The position numbers and the translations under genes were made by a program. The notes beneath the pieces are model-generated. The model had not been told where the DNA came from and ran no database searches. It worked only from the letters and a program-made list of their open reading frames with translations. This document shows, piece after piece, positions 1-64,000 of a stretch of DNA of 64,000 bases (within the stretch, counting starts at the first letter, position 1; each line of letters starts with the position of its first letter). This stretch comes from Vitellaria paradoxa (taxonomy: Eukaryota > Streptophyta > Magnoliopsida > Ericales > Sapotaceae), in contig CM034238.1 of assembly GCA_019916065.1 (NCBI GenBank), positions 29,995,246-30,059,245 of the forward strand, given 5' to 3'.

Positions 1-905
1 CTTTTTATCTAGAGTAAGACTCATTTTTTTCCAGTTACATGCTAGGAACTAACTGTCTCTCTGTCTCTTACCCTTTGGGGTTAGCCTGAGTGGCTCGTGG
101 GTATGCTCCCTATAGAGACCACATGGATTCGATTCCTAACTCAAGTGGAGTGTGCATGAGGGGTAGTGTACATTTCCTCAGTTTACCCATCGGCTATGCG
201 GTTCGTTGAGAGCTACAATAGACGAGTAAGGGTTTCATTTTTTTTTTTTTTGGTAAGTAATGAGGGTTCCAGTTTACCAAAAAAAACTAACTATCTCTTA
301 GAGCTAGGCTCTCTCTCATCTTCTAGAGCAAGGCTCCTTTTCCTAGTTAACCATTTCTCAGTTAAGCATGAGATGCTAATTGTCTTTTATCATTTGGAGT
401 AAAGCTCTTTTCCCAGTTATGCACTAGGCGCTAACTATTTTAGTTACCTTCAGAGTTAAACTCCCTAACAGAGTGAAACTGCTTCCTCTAGTTATATGCT
501 AGGCACTAGCTATCATTTCTTATCTAGAGCAAGATTCCATTTCCTCAGTTATGTGCTAAGCGCTAACTATCCTTTCCTCAGCGGAATAAAACTCCTTCCA
601 CCAATTATACACTAGGCGCTAATTGTTCTTTATCATTTGGAGCAAGGTTTCATTTCCTAGTTATGTGCTAAGTGCTAATTATCTCTTACCATTTGAATCT
701 AGATTCCTTTCCCAGTTAAGCACGAGGTGTTAATTGCCATTTATTATCTAGAGCAAAGCTCTATTCCCAAGTTACGCACAAGATGCTCGCTTTCATTTCA
801 ATCTTAGGGTAAGGCTCTCACAATATAAAGACAATTACTCCTACTCCATATCCAGAGCTAACTTTTTCTTTCCCTCATCCTATATCCAAAGCAAGGCTCC
901 TTCGC
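1..905 (+). repeat. Degenerate tandem array, roughly 60-bp units
   Basis: Imperfect units of about 55-70 bp repeat a core like GAGCAAGGCTCC, then TTCCTAGTTATGCACTAG and GCGCTAACT. The array is broken at 79-251 by a SINE. The same units occur in reverse complement at 19138-20270 and 23775-24150. No coding frame persists. It belongs to the long LTR-like sequence that ends at 3057. Confidence 0.75.
79..251 (+). mobile_element. tRNA-derived SINE with poly-T tail
   Basis: The 5' end has an RNA polymerase III box A (TAGCCTGAGTGG, 82-93) and a box B (GGATTCGATTCC, 125-136) about 31 bp apart, as in a tRNA gene. There is no tRNA fold or acceptor end. The body runs on to a T-run at 238-251, the tail type of several plant SINE families. 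It interrupts the tandem array on both sides. I could not define a target-site duplication because the flanks are themselves repetitive. Confidence 0.65.
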
Positions 906-1640
906 ACCTGTGCATAGCCCCAGCCTTATCAATCACACTCTCATATACTTAACCTGCTTTGGCTAATGATAAGTCTCACTGTGCCTGAGGCCAATCAATT
1001 TGCCACCCACAATATTATGATTGCACTTGTATCTACTCATACATATCTGCACATCAAATCTGTGTGAGACACAAACCTATCCAGAGCTATATAGACCTGA
1101 TCCTTTTTTAGAGTACATAGGCAGCTCGAGTAGATAGCTTGAGTCTAGTTACCTCAGTCTTTATAGACTATTAGCATGAAGTGCTAACTTAGAACTAGGC
1201 TCTTACGTTCATCATATAGCCTGAAACGCTAACTTAAAGCTACAGTGACCTGATCCCTTAGCATGATACGTAGGCAGCTCAAATAGATAGCTTGAGTGCA
1301 ATCTCTATGGTTTTCATAGACCATTAATTTCTGTGAGACTCCAATTTAGACTTAGAGCTTGGATCTTATATCTATATATTAATTCACATCTCATCAAATA
1401 TGTAGTTTAGACCACTTAGGTCTGAACTACATCGACCTAATCCCTTCACAAGCTATGTGGGTAGCTGAGCACATAGCTTGAGTCCAGTCACCTTAGTCTT
1501 TATAGACCATCTTCAATACACACTTCATTCTCAGCGCACGCACACACACACACACACACACACACTCATGCATAGGTAAATATTTCACTACATTCGCACA
1601 CACGAGCTAAGCTCAATCACCTCTCATTTCATACATCATT
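906..1640 (+). repeat. Non-coding LTR-like sequence with three diverged sub-repeats
   Basis: Three related segments, near 1080-1170, 1245-1325 and 1425-1510, share GACCTGATCC, a stretch like AGGCAGCTCGAGTAGATAGC and CTTTATAGACTA. Reverse-complement relatives lie at 20035-20125 and 23960-24040. No protein-coding signal was seen. Confidence 0.5.
1541..1565. repeat. (CA)n microsatellite
   Basis: About twelve CA dinucleotides in a row, preceded by an imperfect GCAC tract. Confidence 0.95.
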
Positions 1641-3057
1641 TGCATTCATGGGTTGTATGCTATAATTATCATAAACTAGAGTATTATATTATGAGATCAC
1701 GATTGTAAAAAGTGAAAAAGGACTCTGGATATCCCTATGTATCTAGGCATAACGGTTTTCGTGCATAGCCGAACCCCTAGACCCACTATCTCTGATTACA
1801 AAAACTAGTTAAGAGTTATCAAAAAGGGTCTTTTGTTATGATTTCAAAAATATAAATCAAAATACTTTTTCAAAGCTTGAATTTCTTGACATACCCATTT
1901 TGAAAATGTCAGGTGGCGACTCCTAACCTTTGTAAACATACTTTTTCATATTTAGGCGATCTTAGATGGATCATGTCATAATAAAGACTCATGACCCATG
2001 CTTGTCAGCCCTGGTAAAGTCTTTGGCGGCTAACCCAAAATGTAGGCCAGGCTTAGGCCAAGCTCAATGAAGTTTGGGTTCTGTCCCAACAAGTTTGGGC
2101 CATTCTAAGACCTCTGGCACAATTTTTAGGAGCTTCCAGGACATCCCGCACACTTTTTGGAGAGAATTAAACAAATTAGGTGAAAATTTAGTTCAATTTG
2201 GATTCTCTAGGACCAAGTTATGTCTATTTGAAAACTCCTGCTCTGAAATGGGCAAAAACAGAAAAATGGTCAGCCAAATCTTTTGCCTAACCTAAAGGCA
2301 CCACCAGAATGACTCCCCCTACCATTTTTTGGTATGAGAAGTCTAAAAATGCCATCAATGGGACTCTAAGAAACTTTATGAATCTATGAAAATTTGACAA
2401 ATTTTGCAAATGAAGCTGCGAAGAGACCTCTTAAGGTTTGACTTGACCAGACTTAGCTATGCCATTACCTTAAGAATGAACCCTCAACATTTTTATGCAG
2501 TTTAAGGATATTTTAAATTTGTCTAGATGCTCAAATTGTGTTTGAGGTGCCAGTAGTTTCCTTCTCGCTGACAGGAGCTATTTTGAATCGACAGAGCTCG
2601 GATGACCTTGGAATGGCATTTTGGCTGTTCAGAGCTATGTTCTATGTTCTCTAGAATGTCTTGAGATGTTGTGTATCTTTTTGTCTATTTTTTGCTTGAT
2701 CTGGGCATTCTCGTTGATACCAGCCTTCGGGTGCATTAGTAGAGGTCATTCTTAACTACTAGACTGAATTGACCATTAATTCTGGATTTTGACTCTTCTA
2801 TTAATGTTAGGATCTTCAATTTGGTGCCTTGGACATGCCTATGCACTTTGGTAACCTTTTGCCTTGATCTAGGCCTTTAGTTTGGTTTCTCCCAGCTCTA
2901 GGGGTATAACCAACATTTTGCTAATTGTTTACTTTTTGTTGAATTTTGGCACTTGACATATCCTAGATTAAAGAAAGTTAATCAGTAGAGAATCAGTCAA
3001 TTACAAGCATTAAATATTGTAAATATTTAATGAGGGGGCAAAATTGGGGTGTCAACA
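1641..3057 (+). mobile_element. 3' part of a long LTR, ending in TGTCAACA
   Basis: The segment from about 2050 matches 21540-22589 and 25400-26445 through the shared terminus AATTGGGGTGTCAACA. In the other two copies the similarity stops exactly at this terminus and different sequence follows, which marks it as an LTR 3' end (final CA). The LTR start lies outside the window. The segment containing GTGGCGACTCC near 1915 recalls Tat-type gypsy LTRs, but that assignment is tentative. Short ORFs inside look incidental. Confidence 0.6.
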
Positions 3058-3283
3058 GTTGCCTCCCTTTTTTCTTGCCTTGGCTTGTCTAAGGTAAAAA
3101 ATGAAAAGGAAACACCTATTTTTCCCTCTTGCATGCTGAATCAAAGAAAGAAACAACCTTGTAGCTCGGGTTGATGCCTTACACTTGAACTACTGTAGGA
3201 GTTGCCTTATTTGAATTTGGGGATGTGTTTGTGCCTTGCACTTAACTTTTGAAAAATGAGCTTCACTCCTAGGCTGAGTTGTA
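3058..3283. other. Non-coding flank of the gag-only element
   Basis: Unique-looking sequence between the LTR terminus at 3057 and the next insertion. It continues at 11375 after the inserted element. No gene or recognisable primer site was seen. Confidence 0.4.
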
Positions 3284-3288
3284 TTTTG
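3284..3288. repeat. Target-site duplication TTTTG, left
   Basis: TTTTG directly precedes the element terminus and is repeated exactly at 11370-11374. Five base pairs is the usual size for gypsy integrases. Confidence 0.9.
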
Positions 3289-4473
3289 TGACCGACCCTG
3301 AAATGTGTTCGGGTTCTACCTCTCAAGTGCAAGAGGGTGGTCGTAGTCTTACTCGGTGAGAACTGAGGTCATCTCCTACAGGGAGGGCTGTGTTAAAAGA
3401 CACTAGACTTGTTCTCTTAATTAGTAGGTGAGCCTAAGCTAATCTAAACTAATTTTTGAATTACAAAGTGATTTGAATATGGCTGGGTTGAGAATGGTGG
3501 AGCGAAGCAAATTGTGATATTAAACTAGAATGCAAATATTGAAAATAAACTAACTAAAATGATCTTGGCTTCGAACCAAATCCAGTAGTGGGTAGTGGTT
3601 TACTCAAATGCATTTATAACTCAACCTAACAAACGCACATGCATTGCTAGGTAGGAAGATATTTCATTAAAAACTAATTTATGGAATTCAGAGTAAGCGG
3701 AGGCTTTTGAAATTGGTTTCAGACTCACCGGGACATTGAATCGAACACCTAGTGTGCATGAGCATCAACTCATAACTAGACTTCAATTATAACACAGGTG
3801 AATCGGTTTCTTAAGAAAACCTCATGTTTTGGTTTTATGAAAATAAGGTTCGAATCACCGGGCCATTGAACCAGCCACTTGGTTTGCACGAGTGGCCAAT
3901 CGTAACCAAGCTTTAGTTTTAACACGGGTGACTGATTTTGTAAGAAAACCTAATTTGGGTCTTGGAAAATCAGATTCAAGAGAACCCTAACTTACTACGA
4001 AATTCCAATTAAAAGTCCAAAATATATTTTGTTAAATAAAACTCGTTTACATTTGAGTTCACCAACTACTTCACCACTTTCAATGGCTTGAAGCCAAGAA
4101 CAAACCCTAGCCTAACATTGCGAAAGCATTAACAAAGCCTTTCGAAAAGAAAATAACCTTCATCAAGCACTCAAACACGAAAATGAAGGATTATAGAAAT
4201 AAGCTAAAGCAATTTCGAAAGCAAATCAAACACTAACAATGACTACGAAGTACTACAAAGTGAAAATAAAGAACAAAGATAAAGAAATTAATAAACTTTT
4301 AATTAAAACGAAGTAACGAATGAAACTTACCAATTAATCTTAATACGAAGATGAAAAATAAAGTTTTCGTCAATCCAACACGAGATGAAAACATCTAACC
4401 CTAATCTAAACTAAACTAAGAGAAAGAGAAGAAGTGCGTAGGGTTTCGACCCCCTCCTACATCAGATTTTAAA

Positions 4474-4484
4474 CCTTTTATATC
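4474..4484 (-). promoter_or_regulatory. TATA box of the 3' LTR
   Basis: Minus strand reads GATATAAAAGG. The equivalent sequence is at 10533-10543, and AATATAAAAGGG is at the same place in the related solo LTR (60473-60484), downstream of the GCGCCC array in element orientation. Confidence 0.55.
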
Positions 4485-4561
4485 AACGTATATTATAAGG
4501 ACATAAAGGTAAAAATATAGCTCAAACTTATTCTAAACTTGTGCTGGAAGAGTCCTCATGG

Positions 4562-4768
4562 GCGCCCATGGCTGAGGTGGGGCGCCCATGGTACAAGTGT
4601 TTGATGAAGTCCTCAAAGAGATAGCCAAAAACAGCAGTCAGAACTCTCTCTCTGTGGGCGCCCACCTAATGAAGAGTGGGGCGCCCAAGGGTCCTCAAGG
4701 GCGCCCATGGGTCTAGGTGGGGCGCCCATGCTTGTGGTGGGGCGCCCATGGGTCTAGGTGGGGCGCCC
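4562..4768. promoter_or_regulatory. Phased GCGCCC box array, 3' LTR
   Basis: GCGCCC starts at 4562, 4582, 4658, 4681, 4701, 4722, 4742 and 4763. Most copies are GGGCGCCCA, so each is a palindrome. The tandem spacings are 20, 20, 21, 20 and 21 bp, about two helical turns, with one of 23. In element orientation it lies upstream of the TATA box, so a U3 enhancer or protein-binding array is plausible; binding is not shown. Confidence 0.6.
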
Positions 4769-5330
4769 ATTTGCAAATACAGTGAACAGTTCTTCTTTGA
4801 CAGCTTTCTGTCCCTGACTTCCGATTTAATTTTGACATTTAAGATGACAGATTCAGGCTTCGGCTAAACCAGAAAAGTTGTAGGGCTTCGAGTCTTCTTT
4901 CCAACGCAAAAAGAATGGAACCATTTCGAGTTGTGACGAAAAAGTTATGGCTAGAAGACTGAGAGGGTGTTGAGCTAGAGCTTCAACCGCACACCACTTC
5001 AACTAGTTTGAACTTCAAACCACTTCCTTCTCCTTGGCACCCATGGTAGTCGATCTTATGCCTTGGGATGGCTCTTGGGAAGTTGAAGAAGTCTTGGGAG
5101 TCTTTGGACTCTTCTTGCACTTTCTTTATTTTGGCTTACATTGGCTCCTCCTCACATGCAACCTTGGTGTTGTTTGGGCCAAAAACACCATATTATATCA
5201 CCTAAAATATACACACACCAAGAATGCATGGAAATGAGATAATCATGCTAACACATCACCAATAATAACTGTAAATTCATAATTAGCATGCTCAATATAT
5301 ATATAATTGTACAATAATGCATGCTAATCA

Positions 5331-5341
5331 CACCCCCCAAC
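5331..5341 (-). other. Polypurine tract of the gag-only element
   Basis: Minus strand reads GTTGGGGGGTG immediately before the 3' LTR start TGATTAGC. The same tract lies at 16331-16341 and 62143-62153. It is the expected plus-strand primer of reverse transcription. Confidence 0.8.
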
Positions 5342-7618
5342 CTAGACATTGCTAGTCCCTAGCAATGAGTGCAATCAAACCATGAGGTATAAGAACAAAT
5401 GCAAGGGCACCCACAACATGTAAGCTCTTATTCAAATCAAAATAAGACAAAATAAAAACTAACTAAGGTGATGTCCGTTTTCGTGGGAGACACACGACCA
5501 CACTTAGCGCGTGAGGCAAGCCCTTTAAACCCCTAGGTTCCCCCTAGTGGACGAGTTAGGTCTCGTGAGGGTTTACAGTGATGCTACCCACGAACATCTA
5601 TGGTATGGTCTCAAGGTGTCAAAGAGTGATTAAGGTCAGTAACAAATCAAGTTCAAGCTTAACAAGTCACAAAACTTAAATATCATGTGTAATTCCCAAG
5701 TGCTAAGCATGAATGCATGCACTATCAAAGTTGGAAAAGCATGTGTGCAAAATAGTGTCATTTATTCAACAAGGTCTCGAAAGCATAATTGGAACTAAGT
5801 TTTGACCTCAAAAGCTCACAAGGTAGATCACTCATAGAAAGAAACTCACTCATTAAGGGTTCACTCATACCTATGAGCACACAATGCAATGCTCTCCTAG
5901 TTGCACACAACCACACGAATAAGTGAGTGAATTGAATTGAAGTCCCAATGCCATGCAATAGATTACGCCACACAACCTACACAAGTCCACTACATGCACA
6001 CATAAGTATTGTTCACTTAGAATCCGCTAGGTCTTTGATCTGGTTGTAACTTGGCCATAGGTAGAGGCTAACAATGAAAGATATGGAAATCAAAGCACAT
6101 GTCTTGGGATAAAGATGTTCAAGTACGTACAAGTCCCAAACTACCCATTTCCTTTCTATACCCTAACCAACAACATGAAGCTTATTCACAAATTTACAAA
6201 CTACTTTTGGGACACTCTTAGCAACTGCATTACAAAACATAAATCCCACAATTGAATAAACAAAAGGAATGAGAAAATATTTTTTTCTTTTTTTTTCTTC
6301 TTTTTTTTTGTATCCCTTTGTTTTTTTTTTTTTTTTTTGGTTTTTTGTTTTTGAAATGATGAAGAATGAACTATACAATGTATAAATTCTCATCCCAGCA
6401 CTCACCCTCATTTGGCTCTCAAAAGCTTATATTCCCAACCCCACATTCCCAACTTAGACTTTGAAGCACTTTCATAGCCCAAGACATGTGAGGGTTGGCT
6501 TAAAGTGTGTGAATAGGGTGTAGGGGATATCATGTGTGAGGAGAATCAAAAAGAGAAAACTTTATATCACATACTTTATTTTGAGGCTTCAAGTTGGTTC
6601 TTAAGACAATGTTATATCAAGAAAGGACAAAAAGGCCCAAAATAGCAAAGAGGGCCTAGCATCATGTTCTAAGCTCGTAAACAACTCCTATGCACCAAGT
6701 GACTACTCATGCAAGTGTGTGATGCAATTGGGGCATTGAAAACCAAAATAGAGAACAATTGAGCTGAAATAATGTGCAACCCCTCATGAAAAGAATAAAT
6801 GGCTCTAAAGCTCACCACTAAAAAGGGTATAAGTCTCTACCCAGTCCAAGGATGCTCCATTGACCAATGTTACATAAAATTCACTCTTAAGCACATAAGT
6901 TCTTCCATAATAGCCAAAAATCCACAAGGTCATGACACACTCAACTTAAATTAAGTTTCCTATCAAAGCTTGAACAAGACTCGCTTATCACTCTCTCACT
7001 CAAATTCACAATCAACCAAACCAAAAGGGCCAACATGCAAGTACAAATGCGCTAAGTCATGTATGTAAGCTCAAAGATGCTCAAAATTTGAAAATTTTGA
7101 TAATTTTAGCACAAATGGTCATCATGTGAACTCTACCCCCGAACCTAAACTAAACATTGTCCTCAATGTGAGAACTATGAAGCATATATGGGTCCGTAGT
7201 GTGCAAAGTAAGTATGATGATGATGAGCATAAAGAGTAATCAATATGTGACACATAAGCCAAGCATGCACTCAAAACAAGAATCCCCATAAGCAATAAAG
7301 AACACCCCCCAACCTAGTTTCTACAGCACTTCCAACAACAACCAACAACATATAGCCAAGTGTTATGCTCAAAATGTAGAAACAGAAGGTAAAAAGGGTG
7401 GATATTACCTCAAGAGCTTCCTTATTTGAAGAAAAAAAAAACTATACAAGAGAAAAGGTTAGAAAGAAAAGAAAAGAAAAGAAAAAGAGAATAAGACAAG
7501 AGAAAGAGTTAGTACACAAGAAAAAAAATAAGAGAAGAAAATCAAACCAAAAAAACATAAGAAAATAAGAAAAAGAAAACTCTAATCTACTATGTACAAA
7601 GACAACAAAGAAGAAGGG
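5342..7618 (-). other. Shared 3' non-coding module
   Basis: About 2.3 kb between gag and the polypurine tract with no credible ORF. Long stretches align with 16343-18295 (minus) and with 58232-59871 plus 61553-62142 (plus). Strongly conserved blocks include the one at 5510-5590 and the one around 6020-6180, and an A/T homopolymer zone (6280-6350) recurs in each copy. Conservation between elements with unlike LTRs suggests a cis function such as packaging, dimerisation or 3'-end processing (inference). Confidence 0.6.
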
Positions 7619-7801
7619 TTATCCAACACCCTCTCTATCCCATGCATCCACAAATGGTTCAAGAAATAAAATATTTTCTTTGGGCCCATGAAGCACCAAA
7701 GGTGGATGCTCGTCAAGTGTAAAACACGTCAAGGGATGTAAGGCCGAGTGAGGTTCTTGAAACCTCGGATGTGGCCATAATGCATGCAAGGACATGGACA
7801 T
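7619..7801 (-). pseudogene. Out-of-frame C-terminal tail of gag
   Basis: This 60-codon open frame, ending DAWDREGVG, matches the relative at 18296-18478 at about 38 of 60 residues with no gaps. In the relative it reads in the same frame as the preceding gag motif (GIERL-EPA); here it does not. The two differ by 11 bp net in a CCATGT-type microrepeat just upstream. The tail is therefore probably the ancestral gag C-terminus, lost here by a recent frameshift and replaced by a short different ending. It is unlikely to be a separate gene. Confidence 0.55.
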
Positions 7802-9099
7802 GGCATGGATATGGCGGGTTCAAGTCTCTCAATACCCAGAAAATCAATGTACTCTCCCCCAATGTCTACTATCTCCCCCCAGTGATGATCGGTCACATGA
7901 TCACTCATAATCCCCGAAGTGAACTTCTCAGGTGGGGCTGAGTCAAGAGGTAAGAGGTGCGCACTACTCTCAACCTCAAGTGAATAAGTGAGTGAGCAAG
8001 GATCAACTGACTCAATGATATGCTCCTCGGGCATTGTAACTTGCAATTGCTCAAAGGGAATCAAAAGACTCTCAATAGGGCCCGGGGTGGTCTGGGTGGG
8101 CTGAGCATCAAACTCAGTAGTAGGAAAGGACTGAATGTCTCCCTGACTCTCAAAATGTGGTAAAGAAATCTCTTGAATGGGAGAGTCCACAGGAAAATGG
8201 GAAAGACACTCATCCCAAACATCATCCCTAGTGTGGTTAGCGCAATTTTCCCACTCAGTGCCTATGGTCTCAAATTGTGCATCATAAGGTTCACTAGGCC
8301 AATAGTCTTGGGGTTCCTCAGACTGGCCCTCAATGAGTGGAACATAGTTAGGACATGCAAAATCTGAGTAATCAGGCTCCACGCATATGTTACTTCCAAG
8401 GGATGGATCATGAGGATCAAATGAAGTAGAAGCATGCGGGAAAAAGTCAGTGTGGCTTTCAAGTACATATGGTTCAAATCTAGTTTCAAGTCTTTCCCGT
8501 GGCCTGGTGTGTTCATAGAAAAATTCAAGGAATGACCATGCCTCACCCGGTGTGAGGTCAAGAAATTCCTTCCCCAAAACTATATCAAACGCCTGGTGCA
8601 ACTCATGAGACAGAGCATTATATAATATGGCTATGATGTCCCCTAACTCTAATCCATGACTTGGGAAAGTGTCCAAAAGTATGTTAAATCTCTCCCAGCA
8701 TTTATAAAATACTTCACCCTTCCTTTGATAAAAATTTCTAATTTGAAAGCCATGGGTGAAGGTTTGATGAATAGGGAGGAAATGTTCAATAAAAGCTTGA
8801 CAACACTGATCCCAAGTGGTCCATTCACCAAAATTATAGCACCAGTCACCAGCCACACTTCGTAAAGACAAAGGAAAGAACATGATCCTAAGCCTCTTAC
8901 TCAGTCTAACATCATCACATAAGCCACACACTGCCTCAAACCTATCAAGATGAAGACATGGGTCTTCCTCCTCGTGCCCGAAAAATTGGGGTAAGTGGTG
9001 ATAGGTCTCCAATGTATAGTCATATCCAAATTGGTTACTTAGAGACTCAATGTAGGCTTGGGCATCAAAGGGACCATAATTGAAATCACCAAAATCCAT
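7729..9099 (-). CDS. gag: Retrotransposon gag protein (gag-only element)
   Basis: 456 residues. Residues about 35-190 form the retrotransposon-gag capsid-like domain of Athila/Tat gypsy elements, with HLDRFEAVC, PLSLR-VAGDW, TTWDQCCQAF, FYKCWERFN and LTPGEAW-FLEFFYE. This domain assembles the cytoplasmic particle that packages element RNA. The remaining 260 residues are acidic and rich in Pro, Ser and Glu; there is no CCHC zinc knuckle and no protease. The ATG lies 228 nt downstream of the primer site and is the first long frame. There are no internal stops, which fits the similar LTRs. The last 25 or so residues result from a frameshift relative to the copy at 18296. It probably works with, or competes with, the gag of an autonomous partner (inference). 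Confidence 0.85.
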   Translation of the reverse strand: MDFGDFNYGPFDAQAYIESLSNQFGYDYTLETYHHLPQFFGHEEEDPCLHLDRFEAVCGLCDDVRLSKRLRIMFFPLSLRSVAGDWCYNFGEWTTWDQCCQAFIEHFLPIHQTFTHGFQIRNFYQRKGEVFYKCWERFNILLDTFPSHGLELGDIIAILYNALSHELHQAFDIVLGKEFLDLTPGEAWSFLEFFYEHTRPRERLETRFEPYVLESHTDFFPHASTSFDPHDPSLGSNICVEPDYSDFACPNYVPLIEGQSEEPQDYWPSEPYDAQFETIGTEWENCANHTRDDVWDECLSHFPVDSPIQEISLPHFESQGDIQSFPTTEFDAQPTQTTPGPIESLLIPFEQLQVTMPEEHIIESVDPCSLTYSLEVESSAHLLPLDSAPPEKFTSGIMSDHVTDHHWGEIVDIGGEYIDFLGIERLEPAISMPCPCPCMHYGHIRGFKNLTRPYIP

Positions 9100-9326
9100 G
9101 TTTATGATAAGAACACAAAAATGAAAACAAAATGAGAGAAAACAAAAACTACACTAAAATACAACGTAAGTTAACTAACATGCAAGCTAAGTTATATGAT
9201 ATGCAAATGAATATGTTACAATGCAAAAGAAAAAAAACTACTAATAAAGAGCTGGAGAAAAGAAAAATTCACCCAATTTCTCAAATGAACTCCCCTTTAA
9301 CTCCCAAGTCTAGCACTTAGTTGCCC

Positions 9327-9344
9327 TCCCCGGCAACGACGCCA
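9327..9344 (-). other. Primer-binding site (tRNA-Asp type)
   Basis: Minus strand reads TGGCGTCGTTGCCGGGGA, one base (C to T) from the complement of the plant tRNA-Asp 3' end. It is separated from the LTR at 9351 by the spacer AGTTTT, as at 55282-55287. Confidence 0.88.
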
Positions 9345-10532
9345 AAAACTTGACCGACCCTGAAATGTGTTCGGGTTCTACCTCTCAAGTGCAAGAGGGT
9401 GGTCGTAGTCTTACTCGGTGAGAACCGAGGTCATCTCCACAGGGAGGGCTGTGTTAAAAGACACTAGACTTGTTCTCTTAATTAGTAGGTGAGCCTAAGC
9501 TAATCTAAACTAATTTTTGAATTACAAAGTGATTTGAATATGGCTGGGTTGAGAATGGTGGAGCGAAGCAAATTGTGATATTAAACTAGAATGCAAATAT
9601 TGAAAATAAACTAACTAAAATGATCTTGGCTTCGAACCAAATCCAGTAGTGGGTAGTGGTTTACTCAAATGCATTTATAACTCAACCTAACAAACGCACA
9701 TACATTGCTAGGTCGGAAGATATTTCATTAAAAACTAATTTATGGAATTCAGAGTAAGCGGAGGCTTTTGAAATTGGTTTCAGACTCACCGGGACATTGA
9801 ATCGAACACCTAGTGTGCATGAGCATCAACTCATAACTAGACTTCAATTATAACACAGGTGAATCGATTTCTTAAGAAAATCTCATGTTTTGGTTTTATG
9901 AAAATAAGGTTCGAATCACCGGGCCATTGAACCAGCCACTTGGTTTGTACGAGTGGCCAATCGTAACCAAGCTTTAGTTTTAACACGGGTGACTGATTTT
10001 GTAAGAAAACCTAATTTGGGTCTTGGAAAATCAGATTCAAGAGAACCCTAGCTTACTACGAAATTCCAATTAAAAGTCCAAAATATATTTTGTTAAATAA
10101 AACTCGTTTACATTTGAGTTCACGAACTACTTCACCACTTTCAATGGCTTGAAGCCAAGAACAAACCCTAGCCTAACATTGCGAAAGCATTAACAAAGCC
10201 TTTTGAAAAGAAAATAACCTTCATCAAGCACTCAAACACGAAAACGAAGGATATAGAATAAGCTAAAGCAATTTCGAAAGCAAATCAAACACTAACAATG
10301 ACTACGAAGTACTACAAAGTGAAAATAAAGAACAAAGATAAAGAAAATAATAAACTTTTAATTAAAACGAAGTAACGAATGAAACTTACCAATTAATCTT
10401 AATACGAAGATGAAAAATAAAGTTTCCGTCAATCCAACGCGAGATGAAAACATCTAACCCTAATCTAAACTAAACTAAGAGAAAGAGAAGAAGTGCGTAG
10501 GGTTTCGACCCCCTCCTACATCAGATTTTCAA

Positions 10533-10543
10533 CCTTTTATATC
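10533..10543 (-). promoter_or_regulatory. TATA box of the 5' LTR
   Basis: GATATAAAAGG on the minus strand. It would start the genomic RNA of the element. Gag follows about 1.4 kb downstream, after the rest of the LTR, the primer site and the leader. Confidence 0.55.
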
Positions 10544-10618
10544 AACGTATATTATAAGGGCATAAAGGTAAAATCATAGCTCAAACTTATTCTAAACTTG
10601 TGCTGGAAGAGTCCTCAT

Positions 10619-10807
10619 GTGCACCCATGGCTGAGGTGGGGCGCCCATGGTACAAGTGTTTGATGAAGTCCTCAAAGAGATAGCCAAAAACAGCAGTCAG
10701 AACTCTCTCTCTGTGGGCACCCACCTGATGAAGAGTGGGGCACCCAAGGGTCCTCAAGGGCGCCCATGGGTCTAGGTGGGGCGCCCATGGATCTAGGTGG
10801 GGCGCCC
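10619..10807. promoter_or_regulatory. Phased GCGCCC box array, 5' LTR
   Basis: Intact GCGCCC at 10642, 10760, 10781 and 10802, with GCACCC versions near 10619, 10717 and 10740. One unit fewer than the 3' LTR. The 20-21 bp phase is kept. Confidence 0.55.
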
Positions 10808-11369
10808 ATCTGCAAATACAGTGAACAGTTCTCCTTTGACAGCTTTCTGTCCCTGACTTCCGATGCGATTTTGACATTTAAGATGACAGATTCAGGCTTC
10901 GGCTAAACCAGAAAAGTTGTAGGGCTTCGCGTCTTCTTTCCAACGCAAAAAGAATGGAACCATTTCGAGTTGTGACGAAAAAGTTATGGCTGGAAGACTG
11001 AGAGGGTGTTGAGCTGGAGCTTCAACCACACACCACTTCAACTAGTTTGAACTTCAAACCACTTCCTTCTCCTTGGCACCCATGGTAGTCGATCTTATGC
11101 CTTGGGATGGCTCTTGGGAAGTTGAAGAAGTCTTGGGAGTCTTTGGACTCTTCTTGCACTTTCTTTATTTTGGCTTACATTGGCTCCTCCTCACATGCAA
11201 CCTTGGTGTTGTTTGGGCCAAAAACACCATATTATATCACCTGAAATATACACACACCAAGAATGCATGGAAATGAGATAATCACGCTAACACATCGCCA
11301 ATAATAACTATAAATTCATAATTAGCATGCTCAATATATATATAATTGTACAATAATGCATGCTAATCA

Positions 11370-11374
11370 TTTTG
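11370..11374. repeat. Target-site duplication TTTTG, right
   Basis: Exact copy of 3284-3288, directly after the LTR terminus. Confidence 0.9.
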
Positions 11375-11449
11375 CATCAAAGTCTACAAAGCAATCTCAA
11401 AAATTATATTAGTAAATGATTATAAACTTTGTATTTGGTCTTGAAGAAA

Positions 11450-13330
11450 TGAGCCTCGATCATGGTTTCATACTTTCAAGTAGGTGGTTGATCTTATGCC
11501 TCACATTATATCTGAGCCTCGCTCTATCTAGTTTAGTAAGATGAGGAGCCTAGCTACAAGCCTCACTTTGTCTAGCGTAGTAAGGTAAGGAGCTTTGTCC
11601 TGAACTTTGGTCTATCGAGTTTGGTTAGACGAGGAGCCTCGCTCCATTTGGTTTGCTAAGGTGAGGAGCTTCACTCCTAAATTACTATCTAATCCTATAC
11701 TTTAAAAGGGAGCCTAACTCCTAATTAATGTCTAATCTTATGCTTCACACTGGATTACGATAAGGAAGCCTAGCTCCTAGGTTAACAATTAATCCTATAC
11801 TTTACACTATATTTTGAGAAGAGAGCCTTGCTCTTGATAAGATTTTGGAAAGGGAGTACAAACTCCTAGGCTAACTCTAAGTCTCATGATGAACACAAAA
11901 GTTTAGAAATGCAGTACTAACTCTAAGGTTAGCTCTAAATCTTATGGTAGACACAAGACTTTAGAAGGGGAGTACTAACTCCAGGGTTAGTTCTAAATCC
12001 TATAATAGACACATGGCTTCAAAATGGAGTATAAAACTCTGAGGTTAATTCTAAATCCTATGGTAAACACAAGACTTCAAAAGGGGAGTACTAACTCCGA
12101 GATTGACTCTGAATCCTATGGTAGACATAAGACTTCAGAAGAGGAGTACTAACTCTGAGGTTGACAATGAATCCTATGATGGACACAAGACTTCAAAAGG
12201 GAAGTATAAAATACAAGACTTAAAAAGGGGAGTATAAACTCTGAGGTTCATATAGTAAGGAGCTTTGCTCTATGGTCTAGAAAGGTAAGGAGCTTCGCTC
12301 TCGAGCTTCGTTCTGTGGTTTAGAATGGTAAGAAGCTTCGTTCTGTAGTCTAGAATGGTAAAGAGTTTCACTCTTGAGCTTTACTTTAAAGCTAAATCAA
12401 TGCTTTGTACATGATCTCAAGGGAAGAGTTTTCCCCAGTCAAGGATTCTTACTCTTACGATGCACTCTCTTACAAGAGAGGATTCAATGCCTTGCACTTA
12501 GTCCTAAGACGAGCCTCACTCTAATTTGATGTGGTAAAAAGCATTGCTCCTGAGCTTCGCTCTATCTGATTTAGTCTAGTAAGGAGCCCCGCTCAAGAGG
12601 TTAAATTAGTGCCTCGCACATGATTTCAAAAGAAGAGTTTTACTCTAATAAGGAATCTAATTCTTAGGATGCACTTTCATGTGAATGAGGATTTAGTGCC
12701 TCGCACTTTATCCTGGGATGAGCCTCACTCTAACTGGTCTAGTAAGGAGCTTTGCTCTCGATTTTCGCTCTATCTAGCCTAGCATAGTAAGGAGCTTCAC
12801 TCCCAAGCTTCACTCTATAGTCTGATTTGGTATAGAGCTTCGCTCTGTGGTCTGGTCTGGTTAAAAGCTTTACCCCTGAGTTGGCAGATATAGTGCTTGG
12901 CACTTTAATCATGAAATGAGTTTCGCTAATTCTAGTTTCTCCTGATAAGGAGCCTCGCTCCTAAGCCTAGCTATATTAGGTTTGGTTTGACGAGGAGCCT
13001 CGTTCCCAAGCTTCACTGTATCTAGTTTGATTAAGAGCCTAGCTCCTAAGGGTGAGTCAGTGCTTAGCACATGGACTCAAAGGAAAGAGTTTTGCCCCAA
13101 TTAAAGAGTCTCACTCTTAAGGTGCACTTTCGTGCGAAGGAGGATTTAGTGCCTCACACTTTATCCTAGTGTGACCCTCGCTCTAACTAGTTTGGGAAGG
13201 AGCTTCGCTCCTAAGCCTAGCTCTATGTTACAATTTTTAAGAAGGATTATGTGCCTTGCACCTAATCTAGGGATGAGCCTTGCTTTAACTAGTCTAGTTT
13301 GGTAAGGAGTCTCACTCCTAAGCCTAGCTT
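11450..13330 (+). repeat. Array of short GAGC-NNN-GCTC hairpins
   Basis: About 25 imperfect units, commonly 45-75 bp apart, each centred on an inverted repeat such as AGGAGC-CTC-GCTCCT or AGGAGC-TTC-GCTCCT. Clear cases lie near 11630, 11665, 12257, 12288, 12745, 12789, 12946, 13196 and 13305. Linking sequence (TCTAGTTTGGTAAG, AGTGCCTCGCACTT) also recurs. No ORF persists. It is related to the arrays at 1-905 and 19138-20270. Confidence 0.7.
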
Positions 13331-14777
13331 TATTTATAATTCTAAATTTACCTTTTGAATGGGACTTCATTCTTAATATGTTGTGTGATCTTTATTCCTT
13401 GGCTGATGTTTGATTTTATGCTTCGCAGTTGACTTTGTGAAGGAAGACTTGCTCCTTGGTTGTCGGTGGTCCTGGGCCTTACATCGAACATTTGATAAGG
13501 GTACAGTTTCAGTTGGTGTGCTTTGTGGTTTGTTTTGTGCATTTTTATTGTGATAATGTCAAAATCATTATTGGGTGCCTATGAAAGATGCATTATCATA
13601 TGCATAATCCTAAGGTGTTTGATTTTTAAAATGTTTGAGTCATGAAAATTTGTTTGGGAGTTTGAAAAAAGGAATGTGACTATGTGCAATCTTGTTTTGT
13701 GACAAAGTCACATGCAATTATTGAATACAATTGAGATAATTTACATTGCTTCAAAAATTGGTTTATGCAAAATGAATGAATGTGAATAAATGAATCTAGT
13801 ATGCACTGATAAGAATGTGCTCTTGCATATTTGTTATGAAAAATGAATGATTGGGTCTTTACAAGGTGTGTAACTCACTTAGTATGGTAGAGTGACTACT
13901 TAGACAATTTTTTGTAAAATGTTCTTTTTGTGAATGACCTTACTTTTGAAGTGTTCAATAAGGCATTAACTATGTTTACAGTTTTATCAAGAGACCTAGT
14001 CACTGGGTGTGTCTATTCCCTTAAGGGTTTCTTTACTTCAGGAGCTTTTGGATTAATATACCATTATCTATTGATAGGGTTTTATGGGTTTGAAGAAAAT
14101 AGTTGCCCCTAGCTTATGAGAGCTCTTCAACTGAATGACCATTGTCAATCGAAGAGGACTTTAATCTAGGTTATAAGCAGGCCTGGTTTCAGGGTTTGAA
14201 TAAAAGGAGGAATGTTGTGGCTCAATTTTCTATTTATAGTCAAGTAAAATTTATAGAGGATCATCTGCAAGGTCTTCTACTTGAGCGTGTATAGTTTGTC
14301 TTAAGAAGTTCTCCGAGTGCCTTCGATGGATGTATCTGATCAAAGTTATCAGCTTCAATCCGAGAGGACTTCATTTGGATCTTAATGTAGGCTATAGGTT
14401 AGGGGTGTAGAAATGAAGGATATTCAAGCTCAAATTACGCTTTGGGGTTGTAACAATCCTATGGTCATCTGATTCTTCATTTAATAAGCTAGAGTTCTTC
14501 ATTATTCTTGACGCTTGAGAGCTAGAGCTTAGTCATCGCTTACTTTCCTCCTTTTGAGGTTCTTAAGTCTTTGATGATGTTTGTACTTCTATTTTGCTTT
14601 GTTTTGACTCTAATTTCTACTTGATTCCCTCCTTTGGACTCCAAGATTTTTTTTCCTTTGAATTTGACTCTAGCTCTTTACTCGAATCCTTTGGACTTTA
14701 GGCTTCTTTCTTCTTTTGTATGGATCCTAGCTCATCTCTTATATCTAGTTCTAGTTTGTTCTTTTCCATTACCCTAG
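13331..14777. other. Non-coding interspersed sequence
   Basis: AT-rich sequence with no gene model. The longest open frames (13161-13542 minus, 13930-14112 plus) show no domain and cross repeat sequence. It may be internal or leader sequence of the long LTR element of region 1-3057. Confidence 0.4.
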
Positions 14778-16330
14778 TGACTGATCCTAAAATTTGTTCG
14801 AGTTCTATGTCTTAAGTGTAAGAGGGTGGTTGTAGTTTTACTCGATGAGAACTAAGGTCATCTCCACAGGGATGGCTTTGTTAAAAGCTCTAAACTTGTT
14901 CTCTTAGTTAGTAAGTGAACCTAATTTAATCTAAACTATATTTGGATTTAGGGAATTCTTTGAATGTGGTTTAGGTTTTTGGGATGATTGGAAGTGATGT
15001 TTTGCAGTTAAAATTTAACAAAACTTGAGAACACAACTTTGAAAGGATGAAAATTGATTTAACGAAATTAACTTTTAATTTAAAGACTTGGTCTCAATCT
15101 AGTCCTCTAGAGGTTTCAAAGTTATTGGCTTTAATATTTTGATAACTCAATCTAATAGCACATATAGTGTTAGATCGGAAAACATACTTTAAAAATTTTT
15201 TTGTAGAGAATATATAGCATTAGGATTTTGAAATTCTTTTCAAACTCACCAGGACATTAAACCGAACCTTTGGTGTGTACGAGTTTCAACTCAAAACCAA
15301 GATTCGATTTTAACATGGGTGATTCGAATCCTAAGATTAAACCTAATGTTTATGTAATCTACAATCTATTAGAAAGGTGTTTATTCATTGAAAATCATGA
15401 TATTCAAGCCAAACAAAGTTTTTCACCTCTATGTTCCTAGATCAAAACCAAGTAGAAACCCTAGCCTAACATACTTAAGCTTTGAAGAAGAAAATATACA
15501 TTCAAACAATCCATGAATAAAAAGTAGAGATTCAAAACTAAAGAAATGAAAAGAAATATGAAATAAATCTGAAACTTAAAACTTGGAATTAAAATAATTA
15601 AATGCAAAGTCACTTACATGTGTAAATCCTAAGAGCGAAGACTCATTCAAAACCTAATGATTGCTTAAGGTATCTCCCCTTTGTAATTTCAGTAATCATG
15701 CCTATTTATAGGTTTACAACAATTAAGGGTAAAAAGGTAAATTTACAATTCAAAAATATCAAAAATTTGTTGGAGGGAGGTCAGGGTGCCCAACACAAAG
15801 TTGGTGTGCGCCCATGGCTATTGCACATCCAAGTGCCTGACAAAAGTTCTGAGAGAAAAGTAAAGAAATGGCTCTCAATGAGCACATGGCTAAGACACAC
15901 GAAGGGCGCACACGGAGAGATGCACACCCCTAACACAGGGGATGCACATAAATAGGGGCGCACCACCCCAAACATAGGGAGGCGCACATGAAAAAGGGCG
16001 CACCACCCCAAACACAGTGGGTGCACTCCCATGGCTATCTTTGGCCACTTCAGTTACATCTTTGTTTCTTCATCCTCCTTCAAGCCATCAACATGTTTCT
16101 TTCTTTAATTCCATTCATTCCCAACCCAGTATTCATCAAAGTAGATTCTTCTTTCAACTTATATTGTTCTCCAAAGCCACTTTATTCTTATCAAATTCCT
16201 CCATTACTGACAAAACAAGTACCAAAGATAAAAATATCACAAAATACCAATAAAATCATTGAAATAAGTTGATAACATGCTCAAATAGGTGATGGAATGA
16301 TGCACAAATATATCAATGATTGTGTGTAAT
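14778..16330 (-). repeat. 3' LTR of the truncated relative
   Basis: Starts TGACTGATCC and ends GTGTAATCA on the plus strand (minus: TGATTACAC...GGATCAGTCA). Blocks shared with the LTR at 3289 include the termini and the segment at 14840-15350. About 0.5 kb shorter than that LTR. The region at 15786-16030 holds diverged GGGCGCAC boxes about 20 bp apart, in place of GCGCCC. Confidence 0.8.
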
Positions 16331-16342
16331 CACACCCCCCAA

Positions 16343-18295
16343 CCTAGACATTGCTAGTCCTTAGGAATGGAAATGATTATGAATAAATAATAGTGCACAT
16401 AGAAATTCCACTTTATTCAATTGAAAAGAAAGATCTCATATTCTAATTAGAAGGGAGGTCCGTTTTCGTAGGAGTGACATAGCCACACTTAGCGTGTGAG
16501 ATAAGCCCTTTAAACCCTTAGGTTCCCTCTAGTGAACGAGTACGGTCTCATGAGTGTTTGTAGTGATGCTACCCACAAACATCTATATTATGGTCTCAAG
16601 ATGTCAAAAAATGATTAAGATTAAAAATGAATCAAGCTCAAGCCCAACAAGTCACAAAACCTAAATATCATTTGTAATTCCCAAATGTTAAGCATAAATG
16701 CATGGACTATCAAAGTAGGAAGAGCATGTGTACAAAATTATTGCATTCATTCAACAAGGTCGCCAGAGCATAAACGGAACTAGGTTTTGACTTCAAATAC
16801 TCACAAGGTACCACTCATAGAAAAAAATTCATCAAGAGTCCACACATACCTATTAGCATATGATGCTATCTTAGTTGGACACAACCCCACAAATAAGTAA
16901 ATGAACTAAATTGAAGTTCAAGTGGACAGCTTATAACAATGTTCCAATGCATGTGCAAGAGATCACACTACAAAACCTACACAACTTCACTACATGCACA
17001 ATATAAGAGTTGCTTGCTTAGAATCCGCTAAGTCTTTGTTTCGGTTGTAACTTGGCCATGGGTAATGATTAAACAATGAAAGTTATGGAAACCAAAGCAC
17101 ATGCCTTGGGATAAAGATGCTCAAGTGTGCACAAGACTAGTCTTTCCAATTCCTTCCTAAACCCCAACAAGAATCCCAACAAGAAGCTTATTTACAACTT
17201 ACAAACTACTCATGAGACATTCTCAATGATTACAATACAATGCACAAGTCCCACAATTCCATAAACAAAAGAAATATGGATTTTTTTTTTAAATCTTGAA
17301 ATATACATTAGCTAAATTCTCCATCTAACATTTCCTCTCAATATGCTCTCAAAAGTTTTCATTCCTAGCCCAAGTCCACATCATTGACATTAAGGCACCC
17401 CAAATATGTGAGGGTGAGGCTTAAAGTATGTGAATGGGTGTAAGGGATAATATAAGGTGAGAATCAAGAAAAAAAATAAAAATCAAAAACTTAATAAAAA
17501 GGCTTCAAGTTGATTCCTAGGGAAATTTCTAATTAAGAAAGGACAAGAAAGCCCAAAATAGGAAAGAGTGCCTAGCATCATATTCAAAGCTTGTAACAAG
17601 TTATAATGTGCCAAGTGAAGCTCATGCTAGTGTGTTATGCAATAGGTGCATTGAAAACTAAAGTGATGAACAAAAGAGCTGCAATTATGTGCAACCCCTT
17701 GAGAAAAGAATAATAGGCTCTGAAGCTCACCACTAAAGGAGCATAAGTCTCCACCTAGTCCAAGAATGCTTAATTGACCAATGTAAACAAAATCTACTCC
17801 TAACACATAAGCTCTTCTCCATGATAGTCAAAAATGCACAAAGTCATGACACACTCACTCATCACTTTCTCACTCAATTCCACAATCAACCAAACCAAAA
17901 AAAGCTAACATGCAAGAACAAAAATTTTTAATTCATGCGTTCTAGCCCAACAAAAATGATTATATATATGAAGTACCAAACTTGGAAGTGCAAGAGTAAA
18001 TAAAAGGGATGATCATTAGGTCTTGGGACTAAATCCCAAACTTGATTTCTTTCAAATTGGTTAAGCTCTTCTTACATAGCTAAAATCCAACTTTCATCAT
18101 TTTTGGCTTCTTCAAAACATTTAGGCCCAATTTGAGAAAGAATAGCTAGATTAAGACAAGAGAAAAGTTAGTACAAAAGAAGAAATAAAAATAAAAGGAA
18201 ATAAAATAAGAGAATAAAATCAAACTAAAAATAAATAAGAAAATAAGAAAAAGAAAAATCTAATCTACTATGTACAAATGAAATGAAGAAGAAGG
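16343..18295 (-). other. Shared 3' non-coding module, second copy
   Basis: Aligns with 5342-7618 over most of its length, preceded on the plus strand by CACCCCCCAAC (polypurine tract 16331-16341). No coding potential. Confidence 0.65.
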
Positions 18296-19128
18296 TTATC
18301 CAACACCCTCTCTGTCCCATGCATCCATAAATGGTTTAAGAAATAAAATGTTCGCTTCAGCCCTATGAAATACCAAAGGTGGACACTTCTCGAGTATAAA
18401 ACATGCCTCAGGAAAGAAGGCCTTGTGAGGTTCATAAAATCTTAAATATGGCCATGATGCATGCATGGATATAGACATGGCGGGTTCAATTAATCTCTCA
18501 ATACCTAAGAATTATACGGATGCAGAAATGGTAGGCTCTAATGATATCTCGACCCCAAAAAGTCTATGCAAGCTTACCTCGTGTCTACTACCTCCCCGCA
18601 ATAATGGTCAATCGCATGGTAGTCACTCACAATCCCCATACTAAGAGTCTTAGGTGGGGCTAAGTCAAGAGGTGAGAGGTGTGCATCACTCTCAACCTCG
18701 GGTGTATAGTGAAGTGAACTAAGGTCAATCAACTCAACGATGTGCTCCTCGAGCCATGTGACATTCAAATGCCCAATTGGAATCAAAAGACTCCCAATGG
18801 GGTCTAAGGTAGTTAGGGTAGGTTGAGCATCAGGCTCAATAGTAAAAAAGGACTATAAGTCTCCTGGACTCTCTATAGATGATACAAAAGTCTCTTAAAC
18901 AGGAAGGTCAACAAAGAAATGACAAAGAGGCTCATTCCAAACATCATCCCCAACATGATTGGGTTGATGATCCCACTCAATGCCTCTAGGCTCAAATACA
19001 AATGTGGTTCAATAGGACAAAAATCCTGAGGCTCCTAAGGTTGGCCGTCAGTAAGTGGAACAATGTAGGAACAATAAGGTTAGTGTTGTGTGTGACGAAA
19101 CCATGCTCCAGACATGGGATGAGGGAAA
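18296..19128 (-). pseudogene. gag: Decayed gag C-terminal region
   Basis: Two open pieces remain. 18574-18786 matches the acidic gag tail of the intact element (shared EEHI-E, EVES-AHL-PLD-APP). 18296-18510 carries the conserved 60-residue end DAWDREGVG in frame with GIERL-EPA. Between and above them are stops and indels, including an insertion near 18490-18580. The capsid-like domain is absent. It preserves the older form of the gag C-terminus. Confidence 0.7.
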
Positions 19129-19137
19129 GAAAGTGCT

Positions 19138-20270
19138 TAACTCTAGATATAGATTAGGAGTAATCATTTTTATACTATTAGAGACTAACTTTAAAAACTA
19201 AAATAAAAGTTAGCGCCTCCTGCATAACTTAAGAAGAGAGTTTCGCTTCAGTTGATAAAAGACAATTAGCACCTTATGCTTAATTGGAAGAAGAACCCAA
19301 ATTCAAAGAGTAAGAGACAATTACCACTTAACGCATAACTGGAGAATGAAGCCTTGCTCTATTTGATAAAGAACAGTTGGCGCCTAGCATATAATTGGTG
19401 GAAAGGAACGTTGCTCTAGGGGAAAGTATAGTTAGCGCTTAGCACATAACTAGGAAATGGTTGACTAGAGAAAGGAGCCTTACGCCAAATAAGAAGGATA
19501 GTTAGCACCTTACACGTAATTAGAAAATGGAACCTTGCTCCAAATAAGAGATGGTTAATGCCTTGTGTTTAACTAAGAAAAGGTTTTCTAGTTCTAAGGT
19601 AGCACCTCACGTTATGGTGACCGGACTCAAGCCTTTTACCTAGCTACATATGTATCCTGTTAAGGAATTAGGTCTACGTAGTCTAAGACTAAAATGAAAG
19701 TTAGCACCTCATGCATAACTTAGGAAGAGAGCTTCGCTTTGGATGAAAAGACAGTTAGCACTTTGTGCTAAACTGGGAAATGGAGCCCAGCCCCAGATGA
19801 GAGAGAATAGTTAATGCCTAGTGCAAAACCAGAGGAAAAGAGACTTGCTCCACTGGGAAAGGATAGATAGCACTTAGCACATAACTAGGAAACAGTTAAC
19901 TAAAGGAAGAAGCCTCACTCCAAACAAGAACGAATGTTAGCATGTAGCGTATAACTAGAAAAGAGAGCCTTACTTTAGAGAAGAGAGCATTAATGCCTTA
20001 CATTTAACCAGGGAAAGGATCCTAGTTTTAAGGTAGCACCTCATACTATAATGACTAGACTCAAGCCTTCTGCTTAAGCTGCCTCTGTACGCTGTGAAGG
20101 GATCAGGTCTATGTAGCTCTATTTAGAAAAATAGTTAATGCCTAGCACATAACTTTGGAAAGGAGCTTCGCTCCAGACTAAAGAGAAATAGTTAGCGCTT
20201 AGCTCATAACTGGAGGAGGGAGCCTCACTCCAATGAGGAGCTCAAAGTCCCAGGGTGTGCCTTACTCATG
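19138..20270 (-). repeat. Degenerate array, inverted copy of the 1-905 family
   Basis: Units of about 60-70 bp such as GTTAGCGCCTAGCACATAAC followed by GAGCCTTGCTCC. They are the reverse complement of the units at 1-905. Many contain the same GAGC-NNN-GCTC hairpin. No ORFs of note. Confidence 0.7.
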
Positions 20271-21120
20271 TAAATGAGTATTATCATTTAGGAAACAAAC
20301 TCAACATAAATCAAGAGCTCAGTTCCTAATGATAATGATCAAGTCTATGTGAAAAGCCTAGGATCCTAATATTACGTGAGTGGTGCAGTTTCTATGTTCT
20401 AGTATGTAATGGACATATTAAATGTAATGACAACTTATATTCTAACATGGATGACAGTTCAAGGATGCATGTCAGATATGTCTAAAGGAATCATGACTTA
20501 GAAATCATCAGCTTAGCCAATCCTAATTCATTCTCAATCTATAAAGCCTTGCTCACTCAAGTGAATGCTCTGGATTGATAAGTATTTGATTTCCAAATTT
20601 GTGTTAGCCCTACTAGGTATATGTTCGTATGTTTGAATGTGTTCTAGCATGTCAAGGCATGTGTCGATGTGTCAAAACATGGCGTATGGCATGTCAAAGC
20701 ATGTGCTAACATGGTAAATGATGTCCTAGTATGTTATATCATGATGTGGGATGGTGATTGAGCATGGTAGCATGGAATAACATGATAATATAACATGCTG
20801 GCATGGTCAAGGCATGATATAGCATCGCATAGCATGGCAATATGGTATGTTAGCATGATATATGATGACAATGACATGGTACAGAATGGTAGAGATGACA
20901 TAGCATGGTGGGAATGATGTTTAGTATGACTTAGTATGGTAATTTGATGTTATGACCTGGCATGAAATGGTGAACATGGTATTATAAATAGTATAGTATA
21001 ACAGAATGATGTTATGGCATGGTATGACATGTTAGTATGAAGTGGGCATGTCATATGCATAATGTTTGAAATTTTGTAAAATTTGTCTCAAGTAAATTCA
21101 GTCAATATGATGTTTTAGGT
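20271..21120. repeat. CATG-rich low-complexity tract
   Basis: Irregular short repeats around GGCATG, ATGGTA and TAGCATG fill 20400-21060. The second copy is at 24190-24990. No protein-coding or RNA-gene signal was seen. Confidence 0.6.
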
Positions 21121-22589
21121 CCAGTCCAAACTTGAGTTATCTTAATCATACAAATAAATTGAATTGAACAATCAAAAAAAAATTTTCTAGAGAGAGAAAA
21201 TTTTACCGATGAAAGCTTTTTCTAGAGAGAGAAACTTTGGACTTGAGAGCTCTAACCGCCAAGTGTGGGATGAATGAAATGAGGAAGGGAAGGCTTCCTT
21301 ATACAGGCCTTTTGGCCAAACAAAACTTTTGCCCAATCAAAAAAATTGACAAACATTGCCCATTTTGTTGGGCGAGCAAGTTTGCTCGATGAAATGGGCG
21401 AACAAGCTTGCTTGATAAAATAGGCGACAATCTTTACCAATGCCTTCTAGCAACCCTTTCTACTTAAGAGGATAGGAGAACATGCCTGCACAGCACCACG
21501 AATGGCTATAATTGCATAACAAGCTGGGTGAAGCTTCTTGCAAGTCAAAATAGGAAAAAAAAAAGCTTTCCAAATGGCTATTTGGCAAAGTGTTTCTTGG
21601 CCAGGCCAAAATAGGACAAGTTTGAGCCATTCTAAGACCTTTAGCCCGGTTTTCAAGAGCTTTCAGAACCTTCCAGGCACTTTTTGGAGAGAATTAAACC
21701 AATTAGGCCAAAATTTGATTCAATTTGGATTCTCTAGGACTAAGTTATATCTATTTGAAAATTGTTACTCCGAAATGGGTAGAAACGGAGAAGGGATCAG
21801 CCAAATCTTTTGCCAAACCCCTAGAGGCACCACCAGGATGACTACCCTACCTGTTTGGGTATGAGGAGTCCAAAAATGCCATCCGAAAGACTTTGGGGCA
21901 CCTTTATGAATTTATAAAAATTTGACAAATTTTGTAAAGAAAGCTATAGAGGGACCTTTTAAGGTTTGACTTAACTTGACTTAGCTATGCCATTAACTTA
22001 ACGAATGATCCTTCAACATTTTTGTGCAATTTGAGGATAATTCTAACTTTGACCGGAAGCTTAAATTGTGTCTAGAGTGCCATTAGTTTTTTTCTCGTCA
22101 GTAGGAGCTATTCTGAGTTGGCAAAGCTCGGATAACCTCTGGAACGACACTTTGGCTATTCTGATCTATGTTCTATGTTTTTTGGAATGTCTTAGGATAT
22201 TGCGTATCTTATTGCCTATTTTTGGCTTGATCTGGGTATTCTGGTTGATACTGGCCTTTAGGTGCGTCGGTTGAGGTCGTTCTTGATTTCTAGACTAAAT
22301 TGACCCTTGATTCTGGATTTTGCTTCTTCTATTAATGTTGGGATCTTCAGTTTGGTGTCTTGGACATACCTGTGCAGTCTGGTGACCTTCTACCTTGATC
22401 GAGGTCATTAGCTTGGTTTCTCCCTATCTCTAGGGGTATAACCAGTATTTTGCTAATTGTTTGCTTTTGTTGAATTCTGGCACTTGACATGTCCTATAAT
22501 TAAGGAAAGTTAATTGGTAGAGCACCATTCAATTAAAAGTATTAAATATCGTAATTATTAAATGAGGGGGAAAAATTGGAATGTCAACA
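21121..22589 (+). mobile_element. LTR 3' part ending TGTCAACA (copy in tandem duplication 1)
   Basis: Similar to 2050-3057, ending in ATGTCAACA at 22589, after which exon-like host sequence begins. The open frame at 21538-21864 and its counterparts at 25435 and 2074 are conserved only because the DNA is repeated; no domain is recognisable. Confidence 0.6.
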
Positions 22590-22677
22590 AAATGCTTGTG
22601 CAATGTTGGACTTGACAGCAGTTCGTGATATCTTCCTCAGAACAGGTTATAAAAATGAAGAGGGTGCAGAAAATGAG
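22590..22677 (+). pseudogene. Exon-like fragment of an unrecognised gene, copy 1
   Basis: An open frame of about 25 codons contains LTAVRDIFLRTGYKNEEG and ends at a consensus donor (GAG|GTAAGC). It directly follows the LTR terminus, so upstream coding sequence is missing. I do not recognise the family. The frame and donor together suggest a real exon of a host gene that was cut by the LTR insertion and then duplicated. Confidence 0.4.
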
Positions 22678-23771
22678 GTAAGCAAATATTTTACTCCACA
22701 ATTTGTTTAATCGATTAACTGTAATCTATAAATTGAGGGGAATTGCAGGTAATAATATCATTAGCATGGCCTTTTGTGCTTCCTTTAATAATCTCTTTAT
22801 TTATCTCTCTTGTCTTCCCCCCCCCAAAGAAAATAAAAGAAAAGAAAAAATCATAAAAACTTAATTAATTTGAGCACTTAGTAAAATTTGGTGTCATACT
22901 GAAATATTGCCAAAAACAAATATAAAGAAAATCTGTGGAATTAGTGATCTCTTGTAAAGATACGTATATCGTTATACACGCCACCTAATTAGTAGTTTTG
23001 AATTCAAAGTTGGAAGCCCATATAAATGACTAATACAACTAGTTTTATTTGACTTGTTCATTATTACTCTCGAAGCATTGCAAATTGTGTGACGTGGGAG
23101 GGATTATTGGATTCCATGTTTCATATTCATTTTTATACCATTTAATTTATACCTATCTTACACTCATCTTTTTCTTTTTTTTTTTTTAGGTTCTTCTTTG
23201 CAGAATTCTGAGGTGTGTTTCATTTTTACTATTGTGATTTTATTAATTGATTTTTATTTTTTAATTTGAGTTAATCAATTGCATCACCTATCTTATACCT
23301 TTAAACATTTGTTCATTTGAGTTCTTATTTATAGGTTACTTTAGGTTTGGGTAATGGAAAGCAATTTTTTGAGGTAGTAGATTGAAAGTGTTTTGAACTT
23401 ATTTATTTGCACAACAAAATTGTATTTTATCAAATTTTTCTACAAAAAAGTTTTTGGAGTTACTAGCTACTTTTTTTAGTGGGTAAAGTCTACAATTAAA
23501 TGTTCTACATTTATAGTTACTAGCTGTTATTTTTAGGAGCAAAGGCCGTTTTTTGCTTGAAACCTCATATATATGATTTACCCTTCAACCTAGTATCTAC
23601 ACAATAAGCTCCTACAGTTATTTATTTTTTATTACTTATTATTGTGGTATCTAAGCTGATATTTTTCTTTGATTTTACTATCATTAATTATGCTGTTGAT
23701 CTTAGGGTAGTGGAGTGATAAATTTTTACCTAAGCCGAAGTTTAAAAATGATAGGGAGAAACCTGGCAATA

Positions 23772-26700
23772 ACTAGGAAAGGATAGTTAGCACTTAGCGC
23801 ATAACTAGGAAACATTTAACTAAAGGAAAAGCCTCACTCCAAACAAGAACGAAAGTTAGCATCTAGCGTATAACTAGAAAAGGGAGCCTTACTCTAGAGA
23901 AGAGAGCGTTAATGCCTTACATTTAACCAGGGAAAGGATCCTAGTTTTAAGGTAGCACCTCATACGATAATGACCAGACTCAAGCTTCTGCTTAAGCTGC
24001 TGTACGCTGTGAAGGGATCAGGTCTACGTAGCTCTATTTAGAAAAATAGTTAACGCCTAGCGCATAACTGTGGAAAGGAGCTTCGCTCCAGACTAGAGAG
24101 AAACAATTAGCGCTTAGCCCATAACTGGAGGAAGGAGCCTCACTCCAATGAGGAGCTCAAAGTCCCAGGGTGTGCCTTGCTCATGTAAATGAGTATTATC
24201 ATTTAGGAAACAAACTCAACATAAATCAAGAGCTCAGTTCCTAATGATGATGATTAAGTCCATGTGAAAAGCCTAGGATCCTAATATTACGTGAGTGGCG
24301 CAGTTTCTATGTTCTAGTATGTCATGGACATATTAAATGTAATGACAACTTATATTCTAACATGGATGACAGTTCAAGGATGCATGTCAGATACGTCTAA
24401 AGGAATCATGACTTAGAAATCATCAGCTTAGCCAATCCTAAGTCATTCTCAGTCTCTAAAGCCTTGCTCACTCAAGTGAATGCTCTGGATTGATAAGTAT
24501 TTGATTTCCAAATTTGTGTTAGCCCTACTAGGTATATGTTTGTATGTTTGAATGTGTTCTAGCATGTCAAGGCATGTATCAATGTGTCAAAACATGGCTA
24601 TGGCATGTCAAAGCATGTGCTAACATGGTAAATGATGTCCTAGTATGTTATATCATGATGTGGGATGGTGATTGAGCATGGTAGCATGGAATAACATGAT
24701 AATATAACATGTTGGCATGGTCAAGGCATGATATAATATCGCATAGCATGGCAATATGGTATGTTAGCATGATATATGATGACAATAACATGGTATAGAA
24801 CGGTAGAGATGACATAACATGGTGGGAATGATGTTTAGCATGACTTAGTATGGTAATTTGATGTTACGACATGGCATGAAATGGTGAACATGGTATTATG
24901 ACATAGTATAGTATGATAGAGTAATGTTATGGCATGGTATGACATGTTAGAATGAAGTAGGCATGTCATATGCATATGTTTGAAATTTTGTAAAATTTGT
25001 CTCAGGTAAATCTAGTCAATATCATGTGTCAGGTCCAGTCCAAACTTGTGTTATCTTAATCATACAAATAAATTGAATTGAACAATCAAATAAAAATTTT
25101 CTAGAGAAAGAAACTTTGGACTTGAGAGTTCTAAGCGCCAAGTATGGGATGAATGAAATAAGGAAGGGGAGGCCTTCTTATATAGACCTTTTGGTCAAAA
25201 AACATTTTGTCCATTCAAAAAAGCGATGAACATTTCCCATTTTGTTGGGCGAACAAGTTTACCTGATGAAATGGGCGACAATCTTTACCAAGGCCATCTA
25301 GCAGCCCTTTCTACTTAATAGGACGGAAGAACATGTCTGCACAGCACCATAAGCAACTATGATTGCATAACAAGTTGGGTGAAGCTTCTTGCAAGTCAAA
25401 ATAAGCAAAAAAAAAAAAAAAAAAAGTTTGCCAAATGGCTATTTGGCAAAGTGTTTCGTGGCCAGGCCAAAATAGGACAAGTTCGAGCCATTCTAAGACC
25501 TTTGGCCCAATTTTCAAGAGCTTTCGAAACCTCCCAGGCACTTTTTGGAGAGAATTAAACCAATTAGGCCAAAATTTGATTCAATTTGGATTCTCTAGGA
25601 CTAAGTTATATCTATTTGAAAATTGTTACTCCGAAATGGGTAGAAACGCAGAAGGGATCAGCCAAATCTTTTGTCAAACCCCTAGAGGCACCACCAGGAT
25701 GACTACCTACCTATTTGGGTATGAGGAGTCCAAAAATGCCATCCACAAGACTTTGGGGCACCTTTATGAATTTATAAAAATTTGACAAATTTTGCAAAGG
25801 AAACTACAAAGGGACCTTTTAAGGTTTGACTTAACTAGACTTAGCTATGCCATTAACTCAAGGAATGATCCTTCAACATTTTTGTGCAATTTAAGGAAAA
25901 TTCTAACTTTGGCTGGATGCTTAAATTGTGTCTAGAGTGCCATTAGTTTTTTTCTCGTCAGTAGGAGCTATTCTGAGTTAGCGAAGCTCAGATAACCTCT
26001 GGACTGGCATTTTACCTGTTCTGAGCTATGTTCTATGTTTTTTGGAATGTCTTAGGATATTGAGTATCTTCTTGCCTATTTTTGGCTTGATCTGGGCATT
26101 TGGTTGATACTGGCCTTTAAGTGGGTCGATAGAGGCCGTTCTTGATTTCTAGACTAAATTGACCCTTGATTCTAGATTTTATCTCTTCTATTGATGTTAG
26201 GATCTTCAATTTGGTGTCTTGAACATACTGTGCAGTCTGGTGACCTTCTGCCTTGATCAAGGTCATTAGCTTGGTTTCTCCCTAACTCTAGGGGTATAAC
26301 CGGTATTTTGCTAATTGTTTGCTTTTTGTTGAATTCTGGCACTTGACATATCCTATAATTAAGGAAAATTAATCATAGAGCAGCATTCAATTAAAAGTAT
26401 TAAATAGTAATTATTAAATGAGGTGGCAAAATTGGAGTGTCAACAAAATGCTCGTGCAAGGATGGACTAACAATAGTTCATGATACCTTCCTCAGAACAG
26501 GTTATAAAAATGAAGAGGGTGCAGAAAATGAGGTAAGCAAATATATTTTACTCCACAATTTGTTTAATCGATTAACTGTAATCTATAAATGAGGGGAATT
26601 ACAGGTAATAATATCATTAGCATGGCCTTTTGTGCTTCCTCTTAATAATCTCTTTATTTATCTCTCTTGTCTTCCCCCCCCAAAGAAAATAAAAGAAAAG

Positions 26701-27651
26701 AAAAAATAAAAAACTTAATTAATTTGAGCACTTAGTAAAATTTGGTGTCATACTGAAATATTGCAAAAAACAAATATAAAGAAAATCTGTGGAATTTGTG
26801 ATCTCCTGTAAAGATATGTATATCTTTATACATGCCACCTAATTAGTGGTTTTGAATTCAGAGTTGGAAGCCCATATAAATGATGGATACAACTAGTTTT
26901 ATTTGACTTGTTCATTGTTACCCAAGCATTGCAAATTGTGTGACGTGGGAAGGATTGCTGGATTTCATGCTTCATACATTCATTTTTATACCATTTAATT
27001 TATACCCATCTTACACTCATCTTTTCTTTTTTTTTTTTTTTGTTTTGTTTTTTTTTTTTTTGGTTTTTCTTTGTAGAATTTTAAAGTGGGTTTCATTTTT
27101 ATTATTGTGATTTTATTAATTGTTTTATTTTTTAATTTGAGTTAATCAATTGCATCGCCTATCTTATACCTTTAAACATTTGTTCATTTGAGTTCTTATT
27201 ATAGGTTACTTTAGTTTTGGGTGATTGAAAGCAGTTTTTTGAGGTAGTAGATTGAAAGTGTTTTGAACTTATTTATTTGCACAACAAAATTGTATTTTAT
27301 TAAATTTTTCTACAAAAGAGTTTTTGGAGTTATTAGCTATTTTTTTAGTGGGTAAAGTCTACAATTAAATGTTCTACATTTATAGTTACTAGCTGTTATT
27401 TTTAGGAGCAAAGGCCGTTTTTTGCTTGAAAACCTCATATATATATGATTTAGCCCTTCAACCTAGTATCTACACAATTAAGCTCCTACAGTTATTTATT
27501 TATTTTATTACTTATTATTGTGGTATCTAAGCTGATATTTTTCTTTGATTTTACTATCATTCCTAATTATGCTGTTGATCTCAAGATAGTGGAGTGATAA
27601 ATTTTTACCTAAGCCGAAGTTTAAAAATGATACGAAGAAACCTGGCAATAA
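23772..27651 (+). repeat. 3.9-kb tandem duplication, copy 2
   Basis: Co-linear with copy 1 with scattered substitutions and small indels, for example a 37-bp difference near 25100 at a direct repeat. At the junction ...GCAATAAC|TAGGAAAGG, the right side of copy 1 meets the left side of copy 2 with at most 2-3 bp of shared sequence. Its LTR part ends at 26445. Confidence 0.9.
26446..26532 (+). pseudogene. Exon-like fragment of an unrecognised gene, copy 2
   Basis: Counterpart of 22590-22677 with changes that break the first half of the frame. The second half (FLRTGYKNEEG) and the donor GAG|GTAAGC are kept. The longer plus-strand copy of the following intron has an expanded T-rich tract at 27025-27063. 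Confidence 0.4.
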
Positions 27652-27786
27652 CACTTGTTGTGCATATAAGGTTGAGCCTTTTCTAATTTTTCACGATGAT
27701 CAGTCCATTCCTTCTGAAAGTAACTACATAATGAGGGCTCAATTTTTGTTGAATAATGTTCTCGATTTCCCTTCCTTAGGTTTCAG

Positions 27787-27890
27787 TGATTCTTCAGGGA
27801 CTTTCAGTGAATGAAGAACCACCAAATCTTGTAGAGACTTCTCACCCAATTGCTTTCCTCCCCGGAGATCAACCCGGAGGCTACTCTTGA
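27787..27890 (+). pseudogene. Possible terminal exon fragment
   Basis: After a TTTCAG acceptor, one frame stays open for 34 codons (ILQGLSVNEEPPNLVE...PGGYS) and ends in TGA. It lies just downstream of the tandem duplication and may belong to the same unrecognised gene as 26446-26532. Alternative frames are closed. No known domain. Confidence 0.35.
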
Positions 27891-28953
27891 AATTTAGAAA
27901 ATGTAATTACACATTAAACTTCTATTTCGTGTGCATTTAATGTTTTTACACGTTAAACTTCATATAGCTATGTTCTCTTTGCACTTGTAGGAAAAGAAGG
28001 CATTACTAATCATTTGTAGGAAAGATATTGTGATCTCTACACGTGCTCGATAGAATATTTTCTACTAGAGTAGCATTGCCCATTAATTGTCCTTTCTTTA
28101 TTTTAATTTATTTGGGAACTTGCTACAAGTCCTACATAATTTTAGATTTTGCATTACCATTACTTAGGAAATAATAGATTCGTAAGCTACCTGTTATTTG
28201 TTTACCATTACTTAGGAAATAATAAATTCGTAAGCTGACTATTATTTGTTCATTTTTCAAATTTATTATTTTTCTGAACAAAAATTTATTGTTATCCTTT
28301 TGAGGACATTTTTATTTTAAATGTGGTAATAGCATTCCGTTTAAAATTTATTGAATTATTTATAAAATTCTATCTCAATTTATAAGAATAAGCACGTGCA
28401 CTTAGTACGTGCCTTGGCCACATAACACATTGAATAAGGTAAGGGAGGAGATGTTATTTATGTTATATAAATATTATGGATTTATCTTGTGATGCTAAGT
28501 GAAATGGGAAATTAGGGAAATAAAAAGTTAAGAATTTAAATTGATTAAAGATGAAAAATTTTTAAGTCGTCGCTTTACACAAATAAATGAACAATGTATG
28601 ATATAATTGATAAATCTACAATCTCACCAAGTAGAATTAGGAAATATATAGATAAAAAAAAATTCAAAATTTCTTAATTAAGCATAAACTGATATAATAT
28701 ATACTTAAGCTTAGGTAATTTTAATTGTTGCCTATGTGAATTACTAAGAATAAGTAAATTGTGAAGGCAAGGGCATGGGTCTCAAATTTTAAGAAATTAC
28801 TTTAATTTTATTAGATTTTGTCATTATATTTTATATTATTGGACGTTAGCCCAAAATTTTGGCATTTCTATTACAAATAAATTGTGCATATATTACACAT
28901 AATAATTTAGGAATGGATATAATTATATATCATAGCACAGGTTGATTTTGCAG
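27891..28953. other. AT-rich non-coding; small direct repeat
   Basis: No gene seen. A 49-bp unit beginning ACCATTACTTAGGAAATAAT is repeated side by side at about 28155-28251. Confidence 0.5.
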
Positions 28954-29063
28954 TGTTTTGTGTGCCAAGGAATCCTCTCTCCAACGTTTTTGGGCCTTAG
29001 ATTTCAAAACTAACGGTAAGAGCAAATTGTACAATGAACTTGCTAGAGCCTTCCATTATTCAG
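28954..29063 (+). pseudogene. Exon-like fragment, unrecognised
   Basis: A TTTTGCAG acceptor is followed by 36 open codons with QRFWALDFKTNGKSKLYNE and a CAG|GTATCA junction. Codon composition and both splice-like borders suggest a real exon. It could be a further exon of the gene represented by 22590-22677 and 27787-27890, but a stop at 27888 separates them. Function unknown. Confidence 0.35.
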
Positions 29064-30229
29064 GTATCAACATTGACATCTTAAACTTGTTTCCTAATTA
29101 AATAAATTCTTGTTGATGGTTATGAACCAGGTTTTTTTAATTTAATATATATATATATATAGGTATATCGATGTGCTAATAAAGAAACGACCAAAATGAC
29201 AAGAAATAGAATAAGATAAGACCTGTTATGAATGAGCTCTAAACCCCCTAATTGTCTCTCCTCTCAAAGTCAAATGCCGCATCAATAGAAAATTTGATCA
29301 TCAACTTTACACAATTGAAAATTTTTACGAGGGTATGGATTAAGCAGGAATACGTAGTTATTAGGTATTTTTTTATTAATAGGGATGAAATTAGTTCACA
29401 GTCGATTGATGATAAGAATGAGGAGATATTCTTTTTGACAAAATTTTTTTTTTAAATATAATTAATTATGGTACTGTAACATAAACATTATGAGATTAAG
29501 TTCAAAAATACGCAAAATAATTTTAACTTGGACATGTTAGGTAATTTTTAAGTCTGTTAGGAAAGAATAATTCTTTTCAATATCAATTGAATTTTATCGC
29601 CTATAAAAAAATTTTTTTTTCAACGTTAAGTATAAGATACTAAGATTTGGAAAAGTAACATGAAATCAGATTTCAAAAGATCAAATTCATTTTCACTTAA
29701 CTCGATTTGGAACTCCAAAAAACATTAAAAATTTTAATAAAATTTTAATTTTTTACCCATTATATGAATTCAAAGACTGTAACATTTTATTAATTTATAC
29801 TAATTTTTTCGCTACGTCAAACGCACAAATATCTTCTATCTAAAAAAATAATAACAACAATAATAATAAAATTACACGTAATAGTCAAGTTGCATAATGA
29901 AAAGCTAAGTGTGAATACTTGTCTCTCACTTTTGTTAGGCCCATCCTCCCTCCCTAATGTGGTCCCACACAACCGCTTTATGTGTCTTCCTTTACAATTC
30001 ATCTCCTCTTCAGTCCCTCCTTCCTCTTCTCTCTCTCTCTTTCTCAAACGGAATAAAAGAAGGGTTGTAGAAGCCACACCCCTCTTTTGCTCTTGATTTT
30101 TTTTTAACTGTTAATTGATAAAATAATTGAGAGTATACAATTAAAAAAAAACTAAGGGCTTATTTGGAGTGATAAAAAAAAAAAAAAAATAAGATAAAAC
30201 ATAATTTTAGGTAAACTTTGACGTTTGAT
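29064..30229. other. AT-rich non-coding
   Basis: Low-complexity AT sequence with an (AT)n run near 29143-29162. A CT-rich segment at 29930-30050 holds short overlapping ORFs on both strands that look incidental. Confidence 0.45.
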
Positions 30230-30820
30230 TTTTTTTTCAAACCGTATTTTTTAGAGATGAACCATAGTAAATTATTAGAATAGTTTTTCAAAATCCACTG
30301 TAATGAATTCAAAAAATCTTTGCACACCTAGGGTGAGTTTGGAGTAAGATAAAGTGAGATAAATGAGATTGAGAGTTCATAACGTGTGCAGTGAAAGAAA
30401 AAAGTTGATGTGATATAAAGTTAACAGAGATTTATAGAGATTTTTGGAGTTTGTTTGCAAACCAAACTCACCCCTAATAGTTCTTCTTGGCTTTTCTAAA
30501 TCCGTTCTAACGGATTCAAAAAATCTCTGCCCACCTAATAGTTCTTTCTCTCTCTCAATCGCGAGATGAATAAAGGCAATCCATTAGAACAGTTTTTTCA
30601 AATCCGTTCTAACGGTTTTTTCAATTTTTTCAAATCAATTCTAACAGATTCAAAGATAAACAGTAGTAATCCATTAGAACGATTTTTAACGAATTCAAAA
30701 AATCTCTACACGCCTAATAGTTCTTCTTTTTCTCCAAATCACATTTTTTGGAAATGAATAGTGGTAATCTATTAGAATAATTTTCAAAATTCATTCTAAC
30801 AGATTCAAAAAATTTCATGG
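30230..30820. repeat. Palindrome-containing repeat array
   Basis: Five or so related segments contain forms of ATCCGTTCTAACGGATTC, a perfect 7-bp inverted repeat around CT in the best copy (30499-30514). They are followed by AAAAAATCTCTGC and CACCTAATAGTTCTTC. Spacing is about 80-130 bp. Not coding; it may be a tandemly nested MITE. Confidence 0.55.
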
Positions 30821-32155
30821 ACCCAAGTCACACTGATACTCGTTCGAAAGTTTTCAATTCAAGAAATATGATTGTCAAAAAATTTCGCACTCGATTAATC
30901 TCCTTCTGAGTTTTCTTTTTTTTAGCAAAATATTAAACTTTTTTGAAATTAGTAAAGGTGGGAATGTATAAAAGTGTGATAGAGAATTTTAGTGATTTAT
31001 AGAAATTGTTAGAGTTTTATTGTGATGATAATGAAAACTCAATATGACATGACAGGGGAAAGTGATAAAAAGTGATAAAATCTAATAAAAGTTGTGAATT
31101 CATATAGTAAGATAAAAAGTGAATAATTTTTAGATTTTTTAATATTTTTTAACAATTTTAACAGAGCCGGCATTCGATAGGGTAAAAACGCAATGACATT
31201 GCATTCACTCTAGATATCAAGATAAATACAGATTGCGTACACTCTGGATATCAAGATAAAAACACAGTCTGCTTCTTCCCAAAGGATGGATAGTTGGATA
31301 AAAATACAATCTGATGTCAATGGAAGGGAGTTATTTCTTCTATTCTCTGTTTCTGTATTTTCGAGAAGATCAAGTTTGTGGAGAAAGATAACTGTTAATA
31401 TTTTTGTTTTCTTCATTAATCAAATGAAGAAAATTATTTTTAGTATATTAAGAAAATTATTAAAAATATAAATTCTTGGATTATCTACAAATAAAATTAA
31501 AATTAATATAATAATTTTAAAAGTATATACCAATAAAATTAAGAAGATAATTTTAAATAATAGATAAAATTATATACAAATAAAACTATAAAGATGGAGA
31601 AATGTGAAAAATCTTTATCTTTTATATATAGATAAATGTGTTTTTATCTAGTGCTATTTTAGTTTTATTTTCGAGAAAATCAGGTTTGTGCAGAATTTTA
31701 AAGATAAAATACTAGATAAAGATAAAATAAATCAATATTAACATAATAATTTTAAAAGTATATATTTTTAAACAATAAAAAAATAATATATAGAGAAAAT
31801 TATAAAAAATTTATACAAACAAGTGTAAAAAATATTTATTTATCTAGTATTTTATGCTGTTTAATTTATCTAGTGTTTATATGTTCTAAAAGATCAAGTT
31901 TACCAAGAAAGACAACGATAAAATACTGAAGTGTTTTTGCCCCATCTGGATGTGCAATCCCATATTGCAGCACGTTTTCATTTAACTTTTTTCCAACGGT
32001 ACATGCCCAATTATTTCATTAATTAACAGTAAAAAAAATGAAATGAAAAGAAAAGTCTCTTTTTGCCATCTCTTCTCTTTTTTTCATTATCAATCATATT
32101 TCTCAAGTTCATGAATACAACTAGCAAATATTTCTCAAGTTAATATTCTTAAGTT
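30821..32155. other. AT-rich non-coding with three related sub-repeats
   Basis: Segments near 31361, 31671 and 31881 share TTCGAGAAGATCAAGTTTGT-like blocks followed by AAGATAAAATACT. No gene seen. Confidence 0.45.
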
Positions 32156-33062
32156 CATGCTCAGTCAGTTCTAGAGGCAGCTTCTGTGTTGACAGAGTTA
32201 TCATTGTTGTTCATGAAAGGGGTCATTTTCTGGCAGCTTATCTTCACGGCATACAGGTGAGTAAATTTGCCATTGGGCTTGGTCCAATTTTAGCTAAATC
32301 CAATTCGAACAATGTAGATCTAGTAGATTATTCAATTAGAGCATTTCCCCTTGGTGGTTCTGTGGGATTTCCGGATGATGATCCAGATAGAAATATTCGA
32401 GTACGATGAAAATTTACTTTAGAATTAATAGACCAATCTTTGATAGGGTTCTTGTTGTTTCAGCTGGTGTCATTGCCAATGTAGGTAGTTTTTGCTTTTG
32501 TGCTAATCTTTGTGCGAGTATTGTCAGTTGGGTTGCCTGTGCAAGAGGCTTTTCCTTGGGGTGCTTGTGCCCCGGGGAGGTTAGATCCTTTAATTTCAGC
32601 TGCTTCACGAGACGGCTGGGTTGCTCCCTGGTGATGTAATTCTTGCTGTTAGTGGGATTCAATTACCAGAAACAGTACGCCTAATCCAGTTTCTGAGGTT
32701 GGTAATGGTCATTAAGAAAAATCCCAAAAGAAATGTGTTGCTCAAGATTGCAAAGAGGAGACCGGGGTTTTGAAATTGGAGTTACCCCAGATGGTACAGG
32801 TCGAATTGGAGTTCAGTTATTACCAAATATTAAGGTTTCAATGGCTCGACCAAAGAATATCGTCACAGAAGCTTTGATTTACTTTGGCATTGATCCTTGT
32901 AGAGCCAAGGCAGCCAGAGGAGGAAGAAAGCTCCCTGTAGAAATTAATGGAGCAACGAATTATGTCATCGGGAATCATGCTTGTCGTAATTCTTGGGCTA
33001 TTAATTCCTTATCATCAGGGATACTCTTAACCTTGATTTCATCAAAGATATGTTGTGATTGA
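32156..33062 (+). pseudogene. S2P-type plastid metalloprotease (ARASP/RseP-like) pseudogene
   Basis: Concatenated frames read like plant ARASP, a chloroplast-envelope site-2-type (RseP family) intramembrane zinc metalloprotease. In order: LEAASVLT; the zinc motif HERGH (HExxH) in VVHERGHFLAAYLHGI; VSKFAIGLGPILAK; FPLGG-VGFPDDDPD; RPIFDRVLVVSAGVIAN (32420-32480); SVGLPVQEAFP; a PDZ-like part (RPGFEIGVTPDGTGRIGVQL); then ARGGRKLPVEIN; and the C-terminal DTLNLDFIKDML before a stop at 33058. At least four frame changes, in-frame stops and a large deletion between the PDZ-like part and ARGGRKLP remove the second zinc-ligand segment (NxxPxxxLDG). The transit peptide is absent. It has no introns, which would also fit a retrocopy. 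Very unlikely to be functional. Confidence 0.85.
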
Positions 33063-33794
33063 TTGGCAGGGTCTGCACAGTTCAAAAAAATAAACAACTT
33101 TCAACATATTGGTACCAAAATTAGGCATGCTTGCTGGTAGCCTGGTAATGCTTCATGGAAGTGGTAACAATTGAGTCCCCCATGTTTCTTGATGCGATCC
33201 CCTGGTTGTTCTTCGATGTTATGCCGCTAGTAGTTTTCGGCTTGTGCTTATTCTCAATCTTTTTCATCGAACATTAATCTTCCTCCTTGTCCTATTAACT
33301 GATCATTACGATAATACTGGTGACACTCGCATTATTTTGGCCCCAAAGTACATGTAAGGTCCTCCATGTAGCTATAGTTCTTGTGAACGTATACAGTATG
33401 ACATTCCTTTACAATCCTTCATTATTAAGCAAACTTAGATACTATGGTTCAATTAAGTCCTCTACGGTGGTGGCTATGTTCTGTTGTAACTTTCAAAAGC
33501 TGTGAAAAAGTAAGAACAATCGCTAAGACTGTCAAAATAATATCTGACAGCCCCCTCTATTCTTGCCTGATGTTCTGAGTATTTTTCAAATTGTCATTTT
33601 ATTACTTTTCTTAATTTTTGTTCATTACCTCGATTGATGCTTCTTTGACCTTTGGACATTTTCAGACCCATTTCTTTTGACTGATATAATTCCCAAATAT
33701 AATAGATCATAATGGGCATCATCCAGTAATCTTTTGTTGCAGATCCAAAATTCCATGTAACTATTCTAGAGCAAGATGGGTAACTCTTTCAGCA
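33063..33794. other. Non-coding, nothing recognised
   Basis: No frame, splice pattern or repeat family that I can support. 33320-33505 is open but shows no domain. Confidence 0.4.
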
Positions 33795-34500
33795 ATATGT
33801 TTTTGTGGGTTATCAAGATCAACTCAACTCAACAAATCCCTAATCCCAAACTAAGTGGGGTTATTTATATGAATCATTTTCCTCTATTTATTCATATTAA
33901 GATTATGTTTTATGTTCGTTCTACAATTTTAGTATATGCAATACTAGGTCTATGTTTTATCTTTTTTACACTTTTCACTTGGATTCAATCACTTCTCTTC
34001 ATTGATGCATCGCGACGTCTGCGTTGAACATGACCATACTATCTTAGACAACCTTTATGCAACTTCTTTTCTATTCATGTCACCTCAATTTTATTTCAGA
34101 TATATTATCTTTTATTTTATTTTTGTATCTCCACATCCATTATGGGATACTCACTTCCATTTTACTCATATTATAAGAATGTTTTTTTTTTTGGTATGTC
34201 CTATTATAAGAATGTTTCTTCTTAACAAACTAACATAGCATATCATAAAATATAGTTGGCCTTATAATTGTCCTATAAAATATTTTCCTTTAGCTTGATT
34301 GGTATTATTCTGTGTTCACTTAAAGTATCCAAGATATTTCTCCATTTTAATCAACCAACTCAAATCTTATGAATGATATCCTCTTCAATCCCTCCATATA
34401 CAAGGACAATTGATCCAATGTATTGAAATTGAGTTCAAGAATATGAACTTAAAATGATTGATCCTCCATACTTAGGCATGTCCTGGTTTCTGTTTTATTG
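33795..34500 (-). mobile_element. Decayed LINE (RTE-type) 3' part
   Basis: The plus strand shows the antisense of the reverse-transcriptase C-terminal region and 3' end of plant RTE-like LINEs. Examples are CCCAAACTAAGTGGGG with TATATGAATC (33848-33880), GTCCTATAAAATATTTTCCT (34270-34290) and the following cysteine-region antisense around 34320-34480. Many stops; no 5' part. The family call rests on resemblance to common plant repeats and not on an intact domain. Confidence 0.5.
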
Positions 34501-35430
34501 TGCATCATTCTTACTGCTTCTTGATATCTGTAAGCAAAATCTATTATTTTCTTTTTTCACCCTTTCTAATTTTGAAGGGGGTGTTCTGGTGACTAAACAG
34601 GTCACTTATTAGAAGAATCATATGCACGAGCGGATCTACCCTGAAGCAAGGGGGGCAAGTGACACTTTTAACATATCACAGACTCATTTTAGACTTTTTT
34701 TGTGTAGATTTTGTATTTGGATGATTCGAGAGATTGCAACAACATTTTAGTATATAGATTCATAGAAAAATGTTGTGTTTTGTTAGTTGTCATTGATGAT
34801 TTTTCTATTGACTTTTAATTTATGAAATACATGATTTTTAATTTTAATTAACTTTATATTAAATTATTTCTATTATATTTAAATAGTGTGTTAAAATTTA
34901 AAACATATAAAAATATTCATTTCTACCAAGTCCTACATTGTCAAGTTTTGCATTTTTTTAAATTCGTTAAATCTACTAGTGTTTCGAGTGAAGTTGGAGT
35001 AAGGATTTGTTGAATTCCTTGACTCATGAGTTGGTGTGGTTGCCCTCCCTGATATATATTGTAAGTATATTTTAAGATTTTCTCAAAAAAAAAAAAATTG
35101 TTGGTGCATGGTTTATTAATGTAGATATAAGGGGATACTAGGCAAACTTGTGTGGGAAAACTAAGAAGAAACTTGTTACCTAATCCAATTTCCTTTTGAA
35201 AGGTAAAAAAACTATATTAACAAAACAAAATGTACAAGAATTTAAGGGGTATTGATTATGCTTTATTACACTTGAAAAACATAATCATAAATCTTGATTT
35301 CTATGCTAATACCGATAATTTGTGTTTTAATATGTCTAATTTAATTTAATTATGTTTATTTATGTTAGTTTGTTCATTTATGTAAGTTTTAGTAGAAAAT
35401 ACACTAAAATAGTTTGTTAGAATCGGAGAG
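34501..35430. other. AT-rich non-coding, nothing recognised
   Basis: No gene or clear repeat. Homopolymer-rich near 35085. Confidence 0.4.
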
Positions 35431-36240
35431 ATACATAATTTTAACATGGAAGGAGTTCCAAAAATTAAAAGTGGTCTTCAACAATGTTGTAGCGGACATC
35501 TCAAACTTCTCAAAAAGTTATTATAGGTCAAATTGAGTTTGTTAGGGGCTTGAAACATTGCTTAAAAGTTAAGGCTAGAAAGCTAGACAAATCCAAATCG
35601 CGGTAGAATTTAGGGCATATCTTAAGTTTTTAGGATCCAATTAAGGTGATTCAAAAAGTCCAAAACCAATTACACATTCTAAGTTACAATTTTTAAGAAG
35701 AGCTCAAGTCCAAAAGAGGTCTACATTTGCCCCGAAAATCAGCTTGCAAAGTTGCACAATTTAGAATTTTTTGGATGGTTCAACATGACACCGTGTTAGT
35801 TTTTTGGCCATAACATTTTACTCACAATTCCGATTGATGCGATTCTTTTTGGGTTTGAAAGAAAACCTGAAGGGCTACAATTTTGTGTTGGAGCTAAAAT
35901 TTGAGTACACTATCTTCTAGCGTCCGAATGCCATTTTAGCGACTAGATGTTGTGCACCTGAGCCTTCAGATTCTGAGGTTTTTCTCAGTTTTCTATAAAT
36001 ACCAATGATGTATTAGACTTTGATATCACCATTCATATATTTTAGATTTTCTTCAATTTTCCTTTAGTTTAGAGAGTGTTTTATTTAGTTTTTCATTCAA
36101 ATTTGATTGAAATTTGATTTATAGCAATTTTCAATACAAATTGTAGCATTTTCATGTATGGAATTTGCTTTCTTTACCTTCTCTTTTATTTTTTGTTTTG
36201 CTTATTTCTTTAATATATTAGCATAGATCCGTACTTAATT
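35431..36240 (+). mobile_element. Probable LTR fragment (gypsy-like)
   Basis: Contains CATAACATTTTACTCACAAT, GATTCTTTTTGGGTTTG and GGGCTACAATTTT at 35810-35885. This matches a block in the LTR at 52215-52300 and, reversed, in the gag-only LTR at 4880-4960. A TATA-like TATAAATACC follows at 35995. Ends were not found. Confidence 0.5.
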
Positions 36241-36560
36241 CAACCCATCAATGATGAACAGATCCTTGTTTGATTGTCAGATGTAAATGGATCCAAGCAT
36301 GCAACATAAAACTTGTATGCTAGGATTCTTGTTTTCCTATATCTATTTTCTAATATTTTCAAAACCATAGAAAACGTATATAGTTGATTATACTTCATTG
36401 AAATCACTCATACAAGGATCCAATCACATTTGATTGTTAGATGTGAATGGATCCAAGCATGCAACGTAAAACTTGTATCTTAGGGTTTTTGTTTTCCTAT
36501 ATCTTTTTTCTAATATTTTCAAAACCATTGAAAATGTATGTAGTTAATTATATTTCCTTG
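36241..36560 (+). repeat. Tandem direct duplication, about 170 bp
   Basis: Two side-by-side units share ATGGATCCAAGCATGCAAC, TAAAACTTGTAT and TTTCTAATATTTTCAAAACC, with about 10% divergence by eye. Such sub-repeats are common in transcribed LTR parts. Confidence 0.75.
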
Positions 36561-37860
36561 ACTATATTTCTTCGTAGCAGAGCTTAACCTTTCCAAGAAA
36601 GCCCTTGTTAAACACTGGCGAAGTACTGGACAAAGATAGTCTACTTTGTGGGGAAGTTACGGGAGCATCATCAATGGGGATGCGTAGTCATGATTCCCCT
36701 TCAACAGTGATCTCGAGAGCAGGCATAGGCTCTAGTCATCCTTGGCACGTTGAAAAAATTTGACAATAAGTTAGTGAACAAGTCTATGAAAGGAAAACTA
36801 TGAGTATTCTAACAACTTCAAAGGAATGTTGTGGGTATTCTAAGGACACGAGGGGATTTTCGTGGTTACTTTCCAAAAGATCGAGAAATGCTCATCTCTT
36901 TTCAAACAAAGTGTATAAGGCTATGTCCTTCCATTTACAGCCAAAGCATCCCTTTAAAAATGTAAACATGCCTAACACGTTACGTGATATGACATTTCAG
37001 ACTTCTTCGGTGGCATTAGATGTTGTGACACATTGCTAGAGCTGGCATCATGTGCAAGTGGTGTGTACAAGCTCTCTAATTGGCTTAATCGAGTACATGT
37101 GTAGGGGAAATTAACGTGGGGTATTTGTGTCACCTTAACCATGCTCTAGCCATCTACCACTAGCCTCTCAATGACAACTCCTCACAAAGGCATCCCAGAG
37201 TTTTCAAAACAAGGCCAAACACGATTCTTAGGGGCATTCCAAACCCTTATCGCAGGAGATTTTTGTAGTACCCCCTCCCTCTAGTCATAACGAGCTCACA
37301 CGGGAGCTTCCAACAAGTACCTCCCATAATAACACTTGGCCCTTGTGAAGAGCATGCCATCATCCCAAGTTAGGATCAAAGCTAAGGGGCTCCTTAAAGG
37401 CACCACTTGCCCATAAGGGCCTCCAAAGGCCTCGTCACACAGTTATTGAGAGGACAATCGAGGACAACCAGCTTGGTAGCTAAGGTTAAGGGATCTATCA
37501 AGACTCCTTCAACTAGCCTAGAAAGAGGCATTACTGACAAACCAACCAAAACATGCTCATTTGCAAGTACAGTCACAATCCACTTACTATCCAACCATGT
37601 GGGGATGCCACCACTACTTAGCAAATACCTCGCTAATAAGCCACACAAAGTTGGTCAATTATCTTGGGGACCACTTCCCTAAACGCATAAAGGCCAACCC
37701 CAACAACCTTCTTGGCCTAACCTTAGACCTATATAAACCCCTTCATATACCTTGGATTAATCAAAACCCTTCACTATAGTTAAATCTATACTCTGGTGCT
37801 CTATCTCTCTCTCATTCACTCCAAACTACCAACATTGAATAAAACTTAGAAGAGCAAGGA
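36561..37860. other. Higher-GC non-coding segment with TATA-like motif
   Basis: Base composition rises relative to both flanks. The end shows CCTATATAAACCCC (37728-37741) followed by a CT-rich tract, typical of an LTR core promoter. Overlapping ORFs on both strands (37394-37779) have no recognisable domain. Possibly a solo LTR whose ends I could not set. Confidence 0.35.
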
Positions 37861-38467
37861 TGATGAGACAATTCAAAGTTAATATCGCCATTTTTTTTTC
37901 TTTTTGATTCATTATGTAGGTTTAAAATACAGCATTACAGTCTCCAACTTTGTGATTTTCAAAAGTGTTTTACTTTGATATGATGTATAATAGAAATATT
38001 ACTTTGTATACTCAAAGCTAGAACTCGTTGAGGCCCTCACCATCACTTTCTCATTAAAAATATACAAATTCCATAAAACTGGGTGAGATGAATATTTAGG
38101 TTCAAAACCAGGTATAAAAATGATGCATATAGCAAGACAAAAGATAAAACAGAAAATTGAAAGACATAATCAGTAACTACTAAGAAATACAAAGGAATCT
38201 TTGCTTTTTTTCCCCCATTAAGTTTCGCAAATATTGAAAATTTGCATTTACAGCTAAAAAGAGTTCTGATTCTTTTGAGTTCCCAAAACTATTCCAGGAG
38301 AATAAAAATGCAAATGATGATAATTTGCTCCATTTTCCGTCAATTTGCAACTTCTTTTTCTAATTTGATCAAATGTTATTTGCTCAGGCACCATGTGGTA
38401 CATGTGATTAGCATGTGAATTAAAAAAATCTTCAGCAAAATTTTGACCAGAATTTGAAAAGACTTAC
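37861..38467. other. Non-coding downstream of the rhomboid exons
   Basis: I searched for the missing rhomboid exon with the catalytic histidine on the minus strand and did not find it. Nothing else recognised. Confidence 0.4.
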
Positions 38468-40661
38468 TAATCCAAAAATTGCTCCAGATGCACCAACAGC
38501 AGGTGATTGCAGAGCCAATAGCTCAGCACTGAACCTGGTTTTCCTCAAAACTCTCAATCAGAATAATAGAGGTTGCGAGTTGTTTCTTCTTTAAATATAG
38601 ATATATAAACTATTGCATTGTCCTACTGGAGTGGGATTAGGAGCTTTTACTTGCAACATAAAGGTGATATAAACTGGCAACATATCTTCTAGGACCAGTA
38701 ATACTCTCCACACTAGGACCAATAGAGTTCAAGAATAACAATTAACCTGAAAAGTGGAAATTTTTTTTTTTTTTTAAAAACCACCAAACTACAAAGAAAC
38801 CAGAACATGATATATACAAGCATCTTCAAAAGAGACCATGAGGTGGCCATATTTGCATGCAAAACAGAAGATGTGGCTAGCCTCCACAATTGTCCTTTGT
38901 TAATAAGACCATTAATCTGCACAATTGTCACAAAAAATAAAAAAAAATAAAATAAAAAATAAGTAGAGATGAGCCCACAAGTGAGTTTTTTGAAATGTAA
39001 GCCCATAAATCAACCCCACCCCGTGTTCTGAGTGGTATTCTAACCTTCGCACCCCATATAAGTAGCTTTCCCTTGTGTTGCAACTTGTGCAATATAGACC
39101 CTGTACAAAATATAAGATGATAAAAAGCCTGTCACAATTAGAAAAATAAGAAACCTGGCAAGCAGGAAATAAACCCAAAAAAAGGAGAAAAAAAGGTAAA
39201 AACGTGCTTAGGAGGATACAAAATGCAAAAGCTATGACGTCTTTGTCTAATAAGGTGCTACTCACAAGACATTAATCATAAGGAGGATGTTGGTCCATTC
39301 CCTGCCACTAAATGAAGCCCTTCTGGATTTATCCAAGTCTGACCTCCCTATATCTCTAGAGTTGTTTCCACTTCCTTCTCTGCTAAAAAAACCACATGCA
39401 AGATGAGCGTGTGGCCAAAACAACATCTTCTGACCAATGAAGAAAATTAATCCCTGCAAATCTAGTGGAGCTTTCACGCCATACATCCTTTAAAGATGGC
39501 ATGTGACCAAGACAAGCTATATTCTGTCAACAAGCAAAAACTATAACGAATGCCACTAATGCCAAAATTAATCAGGAAAGAAGAAAGTTTTCAGTTTATT
39601 TAAGATTTTTGCAAATAATATTAATGAACATTAGACAAATATCTCTTGTCTACTTTTGCAATCCCTTAATCAATTCTTGTCGCCCTTGAATAATTTGTGT
39701 ATCGTGGAGAGGTAACGATAATTTCAACAGTAGGGTAAACATGACTTAGAGGTATTTCTTTCAATCCGTAAGTATGCATTTCGTATCTCCAGTTGCAAGT
39801 GTGGTATTTCATTTACATAAGTTTCCATTTTCTTTTTCTTTTCCTGCTGCATAAGGATTAAGCATGATTTGCAGATGGGGTTTGACATAGCACAGAAGCC
39901 CACACAGAAATTCTAAAAGAACTCAAGAGATGCCACAACACTATTGGAACACGACGATACATAAACATAAAATTTTGATGCAATTGAACTACTATCAACT
40001 AGGAAGAATATATTCCATGTGTATGAATGCTGGAAAAGTAACGTGACATAATAAAATCCCAATAATTATGTTAGAAATATGTATGCAAATTAAAACCCTC
40101 GAGTAAAATCTTATCTCTAAAGATAGGTCAGACTCAGAAAGTACTCATGCTGACTACAAAAATCCCAACTAGCCTTTTTATAAAGATTATGCCTAAACAA
40201 GCAGTCTCCATATTTGATTCCAATATTAATTAAGAACTTTATATGCATTTTCTAATTCTTCAGATCATAGGTAGTGTGTATTTCTGTTTACTAAATCCAA
40301 ATTTCATCCGCCATACAGAATGGCAATGCTATGAAACTAACTGAATTTGATCCAATTCATGAACGATCAAATAATTCAACACATTTAATCGAAATCAAAA
40401 TGAAAAAGAGAGAAAGACCTTGACAGAGGACTCAGAAGGAAGCGCAGGTGAAGACGGTGGCCGATGAAGCGATGGCGGAGGGAAGTGGCCGAGGCGGAGG
40501 GAGGTGACGGTGGTGATGAGGTGCGCCGGTGTGGGACCCACTCTGGATATTGGAACGAGGAACTTTGATGGCTGCGGCTGAGGCACTGCTGAACCCACCA
40601 TAGCTCTGTCCTCAAACCAAGTAGAGAGAGATAAGAGAACTTTGGGCCAGCCAAGGTCCAA
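38468..40661 (-). pseudogene. Plastid rhomboid-like protease gene, truncated and frameshifted
   Basis: Six exons can be traced on the minus strand: 40419-40661 (Ser/Pro-rich, transit-peptide-like, ATG at 40661 or 40601), 39266-39488 (ends GREWTNILLMINV), 39045-39100 (VYIAQVATQGKLL-WGAK), 38837-38916 (GLINKGQLWRLATSSVLHAN), 38651-38746 (VNCYS-LNSIGPSVES) and 38468-38528 (SPAVGASGAIFGL). Most borders fit GT-AG. The order and motifs match RBL10/RBL11-type chloroplast-envelope rhomboids, which cut membrane proteins with a Ser-His dyad. The serine motif GASG is present. The histidine exon is missing. Three one-base deletions, each in a short homopolymer (exons 38837, 38651 and 38468), break the frame. 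It could be a pseudogene, or a gene with assembly errors whose end lies elsewhere. Confidence 0.78.
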
Positions 40662-41235
40662 AGTGTCCCTCCAGCATCTGAGCGTCAGATAAGTGTTTAT
40701 AAATTAGCGTCGAACAAAGTGAGGGGTGGGGTAGTCTTTTGTCCGTCAGGCCCACAAAAACTCAGGCCCCGCCCTATATTTATGGAAAATTGTATTTAAG
40801 TCTTACTTTGTAATCTTTTAAGGCTATTAGTCATACAAAAAAAAAAGTATTGCTTTTAAGTCACATTAATGTAGAAAGTTTTATATCTAAGTCACATTTC
40901 TAGTGGGTCCCACGAGTTTGTTTTAAATATAATTTATAATATAACTTAAATGCCCTTTTTTCTATAATTAACTGAGAGGAAGTTGCTAGAAATTATGGTA
41001 ACCAGGATCACATTTTCTGTTTTTGTTTCATTCCTTAGAAATCGCGTGAAGATATATGGTATATTTTTTATTTGAACAAACATATAGTGAGAAAGTCTGT
41101 TAAAGGAGTATATACGAAGGAATACATACGGATTACGTGAGTTTGTGCTGTGAGATTAACGTCAATCGAAGAAATACATACAGATCTGGATTACGCATTT
41201 AGGTGAGTTTGTGCTGTGAATGATTCCGGTTAGTA
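40662..41235. other. Region between the rhomboid start and the MULE remnant
   Basis: Contains the likely rhomboid promoter side (minus) and the MULE 5' flank. A direct repeat of GGATTACG...GTGAGTTTGTGCTGTGA lies at 41130-41220. No terminal inverted repeat could be paired. Confidence 0.4.
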
Positions 41236-43677
41236 ATGTCTTCGAATTTGATGCTGCTATGTAAGTTTGGTATGGAGACTTTTGTAGTCAATTTGAATTG
41301 TGAAATCTCATTCTCAGATTTTGCGTTGAAGGTGTGTGAGAATTGGTCATGTTTGGATGTGGGAAATGTGTTATTTAGTTACTCAATCCATGAACATCCT
41401 TCATGTTTTCTGAGAAACGATGTTGATTTTAAAAATATGATAATGTTAGCTCGCATGATTGGTTTGTGTTATATATTGATTGATGTTTTTACAGCGGTAT
41501 GAACACAGTACCGGTCCAAAACAGTACAAGTACTATTTCCAGCAATTCCAGTACTGTTTCTAACAGTATGCCAATTGGTGATGTTGGTACCGGTCTGGAT
41601 CCGTATGATGATTCATGTGATGTTGATGTGTATCGTAGTTCAATTTCAAGCCATAAGGATAAACCATTGTTGTGTTCTAATTGGTCGTCATTAATATGAG
41701 AGTGGGACAGGAATTCATAGGAGGTGTTGATGAGTTTTGAGATGCAATTTGTCGATACGCTACAGAGGTTGGCTTTGAATTTTTGTAAGAGAGGAATAAC
41801 AAAAATAGAGGCGAAGTTGTTTGTGCAAAAAAGTTCGCTGAAGGGTATTCGTGGTCAATTGTTACATCATTATCAAAAGTTAATGGTAATTTTTATATAA
41901 GGAAATTCAACAATGTTTATAGTTGTGGTCCAAAAATTATTAGGGATAGGTCTAAGAGGATAAGCAGGAAATTTTTTGGTAAGTTGATTGTTGATCAGGT
42001 AGCATTAAAACCTTCAATGTCGCCGGTTGATGTTATTATATTTTTTTAAAAACAACTATGGCATGGAAATTAGCTATGATAAGGCTTGGAGTGCTTTAGA
42101 GAAAGCTAAAGACATGATTTATGGCAAATATGATGATTCGTTTAATCACTTAAGTTATTATATCAAGGCTGCAATGGATCTTAACCCAGGTAGTCATATT
42201 GCGTTGGATGTGGATGACGGTACAAACCGGTTTAGACGGTTGTTTGTATCATTTGGGGCTAGTATATGTGGATTTGCAGGCCTATCATTTTTATTGATGG
42301 TACTTTCTTGAAGTCACGTTTCAAGGGCATTCTGATGGCAACTACTGGCAAGGATACGAATAATGGTATGTTAATGTTCATAATTTTTTTGTTCACTTTT
42401 AGCAAGGAGTACCACATACAAAGAATGGTACTGTTTTAATTCGGTACTATTTTTTATGCGGTACTGTTTTATTATGTGGTACTGTTTCTAGTAAGATGTA
42501 GTATCATATAAACACAGTACCAAACGTATCTAGTATTCAAAGACCACAAGTACACCATATAAAGAATGGTATTGTTTTAATTCGGTACTATTTTTATGCA
42601 GTACTGTTTTTATGTTCATCTGTAGGGTTGTTTCCATTGGCATTTGCTGTTGTTGATTTAGAGAATTTCGATAATTGGTCTTGGTTCCTTGGTCATTTGC
42701 ATGAGATATTGAACCCTTCTGAAGATTTTACATTTATTTCCGATAGAAATCTTGGATTGATGGAATTTTTGCCAATTAAGTTTCCTATATGTCATCACTT
42801 TTTCTGTCTACTACATTTGAAGAACAATTTAAGAGATAAATTTAGTTGTGGTAACAGATCTAACAGATCCCGTGAACACATTGTGAACTTATTTTGTCAG
42901 TGTGCTTATACTCCCACAGTTGCAGCATTTAAGGAGAAGTTAGATGTTTTGAAGAGGGAAGGGGGTGCAATTGTTGATAACTTTTTGAGTAGATTACCTG
43001 TGCAAAATTGGACTAATGCGTATTCTTCTAGTCAAAGGTATGGTGAGATGTCTTCAAATGCCATTTAATCTTTTAACTAATGGATTCTTGATGCAAGAAA
43101 TATGCCAATGGCACATTTGGTCAACAAGATAAGGGTTAAATTAATGGAATGGTTTGCCATAAGAAAGCTCGATGCTGCAAAGTGGAATGGTGTGCTATGT
43201 CCAAGAATGGAAGAGAAGTTTAATTCACTTGTTGATGCTGGTAGAACATGAAGCGTCAACATGTGTTCAGATAGTATTTATGAAGTATTTTCTAATCCTT
43301 CAGGAATTGTTGATTTGGTGAATTGTACATGTTCCTGTTATGGTTGGCAAATTTCTGGTTTTCCATGCTCTCATGCATTTGCTGTTATTGGGAGGATTAA
43401 CAGACCTTTGAGTGAGTTTGTTAATGAGTACTTTCATGTTGATAATTACAGATTGGCATATGAAAGTGTGATCGTTCCAATACCAATAAATATAATTCAA
43501 GAGTTTACAGACTGTAATGGTTGTTCAATATTACCTCCATTAACACGGAGACCAGCTGGAAAGCCAAAGAAGCGTAGGATTAGGTCAACTGGTGAGCTTG
43601 TACGAAGAATTCGTTGTGGTCGTTGTGGTCACATGGGCTCTCATAATAAGAAGACTTGCAAAGAGCTGTTGAGTTGA
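41236..43677 (+). pseudogene. MULE transposase (MuDR-like) pseudogene
   Basis: In order: an N-terminal region (41236-41502) with a PB1-like look; a MuDR-type DNA-binding region (41820-42040: WSIVTSLSKVNGNFYIRKFN, CGPKIIRDRSKR); NYGMEISYDKAWSALEKAK; the catalytic-core start FIDGTFLKSRFKG (42291-42330); then, after a 260-bp intron, LFPLAFAVVDLENFDNWSWF and FISDRN (42628-42770) and CHHFFCLLHLKNN; a SWIM zinc finger CxC...CSH (43330-43375); and a CCHC knuckle at the C-terminus (43615-43665), ending at 43677. These are the parts of a plant Mutator-like transposase, which moves the element by cut-and-paste. Frameshifts near 42045, 42290 and 43068 and several stops make it inactive. Confidence 0.88.
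42366..42625 (+). other. Transposase intron filled with GGTACTGTT repeats
   Basis: Donor GTATGT and acceptor TGTAG restore the frame NNG|LFPLAF exactly. The intron carries repeated GGTACTGTTTT and TTCGGTACTATTTT motifs. Confidence 0.7.
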
Positions 43678-44339
43678 TGTGTTTTTTTTTTTCCAAAATT
43701 ATGTTGTGAAGAAGTCTGTTATTGTTTGTTTGTTATGATATTGTTTTTGAATTAATAATGAGTATGTTTCAATCCATTTTTGTGATAGTAATTTTTTCTG
43801 CAATATTCGTTTCAATGTTGGTATTGAGAATGACAGCGGTATAGAACAGTACCGGTACTGTTTCTATTAATACTGGTACTGTTCCTTATAGTATATCAAT
43901 TTTAGATTTGCAGACAGTACCGTTGTTATTCTTATGTTTAAAGGAAATAAAAATTTGTTGGTGACAATAGTTGTAAGTGTTTTCGCAAGTAAACTGCATT
44001 TTCAAAACGTTGGTATTGAGATTAAATACTTCATACAAATAGTACCGGTATAAAACAATACCGGTACTGTTAATATTAATACCGGTACTGTTTCTAATAG
44101 CGTATCAATCGGCACTATTTGTAGCACTATCAACATCACAAGAATCAACATCCCAAGAATTATCATACAAATCCGCAAAAACCATGACTATTTATGTTAG
44201 CACAAACAATACCATTCAATGAACATTGACTATTTGTATTAGCACAAACAGTACCATTTAATTTACAGCAAAAAATGTTAATATACAAGTATGTTGTTAA
44301 AAAGAAGCAAAGTGTGCACTGATACTGTGTTAATTACAA
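43678..44339 (+). repeat. GGTACTGTT motif cluster downstream of the transposase
   Basis: ACCGGTACTGTT and its relatives recur at 43845-43870, 43915 and 44040-44110, often as CAGTACCGGTACTG-like palindromes. They resemble the motifs in the intron and in the early coding part (41505-41615). Possibly sub-terminal transposase-binding repeats. Confidence 0.5.
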
Positions 44340-44650
44340 TCACGTTTGTACATCACTAATGGACAGAAATTGTGATAGCATCTTTGCTCTGTAAGCTTTT
44401 ACAGCTTCTTCTGAAAGTATCGATTCAAGTGGCTCGTCATTTGATAAGCATTGCATTATGTAGCACACCATTGGCCCACAATCAACACTGCACATAAGAT
44501 GTTATAGGTTGTAAGAATTTAGTTAAAGGTGTTCAACAATTTGCATGAATACAAGAGGATGTGGCTTACATTGTAGAACCTTGTTGCGGGCAATTTGTTG
44601 CAGAAACCATTGGGTATTTGAATTTCATGCTGGTATGTTCATTGTTTTTG
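44340..44650 (-). pseudogene. Ulp1-like cysteine protease C-terminal fragment
   Basis: Two exons on the minus strand: about 44570-44650 (YPMVSATNCPQQGSTM, donor GTAAGC) and 44340-44487 (after TGTGCAG: VDCGPMVCYIMQCLSNDEPL, stop at 44340). The paired PQQ...DCG is the oxyanion-glutamine and catalytic-cysteine signature of C48 (Ulp1/SENP) peptidases, which process SUMO. The His-Asp part is missing. Ulp1-like domains carried by MULEs (Kaonashi-type) are known in plants, and this fragment lies 660 bp from the transposase in convergent orientation, so capture by the same element is likely. Confidence 0.7.
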
Positions 44651-45180
44651 TTATTAGATCATGGTGTCAATGCCAGTGGGTTAGTAGCCCACAATATTGT
44701 GTGTGTTTTGGCTCCTCGTGGCCCTGGACTGTGATCCTAAACGATGACGTCGGTTTATCGTTTCCATTGGGTGTTGGCCCATAAAAGACGATATTGCGGA
44801 TGCACCCAACCCCCAAGGATTTGTGGTTATGGCTATGTGATTGATGAATGAAATGATGGTACTATGGATGTGATTTCATGATTGAATGATGAACAAATGT
44901 AATATGGATGTGGATATGTGATTGAATGTTGAAATTGTGATAATGTGGTAGTGAATGTGATTAGATGTAATGTTGGGAGATTCAATAATGAGGAATAATT
45001 GGAATTGAATGCTACCTTATGATGTTAATGAATAAAGATAAATATTGTGAATATGGTTATGCAGTCGGCTATGCTTAAACATCAATCTGAAATTGAAATC
45101 TTAAACTTTGACATTGTTATAAGAGTATATGTTTCCACCTATTTTGGCTATTGATTACGTTAATGAAATGTTGTGGCTCT
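44651..45180. other. Non-coding, nothing recognised
   Basis: AT-rich with ATGGATGTGA-like short repeats at 44860-44930. It may include the MULE right end or the left part of the following LTR. Confidence 0.4.
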
Positions 45181-45651
45181 AGAAAATATTCAAGTGACTA
45201 GATTGCATACCATATATGTTTGTTTGAGACATTGTGGGTACAAGTGGACCTGTGCTCACATCCCTACAGATTTTGATGCAGGTATAAGCCATAACAATCA
45301 GGTGGGCTAATGGGGTTGGATTAGGAGGTTATGCATGAGCCCTACCAAGCTTAGCAAAGCTCTTGGTCATGTAGTTTGAATTTTGTTTTTTTTTTTTTAG
45401 AATTGTAATATTGTACATTGGAGACTTATTCGATTTGGTTGTATGAGCCCTAAGGCCCGAGTTATGTATTAATGAGAGAATTGTTGGAAGTTTGTGACTT
45501 GATTATAGCCAAGGTTAAATTTATTTTATCTTAACTATGTCTCGGGCTCACTGGTTTACGTTGCGTTGCTCTTATGATGGGTTGGTTATGTTAATGCATG
45601 TTGTGTGTGTTTATCACTCACCCCTCGAGTCACGAGATTTGGGGCATGATA
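45180..45651 (+). mobile_element. Gypsy LTR 3' part (TGTAATACCCC family)
   Basis: Closely follows 54650-55101: GTGCTCACATCCCTACAGA, GGAGGTTATGCATGAGCCCT, ATCACTCACCCCTCGAGTCA and the terminus GGGCATGATA (compare GGGCGTGACA). It cuts off the copia reverse-transcriptase frame at 45652. The 5' part of the LTR was not found. Confidence 0.72.
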
Positions 45652-46980
45652 GAATCTCTACGAATGAAGAGTGTCTTACCAACATTACCTCTCATGAAAC
45701 CAGAGTCTATCAAAAAAGTGGTGAGTCTTTCATACCAAGCTTTAGGAGCTTGTTTCAGACCATAGAGAGCCTTTTTCAGTTTAAAAACATGATTTGGAAA
45801 GTGAGGATCAACAAAACCCTTAGGCTGCTCTACATAAACTTCTTCATTTAAAAACCATTTAAAAAAGCACTTTTCACATCCATTTGAAATAGTTTAAACT
45901 TTAAATAACATGCCATGGCAAACAAGATTCATATAGATTCTAATCTAGCCACAGGAGTAAAGGTTTCATCAAAGTCAATACCCTCAACTTGGGTAGATCC
46001 TTATGCAACTAGCCTAACCTTGTTTCTAATGATTGTTCCAAATTCATTAGTTTTATTTTTGAAAATCCATTTTGTGCCTATAACATTTACATGTGAGGGA
46101 CAAGATACAAGAGTCCATACACCATTTCTTACAAATTGTCCTAACTCTACTTGCATGGCATTCAACCAAAAATCATCACAAGTGTTTCATTCACATTCTT
46201 AGGTTCTATAGAAGAGACATAGCAAAGATGTGATACCTCATTTTGAAGTTGTCTCCTTGTCTTAACGTTGTCCTTAACATCTCCAAGCACTTGTGATGAT
46301 GGATGATAAAGCTTTAGTCTTGAAGATGGTTCCCGTTCCGCATTTTTCTCTTTATCCCCTTTTGATACATCACTCACATCTATTGGAGCTTCTAACTGTT
46401 CAACTGGAGTCGTTAGGGGTATCACCTCGTCAAGGTCATCCTACTGAGCAGAAGAGTAAGAGTTAGTATCGTCTATTATTACATTAATTGATTCCATAAT
46501 AGTGTTAGTTTTTAAATTAAAAACTCTAAAAACACAACTATTACTGGAATAGCCTAGGAAGATTCCTTCATCGCTTTGGGAGTCAAACTTACCATGCTGT
46601 TCTCTACCCTTAAGGATAAAGCACTTACTCCCAAAAACTCAGAAATACTTCACACTAGGCCTCTTACCGTTCCATAGTTCATAGGGAGTCTGTTTTGTTC
46701 CAGGTTTAAAGTACACCCTATTAACTATGTAGCAAGCAGTGTTAATTGCTTCTGCCCAAAACTTCCTTGGCAGTGATCTTCCATGAAGTAGCACTCAAGC
46801 CATCTCCTAAAGTACTCTGTTCTTTCTTTCAACAACACCATTTTGTCGTGGAGTTTTTGGTGCTAAGAACTCATGCTTTATTCCATTTGATTCACAAAAA
46901 TCACTGTATGATGAGTTCTCAAACTCCCTCCCATGATTTGTCCTGATTCTTGTGATGCATCCAATTCTTCTTTGCTTTTC
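45652..46980 (-). pseudogene. pol: Copia integrase end and partial reverse transcriptase
   Basis: In order: integrase core end (PRQNGVVERKN with the catalytic Glu, about 46815-46850), NTACYIVNR (46715-46745), PYELWNGKRPS, IFLGYSSNS; then the RT start WLNAMQVELGQFVRNGVW (46090-46165), VIGTKWIF, FQMDVKSAFLNGFLNEEVY (45830-45900) and FLIDSGFMRGNVGKTLFI (45660-45715). It stops before the YVDD catalytic motif. Several stops and frame changes. Confidence 0.85.
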
Positions 46981-47814
46981 CTATTGTAATCTCAAACACA
47001 AGTTTCTAAAAGAATCAAAAGTATCAGATTTTTTAGCAAGAAAATCAACCCATGTAAAATGAGTGTAATCATCAACAGCAATAAAAATGTATTTCTTTCC
47101 GTCTAGACTTTCAGTGTGCGTGGGTCCCATTAAATCTATGTGAACAAAGTTAAGAGGCTCCTTGGTTTTCAAACTTTGACCCTTTTTACGTGTAGTTTTA
47201 ATCTGTTTACCCATTTGACAAGGCCCACACACACTTTTGTGGTCTTTCCCCAATTTAGGTAAACCTCTAACCAACTCGGACTCAGACAATTGATTAAGCA
47301 CCTTAAAATTGATGTGCCTAAGTCTTTGGTGCCAGAGGTCTAATTCAATCAAACTTATAGAATTGCACACTAGACCTTTAGAATTTGATACACCATAATA
47401 GTTATCAGTAGTGCGAGTGCCAGTTAAAATAGCATTTCCATGAGAACCAACAATTTTGCAATCAATTTTTGAAAAATGAACAAGAAGTTTGGCATCACAC
47501 AACTGACTTATGCTAATCAAATTAGCCTGTAAACCTTCAACATATAGTACATCCTTCAAACATTCCAACCCTGGGGTTTTTATGTTTCCCTTGCCCAAAA
47601 CACTGGATGTACTACCATTACCAAAATTTACCACACCACCCTCAAAATTTTGAAAATCAGAAAACAAACTTTTATTTCCACTTATATGTCGAGAGCAACC
47701 ACTATCAAGATACCACATATTTGAGTTTAAAGCTTTTAAGGCTGTGTGAACTAAGAAACAATTTAAATCAAATTTTCGTACCCAAGCAGTTCTGGTTTTC
47801 AAGGTTTTTCTCAC
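46981..47814 (-). pseudogene. pol: Copia protease and integrase region
   Basis: A 277-codon open frame. Residues about 35-45 hold the aspartic protease motif WYLDSGCSRHISG. The GAG-pre-integrase His-Cys zinc region follows (LWHQRLRHINF...CGPCQMGKQIK), then the start of the integrase core with the first two catalytic Asp (VHIDLMGPT, FIAVDDYTHF). Intact over this stretch but cut off from gag and RT by stops. The lineage call rests on close likeness to SIRE-type elements. Confidence 0.88.
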
Positions 47815-48050
47815 AGCCTTGTTTTTTGAAAATTGGTTCTTAATAGATTGTTTTTGAAATTTAGGACCAGTTTTCTAAAAATGAGGTGTTTTTGAATAAA
47901 GGAGTTTTTAGCTGTCCTATTCAAATGAGATTTAAAATCTGAAGAGGGATCAAAGTTGTTTAATACCTTAAACTTGTTGAAAAATTAGAAAGTGTAATTT
48001 TTGGTGATTAAGATTTGTAGGTCTTCTTTGATTTACATAAGTTATGGGTA

Positions 48051-49797
48051 ATCCATAAAGCTTATGACAATTAGGCCTAATGTGTCTGGGAATACCACAG
48101 TGGTGACAAATAGGGACAAATTTTCTTTGATGAGTGAAAGGCGTACCATGGAATTTCTTAAACTTTTGTGTAGGTAGTTTACCTTTTAACTGCTTAAGTG
48201 GTTGAGCAAGTGACTACCCATGTTTGATTGTAGCAACCTTTGAAGGCTGGATCTTGATTACTTTGATCTTTTGGCTGCTTGTAGATGCATTCTTTGTGGT
48301 CTACTTCTCTCCCCTGTATCCAAGTCCACTTTTATCTTTTGGACTTCTTTCAATTGCCAGTATATCATCAAGCTTGGAGGAAGCGGAATTCATCTTGGAC
48401 TACAAGGATTGCATCTTCTCATGTGCCTCTTTCACATCTTTTTCTCTTTGCTCCAACTTGTTCTTCAGTGTAACTATCAACTCTTCTTGAAAACTCTTGT
48501 TTGCTTCAATTTCATCAAACTTTGTTTATAATTCCTCCAGGGTAACCTTCAAACTGTCTCTTTATCTCTTTAACATCTTGTTCTTCACTATTAACTTCTT
48601 GTTTTGCTTGTGGAACCTTCGACAATCTTAATACAGCTGTTCATAGGCATCATGAAGGTCCACTTCTTCATTATCATCCTCATGTTCTGATTCTGCTTCT
48701 GAGGAATCTTCCTTTAAATTCTTGGAACCAGATGAGTCTTTAGAACTCACAGATCCCGTGCTCCTAGCCATGAAAGTTGTGAAATTTTTAGGGTAATCTT
48801 CTGAAGATGATGAAGTGCTTGATTCATCTGTATCATCCAGGGTAGCATTCAGAACTTTCTTCTTGTTCTTCATGTTCCCGTAGTCTTAAGCTAGATGTCC
48901 GTACCCTTGGCATTTATAGCACTTCACCCCTTTAAACTTATTCTCCTTTTTCTTATTCTCTGAAGGCTTCTCTCCCTTTGATTTTTCATTCTTCTTGGCT
49001 TTTTCAGGTTTCTCTCATTTCTTCTTGAAAACCTTTCTAATCTTCTTCGTATAAAGTGCCACTTCTTCCATAGAAGGAATCGAACCATCATTAGAAGAAG
49101 AGTCATCTTCCTTAACCGATTTTAGGGCAACACCCTTCATTTTTTTTGGTTTTATCAAATTGGCCTCTTACGTCTGTAGATAGGCAACCAAGTTTTCAAC
49201 TCTCATGGAATCCACATCCCTAGCTTCCTCAATAGCTATGACCTTAGCTTGAAAAAACAAAGGAAGAGATCGGAGAATCCTACTTACAACCTTGCGATTT
49301 GGGATAGGTTCTCCAAGATTGAAGCTTATGTTGACAATGTCGCTAAGCTTCGCATAAAAACTATCAAAACATTCGTATTCAGACATCTTTAGATTCTCAA
49401 ATTCTGAGGTTATCTTCTTAAGCTTGGACTTTTTGACAGTTGAGTTTCCCTCATAAGTTAACTCCAAAATCTTCCAGGCTTTTTTTGCAATCTCGCAACT
49501 TGAGATTCTTCAGAATTCATTGGCAAAGATGGCACAGAAAATAGAACTTAGGGCTTTGTAGTTCCATTCAGCCTTTTCTTATTCAGCCTTGGTCCACACA
49601 TCCATAGGCTTTTCAACCGTCACGTTGTCAACAAAATGGGATGGCTTCACCCAATAGTTCTCAATAGCTAGCCAAACACTGACGTTCAAAGAGATTAGAT
49701 GAGCTCTCATTTGAACCTTCCAGCACGCATAGTTGGTGCCATCAAACCATGGGGATCTCGTGCTCGAACTACCTTCTCTAGGAGGATCCATCAGCAA
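48051..49797 (-). pseudogene. gag: Copia gag with zinc knuckles
   Basis: Starts at 49797 with PWFDGTNYACWKVQMRAHL, then SEFENLKMSEYECFDSFYAK and RKVVSRILRSLP (49168-49467), a Lys/Glu-rich stretch, a decayed CYKCQGYGH knuckle near 48900, an acidic Ser-rich part (48628-48873) and a second CCHC knuckle (CHHCGIPRHIRPNC) near 48070-48115. Stops at about 49570, 49165, 48885 and others separate the pieces. Typical SIRE-type gag order. Confidence 0.85.
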
Positions 49798-49830
49798 ATA
49801 ATCAGATCACATTTTGTTCTAAAAAACGCA

Positions 49831-49845
49831 CATGCTCTGATACCA
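49831..49845 (-). other. Primer-binding site (initiator tRNA-Met)
   Basis: Minus strand reads TGGTATCAGAGCATG, the standard copia primer site, two bases from the LTR end. Confidence 0.9.
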
Positions 49846-49847
49846 AT

Positions 49848-50678
49848 TGAAAATACATGCTATGCTAAAAACAATCCTAAACAACCAATCCACAAACAAA
49901 CAATGATAGAAGGCGAGATAAACAAAATAAGATAACCCACAAAGGAAAACCTCAAACAAAAACTTTTACTAAAAACAAATCCTTGGTTACGAACTCAACC
50001 ACTCAATAGATCGAATCCTCGACCTTATTCTCCGTTGACGTTTGATCGACTCCTCATTTCACCAACTCCTTTAGTAAAAGCGCTTTGACTTCTCGAAGGA
50101 ACAACACCGAATCCTCAGCAACCTCTCGTGCTGAATCCTCAGCTCTTCAAAGATTCAAAGTCCTTTGAATCACACAAATGGAAGAATGCTTGGCTAAGTA
50201 CTTAAGAGAACCTTCTAACTTTACTTGCTCACAAACATAATGTAGTTCTCTTTCACTATGAAACCTTGAAGTTGTCCAATATATATAACCACAGAACCGG
50301 GCCAACTCAGGTTCAAAGAAATAGAAGAAAGTGCTGGAAACAGTGCCTCGCAGGAAGGGTGCACCCGCGGCCTTCCCGCAATCTTCCTGCGCTCTTTCCG
50401 CGAATCAGAGTGGTCTTCCTGCATGGTCAAAGTACATAAAACAGCTCTTAGCTTTTTCCCGCACCAAACCGCGGCCTTCCTGTGAGCTTCCTGTGTAATT
50501 CAATCCGAGTATGTGTTTTACTTCTTCAAGACTTCCAGCCACCATGGAAAATGTTTCACTGAGGCCTTTGAGAATTCTATTCGACTTAGGACTTTAGTAT
50601 CTTAGCCTACACTAAGTCTAAAGTGCAACAAATCCTATTTGATCATGGATTGCCAATTTACAACATTTGGACTTAACA
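49848..50678 (-). repeat. 5' LTR of the copia element
   Basis: 831 bp. Minus strand starts TGTTAAGTCC and ends TATTTTCA. The outer end splits a gypsy gag codon series exactly (AENAQTW). A TATA-like GGTTATATATATTGG lies near 50277-50291 on the minus strand. Confidence 0.8.
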
Positions 50679-50683
50679 CCAAG

Positions 50684-51448
50684 TTTGTGCATTCTCAGCT
50701 AAGAATTCAAAGTATTCATAAGCTTCTTCGGGTGTTTTATCATAAAACTGCCCATTGCACATTGTTTTCATAAATTGTTTTAGTTGTGGTGTGAATGAAC
50801 CATAGAAGATACTAGCAAGATGCCAAACTTCAAATCTATGGTGTGGACAAGAGTATAGGAGAGTTTTAAATCTCTCCTAACTTTGATAGAAGGTCTTACC
50901 ATGTTGTGGAGCAAAATTTAGAATTTGATGTTGTATAGCATCAGTTCTATTGGGAGAAAAGAATTTCTTTAAGAATTTGGCTTGATTTCATCCCAAGTGT
51001 GAATGGAATTAGATGGTAGGAATTCAAACCATTAAGCAGCCTTATCTTTTAGAGAGAATGGGAAAAGCTTAAGGAATACTAAGTCTATTAGACATCCCTG
51101 ATCTTTAATGGTGACACAAATGTTCCTAAATGAAGTTAAGTGACTGTATGGATTTTTAGAATCCATACCATGGAAAGTTGGTAACAATTGTCTTATACTA
51201 GGTTTGAAATTAAAGGTCCGCTGGTTTTCTGGCCAAACTATACAAGACTCAGGGGTGTGCCTATCTTGCTGCAAGATATCCCTCATGAAATGTCTAGTAG
51301 CAACAGCTTGATCTTCAGCCATCTTTAAAGGTGGAATAGGAAGTCTAGGGTTTTGAATTTCCTCTAAAGGGTTTTCAGTTTCTAAAGAAGGAGCTAAGGG
51401 TTCAGGACGCCTTAATCTAACGTCTTCCCCACGAATCCAACTACTCAT
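50684..51448 (-). pseudogene. gag: Athila/Tat-type gag fragment
   Basis: Open from 51448 to 51032 with SCIVWPENQRTFNFKPSIRQ, LLPTFHGMDSKNPY and LKLFPFSLKDKAA. The capsid-like domain continues, frameshifted, to KTMCNGQFYDKTPEEAYEYF near 50700-50770. It is interrupted by the copia LTR at 50678. It matches the plus-strand gag at 55439-56300. The remainder of the element is not seen left of the copia. Confidence 0.82.
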
Positions 51449-51650
51449 GAGCTAGAAAAATTGCTCTGTAAAGGGTACTGTGGTCCAAACCAGAAGCCTA
51501 GTGTCCAGACCATAGAGTACTACTCAAAGACTGAGATAAGGGTTTAGATGGGAAAATTTTAGAATCTTCTAATTTTAAGAATTTTTTTTTATATATATGA
51601 AATAACAAATTAACTTAAAGATGAAAATAACCTAAAAACTAAAATTTGGC

Positions 51651-51668
51651 TCCCCAGCAACAACACCA
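51651..51668 (-). other. Decayed primer-binding site (tRNA-Asp type)
   Basis: Minus strand reads TGGTGTTGTTGCTGGGGA. All four differences from the tRNA-Asp complement are C to T. Confidence 0.75.
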
Positions 51669-51675
51669 AAAAACT

Positions 51676-51956
51676 TGACAACGTCTAAAAAGTGCGCCTG
51701 AACTAACCCCCAAGTGCAAGGGTGTACGATGTAATGGAAATTTTAGGTTTAAATTCAAAGAAAAGTTTAAGGTTTGATGAACACTAAATTCTAGGGTTTT
51801 CAAAACTTTAAAATTAAAATTAAAGAACATACTAATAATTAATTAAAGGAATTTAGAAAATAAATTTTTTTCATTTTTAGCAAAAACAAAATTTCCACTA
51901 AGAAAATTCAATGAAAGCATAAATTGCATGAAACAAACAAATCAAAATTTTCAAAC
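51676..51956 (-). repeat. LTR fragment of the minus-strand Athila/Tat element
   Basis: The end next to the primer site (minus: ...CGCACTTTTTAGACGTTGTCA) is like the LTR end at 55225-55281. It is cut at 51956 by the insertion of the next element. Confidence 0.7.
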
Positions 51957-52488
51957 TGATAGCATTTGAAAAGTGCTATTACAAACTCCACTTTTGCATA
52001 GCTATTAATATTAATACATTTAAGTAGTTTATTTTTAAGATTTATCACTATTTTATTACTTATAGTATTAAGTTTCTTAATTGTAGGAAAAAGGGTAAAA
52101 TAAGCGAGATTATCAGCAATGGAAGTGGCTGCCAAGGAGAAAAAGATGGTCTAAAGTTCAAGATGGTTGAAGTGGTGTGCAACTGAAATTTCAGCTTGAT
52201 ACCCTATCAGTATTTTGACCATATCTTCTCACTCACAATTCCGATTGACCTGATTCTTTTTGGGTTGGGAAGAAGACTCAAAGGGCTACAACTTTCATGT
52301 TTTATCCGGAGCCTAAATCCATCATTTTCGAGGTCAAAATTGCATTGGAAACTGAAGATGGAAAGCTGTCAGAAGCAAGACACAGATTGAAAAGAAAGTA
52401 CATGTGGTCTAGACCACCACGGATGATCCGGACCATAGAATGATTATTTGCGCAGATGGACTTTATTTTTAGGGTTTCTCATTCCCGC

Positions 52489-52495
52489 TATAAAG
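52489..52495 (+). promoter_or_regulatory. TATA box of the 5' LTR
   Basis: TATAAAG, conserved at 62679-62685 in the 3' LTR. Confidence 0.5.
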
Positions 52496-52951
52496 ATGTA
52501 TCTTTGACGGCCGAAAAAAAGGGACTTTTCACCTACGCTTTTCTTTGTAGTTTTAGGATAGTTTTTCATTGAAATAGAGTAGTTTTGAGAGTTTTTCATT
52601 GTTCGTGTAATGCTTTTACAGATTTAGGAAGCCTTCGTAGTTTTCATTACAGCCGTAGTCGTTCAATACTTCGTTTCAGAGTTGATTTCAGAGTACGTTT
52701 ACTTTCATTCTTCATTTTAATAATATTGTTTCTTCATCTTACTCTTTAGACTCTTTAAATATGTGTTCGATCATTGATTTTATTTCGTTTAAAGTTATGT
52801 TAGCGTAAAACCCTAGTTCTTGATTCAACGAATCAAGCAAGGGTAGGTTACTTTGATCTATGGGATGTGCGTAGACCCTTCACATGGTTTGCAAAAACTC
52901 ATGCGTAGGGGTTTACAATGTTTAAACCTAGTTCAGTATCTTTCAAAAACT

Positions 52952-53320
52952 TTCGAAAACGAAAGCATTTGATTGTATTCTCTGTAATCACTGGTAAAGG
53001 TTTTCGATTAAAATTTTCTTAATAATTTTGAAGAACTGAAAATTCAGATTTTGAATCCTAATTTGAATTGGTTTATTTCAGAAACATTCGAAAACGAAAA
53101 TCTTTGACTATATTCTCTGTAATCACTGGTAAAGGTTTTCGATTAAAATTTTCTTAATAATTTTGGATAAACTAGAAAAATTGGATTTGAATCCGAATTC
53201 AAATAGGATTGTTTGAGAACCCTTCGAAAACAGAAGTTTTTGACTATATTCTCTATAATCACTGATAAAAACTTTTGATTAAAACTTTCTCAATAATTTT
53301 CAAAAAATCCTAATTTAGGT
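52952..53320 (+). repeat. Three 135-bp tandem units in the LTR
   Basis: Units start with TTCGAAAACGAAA at 52952, 53087 and, as TTCGAAAACAGAA, at 53223. Each contains TCTGTAATCACTGGTAAAGG or a close variant. The same array is at 63667-64000. Confidence 0.85.
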
Positions 53321-53625
53321 TTCAACGCAAGTATTACAACACATCCCATAGTGAAGACGTAAGCTACCCGGAATTGATAGTTGGATCAAGGACTTCTTAA
53401 ATTTATTTCTTATTAATCGAATTGCCTTCAGTTGATTTAATTGAAGTGTTTACATCCCAGTTTTTAGATTAGATTATTTTGAAGCGCATTTAAATTAGGA
53501 AAAATTCATTTAACTAATATTTAATCCCTTGAAATCAAAAATCAAAAGTTAAATTGCTGAAATTTTGTTAATAGGTTGTTAAGTTGTTTTAATTTGAATT
53601 TTAAATTTGCAAAACCTTAGGATTT

Positions 53626-55101
53626 TGTAATACCCCGAATTTTGATGTTAATATAATTTGATGGTTTTAACATGTTTTGGGCATGTTAGTATGTTAATTA
53701 AGTAAGTTTAGTCATTAAAGATAACTTGGGGGTGTGAATTTTGGAGGAATTGGGCAAAATAGCTCAAAAATCAACATTTTGACTCGGGGGCATGTAGAGG
53801 GGCGCCCAAGGTAGAGGAGGCGTGCCCATGGATCTAGGACAGGTGCCCATGGTCTATGAGGGGCGCTCCACTTGTACAGAAAATCAGCAGAAGGGTGTTC
53901 TCTAGTTGGAAGGCCGAGACATAACTCTATTGACACCTATGACAAGCTAGGGGTGAGGGGAGACCTGAGGATTACTATTTGGGGATTAAAAATATTGTTA
54001 TATATATATTAGATTGATTTGATGCAAGAGAGAGAGAGAGAGAAGTGGCTTGAAAGAGAGAGAACGGGTGAGAAGAGCAAAGGAGAAGAAAAAGACCACC
54101 AGTAGAGGTTTTCAAAGGTAGGTTTCCAAATCTTTATAGAATTCAAATTCCTTTTACAAGATTGAAATTAGAACCCTAAGAAACCTTCCTATGTTATTCA
54201 TTTTTAGTTTTGATCAAGGAGGGAGGAGATTGACCTCATCAAAGTTTGAGGGTTTGGAAGCTCAAGACACCTCCATTTTGATCTATCTTTTTACCACTCA
54301 AGGTAGGGATTTCTAGTCTCATTTTAGCATATATGAGATGTATTTGAGCTAGTAAACACTTCTATGAAATTTATTTAAGATTTGGAAACCTTGGAAGTGG
54401 AGTTTGTGTGGATGAATGGTTGTGTGTATATATATGTATAGGTTGGCGCAATTTTGATTAAACATTAAAAAGTGAATTGAAATGTGATTTGAGACTTAAG
54501 AATGAGAATTCAAGGATTAAGTATTGGTTAGAATTGAATTTATTTTTACAATATTGTTGTGTATAAAGGTGCATAGTCTAAATTGGTGATGTCAATGAAT
54601 GATTTTGATTCTAGAGTATAGGTGGTAACTAGATACATCATAAAATGCTTGCATGTGTGGAATACATATCATATATGTTTGTTTGAGACTTGTGGGCACA
54701 AACGGACCCGTGCTCACATCCCTACAGACTTTGATGCAGGTACAAGCAAAACAATCAAGTGGGTTGATGTGTTGGGACTAGGAGGTTATGCATGAGCCCT
54801 ACCAAGCTTATCAAAGCTTTTGGTCATCTAGTTTAAATTTCTTTTGGGAATTGTAACGTTGTACATTTATGAACTCTTTCAATTTGGTTGTAATGGCCAT
54901 AAGGCCTAAGTTATGTAATTTGGGAATGGTGTATGTGGTTGGTGACATGGAAATAGTCAGGGTTAAACTTATGTTATTCTATCTTATGTCTTAGGCTCAC
55001 TAGCTTATGTTGCGTTGCTTTGATTATGGGATTGGTTATATTAGTGCATGTTATGTGTGTTTATCACTCACCCCTCGGGTCACGAGATCTAGGGCGTGAC
55101 A
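53626..55101 (+). mobile_element. Solo LTR (gypsy, TGTAATACCCC family) nested in the 5' LTR
   Basis: 1476 bp, TGTAATACCCCG...GGGCGTGACA, flanked by GATTT (53621-53625) and GAATT (55102-55106), a target duplication with one mismatch. No internal region. An (AG)n tract lies at 54026-54043. Its 3' third matches 45180-45651. Confidence 0.8.
53802..53868. promoter_or_regulatory. Phased GCGCCC boxes in the unrelated solo LTR
   Basis: GCGCCC at 53802 and one-base variants at 53822 (GTGCCC), 53843 (GTGCCC) and 53863 (GCGCTC). Spacings are 20, 21 and 20 bp, as in the gag-only element. Confidence 0.55.
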
Positions 55102-55287
55102 GAATTAGTTTTAATTAATCTTCAAACTTAGTTCACATTCAAATTTAGGATTTCTATTATAACCTAGAAACTAAATAACGTAAGCTCCCTGTAAATTCGA
55201 CTTCGGACTCACCGAGTTAAAACTACACCGCACACCCTTACACTTGGAGGTTAATTTAGACGCACTTTCTAATAGCGGTCAAGTTTT

Positions 55288-55305
55288 TGGCGCCACTGCC
55301 GGGGA
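55288..55305 (+). other. Primer-binding site (tRNA-Asp type)
   Basis: TGGCGCCACTGCCGGGGA, two bases from the tRNA-Asp complement, six bases after the LTR end. Confidence 0.88.
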
Positions 55306-55438
55306 ACCAAAATTTAGTTTTTAGGATATTTCTAAGTTTTCTTTTTTTTTTAGTTTTCTTTAGCGAAATTTAAAAAAAAAATTTATTAAAATTTAAAATT
55401 TGGACTTAAATTTTTTTTATTAGAGACTTGTTATTTGC

Positions 55439-56761
55439 ATGCTATTAAGATCGGGTAGAATAGTCGTAACTGAATCTGAATTAGGAGATCCTTTACACTT
55501 TCCCGAATCTTTTACACTAACCTCACTTTCCACTATTTCACTTGCCACATCTTCCTTTCACTCAATGGCTGAGTTAAGAGGTAATGGGGAAGGTAGTGAG
55601 CATGGGAATAACGATCCACGTGAAATTCTAGGTTTTGTTCTTATGAAAGATCATCTTAATCCTGTCAGACAAACCACCCCATCATGCATAGTCTTGCCCT
55701 TAAATAGGGGGAACTTCAACCTCAGGCCAGGAATCATCCAACTTCTTCCTACTTTCTATGGTTTAGATTTTGGAAATCCCTACAACCATCTCAGGGAGTT
55801 TGAGGAAGTGAGCAACACATGTATAGATCATAATATCAGTGAGAACGTAGTGCGTCTTCAACTCTTCCCATTTTCCTTAAAAGATAAGGCCAAGTTTTGG
55901 CTTAATTCCCTTCGTCCACGCTCTATTGGAATGTGACGTGAAATGCAGACTGAGTTTCTGAAGAAATATTTCCCAACTCAGAAAACTCAGTATTATAGGT
56001 GACAGATTACCACTTTCTCTTGCAAACCTAATGAGAATTTCTGTCGAGCCTGGGAAAGGTTTAAGGACCTCTTGATGGCTTGTCCTCACCATGGTTATGA
56101 ATTATGGAGGTAAGTGAGCATCTTCCATGAATCCCTAACTCCCAGTCTTAAGCAATTAGTTTCTATCATGTGCAATGGTACTCTGTTTGATAAGACTGTG
56201 GAAGATGCCATAGAATTCTTTGATATGGTGGCCGAGGACTCTAATGATTAGGAAATAGGACCACCTTTGTCTTTAGAGCATAGGAATCCTATATCTAGCG
56301 GTCAATTGATGTTAAGTGAGAGGGATGACTTAAGTGCTAGGATATCTGTATTATAACATAAGTTAGATTCCCTTGAACTTAAGAACAAAGAGAAGTTGGG
56401 GGAAGCACAAGTGGTGTGTTGGGCATGCGACCAAGTAGGACATGATCCTAATTCATGTCCAGAGCTTCCTTTACTTAAGGAAGTAGCTTATGGTAATGCG
56501 TATGTTAATAACACACAGAACCGACCATTCCAAAATAGAGGGCAGGTAACACTTCCTACCCACAAGGTGGGTATGTTAAGTATCCAGGGGGAAATCAACA
56601 TCTCGATGCTTACCCTCAGGGATGGAAAAGCCCTCCTGGTTTTGGGTGAAAAATTGATAACCAAAGCCAATCATTCCAACCTTCTTTTGTACCACCATCC
56701 CTTGCTCCCTATATTCCTCCAAACAAAAGCTCCACAGAAGAGACACTTCAACAATTCATGA
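55439..56761 (+). pseudogene. gag: Athila/Tat gag with five in-frame stops
   Basis: One frame runs through 441 codons without a frameshift. The N-terminus is MLLRSGR; the capsid-like domain follows (SCIVLPLNRGNFNLRPGIIQ, LPTFYGLDFGNPYNHL, LFPFSLKDKAKFWLNSLRP, EMQTEFLKKYFPTQ, AWERFKDLLMACPHHGYE, MCNGTLFDKTVEDAIEFF); then the CCHC knuckle CWACDQVGHDPNSC (56420-56460). Stops near 55934, 55999, 56111, 56250 and 56353 each fit one C-to-T or G-to-A change (Trp or Gln codons). In life it would form the particle that packages element RNA. The frame moves near 56760. Confidence 0.87.
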
Positions 56762-57232
56762 ATAGTCAAAATACACGTTGGATTCAAAATGATAGAAATA
56801 TGGATGAAATCAAGATCCAATTGCGAAATATGGATGAAATCAAGAACCAATTGACTCTTTTGACGCAAACACTAGTCACACAACCAAAGGGTCAATTTCC
56901 AGCTCAACCTCATCCAAATCCAGTAGTCCAAGCTAAACAGGTTGAAGGATCTTCTCGTACTCAAGTGAATGTAGAACAAGTCCAAAACATCACAACACTT
57001 AGGAGAGGAAAATTGTAGACAAAACTATTCCTCCTTGGAAGGATGAAGTGAGTGAAGAGTTAAAACCTAAATGTGTGGTGGATGATAGTGAGAAGGCAGG
57101 GAAAGAACCAATCGTAGTTGAGGAGCCCCCAACTGAAGAGTAAGAGAAAACAGAAAAGGAAGAGGAAAAGGAAGAAGAACCCATGCAATACCTAGGGAAT
57201 ATGTTCCCAAAGCACCCTTTCCTCAAAGATTT
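56758..57232 (+). pseudogene. Gag-protease linker, frameshifted
   Basis: 56758-57018 (NMDEIK repeats, Gln/Asn-rich) and, in another frame, 57015-57180 (IPPWKDEVSEELK, Glu-rich) form the low-complexity linker of this lineage, broken by at least two frame changes. Confidence 0.6.
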
Positions 57233-58231
57233 TTGAAAGCTAGGAAGGAAGCCCAAGTAGCTGAATTGCTAGAGGTGTTCAAACAAGTGAAAATTAATAT
57301 ACCTCTCCTTGATGCAATTAAGCAATTCCCTTCTTATGCCAAATTCCTCAAAGAATTATGCACTGTAAAAAGGGGCTTAAATGTTAAAGAAAAAGCATTC
57401 CTCACTGAGCAAGCAAGTGCCATAGTCCAATGTCGTACTCCCCCTAAATATAAAGACCCAGGATGTCCTACGATATCTTGTTATATAGGGAAGTATTATA
57501 TTAGTAGAGCATTGCTTGACTTAGGAGCGAGCTTGAATTTGCTCCCTTACTCAGTGTACGAGCAATTGGGCTTAGTTGAGTTAAAGCCTACCCATGTGAC
57601 TTTGCAACTTGTAGATAGATCAATTAAAGTCCTACGAGGTATAATCAAAGATGTACTGATGCAAGTGGAAAATTTTTATTTTCCAGTGGATTTCATAATC
57701 CTAAATACTCAACCACTTACCAGTTTGTCTCTACCTGATCAGACACCAGTAATTCTAGGACGACCATTCTTAGCAATATCGAATGCTTTAATTAACTGCA
57801 GGAATGGATCCATGAAAATGACTTTTGGTAACATTGAATTTGAAACAAATATCTTTCATGTTACCAAACAACCAAAAGAGGTGCCTGATATACAAGAAGT
57901 GGATTTAGTAGAATCCATAGTTCAGGATTACGTAGATTGTGAATTTATCAAGGATCCTTTAGAGAAAGCTATTCACTTTAGTGAGGAGAATTTGAATTCC
58001 ACAATATCAAACCAAGAGGTAGTTTGCATTGATTTTTTAGGTGTTGAGGGGATACTAGAAAACGCTCAGTCTCATTTCATGTTCACATATGCAAATAATC
58101 TTGGGCCATATTTGTGGTTCAAAGATCACTACAAGGTCATAAATTCTCCAGCATTCTCCACACTAGGAGCATACTCATTCTTGGCACCTCCTAGACTCGA
58201 GAAGAATATTTTTCCTAAAGCTATTTGGTAA
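57189..58231 (+). pseudogene. pol: Retropepsin-like aspartic protease region
   Basis: Open from about 57189 (PREYVPKAPFPQRFLKARK) to the stop at 58231, with no ATG needed because it belongs to a polyprotein. Residues after 57300 read LLDAIKQFPSYAKFLKELC and LTEQASAIVQCRTPPKYKDP. The protease core is RALLDLGASLNLLPYSVYEQ (57508-57567), with the DLGAS form of the active site usual in Athila/Tat elements. Then come VDFIILNTQP and VILGRPFLA, the second conserved Gly motif. The last 150 residues are poorly conserved lineage sequence. RT does not follow. With the frame open for over 340 codons this part is less decayed than gag. It would cleave the polyprotein. Confidence 0.8.
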
Positions 58232-59871
58232 GGCTTGGGAAAGATTAGCAGTGGGATAGTTTATTTTTGCATTAACCATTGAATATTAGTAAATTAGATT
58301 TTATTTATTTATTTTTGTTTTCTTTCTGCCTAGGTTAATTTTAATTTTCTTTTATTTTACTTTTATTTATTTATTCTAACATTTTCTCTCGTAGAAGTTT
58401 TATTTTCTTTTAGTACAATTTAATTCAAAGGAATAAAGTGCTCAAGTTCTTTTATTTTCTTCAAATAAGGAAGCTCTTGAGGTAATATCCTTCCTTTCCC
58501 TTTTATGTAGTTTTGCATTTTCAATTGGTACTTCACATATATAATTGTTGTTGTTGGGAGTGCTGTAGAATCTAAGTTGTGGGAATGTATTGGGTGATGC
58601 CTTAAGTAGCTTGTATAATGGGTGTATGCTTGGTTTAATTTGTGCTTTGTTCTTATTTGTATCATTTGTGGTTATTGTTTCATGCTCATCATCATGCTCA
58701 CTATTGCACACTACAGACCCACATATGCATCATGGTTCTCACATTGAGGACAATGTGAATTTTAAGTTGAGGGGTAGGGTTCGTATGATGACCTTTATGC
58801 CAAAATTGAAAATTTTAAAATTTTTGAGCATCCTTAATCTTGAATACATGAACTTAGCACATTTGTACCTACATGTTAGCCCTTTTTGGTTTGGTTGATT
58901 GTGGAATTGAGTGAGAGAGTGATGAGTGAGTTTTGTTCAAGCTTTAATAGGAAACTTAGTTCAAGTTCATTGTATAATGACCTTGTGCACTTTTGACTAT
59001 CATAGAGAAGAGTTTATATGCTTAGGTATTGATTTTGTTTAACATTGGTTAATTGAGCATTCTTGGACTAGGTGGAGACTTATACCCCTTAATGGTGAGC
59101 TTTTGAGCCTATTATTCTTTCCTTGAGGGGTTGCACATAATCATAGCTCTTTTGTTCTTCACTTTGGTTTTCAATGCACAAATTGCATCACACACACTTG
59201 TATGAGTTTCACTTGGTATATTATGAGTTGTTGCAAGCTTTGAACATGATGCTAGGCCTTCTTTGCTATTTTGAGCCTCTTTATCCTTTCCTTGATATGA
59301 AATTATCCTAGGAACCAACTTAAAGCTTTTTAATAAAGTGTGTGATAAATATATATATTTTTCTTTGGTTCTCACCTCATATATTGTCCCTTAACCTTGT
59401 TCACACACTTTTAAGCCTTACCCTCACATGTTTTGGGTTGTAAAAGTGCCTTTATGTCAATGATGTAAATGGGGGCTAGAAATGGAAAATTTTGAGGGCA
59501 TATTGGGAGAAAATATTAGGTGGATAATTCAGCTTATGTTTATTTCATTATTTCAAAAAAAAAAATGAAAAAAAAGAGAAAAAAAGGGAAAAAGAAAAAA
59601 AAATTATCATTCCTTTTGCTTATGAAATTATGGGACTTGTACATTATTTGCAATTATCCCAAGGGTAGTATTTAGTGTGAATAAGCTTCTTGTTGGGGTT
59701 GGAAAGGAAATGGGTAGTTTGGGACTTGTGTGCACTTGAGCATTTTTATCCTAAGACATGTGCTTTGATTTCCATATCTTTCATTGTTAACCATTACCCT
59801 TGGCCAAGTTACAACCAAAACAAAGACCTAGTGGATTCTAAGCAAGCAACTCTTGTATTGTGCATGTAGTG
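58232..59871 (+). other. Shared 3' non-coding module, third copy (part 1)
   Basis: Reverse-complement match to 6000-7600 and 17030-18290, including CACATTGAGGACAATGTGAA (58740-58759), the A-rich tract at 59555-59605 and GTGGATTCTAAGCAAGCAAC (59831-59850). It is interrupted by a solo LTR and resumes at 61553. No RT. Confidence 0.7.
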
Positions 59872-59876
59872 GTCTT
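59872..59876. repeat. Target-site duplication GTCTT, left
   Basis: Identical to 61548-61552, flanking the nested solo LTR. Confidence 0.88.
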
Positions 59877-61547
59877 TGATTGAGCACATAAAATGCACAC
59901 TTACTATGATAATGTGAATGGTTTTAGGTGTTTTATTTACATAAATCTCTTATTTTCTAAGGAAAGAAGCTAATTTATGTGCTTTTGGACTTTTGTAGGT
60001 TTTGGTGCTTCACTTGGTGAAGGAGGATGAAAAGAAAGGTCAAAGGAGCAAGGAAACAAAGTTGGTTAATATGGACCAGGAGCATGGGCGCCCCACCTCA
60101 AGCATAAGCGCCCCACCAGAAGCATAGGCGCCCCACCTTATAGCAGATGGGCGCCCACAGAGAGCCAATTTTGGGAGAAGAGCAGGTTCTCAGAGGCCTT
60201 TCATCGAACAGTTGGAGAGCAGCCAACATGGGCGCCCCACCTAGACCCATGGACGCCCCTGTCTTACCTTGGGCGCCCCACTCTTCATCAGATGGGCGCC
60301 CACAGAGGGGGGTCCTGCCTGCTGATTTTGGCCAGTTCTTTGAGGACTTCATCAAACACCACAAGCATGGGCGCCCCACCTCAAGCATGGGCGCCCATGG
60401 GGACTCTTCCAGCACAAGTCCAGCAGAAAATTTAGAGTGTAATTTTACCATTTTACCCCTAAATTTTGTAATAATATAAAAGGGTAGAATTTTGATAATG
60501 GGGGGTTCAAAAACCCTAGGAAAAGTTTAGAATTTCTGTTCTAAGAATTTTATGTAAAATTTACTTTCGAATTGCACTGAGGATTTGGCTTCGTTGCTTT
60601 CGCTTTGGAATATTCAAGTCCGATTTTGTTTTCGCATACAATTCACGTGTAAGTTTTAAGTTGTTAGTTCATTTTTAATAAGAATTTCATGTTCTCCGTG
60701 TTTTGTCGTTAAAGTTCGCTTCGTAGTGTTCGTAGACGGATTTTGTATTGATTTGCTTTTAAATTTGTTCTAAACCTTTTCGATTCATTTCATTTTTGTG
60801 TTTTGTTGCACATTGAAGATGTTTTTCTTTTCGAATCAATTTTCTTACCCTTTCGTTATGCTAGGCTAGGGTTTTTCTTGGTTTTAACCTAGGAGTGTAT
60901 TGAATTGAAGGAGTGGAATTTGGATAGTTCAAAAAATGTAAGGCACAGAATTCTAGATTAATTTTCGAAATCGAATTGCCTGTGATATAGTTGAACTTCG
61001 ATTACGCTCGTGTGAATCGAAGTCAATTCCATGTCCCGGTGGTTTCGAACTTGATTTCAAAAACCTAGAATTGTGAGTTCTTTATGAAAAGGGTTTTTTT
61101 TAACGCCAAATCTACCGACCTAATATTACAGGTGTAAGAATTAGGTTGAGTTAACTACATATCCAAATTCAGCCTTCAAGGACACTACCGGACTAGGTTA
61201 AAACCAGGTATTTTCATTAATCCGAGTGTTTAAGTAATTCACGTATTGGTTAAGTGTTTGAATTGATTACTCCTTTAGTGTGTCATTTTTAGTTTAAGTG
61301 TATTTCTTTTAAATTTTCAAATTGTTTTTCCTAACTATTTTCCAATCAAATTTTCAATTACTTATTTGAAAACCCTAAAAAGATTTTCATCTTTTCTCTT
61401 TAAAACTTTTGCGAGTGCTTTCAAAATCAAGTTTTTCAACATTTAGGCACCCCCTTGTTCCCTGTGGAGATGACCTAGGATCACCTAGAATAGACACAAC
61501 CGACCTCTTACACTTGAGAGAACCCGAGAAAATTTTGAGATCGGTCA
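59877..61547 (+). mobile_element. Solo LTR related to the gag-only element
   Basis: 1671 bp, TGATTGAGCA...GATCGGTCA, with perfect 5-bp duplications. The termini, TATA region and GCGCCC array match the LTR at 3289-5330 in reverse complement. A solo LTR forms by recombination between the two LTRs of an inserted element. Confidence 0.9.
60088..60396. promoter_or_regulatory. Phased GCGCCC box array, nested solo LTR
   Basis: GCGCCC at 60088, 60108, 60128, 60151, 60232, 60273, 60296, 60371 and 60391, plus ACGCCC at 60253. Spacings within clusters are 20, 20, 23; 21, 20, 23; and 20 bp. The TATA-like AATATAAAAGGG is at 60473-60484. Confidence 0.6.
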
Positions 61548-61552
61548 GTCTT
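61548..61552. repeat. Target-site duplication GTCTT, right
   Basis: Exact copy of 59872-59876. The shared 3' module continues directly after it. Confidence 0.88.
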
Positions 61553-62142
61553 ATGTAGGTTATGTGGTGTGATCTCTTACATATGCATTGGAACATAGTT
61601 ATGAGTTGTCCACTTTGAATTTCATTTCAGTTCACTCACTTATTTTTGAGGTTATGTGCAACTAGGATAGCATTATATGCTAATAGGTATGTGTGAACCC
61701 TTAATGAGTGAATTCCTTTCTATGAGTGGTACCCTGTGAACATTTGAAGTCAAAACCTAGTTCCATTTATGCTCTTGCAACCTTGTTGAATGAATGACAC
61801 AAATTTGCACGCACACTCCTTCTACTTTGATAGTCCATGCATTTATGTCTAGCACTTGGAAATTACACATGATATTTGGGTTTTGTGATTTGTTAGGCTT
61901 GAGCTTGATTCATGTTTGATCTTGATCACTTTTTGACACATTGAGACCATGCCATAGATGTTTGTGGGTAGCATCACTGCAAACCCTCACGAGACCTTAC
62001 TCGTCCACTAGGGGGAACTTAGGGGTTTAAAGGGCTTGCTACATGTAGTTAAGTGTAGCCGTGTTTCCAACAAAAAGAGAAATAGGATAGTAGTTGAATT
62101 TCATTTTAATAAAGGACATTGCTAGGGGCTAGCAATGCTCAA
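61553..62142 (+). other. Shared 3' non-coding module, third copy (part 2)
   Basis: Matches 5342-5990 and 16343-16990 in reverse complement, including the block around 61970-62040 that is conserved in all three elements. Confidence 0.72.
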
Positions 62143-62153
62143 GTTGGGGGGTG
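62143..62153 (+). other. Polypurine tract
   Basis: GTTGGGGGGTG directly before the 3' LTR start TGATTGC. Same tract as in the minus-strand relatives. Confidence 0.8.
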
Positions 62154-63093
62154 TGATTGCACTTGAAAAGTGCTATTACAAACTCCACTTTTGCATAGCT
62201 ATTAATACATTTAAGTAGTTTATTTTTAAGATTTATCACTATTTTATTACTTATAGTATTTATTTTCTTAATTGTAGGAAAAAGGGCAAAATAAGTGAGA
62301 CTATCAGTGATGGAAGTGACCGCTGAGGAGAAAAAGATGGTCTAAAGTTCAAGATGGTTGAAGTGGTGTGTAGCTGAAATTTTAGCTTGACACCCTATCA
62401 GTATTTTAACCATATCTTTTCACTCACAATTCCGATTGACCTGATTCTTTTTGGGTTGGAAAAAAGACTAAAAGGGCTACAACTTTTGTGTTTTATCCGA
62501 AGCCTGAATCCATCATCTTTGAGGTCAAAATCACGTTGGAAGCTGAAGACAGAAAGTTGTCAGAAGTAAGACAGATTGAAGAGAAAGTACACTGGGGTCC
62601 GACCCCCCACGGATGATCTGGACCACAGAAGGATTATTTGCATGGATGGACTTTATTTTTAGGGTTTCTCATTCCTACTATAAAGTTGTATCTTTGACAG
62701 CAGAAAAAGGGGACTTTTCACCTACGCTTTTCTCTGTAGTTTTAGGATAGTTTTTCGTTGAAATAGAGTAGTTTTGAGAGTTTTTCATTTTTCGTGTAAT
62801 GCTTTTACGAATTTACGAAGCCTTCGTAGTTTTCATTACAGACGTGGTTGTTCAATACTTCGTTTCAGAGTTGATTTCAGAGTACGTTTACTTTCGTTCT
62901 TCATTTTAATAATATTGTTTCTTCATCTTACTCTTTAGATTTTTTAAATATGTGTTCGATCATTGATTTTATTTCGTTTAAAGTTATGTTAGCGTAAAAC
63001 CCTAGTTCTTGATTCAACGAATCAAGCAGGGGTAGGTTACTCTGATCTATGGGATGTGCATAGACCCTTCACATGGTTTGCAAAAACTCACGC

Positions 63094-63628
63094 AAGGCCT
63101 GTTCTATGTAATAGCATAACTAGCCCTACATGAACATTCATTAGTCCAGAAGAATTGTTCTCATCAATGGGACAATTATCCACAGCTTGACTGGAGTCAA
63201 AACAGGTGTTTTTTTGTTCTTACCTTTCGAACATGGTTTCCGTGAGGATGTCCTTTATAGGTTCTACTTCTCTTTAGATTCCTATAAGGCTTTGTCCTTG
63301 CTCGATCGTAAGTTCCAGGGATCTCTATTTCCTTACAAAAAGAAAAATCTTTTGCAAGTCTGTTTGATTCATTCTGTCTACACAAGTCTTGAAGATAAGT
63401 ATAGGCAAAGTGAATTCTAGGAGCAATTCCAATGGTTGGTCTCTTTGAAACTTGCTTATTCCAAGCTTCCTGTATTTTGGAATTGAAAGGTGACGGCAAT
63501 TTTCTAAAGAACTTATCTCCTAGTTCTGCTAGAGAAAAAGCCTGTCCTGTTCTTGATGCTAATCCTAGATAGGTAGTAGCATATCTGGGAAAGTTAACCA
63601 TGTTATCTATAGTTAACCTTTCTAAGTC
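63094..63628 (-). mobile_element. Endogenous pararetrovirus-like fragment in the 3' LTR
   Basis: About 535 bp absent from the 5' LTR replaces some 8 bp there. On the minus strand it holds an open frame whose first codons (63706-63629) come from the LTR and whose remainder (about 144 residues) has the character of a Caulimoviridae coat-protein C-terminal region. It is Phe/Arg/Lys-rich, with a strongly basic end (His/Arg/Lys-rich) before a stop at 63197. A further region at 63094-63196 is open in another frame. Only this piece is present; no reverse transcriptase, movement region or viral promoter is seen, and the frame has no start of its own, so it is an inert remnant. Assignment to a genus is not possible by eye; Florendovirus-like sequences are common in plant genomes. 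Confidence 0.55.
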
Positions 63629-63666
63629 TACAATGTTTAAACCTAGTTCAGTATCTTTCAAAAATT

Positions 63667-64000
63667 TTCGAAAACGAAAACCTTTGACTGTATTCTCTGT
63701 AATCACTGGTAAAGGTTTTCGATTAAAATTTTCTTAATAATTTTGAAGAACTGAAAATTCAGATTTTGAATCCTAATTTGAATTAGTTTATTTCAGAAAC
63801 ATTCGAAAACGAAAATCTTTGACTATATTCTCTGTAATCACTGGTAAAGGTTTTCGATTAAAATTTTCTTAATAATTTTGGATAAACTAGAAAAATTGGA
63901 TTTGAATCGAATTCAAATAGGATTGTTTGAGAACCCTTCGAAAACAGAAGTTTTTGACTATATTCTCTGTAATCACTGGTAAAGGTTTTCGATTAAAATT
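63667..64000 (+). repeat. 135-bp tandem units in the 3' LTR
   Basis: TTCGAAAAC starts at 63667, 63802 and 63937, matching the array at 52952-53320. Confidence 0.85.

What the first reader, a model, noticed from the sequence alone, without database searches (positions are those of the whole stretch)
4562..4768. GCGCCC palindromes phased at 20-21 bp in several LTR families
The sequence shows GGGCGCCC-type boxes spaced 20, 21, 20 and 21 bp in the gag-only LTR, 20/20/23 and 21/20/23 in the solo LTR at 60088-60396, and 20/21/20 in a solo LTR of another gypsy family (53802-53868). A diverged GGGCGCAC version is at 15786-16030. Two helical turns between palindromes would put binding sites on one face of the DNA. 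The GC-rich boxes persist in an AT-rich, CpG-depleted setting, with decay visible only in some copies. Inference: a U3 enhancer array, an insulator, or a target for a host or element protein, gained independently or by LTR recombination.
Basis: partly seen in the sequence, partly recalled or inferred. Interest (0 to 1): 0.75.

Follow-up and report, generated by a model that had tools for sequence, protein, structure and literature searches.

The report
Palindrome array beside LTR retrotransposon promoters
Several plant-type jumping genes in this stretch carry a row of short mirror-symmetric GC-rich DNA boxes just upstream of their presumed promoter, most likely docking sites for a host protein that switches them on; a similar layout is known from another group of plant retrotransposons.

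Summary
GGGCGCCC occurs 20 times in the window against 0.07 expected, and all 20 lie in four LTRs (8, 4, 7, 1). The quoted 20/21-bp spacings are correct, but the "diverged" LTR is spaced irregularly (22, 98, 52, 24, 16, 23). The 20-21 bp is the length of a repeat unit that slips: the arrays in the two LTRs of one element differ by one 20-bp unit. Helical phasing is therefore not shown as a separate fact. Boxes are conserved, linkers less so: between two related LTRs boxes match at 62 of 64 bases, linkers at 113 of 144, the downstream promoter at 99 of 157; a stricter test gives p about 0.017. The array lies 72-78 bp upstream of a TATA box in three related LTRs. A three-box piece with linkers sits inverted in an LTR of another family. 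Best reading: a promoter-proximal palindromic enhancer array in U3, working like the "RM boxes" of Sireviruses but with another core (GGGC-GCCC, not CGG-CCG) and in gypsy-type, not copia, elements. The binding protein is unknown. Other genomic copies could not be reached, so conservation rests on few LTRs.

The parts
3289..5330 (-). 3' LTR of gag-only element A (element 3289-11369, minus strand; CAAAA target duplication on both sides; PPT TTGGGGGGTG)
   Evidence: 97.1% identical to 9351-11369; ends, PPT and target duplication
4560..4768 (-). array of 8 perfect GGGCGCCC boxes in U3; spacing 20, 76, 23, 20, 21, 20, 21
4476..4482 (-). TATA box (TATAAAA), 77 bp downstream of the array in element sense
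   Evidence: distance counted from these coordinates
9351..11369 (-). 5' LTR of element A, followed in element sense by PBS-like TGGCGTCGTTGCCGGGGA
10619..10807 (-). array in the sister LTR: 4 perfect boxes, 3 changed, one 20-bp unit fewer
59877..61547 (+). solo LTR C, GTCTT target duplication on both sides, inside element D
60086..60396 (+). array of 10 boxes (7 perfect); spacing 20, 20, 23, 81, 21, 20, 23, 75, 20; a 36-bp repeat at 145-bp distance points to a higher-order duplication
60475..60481 (+). TATA box, 78 bp downstream of array C
14778..16332 (-). LTR B, diverged relative of A
   Evidence: 69% identity over part of the LTR; ends
15784..16026 (-). diverged boxes (GGGCGCAC type), spacing irregular; strong predicted hairpins
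15705..15711 (-). TATA box of LTR B (CTATAAA), 72 bp downstream of its last box
   Evidence: core promoter homologous to C
53626..55101 (+). solo LTR E of another family (TGTAATACCCC...GACA), nested in the 5' LTR of element D; flanking duplication not clear
53800..53868 (+). four boxes (1 perfect, 3 changed) spaced 20/21/20; first three boxes and their linkers homologous to array C, inverted relative to presumed transcription

Best explanation
The boxes are a promoter-proximal cis-regulatory array in the U3 part of related gypsy-type LTRs. Each 20-23 bp unit carries one palindromic site (best version CATGGGCGCCCATG) that is probably bound by a host dimeric transcription factor. The row of 8-10 sites recruits it next to the TATA box 72-78 bp downstream and drives element transcription. 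Copy number changes by slippage or unequal pairing of whole units and blocks. Selection while elements were active kept the boxes and let the linkers drift. After insertion the boxes decay, in the one LTR pair seen mostly at their central CpG. Shown: the array, its position, its unit structure, box-over-linker conservation in one LTR pair, change and unit loss after insertion. Inferred: binding by a protein, activation, and the identity of the protein.
For: 20 sites against 0.07 expected. A and C: boxes 62/64 identical, linkers 113/144 (Fisher p = 0.0004), downstream promoter 99/157. In the strictly orthologous block, boxes 47/48 against non-box 115/142; 338 of 20000 random sets of six 8-mers do as well. 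Within array A the boxes are 100% alike pairwise but the 13-bp right flanks only 32%. Array to TATA: 77, 78 and 72 bp in A, C and B (counted). B's core promoter is homologous to C's (score 47, maximum of 1000 shuffles 34), and the B/A alignment includes the two promoter-proximal boxes (score 35, shuffle maximum 32). Precedent: Sirevirus RM boxes are palindromic, 8-14 per 3' LTR in 11 of 13 elements, and lie just before the TATA box (PMC2829016; abstract and section 9 read, other parts as passages).
Against: No expression, binding or methylation data. Constraint rests mainly on one LTR pair, and under the strict test is modest (p about 0.017), with high identity spread over about 14 bp around the box. 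Boxes were recognised by consensus, which favours them in within-array comparisons. Element D, of the same kind, has no such boxes, so they are not obligatory. B has non-palindromic, irregularly spaced boxes, and most of its array does not align with A or C. Box CpGs change no faster, significantly, than other CpGs of the LTR pair (3 of 7 against 11 of 48, p = 0.35).
Confidence: 0.6

Rival explanations
1. A neutral GC-rich tandem repeat: a 20-bp unit expanded by slippage in an ancestral LTR, and what looks like conservation is recent duplication and common descent.
For: One 20-bp unit differs between the two LTRs of one element; two identical 31-bp stretches in array A and repeats 145 bp apart in array C; the strict orthologous-block test gives only p about 0.017.
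Against: Right flanks within array A are about 32% alike while boxes are 100% alike; slippage alone homogenises both. Boxes persist between A and C although CpG is depleted in this window (observed/expected 0.41).
Confidence: 0.2
2. The array acts through RNA or single-strand structure: self-complementary boxes fold in the U3 part at the 3' end of element RNA, feeding small-RNA production or affecting RNA dimerisation or stability.
For: As RNA, array A folds at -102.6 kcal/mol against -74.0 for shuffles (z -6.25); array C z -2.7; B z -3.7 although its boxes are not individually palindromic (part of B as DNA z -3.3); the array holds the lowest z-scores of LTRs A and B (-4.9 and -5.3). PMC10760457 reports, citing Bousios et al. 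2016, that small RNAs mapped in excess to palindromic clusters of maize Sireviruses (passages seen).
Against: Any array of palindromes folds well, so this is expected under the DNA-site reading too. E shows no excess structure over its array (z -1.1 and -1.3), five of the six 120-nt windows over array C are at z -0.6 to -1.9 (the sixth -3.6), and the lowest z of LTR C (-4.4) lies outside the array. Placement at a fixed distance from the TATA box is not predicted.
Confidence: 0.11
3. Target of an element-encoded or host anti-silencing or insulator protein, comparable to VANC binding-site arrays of VANDAL elements.
For: VANC motifs are arrayed at high density and evolve by tandem repeat formation (PMC5735166, passages seen); the inverted array in LTR E would suit an orientation-free target.
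Against: VANC21 motifs are described as arrayed in the same orientation, and 'palindrom' does not occur in that paper's held text. Among ORFs of 120 aa or more, element A shows only a gag, so no element-encoded binder was seen. That VANDALs are DNA transposons whose sites are not tied to a TATA box is recalled.
Confidence: 0.06
4. G-quadruplex array on the antisense strand.
For: Canonical G3+ loop 1-7 matches on the + strand in array A (4678-4722) and its sister.
Against: No such match in array C, B or E, even with loops up to 12; self-complementary boxes would favour duplex or hairpin.
Confidence: 0.02

Closest known systems
Sirevirus repeated motif (RM) boxes (PMC2829016)
   Same: Palindromic GC-rich boxes, 8-14 per 3' LTR in 11 of 13 elements, 92% of copies in the upper half of the LTR, upstream of a conserved TATA box, CpG-containing, commonly over 85% identical within an element.
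   Different: Sireviruses are Ty1/copia and 12 of their 13 RMs have a CGG-CCG core; [quoted passage not shown] The paper states the RM is absent from the classic (copia) retrotransposons it compared.
Tnt1/Tto1 U3 repeated enhancer boxes
   Same: Short repeated activator boxes in U3 and fast U3 turnover between subfamilies (U3 divergence: PMC1838419, passages seen; the boxes themselves recalled, apart from a mention of symmetric Tnt1 box I in PMC2829016).
   Different: copia elements, different box sequence, fewer copies (recalled).
VANC-binding motif arrays of VANDAL elements (PMC5735166)
   Same: Dense arrays of a short motif that grow by tandem repeat formation within transposons.
   Different: Motif YAGTATTAY, one orientation, elements that encode the binder.
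E2F sites of plant cell-cycle promoters (TTTGGCGCC; PMC1779545, passages seen)
   Same: Share the palindromic core GGCGCC; 8 of 12 positions of ATGGGCGCCCAT agree with TTTGGCGCCAAA (this 12-mer is recalled).
   Different: The T-run outside the core, part of the listed E2F consensus, is missing.

Membership tests
Sirevirus RM boxes | palindromic motif in high copy number within one LTR | tested here: met
   8 perfect boxes in A, 10 (7 perfect) in C
Sirevirus RM boxes | cluster shortly upstream of the TATA box | tested here: met
   72-78 bp in A, B, C
Sirevirus RM boxes | CGG-CCG core signature (12 of the 13 RMs in Table 3) | tested here: not met
   core is GGGCGCCC
Sirevirus RM boxes | carried by a Ty1/copia Sirevirus (PBS TATCAGAGC, PPT AGGGGGAG) | tested here: not met
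   PBS TGGCGTCGTTGCCGGGGA, PPT TTGGGGGGTG; gag of A matches PF03732 above its cut-off; the gypsy/Athila-like label is recalled from the look of gag, protease and PBS
Sirevirus RM boxes | cluster forms the element's CpG island | tested here: inconclusive
   9 CpG per 200 bp at 10751 (observed/expected 0.69), but other 200-bp windows in the LTRs score as high or higher; no CpG-island caller was run
LTR U3 enhancer array | lies in U3 upstream of the core promoter | tested here: met
   by TATA position; no TSS data
LTR U3 enhancer array | drives transcription | not testable with these tools
   needs reporter or CAGE data
Helically phased binding-site array | all sites on one face of the DNA, beyond what unit length gives | tested here: inconclusive
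   vector strength at 10.5 bp is 0.72 in A (n=8), 0.73 in C (n=10), 0.91 in E (n=4), but units are duplicates of one another, gaps of 23 and 75-81 bp occur and B is unphased
E2F site | T-run next to the GGCGCC core | tested here: not met
   no T-run flanks any of the A or C boxes; consensus from PMC1779545
G-quadruplex array | canonical G-runs in all arrays | tested here: not met
   only in the two LTRs of element A

The most novel reading that the evidence does not exclude
GGGCGCCC arrays are a mobile enhancer module: a gypsy-side counterpart of the Sirevirus palindrome arrays, evolved separately and passed between unrelated LTR families by recombination (inverted in LTR E), all addressing the same, still unknown, plant DNA-binding protein.
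Probability: 0.25. Interest if true: 0.62.

Novelty: new variant of a known kind. Interest (0 to 1): 0.42.

Why it matters
Palindrome arrays before the TATA box were described as a Sirevirus feature (PMC2829016), and in maize Ty3 elements were reported generally to lack an obvious peak of structured sequence (PMC10760457, passages seen). If gypsy-type elements have evolved the same layout with another core, palindromic U3 arrays are a repeated solution to the same problem. The shared box would then give a direct bait for finding the host protein and for asking whether the same array also attracts silencing. Exchange of the module between families would explain how unrelated retrotransposons come to share expression patterns.

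Tried and rejected
Other copies: the own-genome search (one request, ten tries) did not complete, so the most telling test, many copies of one family, could not be done. A pattern scan of viral contigs for three spaced boxes gave 2 contigs. Both hits lie in GC-rich DNA of viral contigs, and L002's is an internally repetitive stretch; neither looks related, and I did not annotate them. The gag protein found no relative at E <= 0.001 among 2176 candidates, so the host species stays unknown.

G-quadruplex reading rejected as the common feature. Rfam: no match at gathering score. Excess CpG change in boxes relative to other CpGs of the LTR pair is not significant (3 of 7 against 11 of 48, p = 0.35); gapped positions were left out, which drops the box in the missing unit. 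Of the 12 array comparisons (6 pairs, both orientations) with boxes masked, A/C and C/E in the matching orientation reach the floor of the test (p = 0.002, i.e. none of 500 shuffles); A/E is about 0.04-0.05 in either orientation and the rest are not significant, array B with A, C or E among them. With boxes unmasked A/E scores 46 against a shuffle maximum of 24.

Literature: GGGCGCCC as text gave 434 papers of which 40 were listed, none about LTR arrays by title. Retrotransposon + GGCGCC + palindrom: 7 papers, none on this by title or abstract start. A looser search gave 154 papers, 12 listed. Searches gave 7, 3 and 11 papers, of which PMC1838419 and PMC2829016 were opened. gypsy + LTR + palindromic + repeated motif + TATA box + retrotransposon: only PMC2829016. 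So 'not in print' is claimed only for these searches. Bousios et al. 2016 (PMC4728375) is not held and is known here only through PMC10760457.

Full report
Setting. The window holds nested LTR retrotransposons, by the look of its elements of a plant (an inference; no call named the host). A+T is 64% and CpG observed/expected 0.41. Element A (3289-11369, minus strand) has 2.0-kb LTRs 97.1% identical, a CAAAA target duplication, and among ORFs of 120 aa or more a single one, with a Retrotrans_gag match above its cut-off. LTR B (14778-16332, minus strand) is a diverged relative. Element D (from 51957, plus strand; 3' LTR from 62154) has a gag-like ORF (by eye; no Pfam match) and one with a sub-cut-off protease match (21.9 bits against 24.3); no other ORF of 120 aa or more was listed between the latter and the 3' LTR. 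Into D are inserted solo LTR C (59877-61547, GTCTT duplication) and solo LTR E (53626-55101) of another family. A, B, C and D share the LTR start TGAT and an end in GTCA; the PPT TTGGGGGGTG is seen in A, B and D, and a TGGCG-type PBS in A and D. The labels Athila-like (A-D) and Tekay-like (E) are from memory and no call gave them.

The boxes. All 20 exact GGGCGCCC sites lie in the four LTRs A3 (8), A5 (4), C (7) and E (1), against 0.07 expected in the whole window. Allowing two mismatches there are 78 matches: 8 in A3, 7 in A5, 7 in B, 4 in E, 11 in C and 41 outside the arrays (one GGGCACCC at 5405, 40 at two mismatches). I dropped one of the 11 in C, GGGGGTCC at 60308, as out of register. Spacing is 20-23 bp inside clusters, with gaps of 75-81 bp in A and C. 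B is irregular.

Unit and slippage. The unit is box plus linker. Within A3 all eight boxes are identical, while the 13-bp right flanks agree pairwise in only 32% of positions; in C the figures are 91% and 33%. Two 31-bp stretches in A are identical, and C has a 36-bp repeat at 145 bp. The arrays in the two LTRs of element A, which by the standard life cycle were identical at insertion, now differ by one 20-bp unit and by four substitutions in boxes, three of them CpG transitions. So 20-21 bp is first of all a repeat length. Vector strength at 10.5 bp is about 0.7 in A and C, but the units are not independent, so this is not evidence of selection for phase.

Conservation. In an alignment of A3, A5 and C the A3 and C boxes agree at 62 of 64 positions, linkers at 113 of 144, and the stretch from the array past the TATA box at 99 of 157. 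In the block where boxes are one-to-one orthologous (same spacing 21, 20, 23, 76/75, 20), boxes agree at 47 of 48 and the rest at 115 of 142; 338 of 20000 random choices of six 8-mers do as well. Shifting the box frame by up to 3 bp hardly lowers identity, which fits a site of about 14 bp such as CATGGGCGCCCATG. The evidence for constraint is real but modest, and rests on one pair of LTRs.

Position. The gap from the last box to the TATA box is 77 bp in A, 78 in C and 72 in B, and about 129 in E, where the TATA-like run is ambiguous (counted). The core promoter of B aligns with that of C (score 47, maximum of 1000 shuffles 34), and the A/B alignment includes the two promoter-proximal boxes (35 against 32). 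The rest of array B does not align significantly. Element D has at the same place a single different palindrome, GTGGTCTAGACCAC, 70 bp before its TATA box.

Transfer. The first three boxes of E with their linkers match array C read on the antisense strand (score 53, maximum of 300 shuffles 30; with boxes masked 28, maximum of 500 shuffles 26, p = 0.002, the floor of the test, in one of 12 comparisons), with the same 20 and 21 bp spacing. In E the array is thus inverted relative to the presumed direction of transcription, which rests on the TATA-like run and on recalled LTR ends. Only one copy of E's array is in the window, so it is not known whether the array is a fixed part of that family.

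Structure. As RNA, array A folds better than shuffles (z -6.25), C moderately (-2.7), B too (-3.7; part of it as DNA -3.3). In 120-nt windows the lowest z lies in the array for A and B, but outside it for C; E shows nothing special. This follows from palindromic boxes and does not decide between a DNA site and an RNA role.

Comparison. Sirevirus RM boxes (PMC2829016; abstract and section 9 read, other parts as passages) are palindromes in high copy number upstream of a TATA box. PMC10760457 (passages) adds, citing earlier work, that such palindromic clusters attract small RNAs, and reports the same palindrome in Helitrons and no obvious peak for maize Ty3 elements. The present arrays share layout but not core or element lineage, so they work like RM boxes without being members. 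E2F is the candidate I recall for the core (GGCGCC), but the T-run is missing. No binding protein can be named.

Limits. The own-genome search did not complete (ten tries of one request), the protein database had no relative of the gag at E <= 0.001, and no expression or methylation data were available to these tools.

Noticed in passing
4798-5050 (A3), 10837-11089 (A5), 52126-52371 and 62326-62562 (D LTRs), 35788-35884: A 245-bp U3 domain upstream of the array is 73-76% identical between A and D, the only match inside their LTRs's list; a 97-bp core recurs at 35788 (75%). No match in LTRs B, C or E at E <= 0.01.
   Followed up: partly
52404-52417 and 62594-62606: At the position of the array, element D has one palindrome, with arms GTGGTC/GACCAC in the 5' LTR and GGGGTC/GACCCC in the 3' LTR: both arms changed in step.
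   Followed up: no
19852-27652: Two 3.9-kb copies, 91% identical, lie head to tail without anything between them; 2089-3057 is a third partial copy. Could be a tandem LTR pair.
   Followed up: no
3289-11369: Element A is a gag-only, apparently non-autonomous element; part of its internal region is 76% identical to that of element D (5983-7440 and 58450-59876), a possible helper lineage.
   Followed up: partly
15789-15821 and 16006-16038: Array B is bracketed by a 33-bp direct repeat ending CCCATGGCTAT (79% identical), and its box at 15806 is in the opposite orientation to those at 15904-15996.
   Followed up: no
L002:3280-3620: The IMG/VR hit shows GGGCGCCCACGTC in 21-bp steps, which looks like a short tandem coding repeat; taken as a chance look-alike of the array.
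   Followed up: partly
42628-43677: MULE transposase remnant (PF10551 match in 42628-43068), followed by an ORF at 43261-43677 with a cysteine-rich end, by eye.
   Followed up: no
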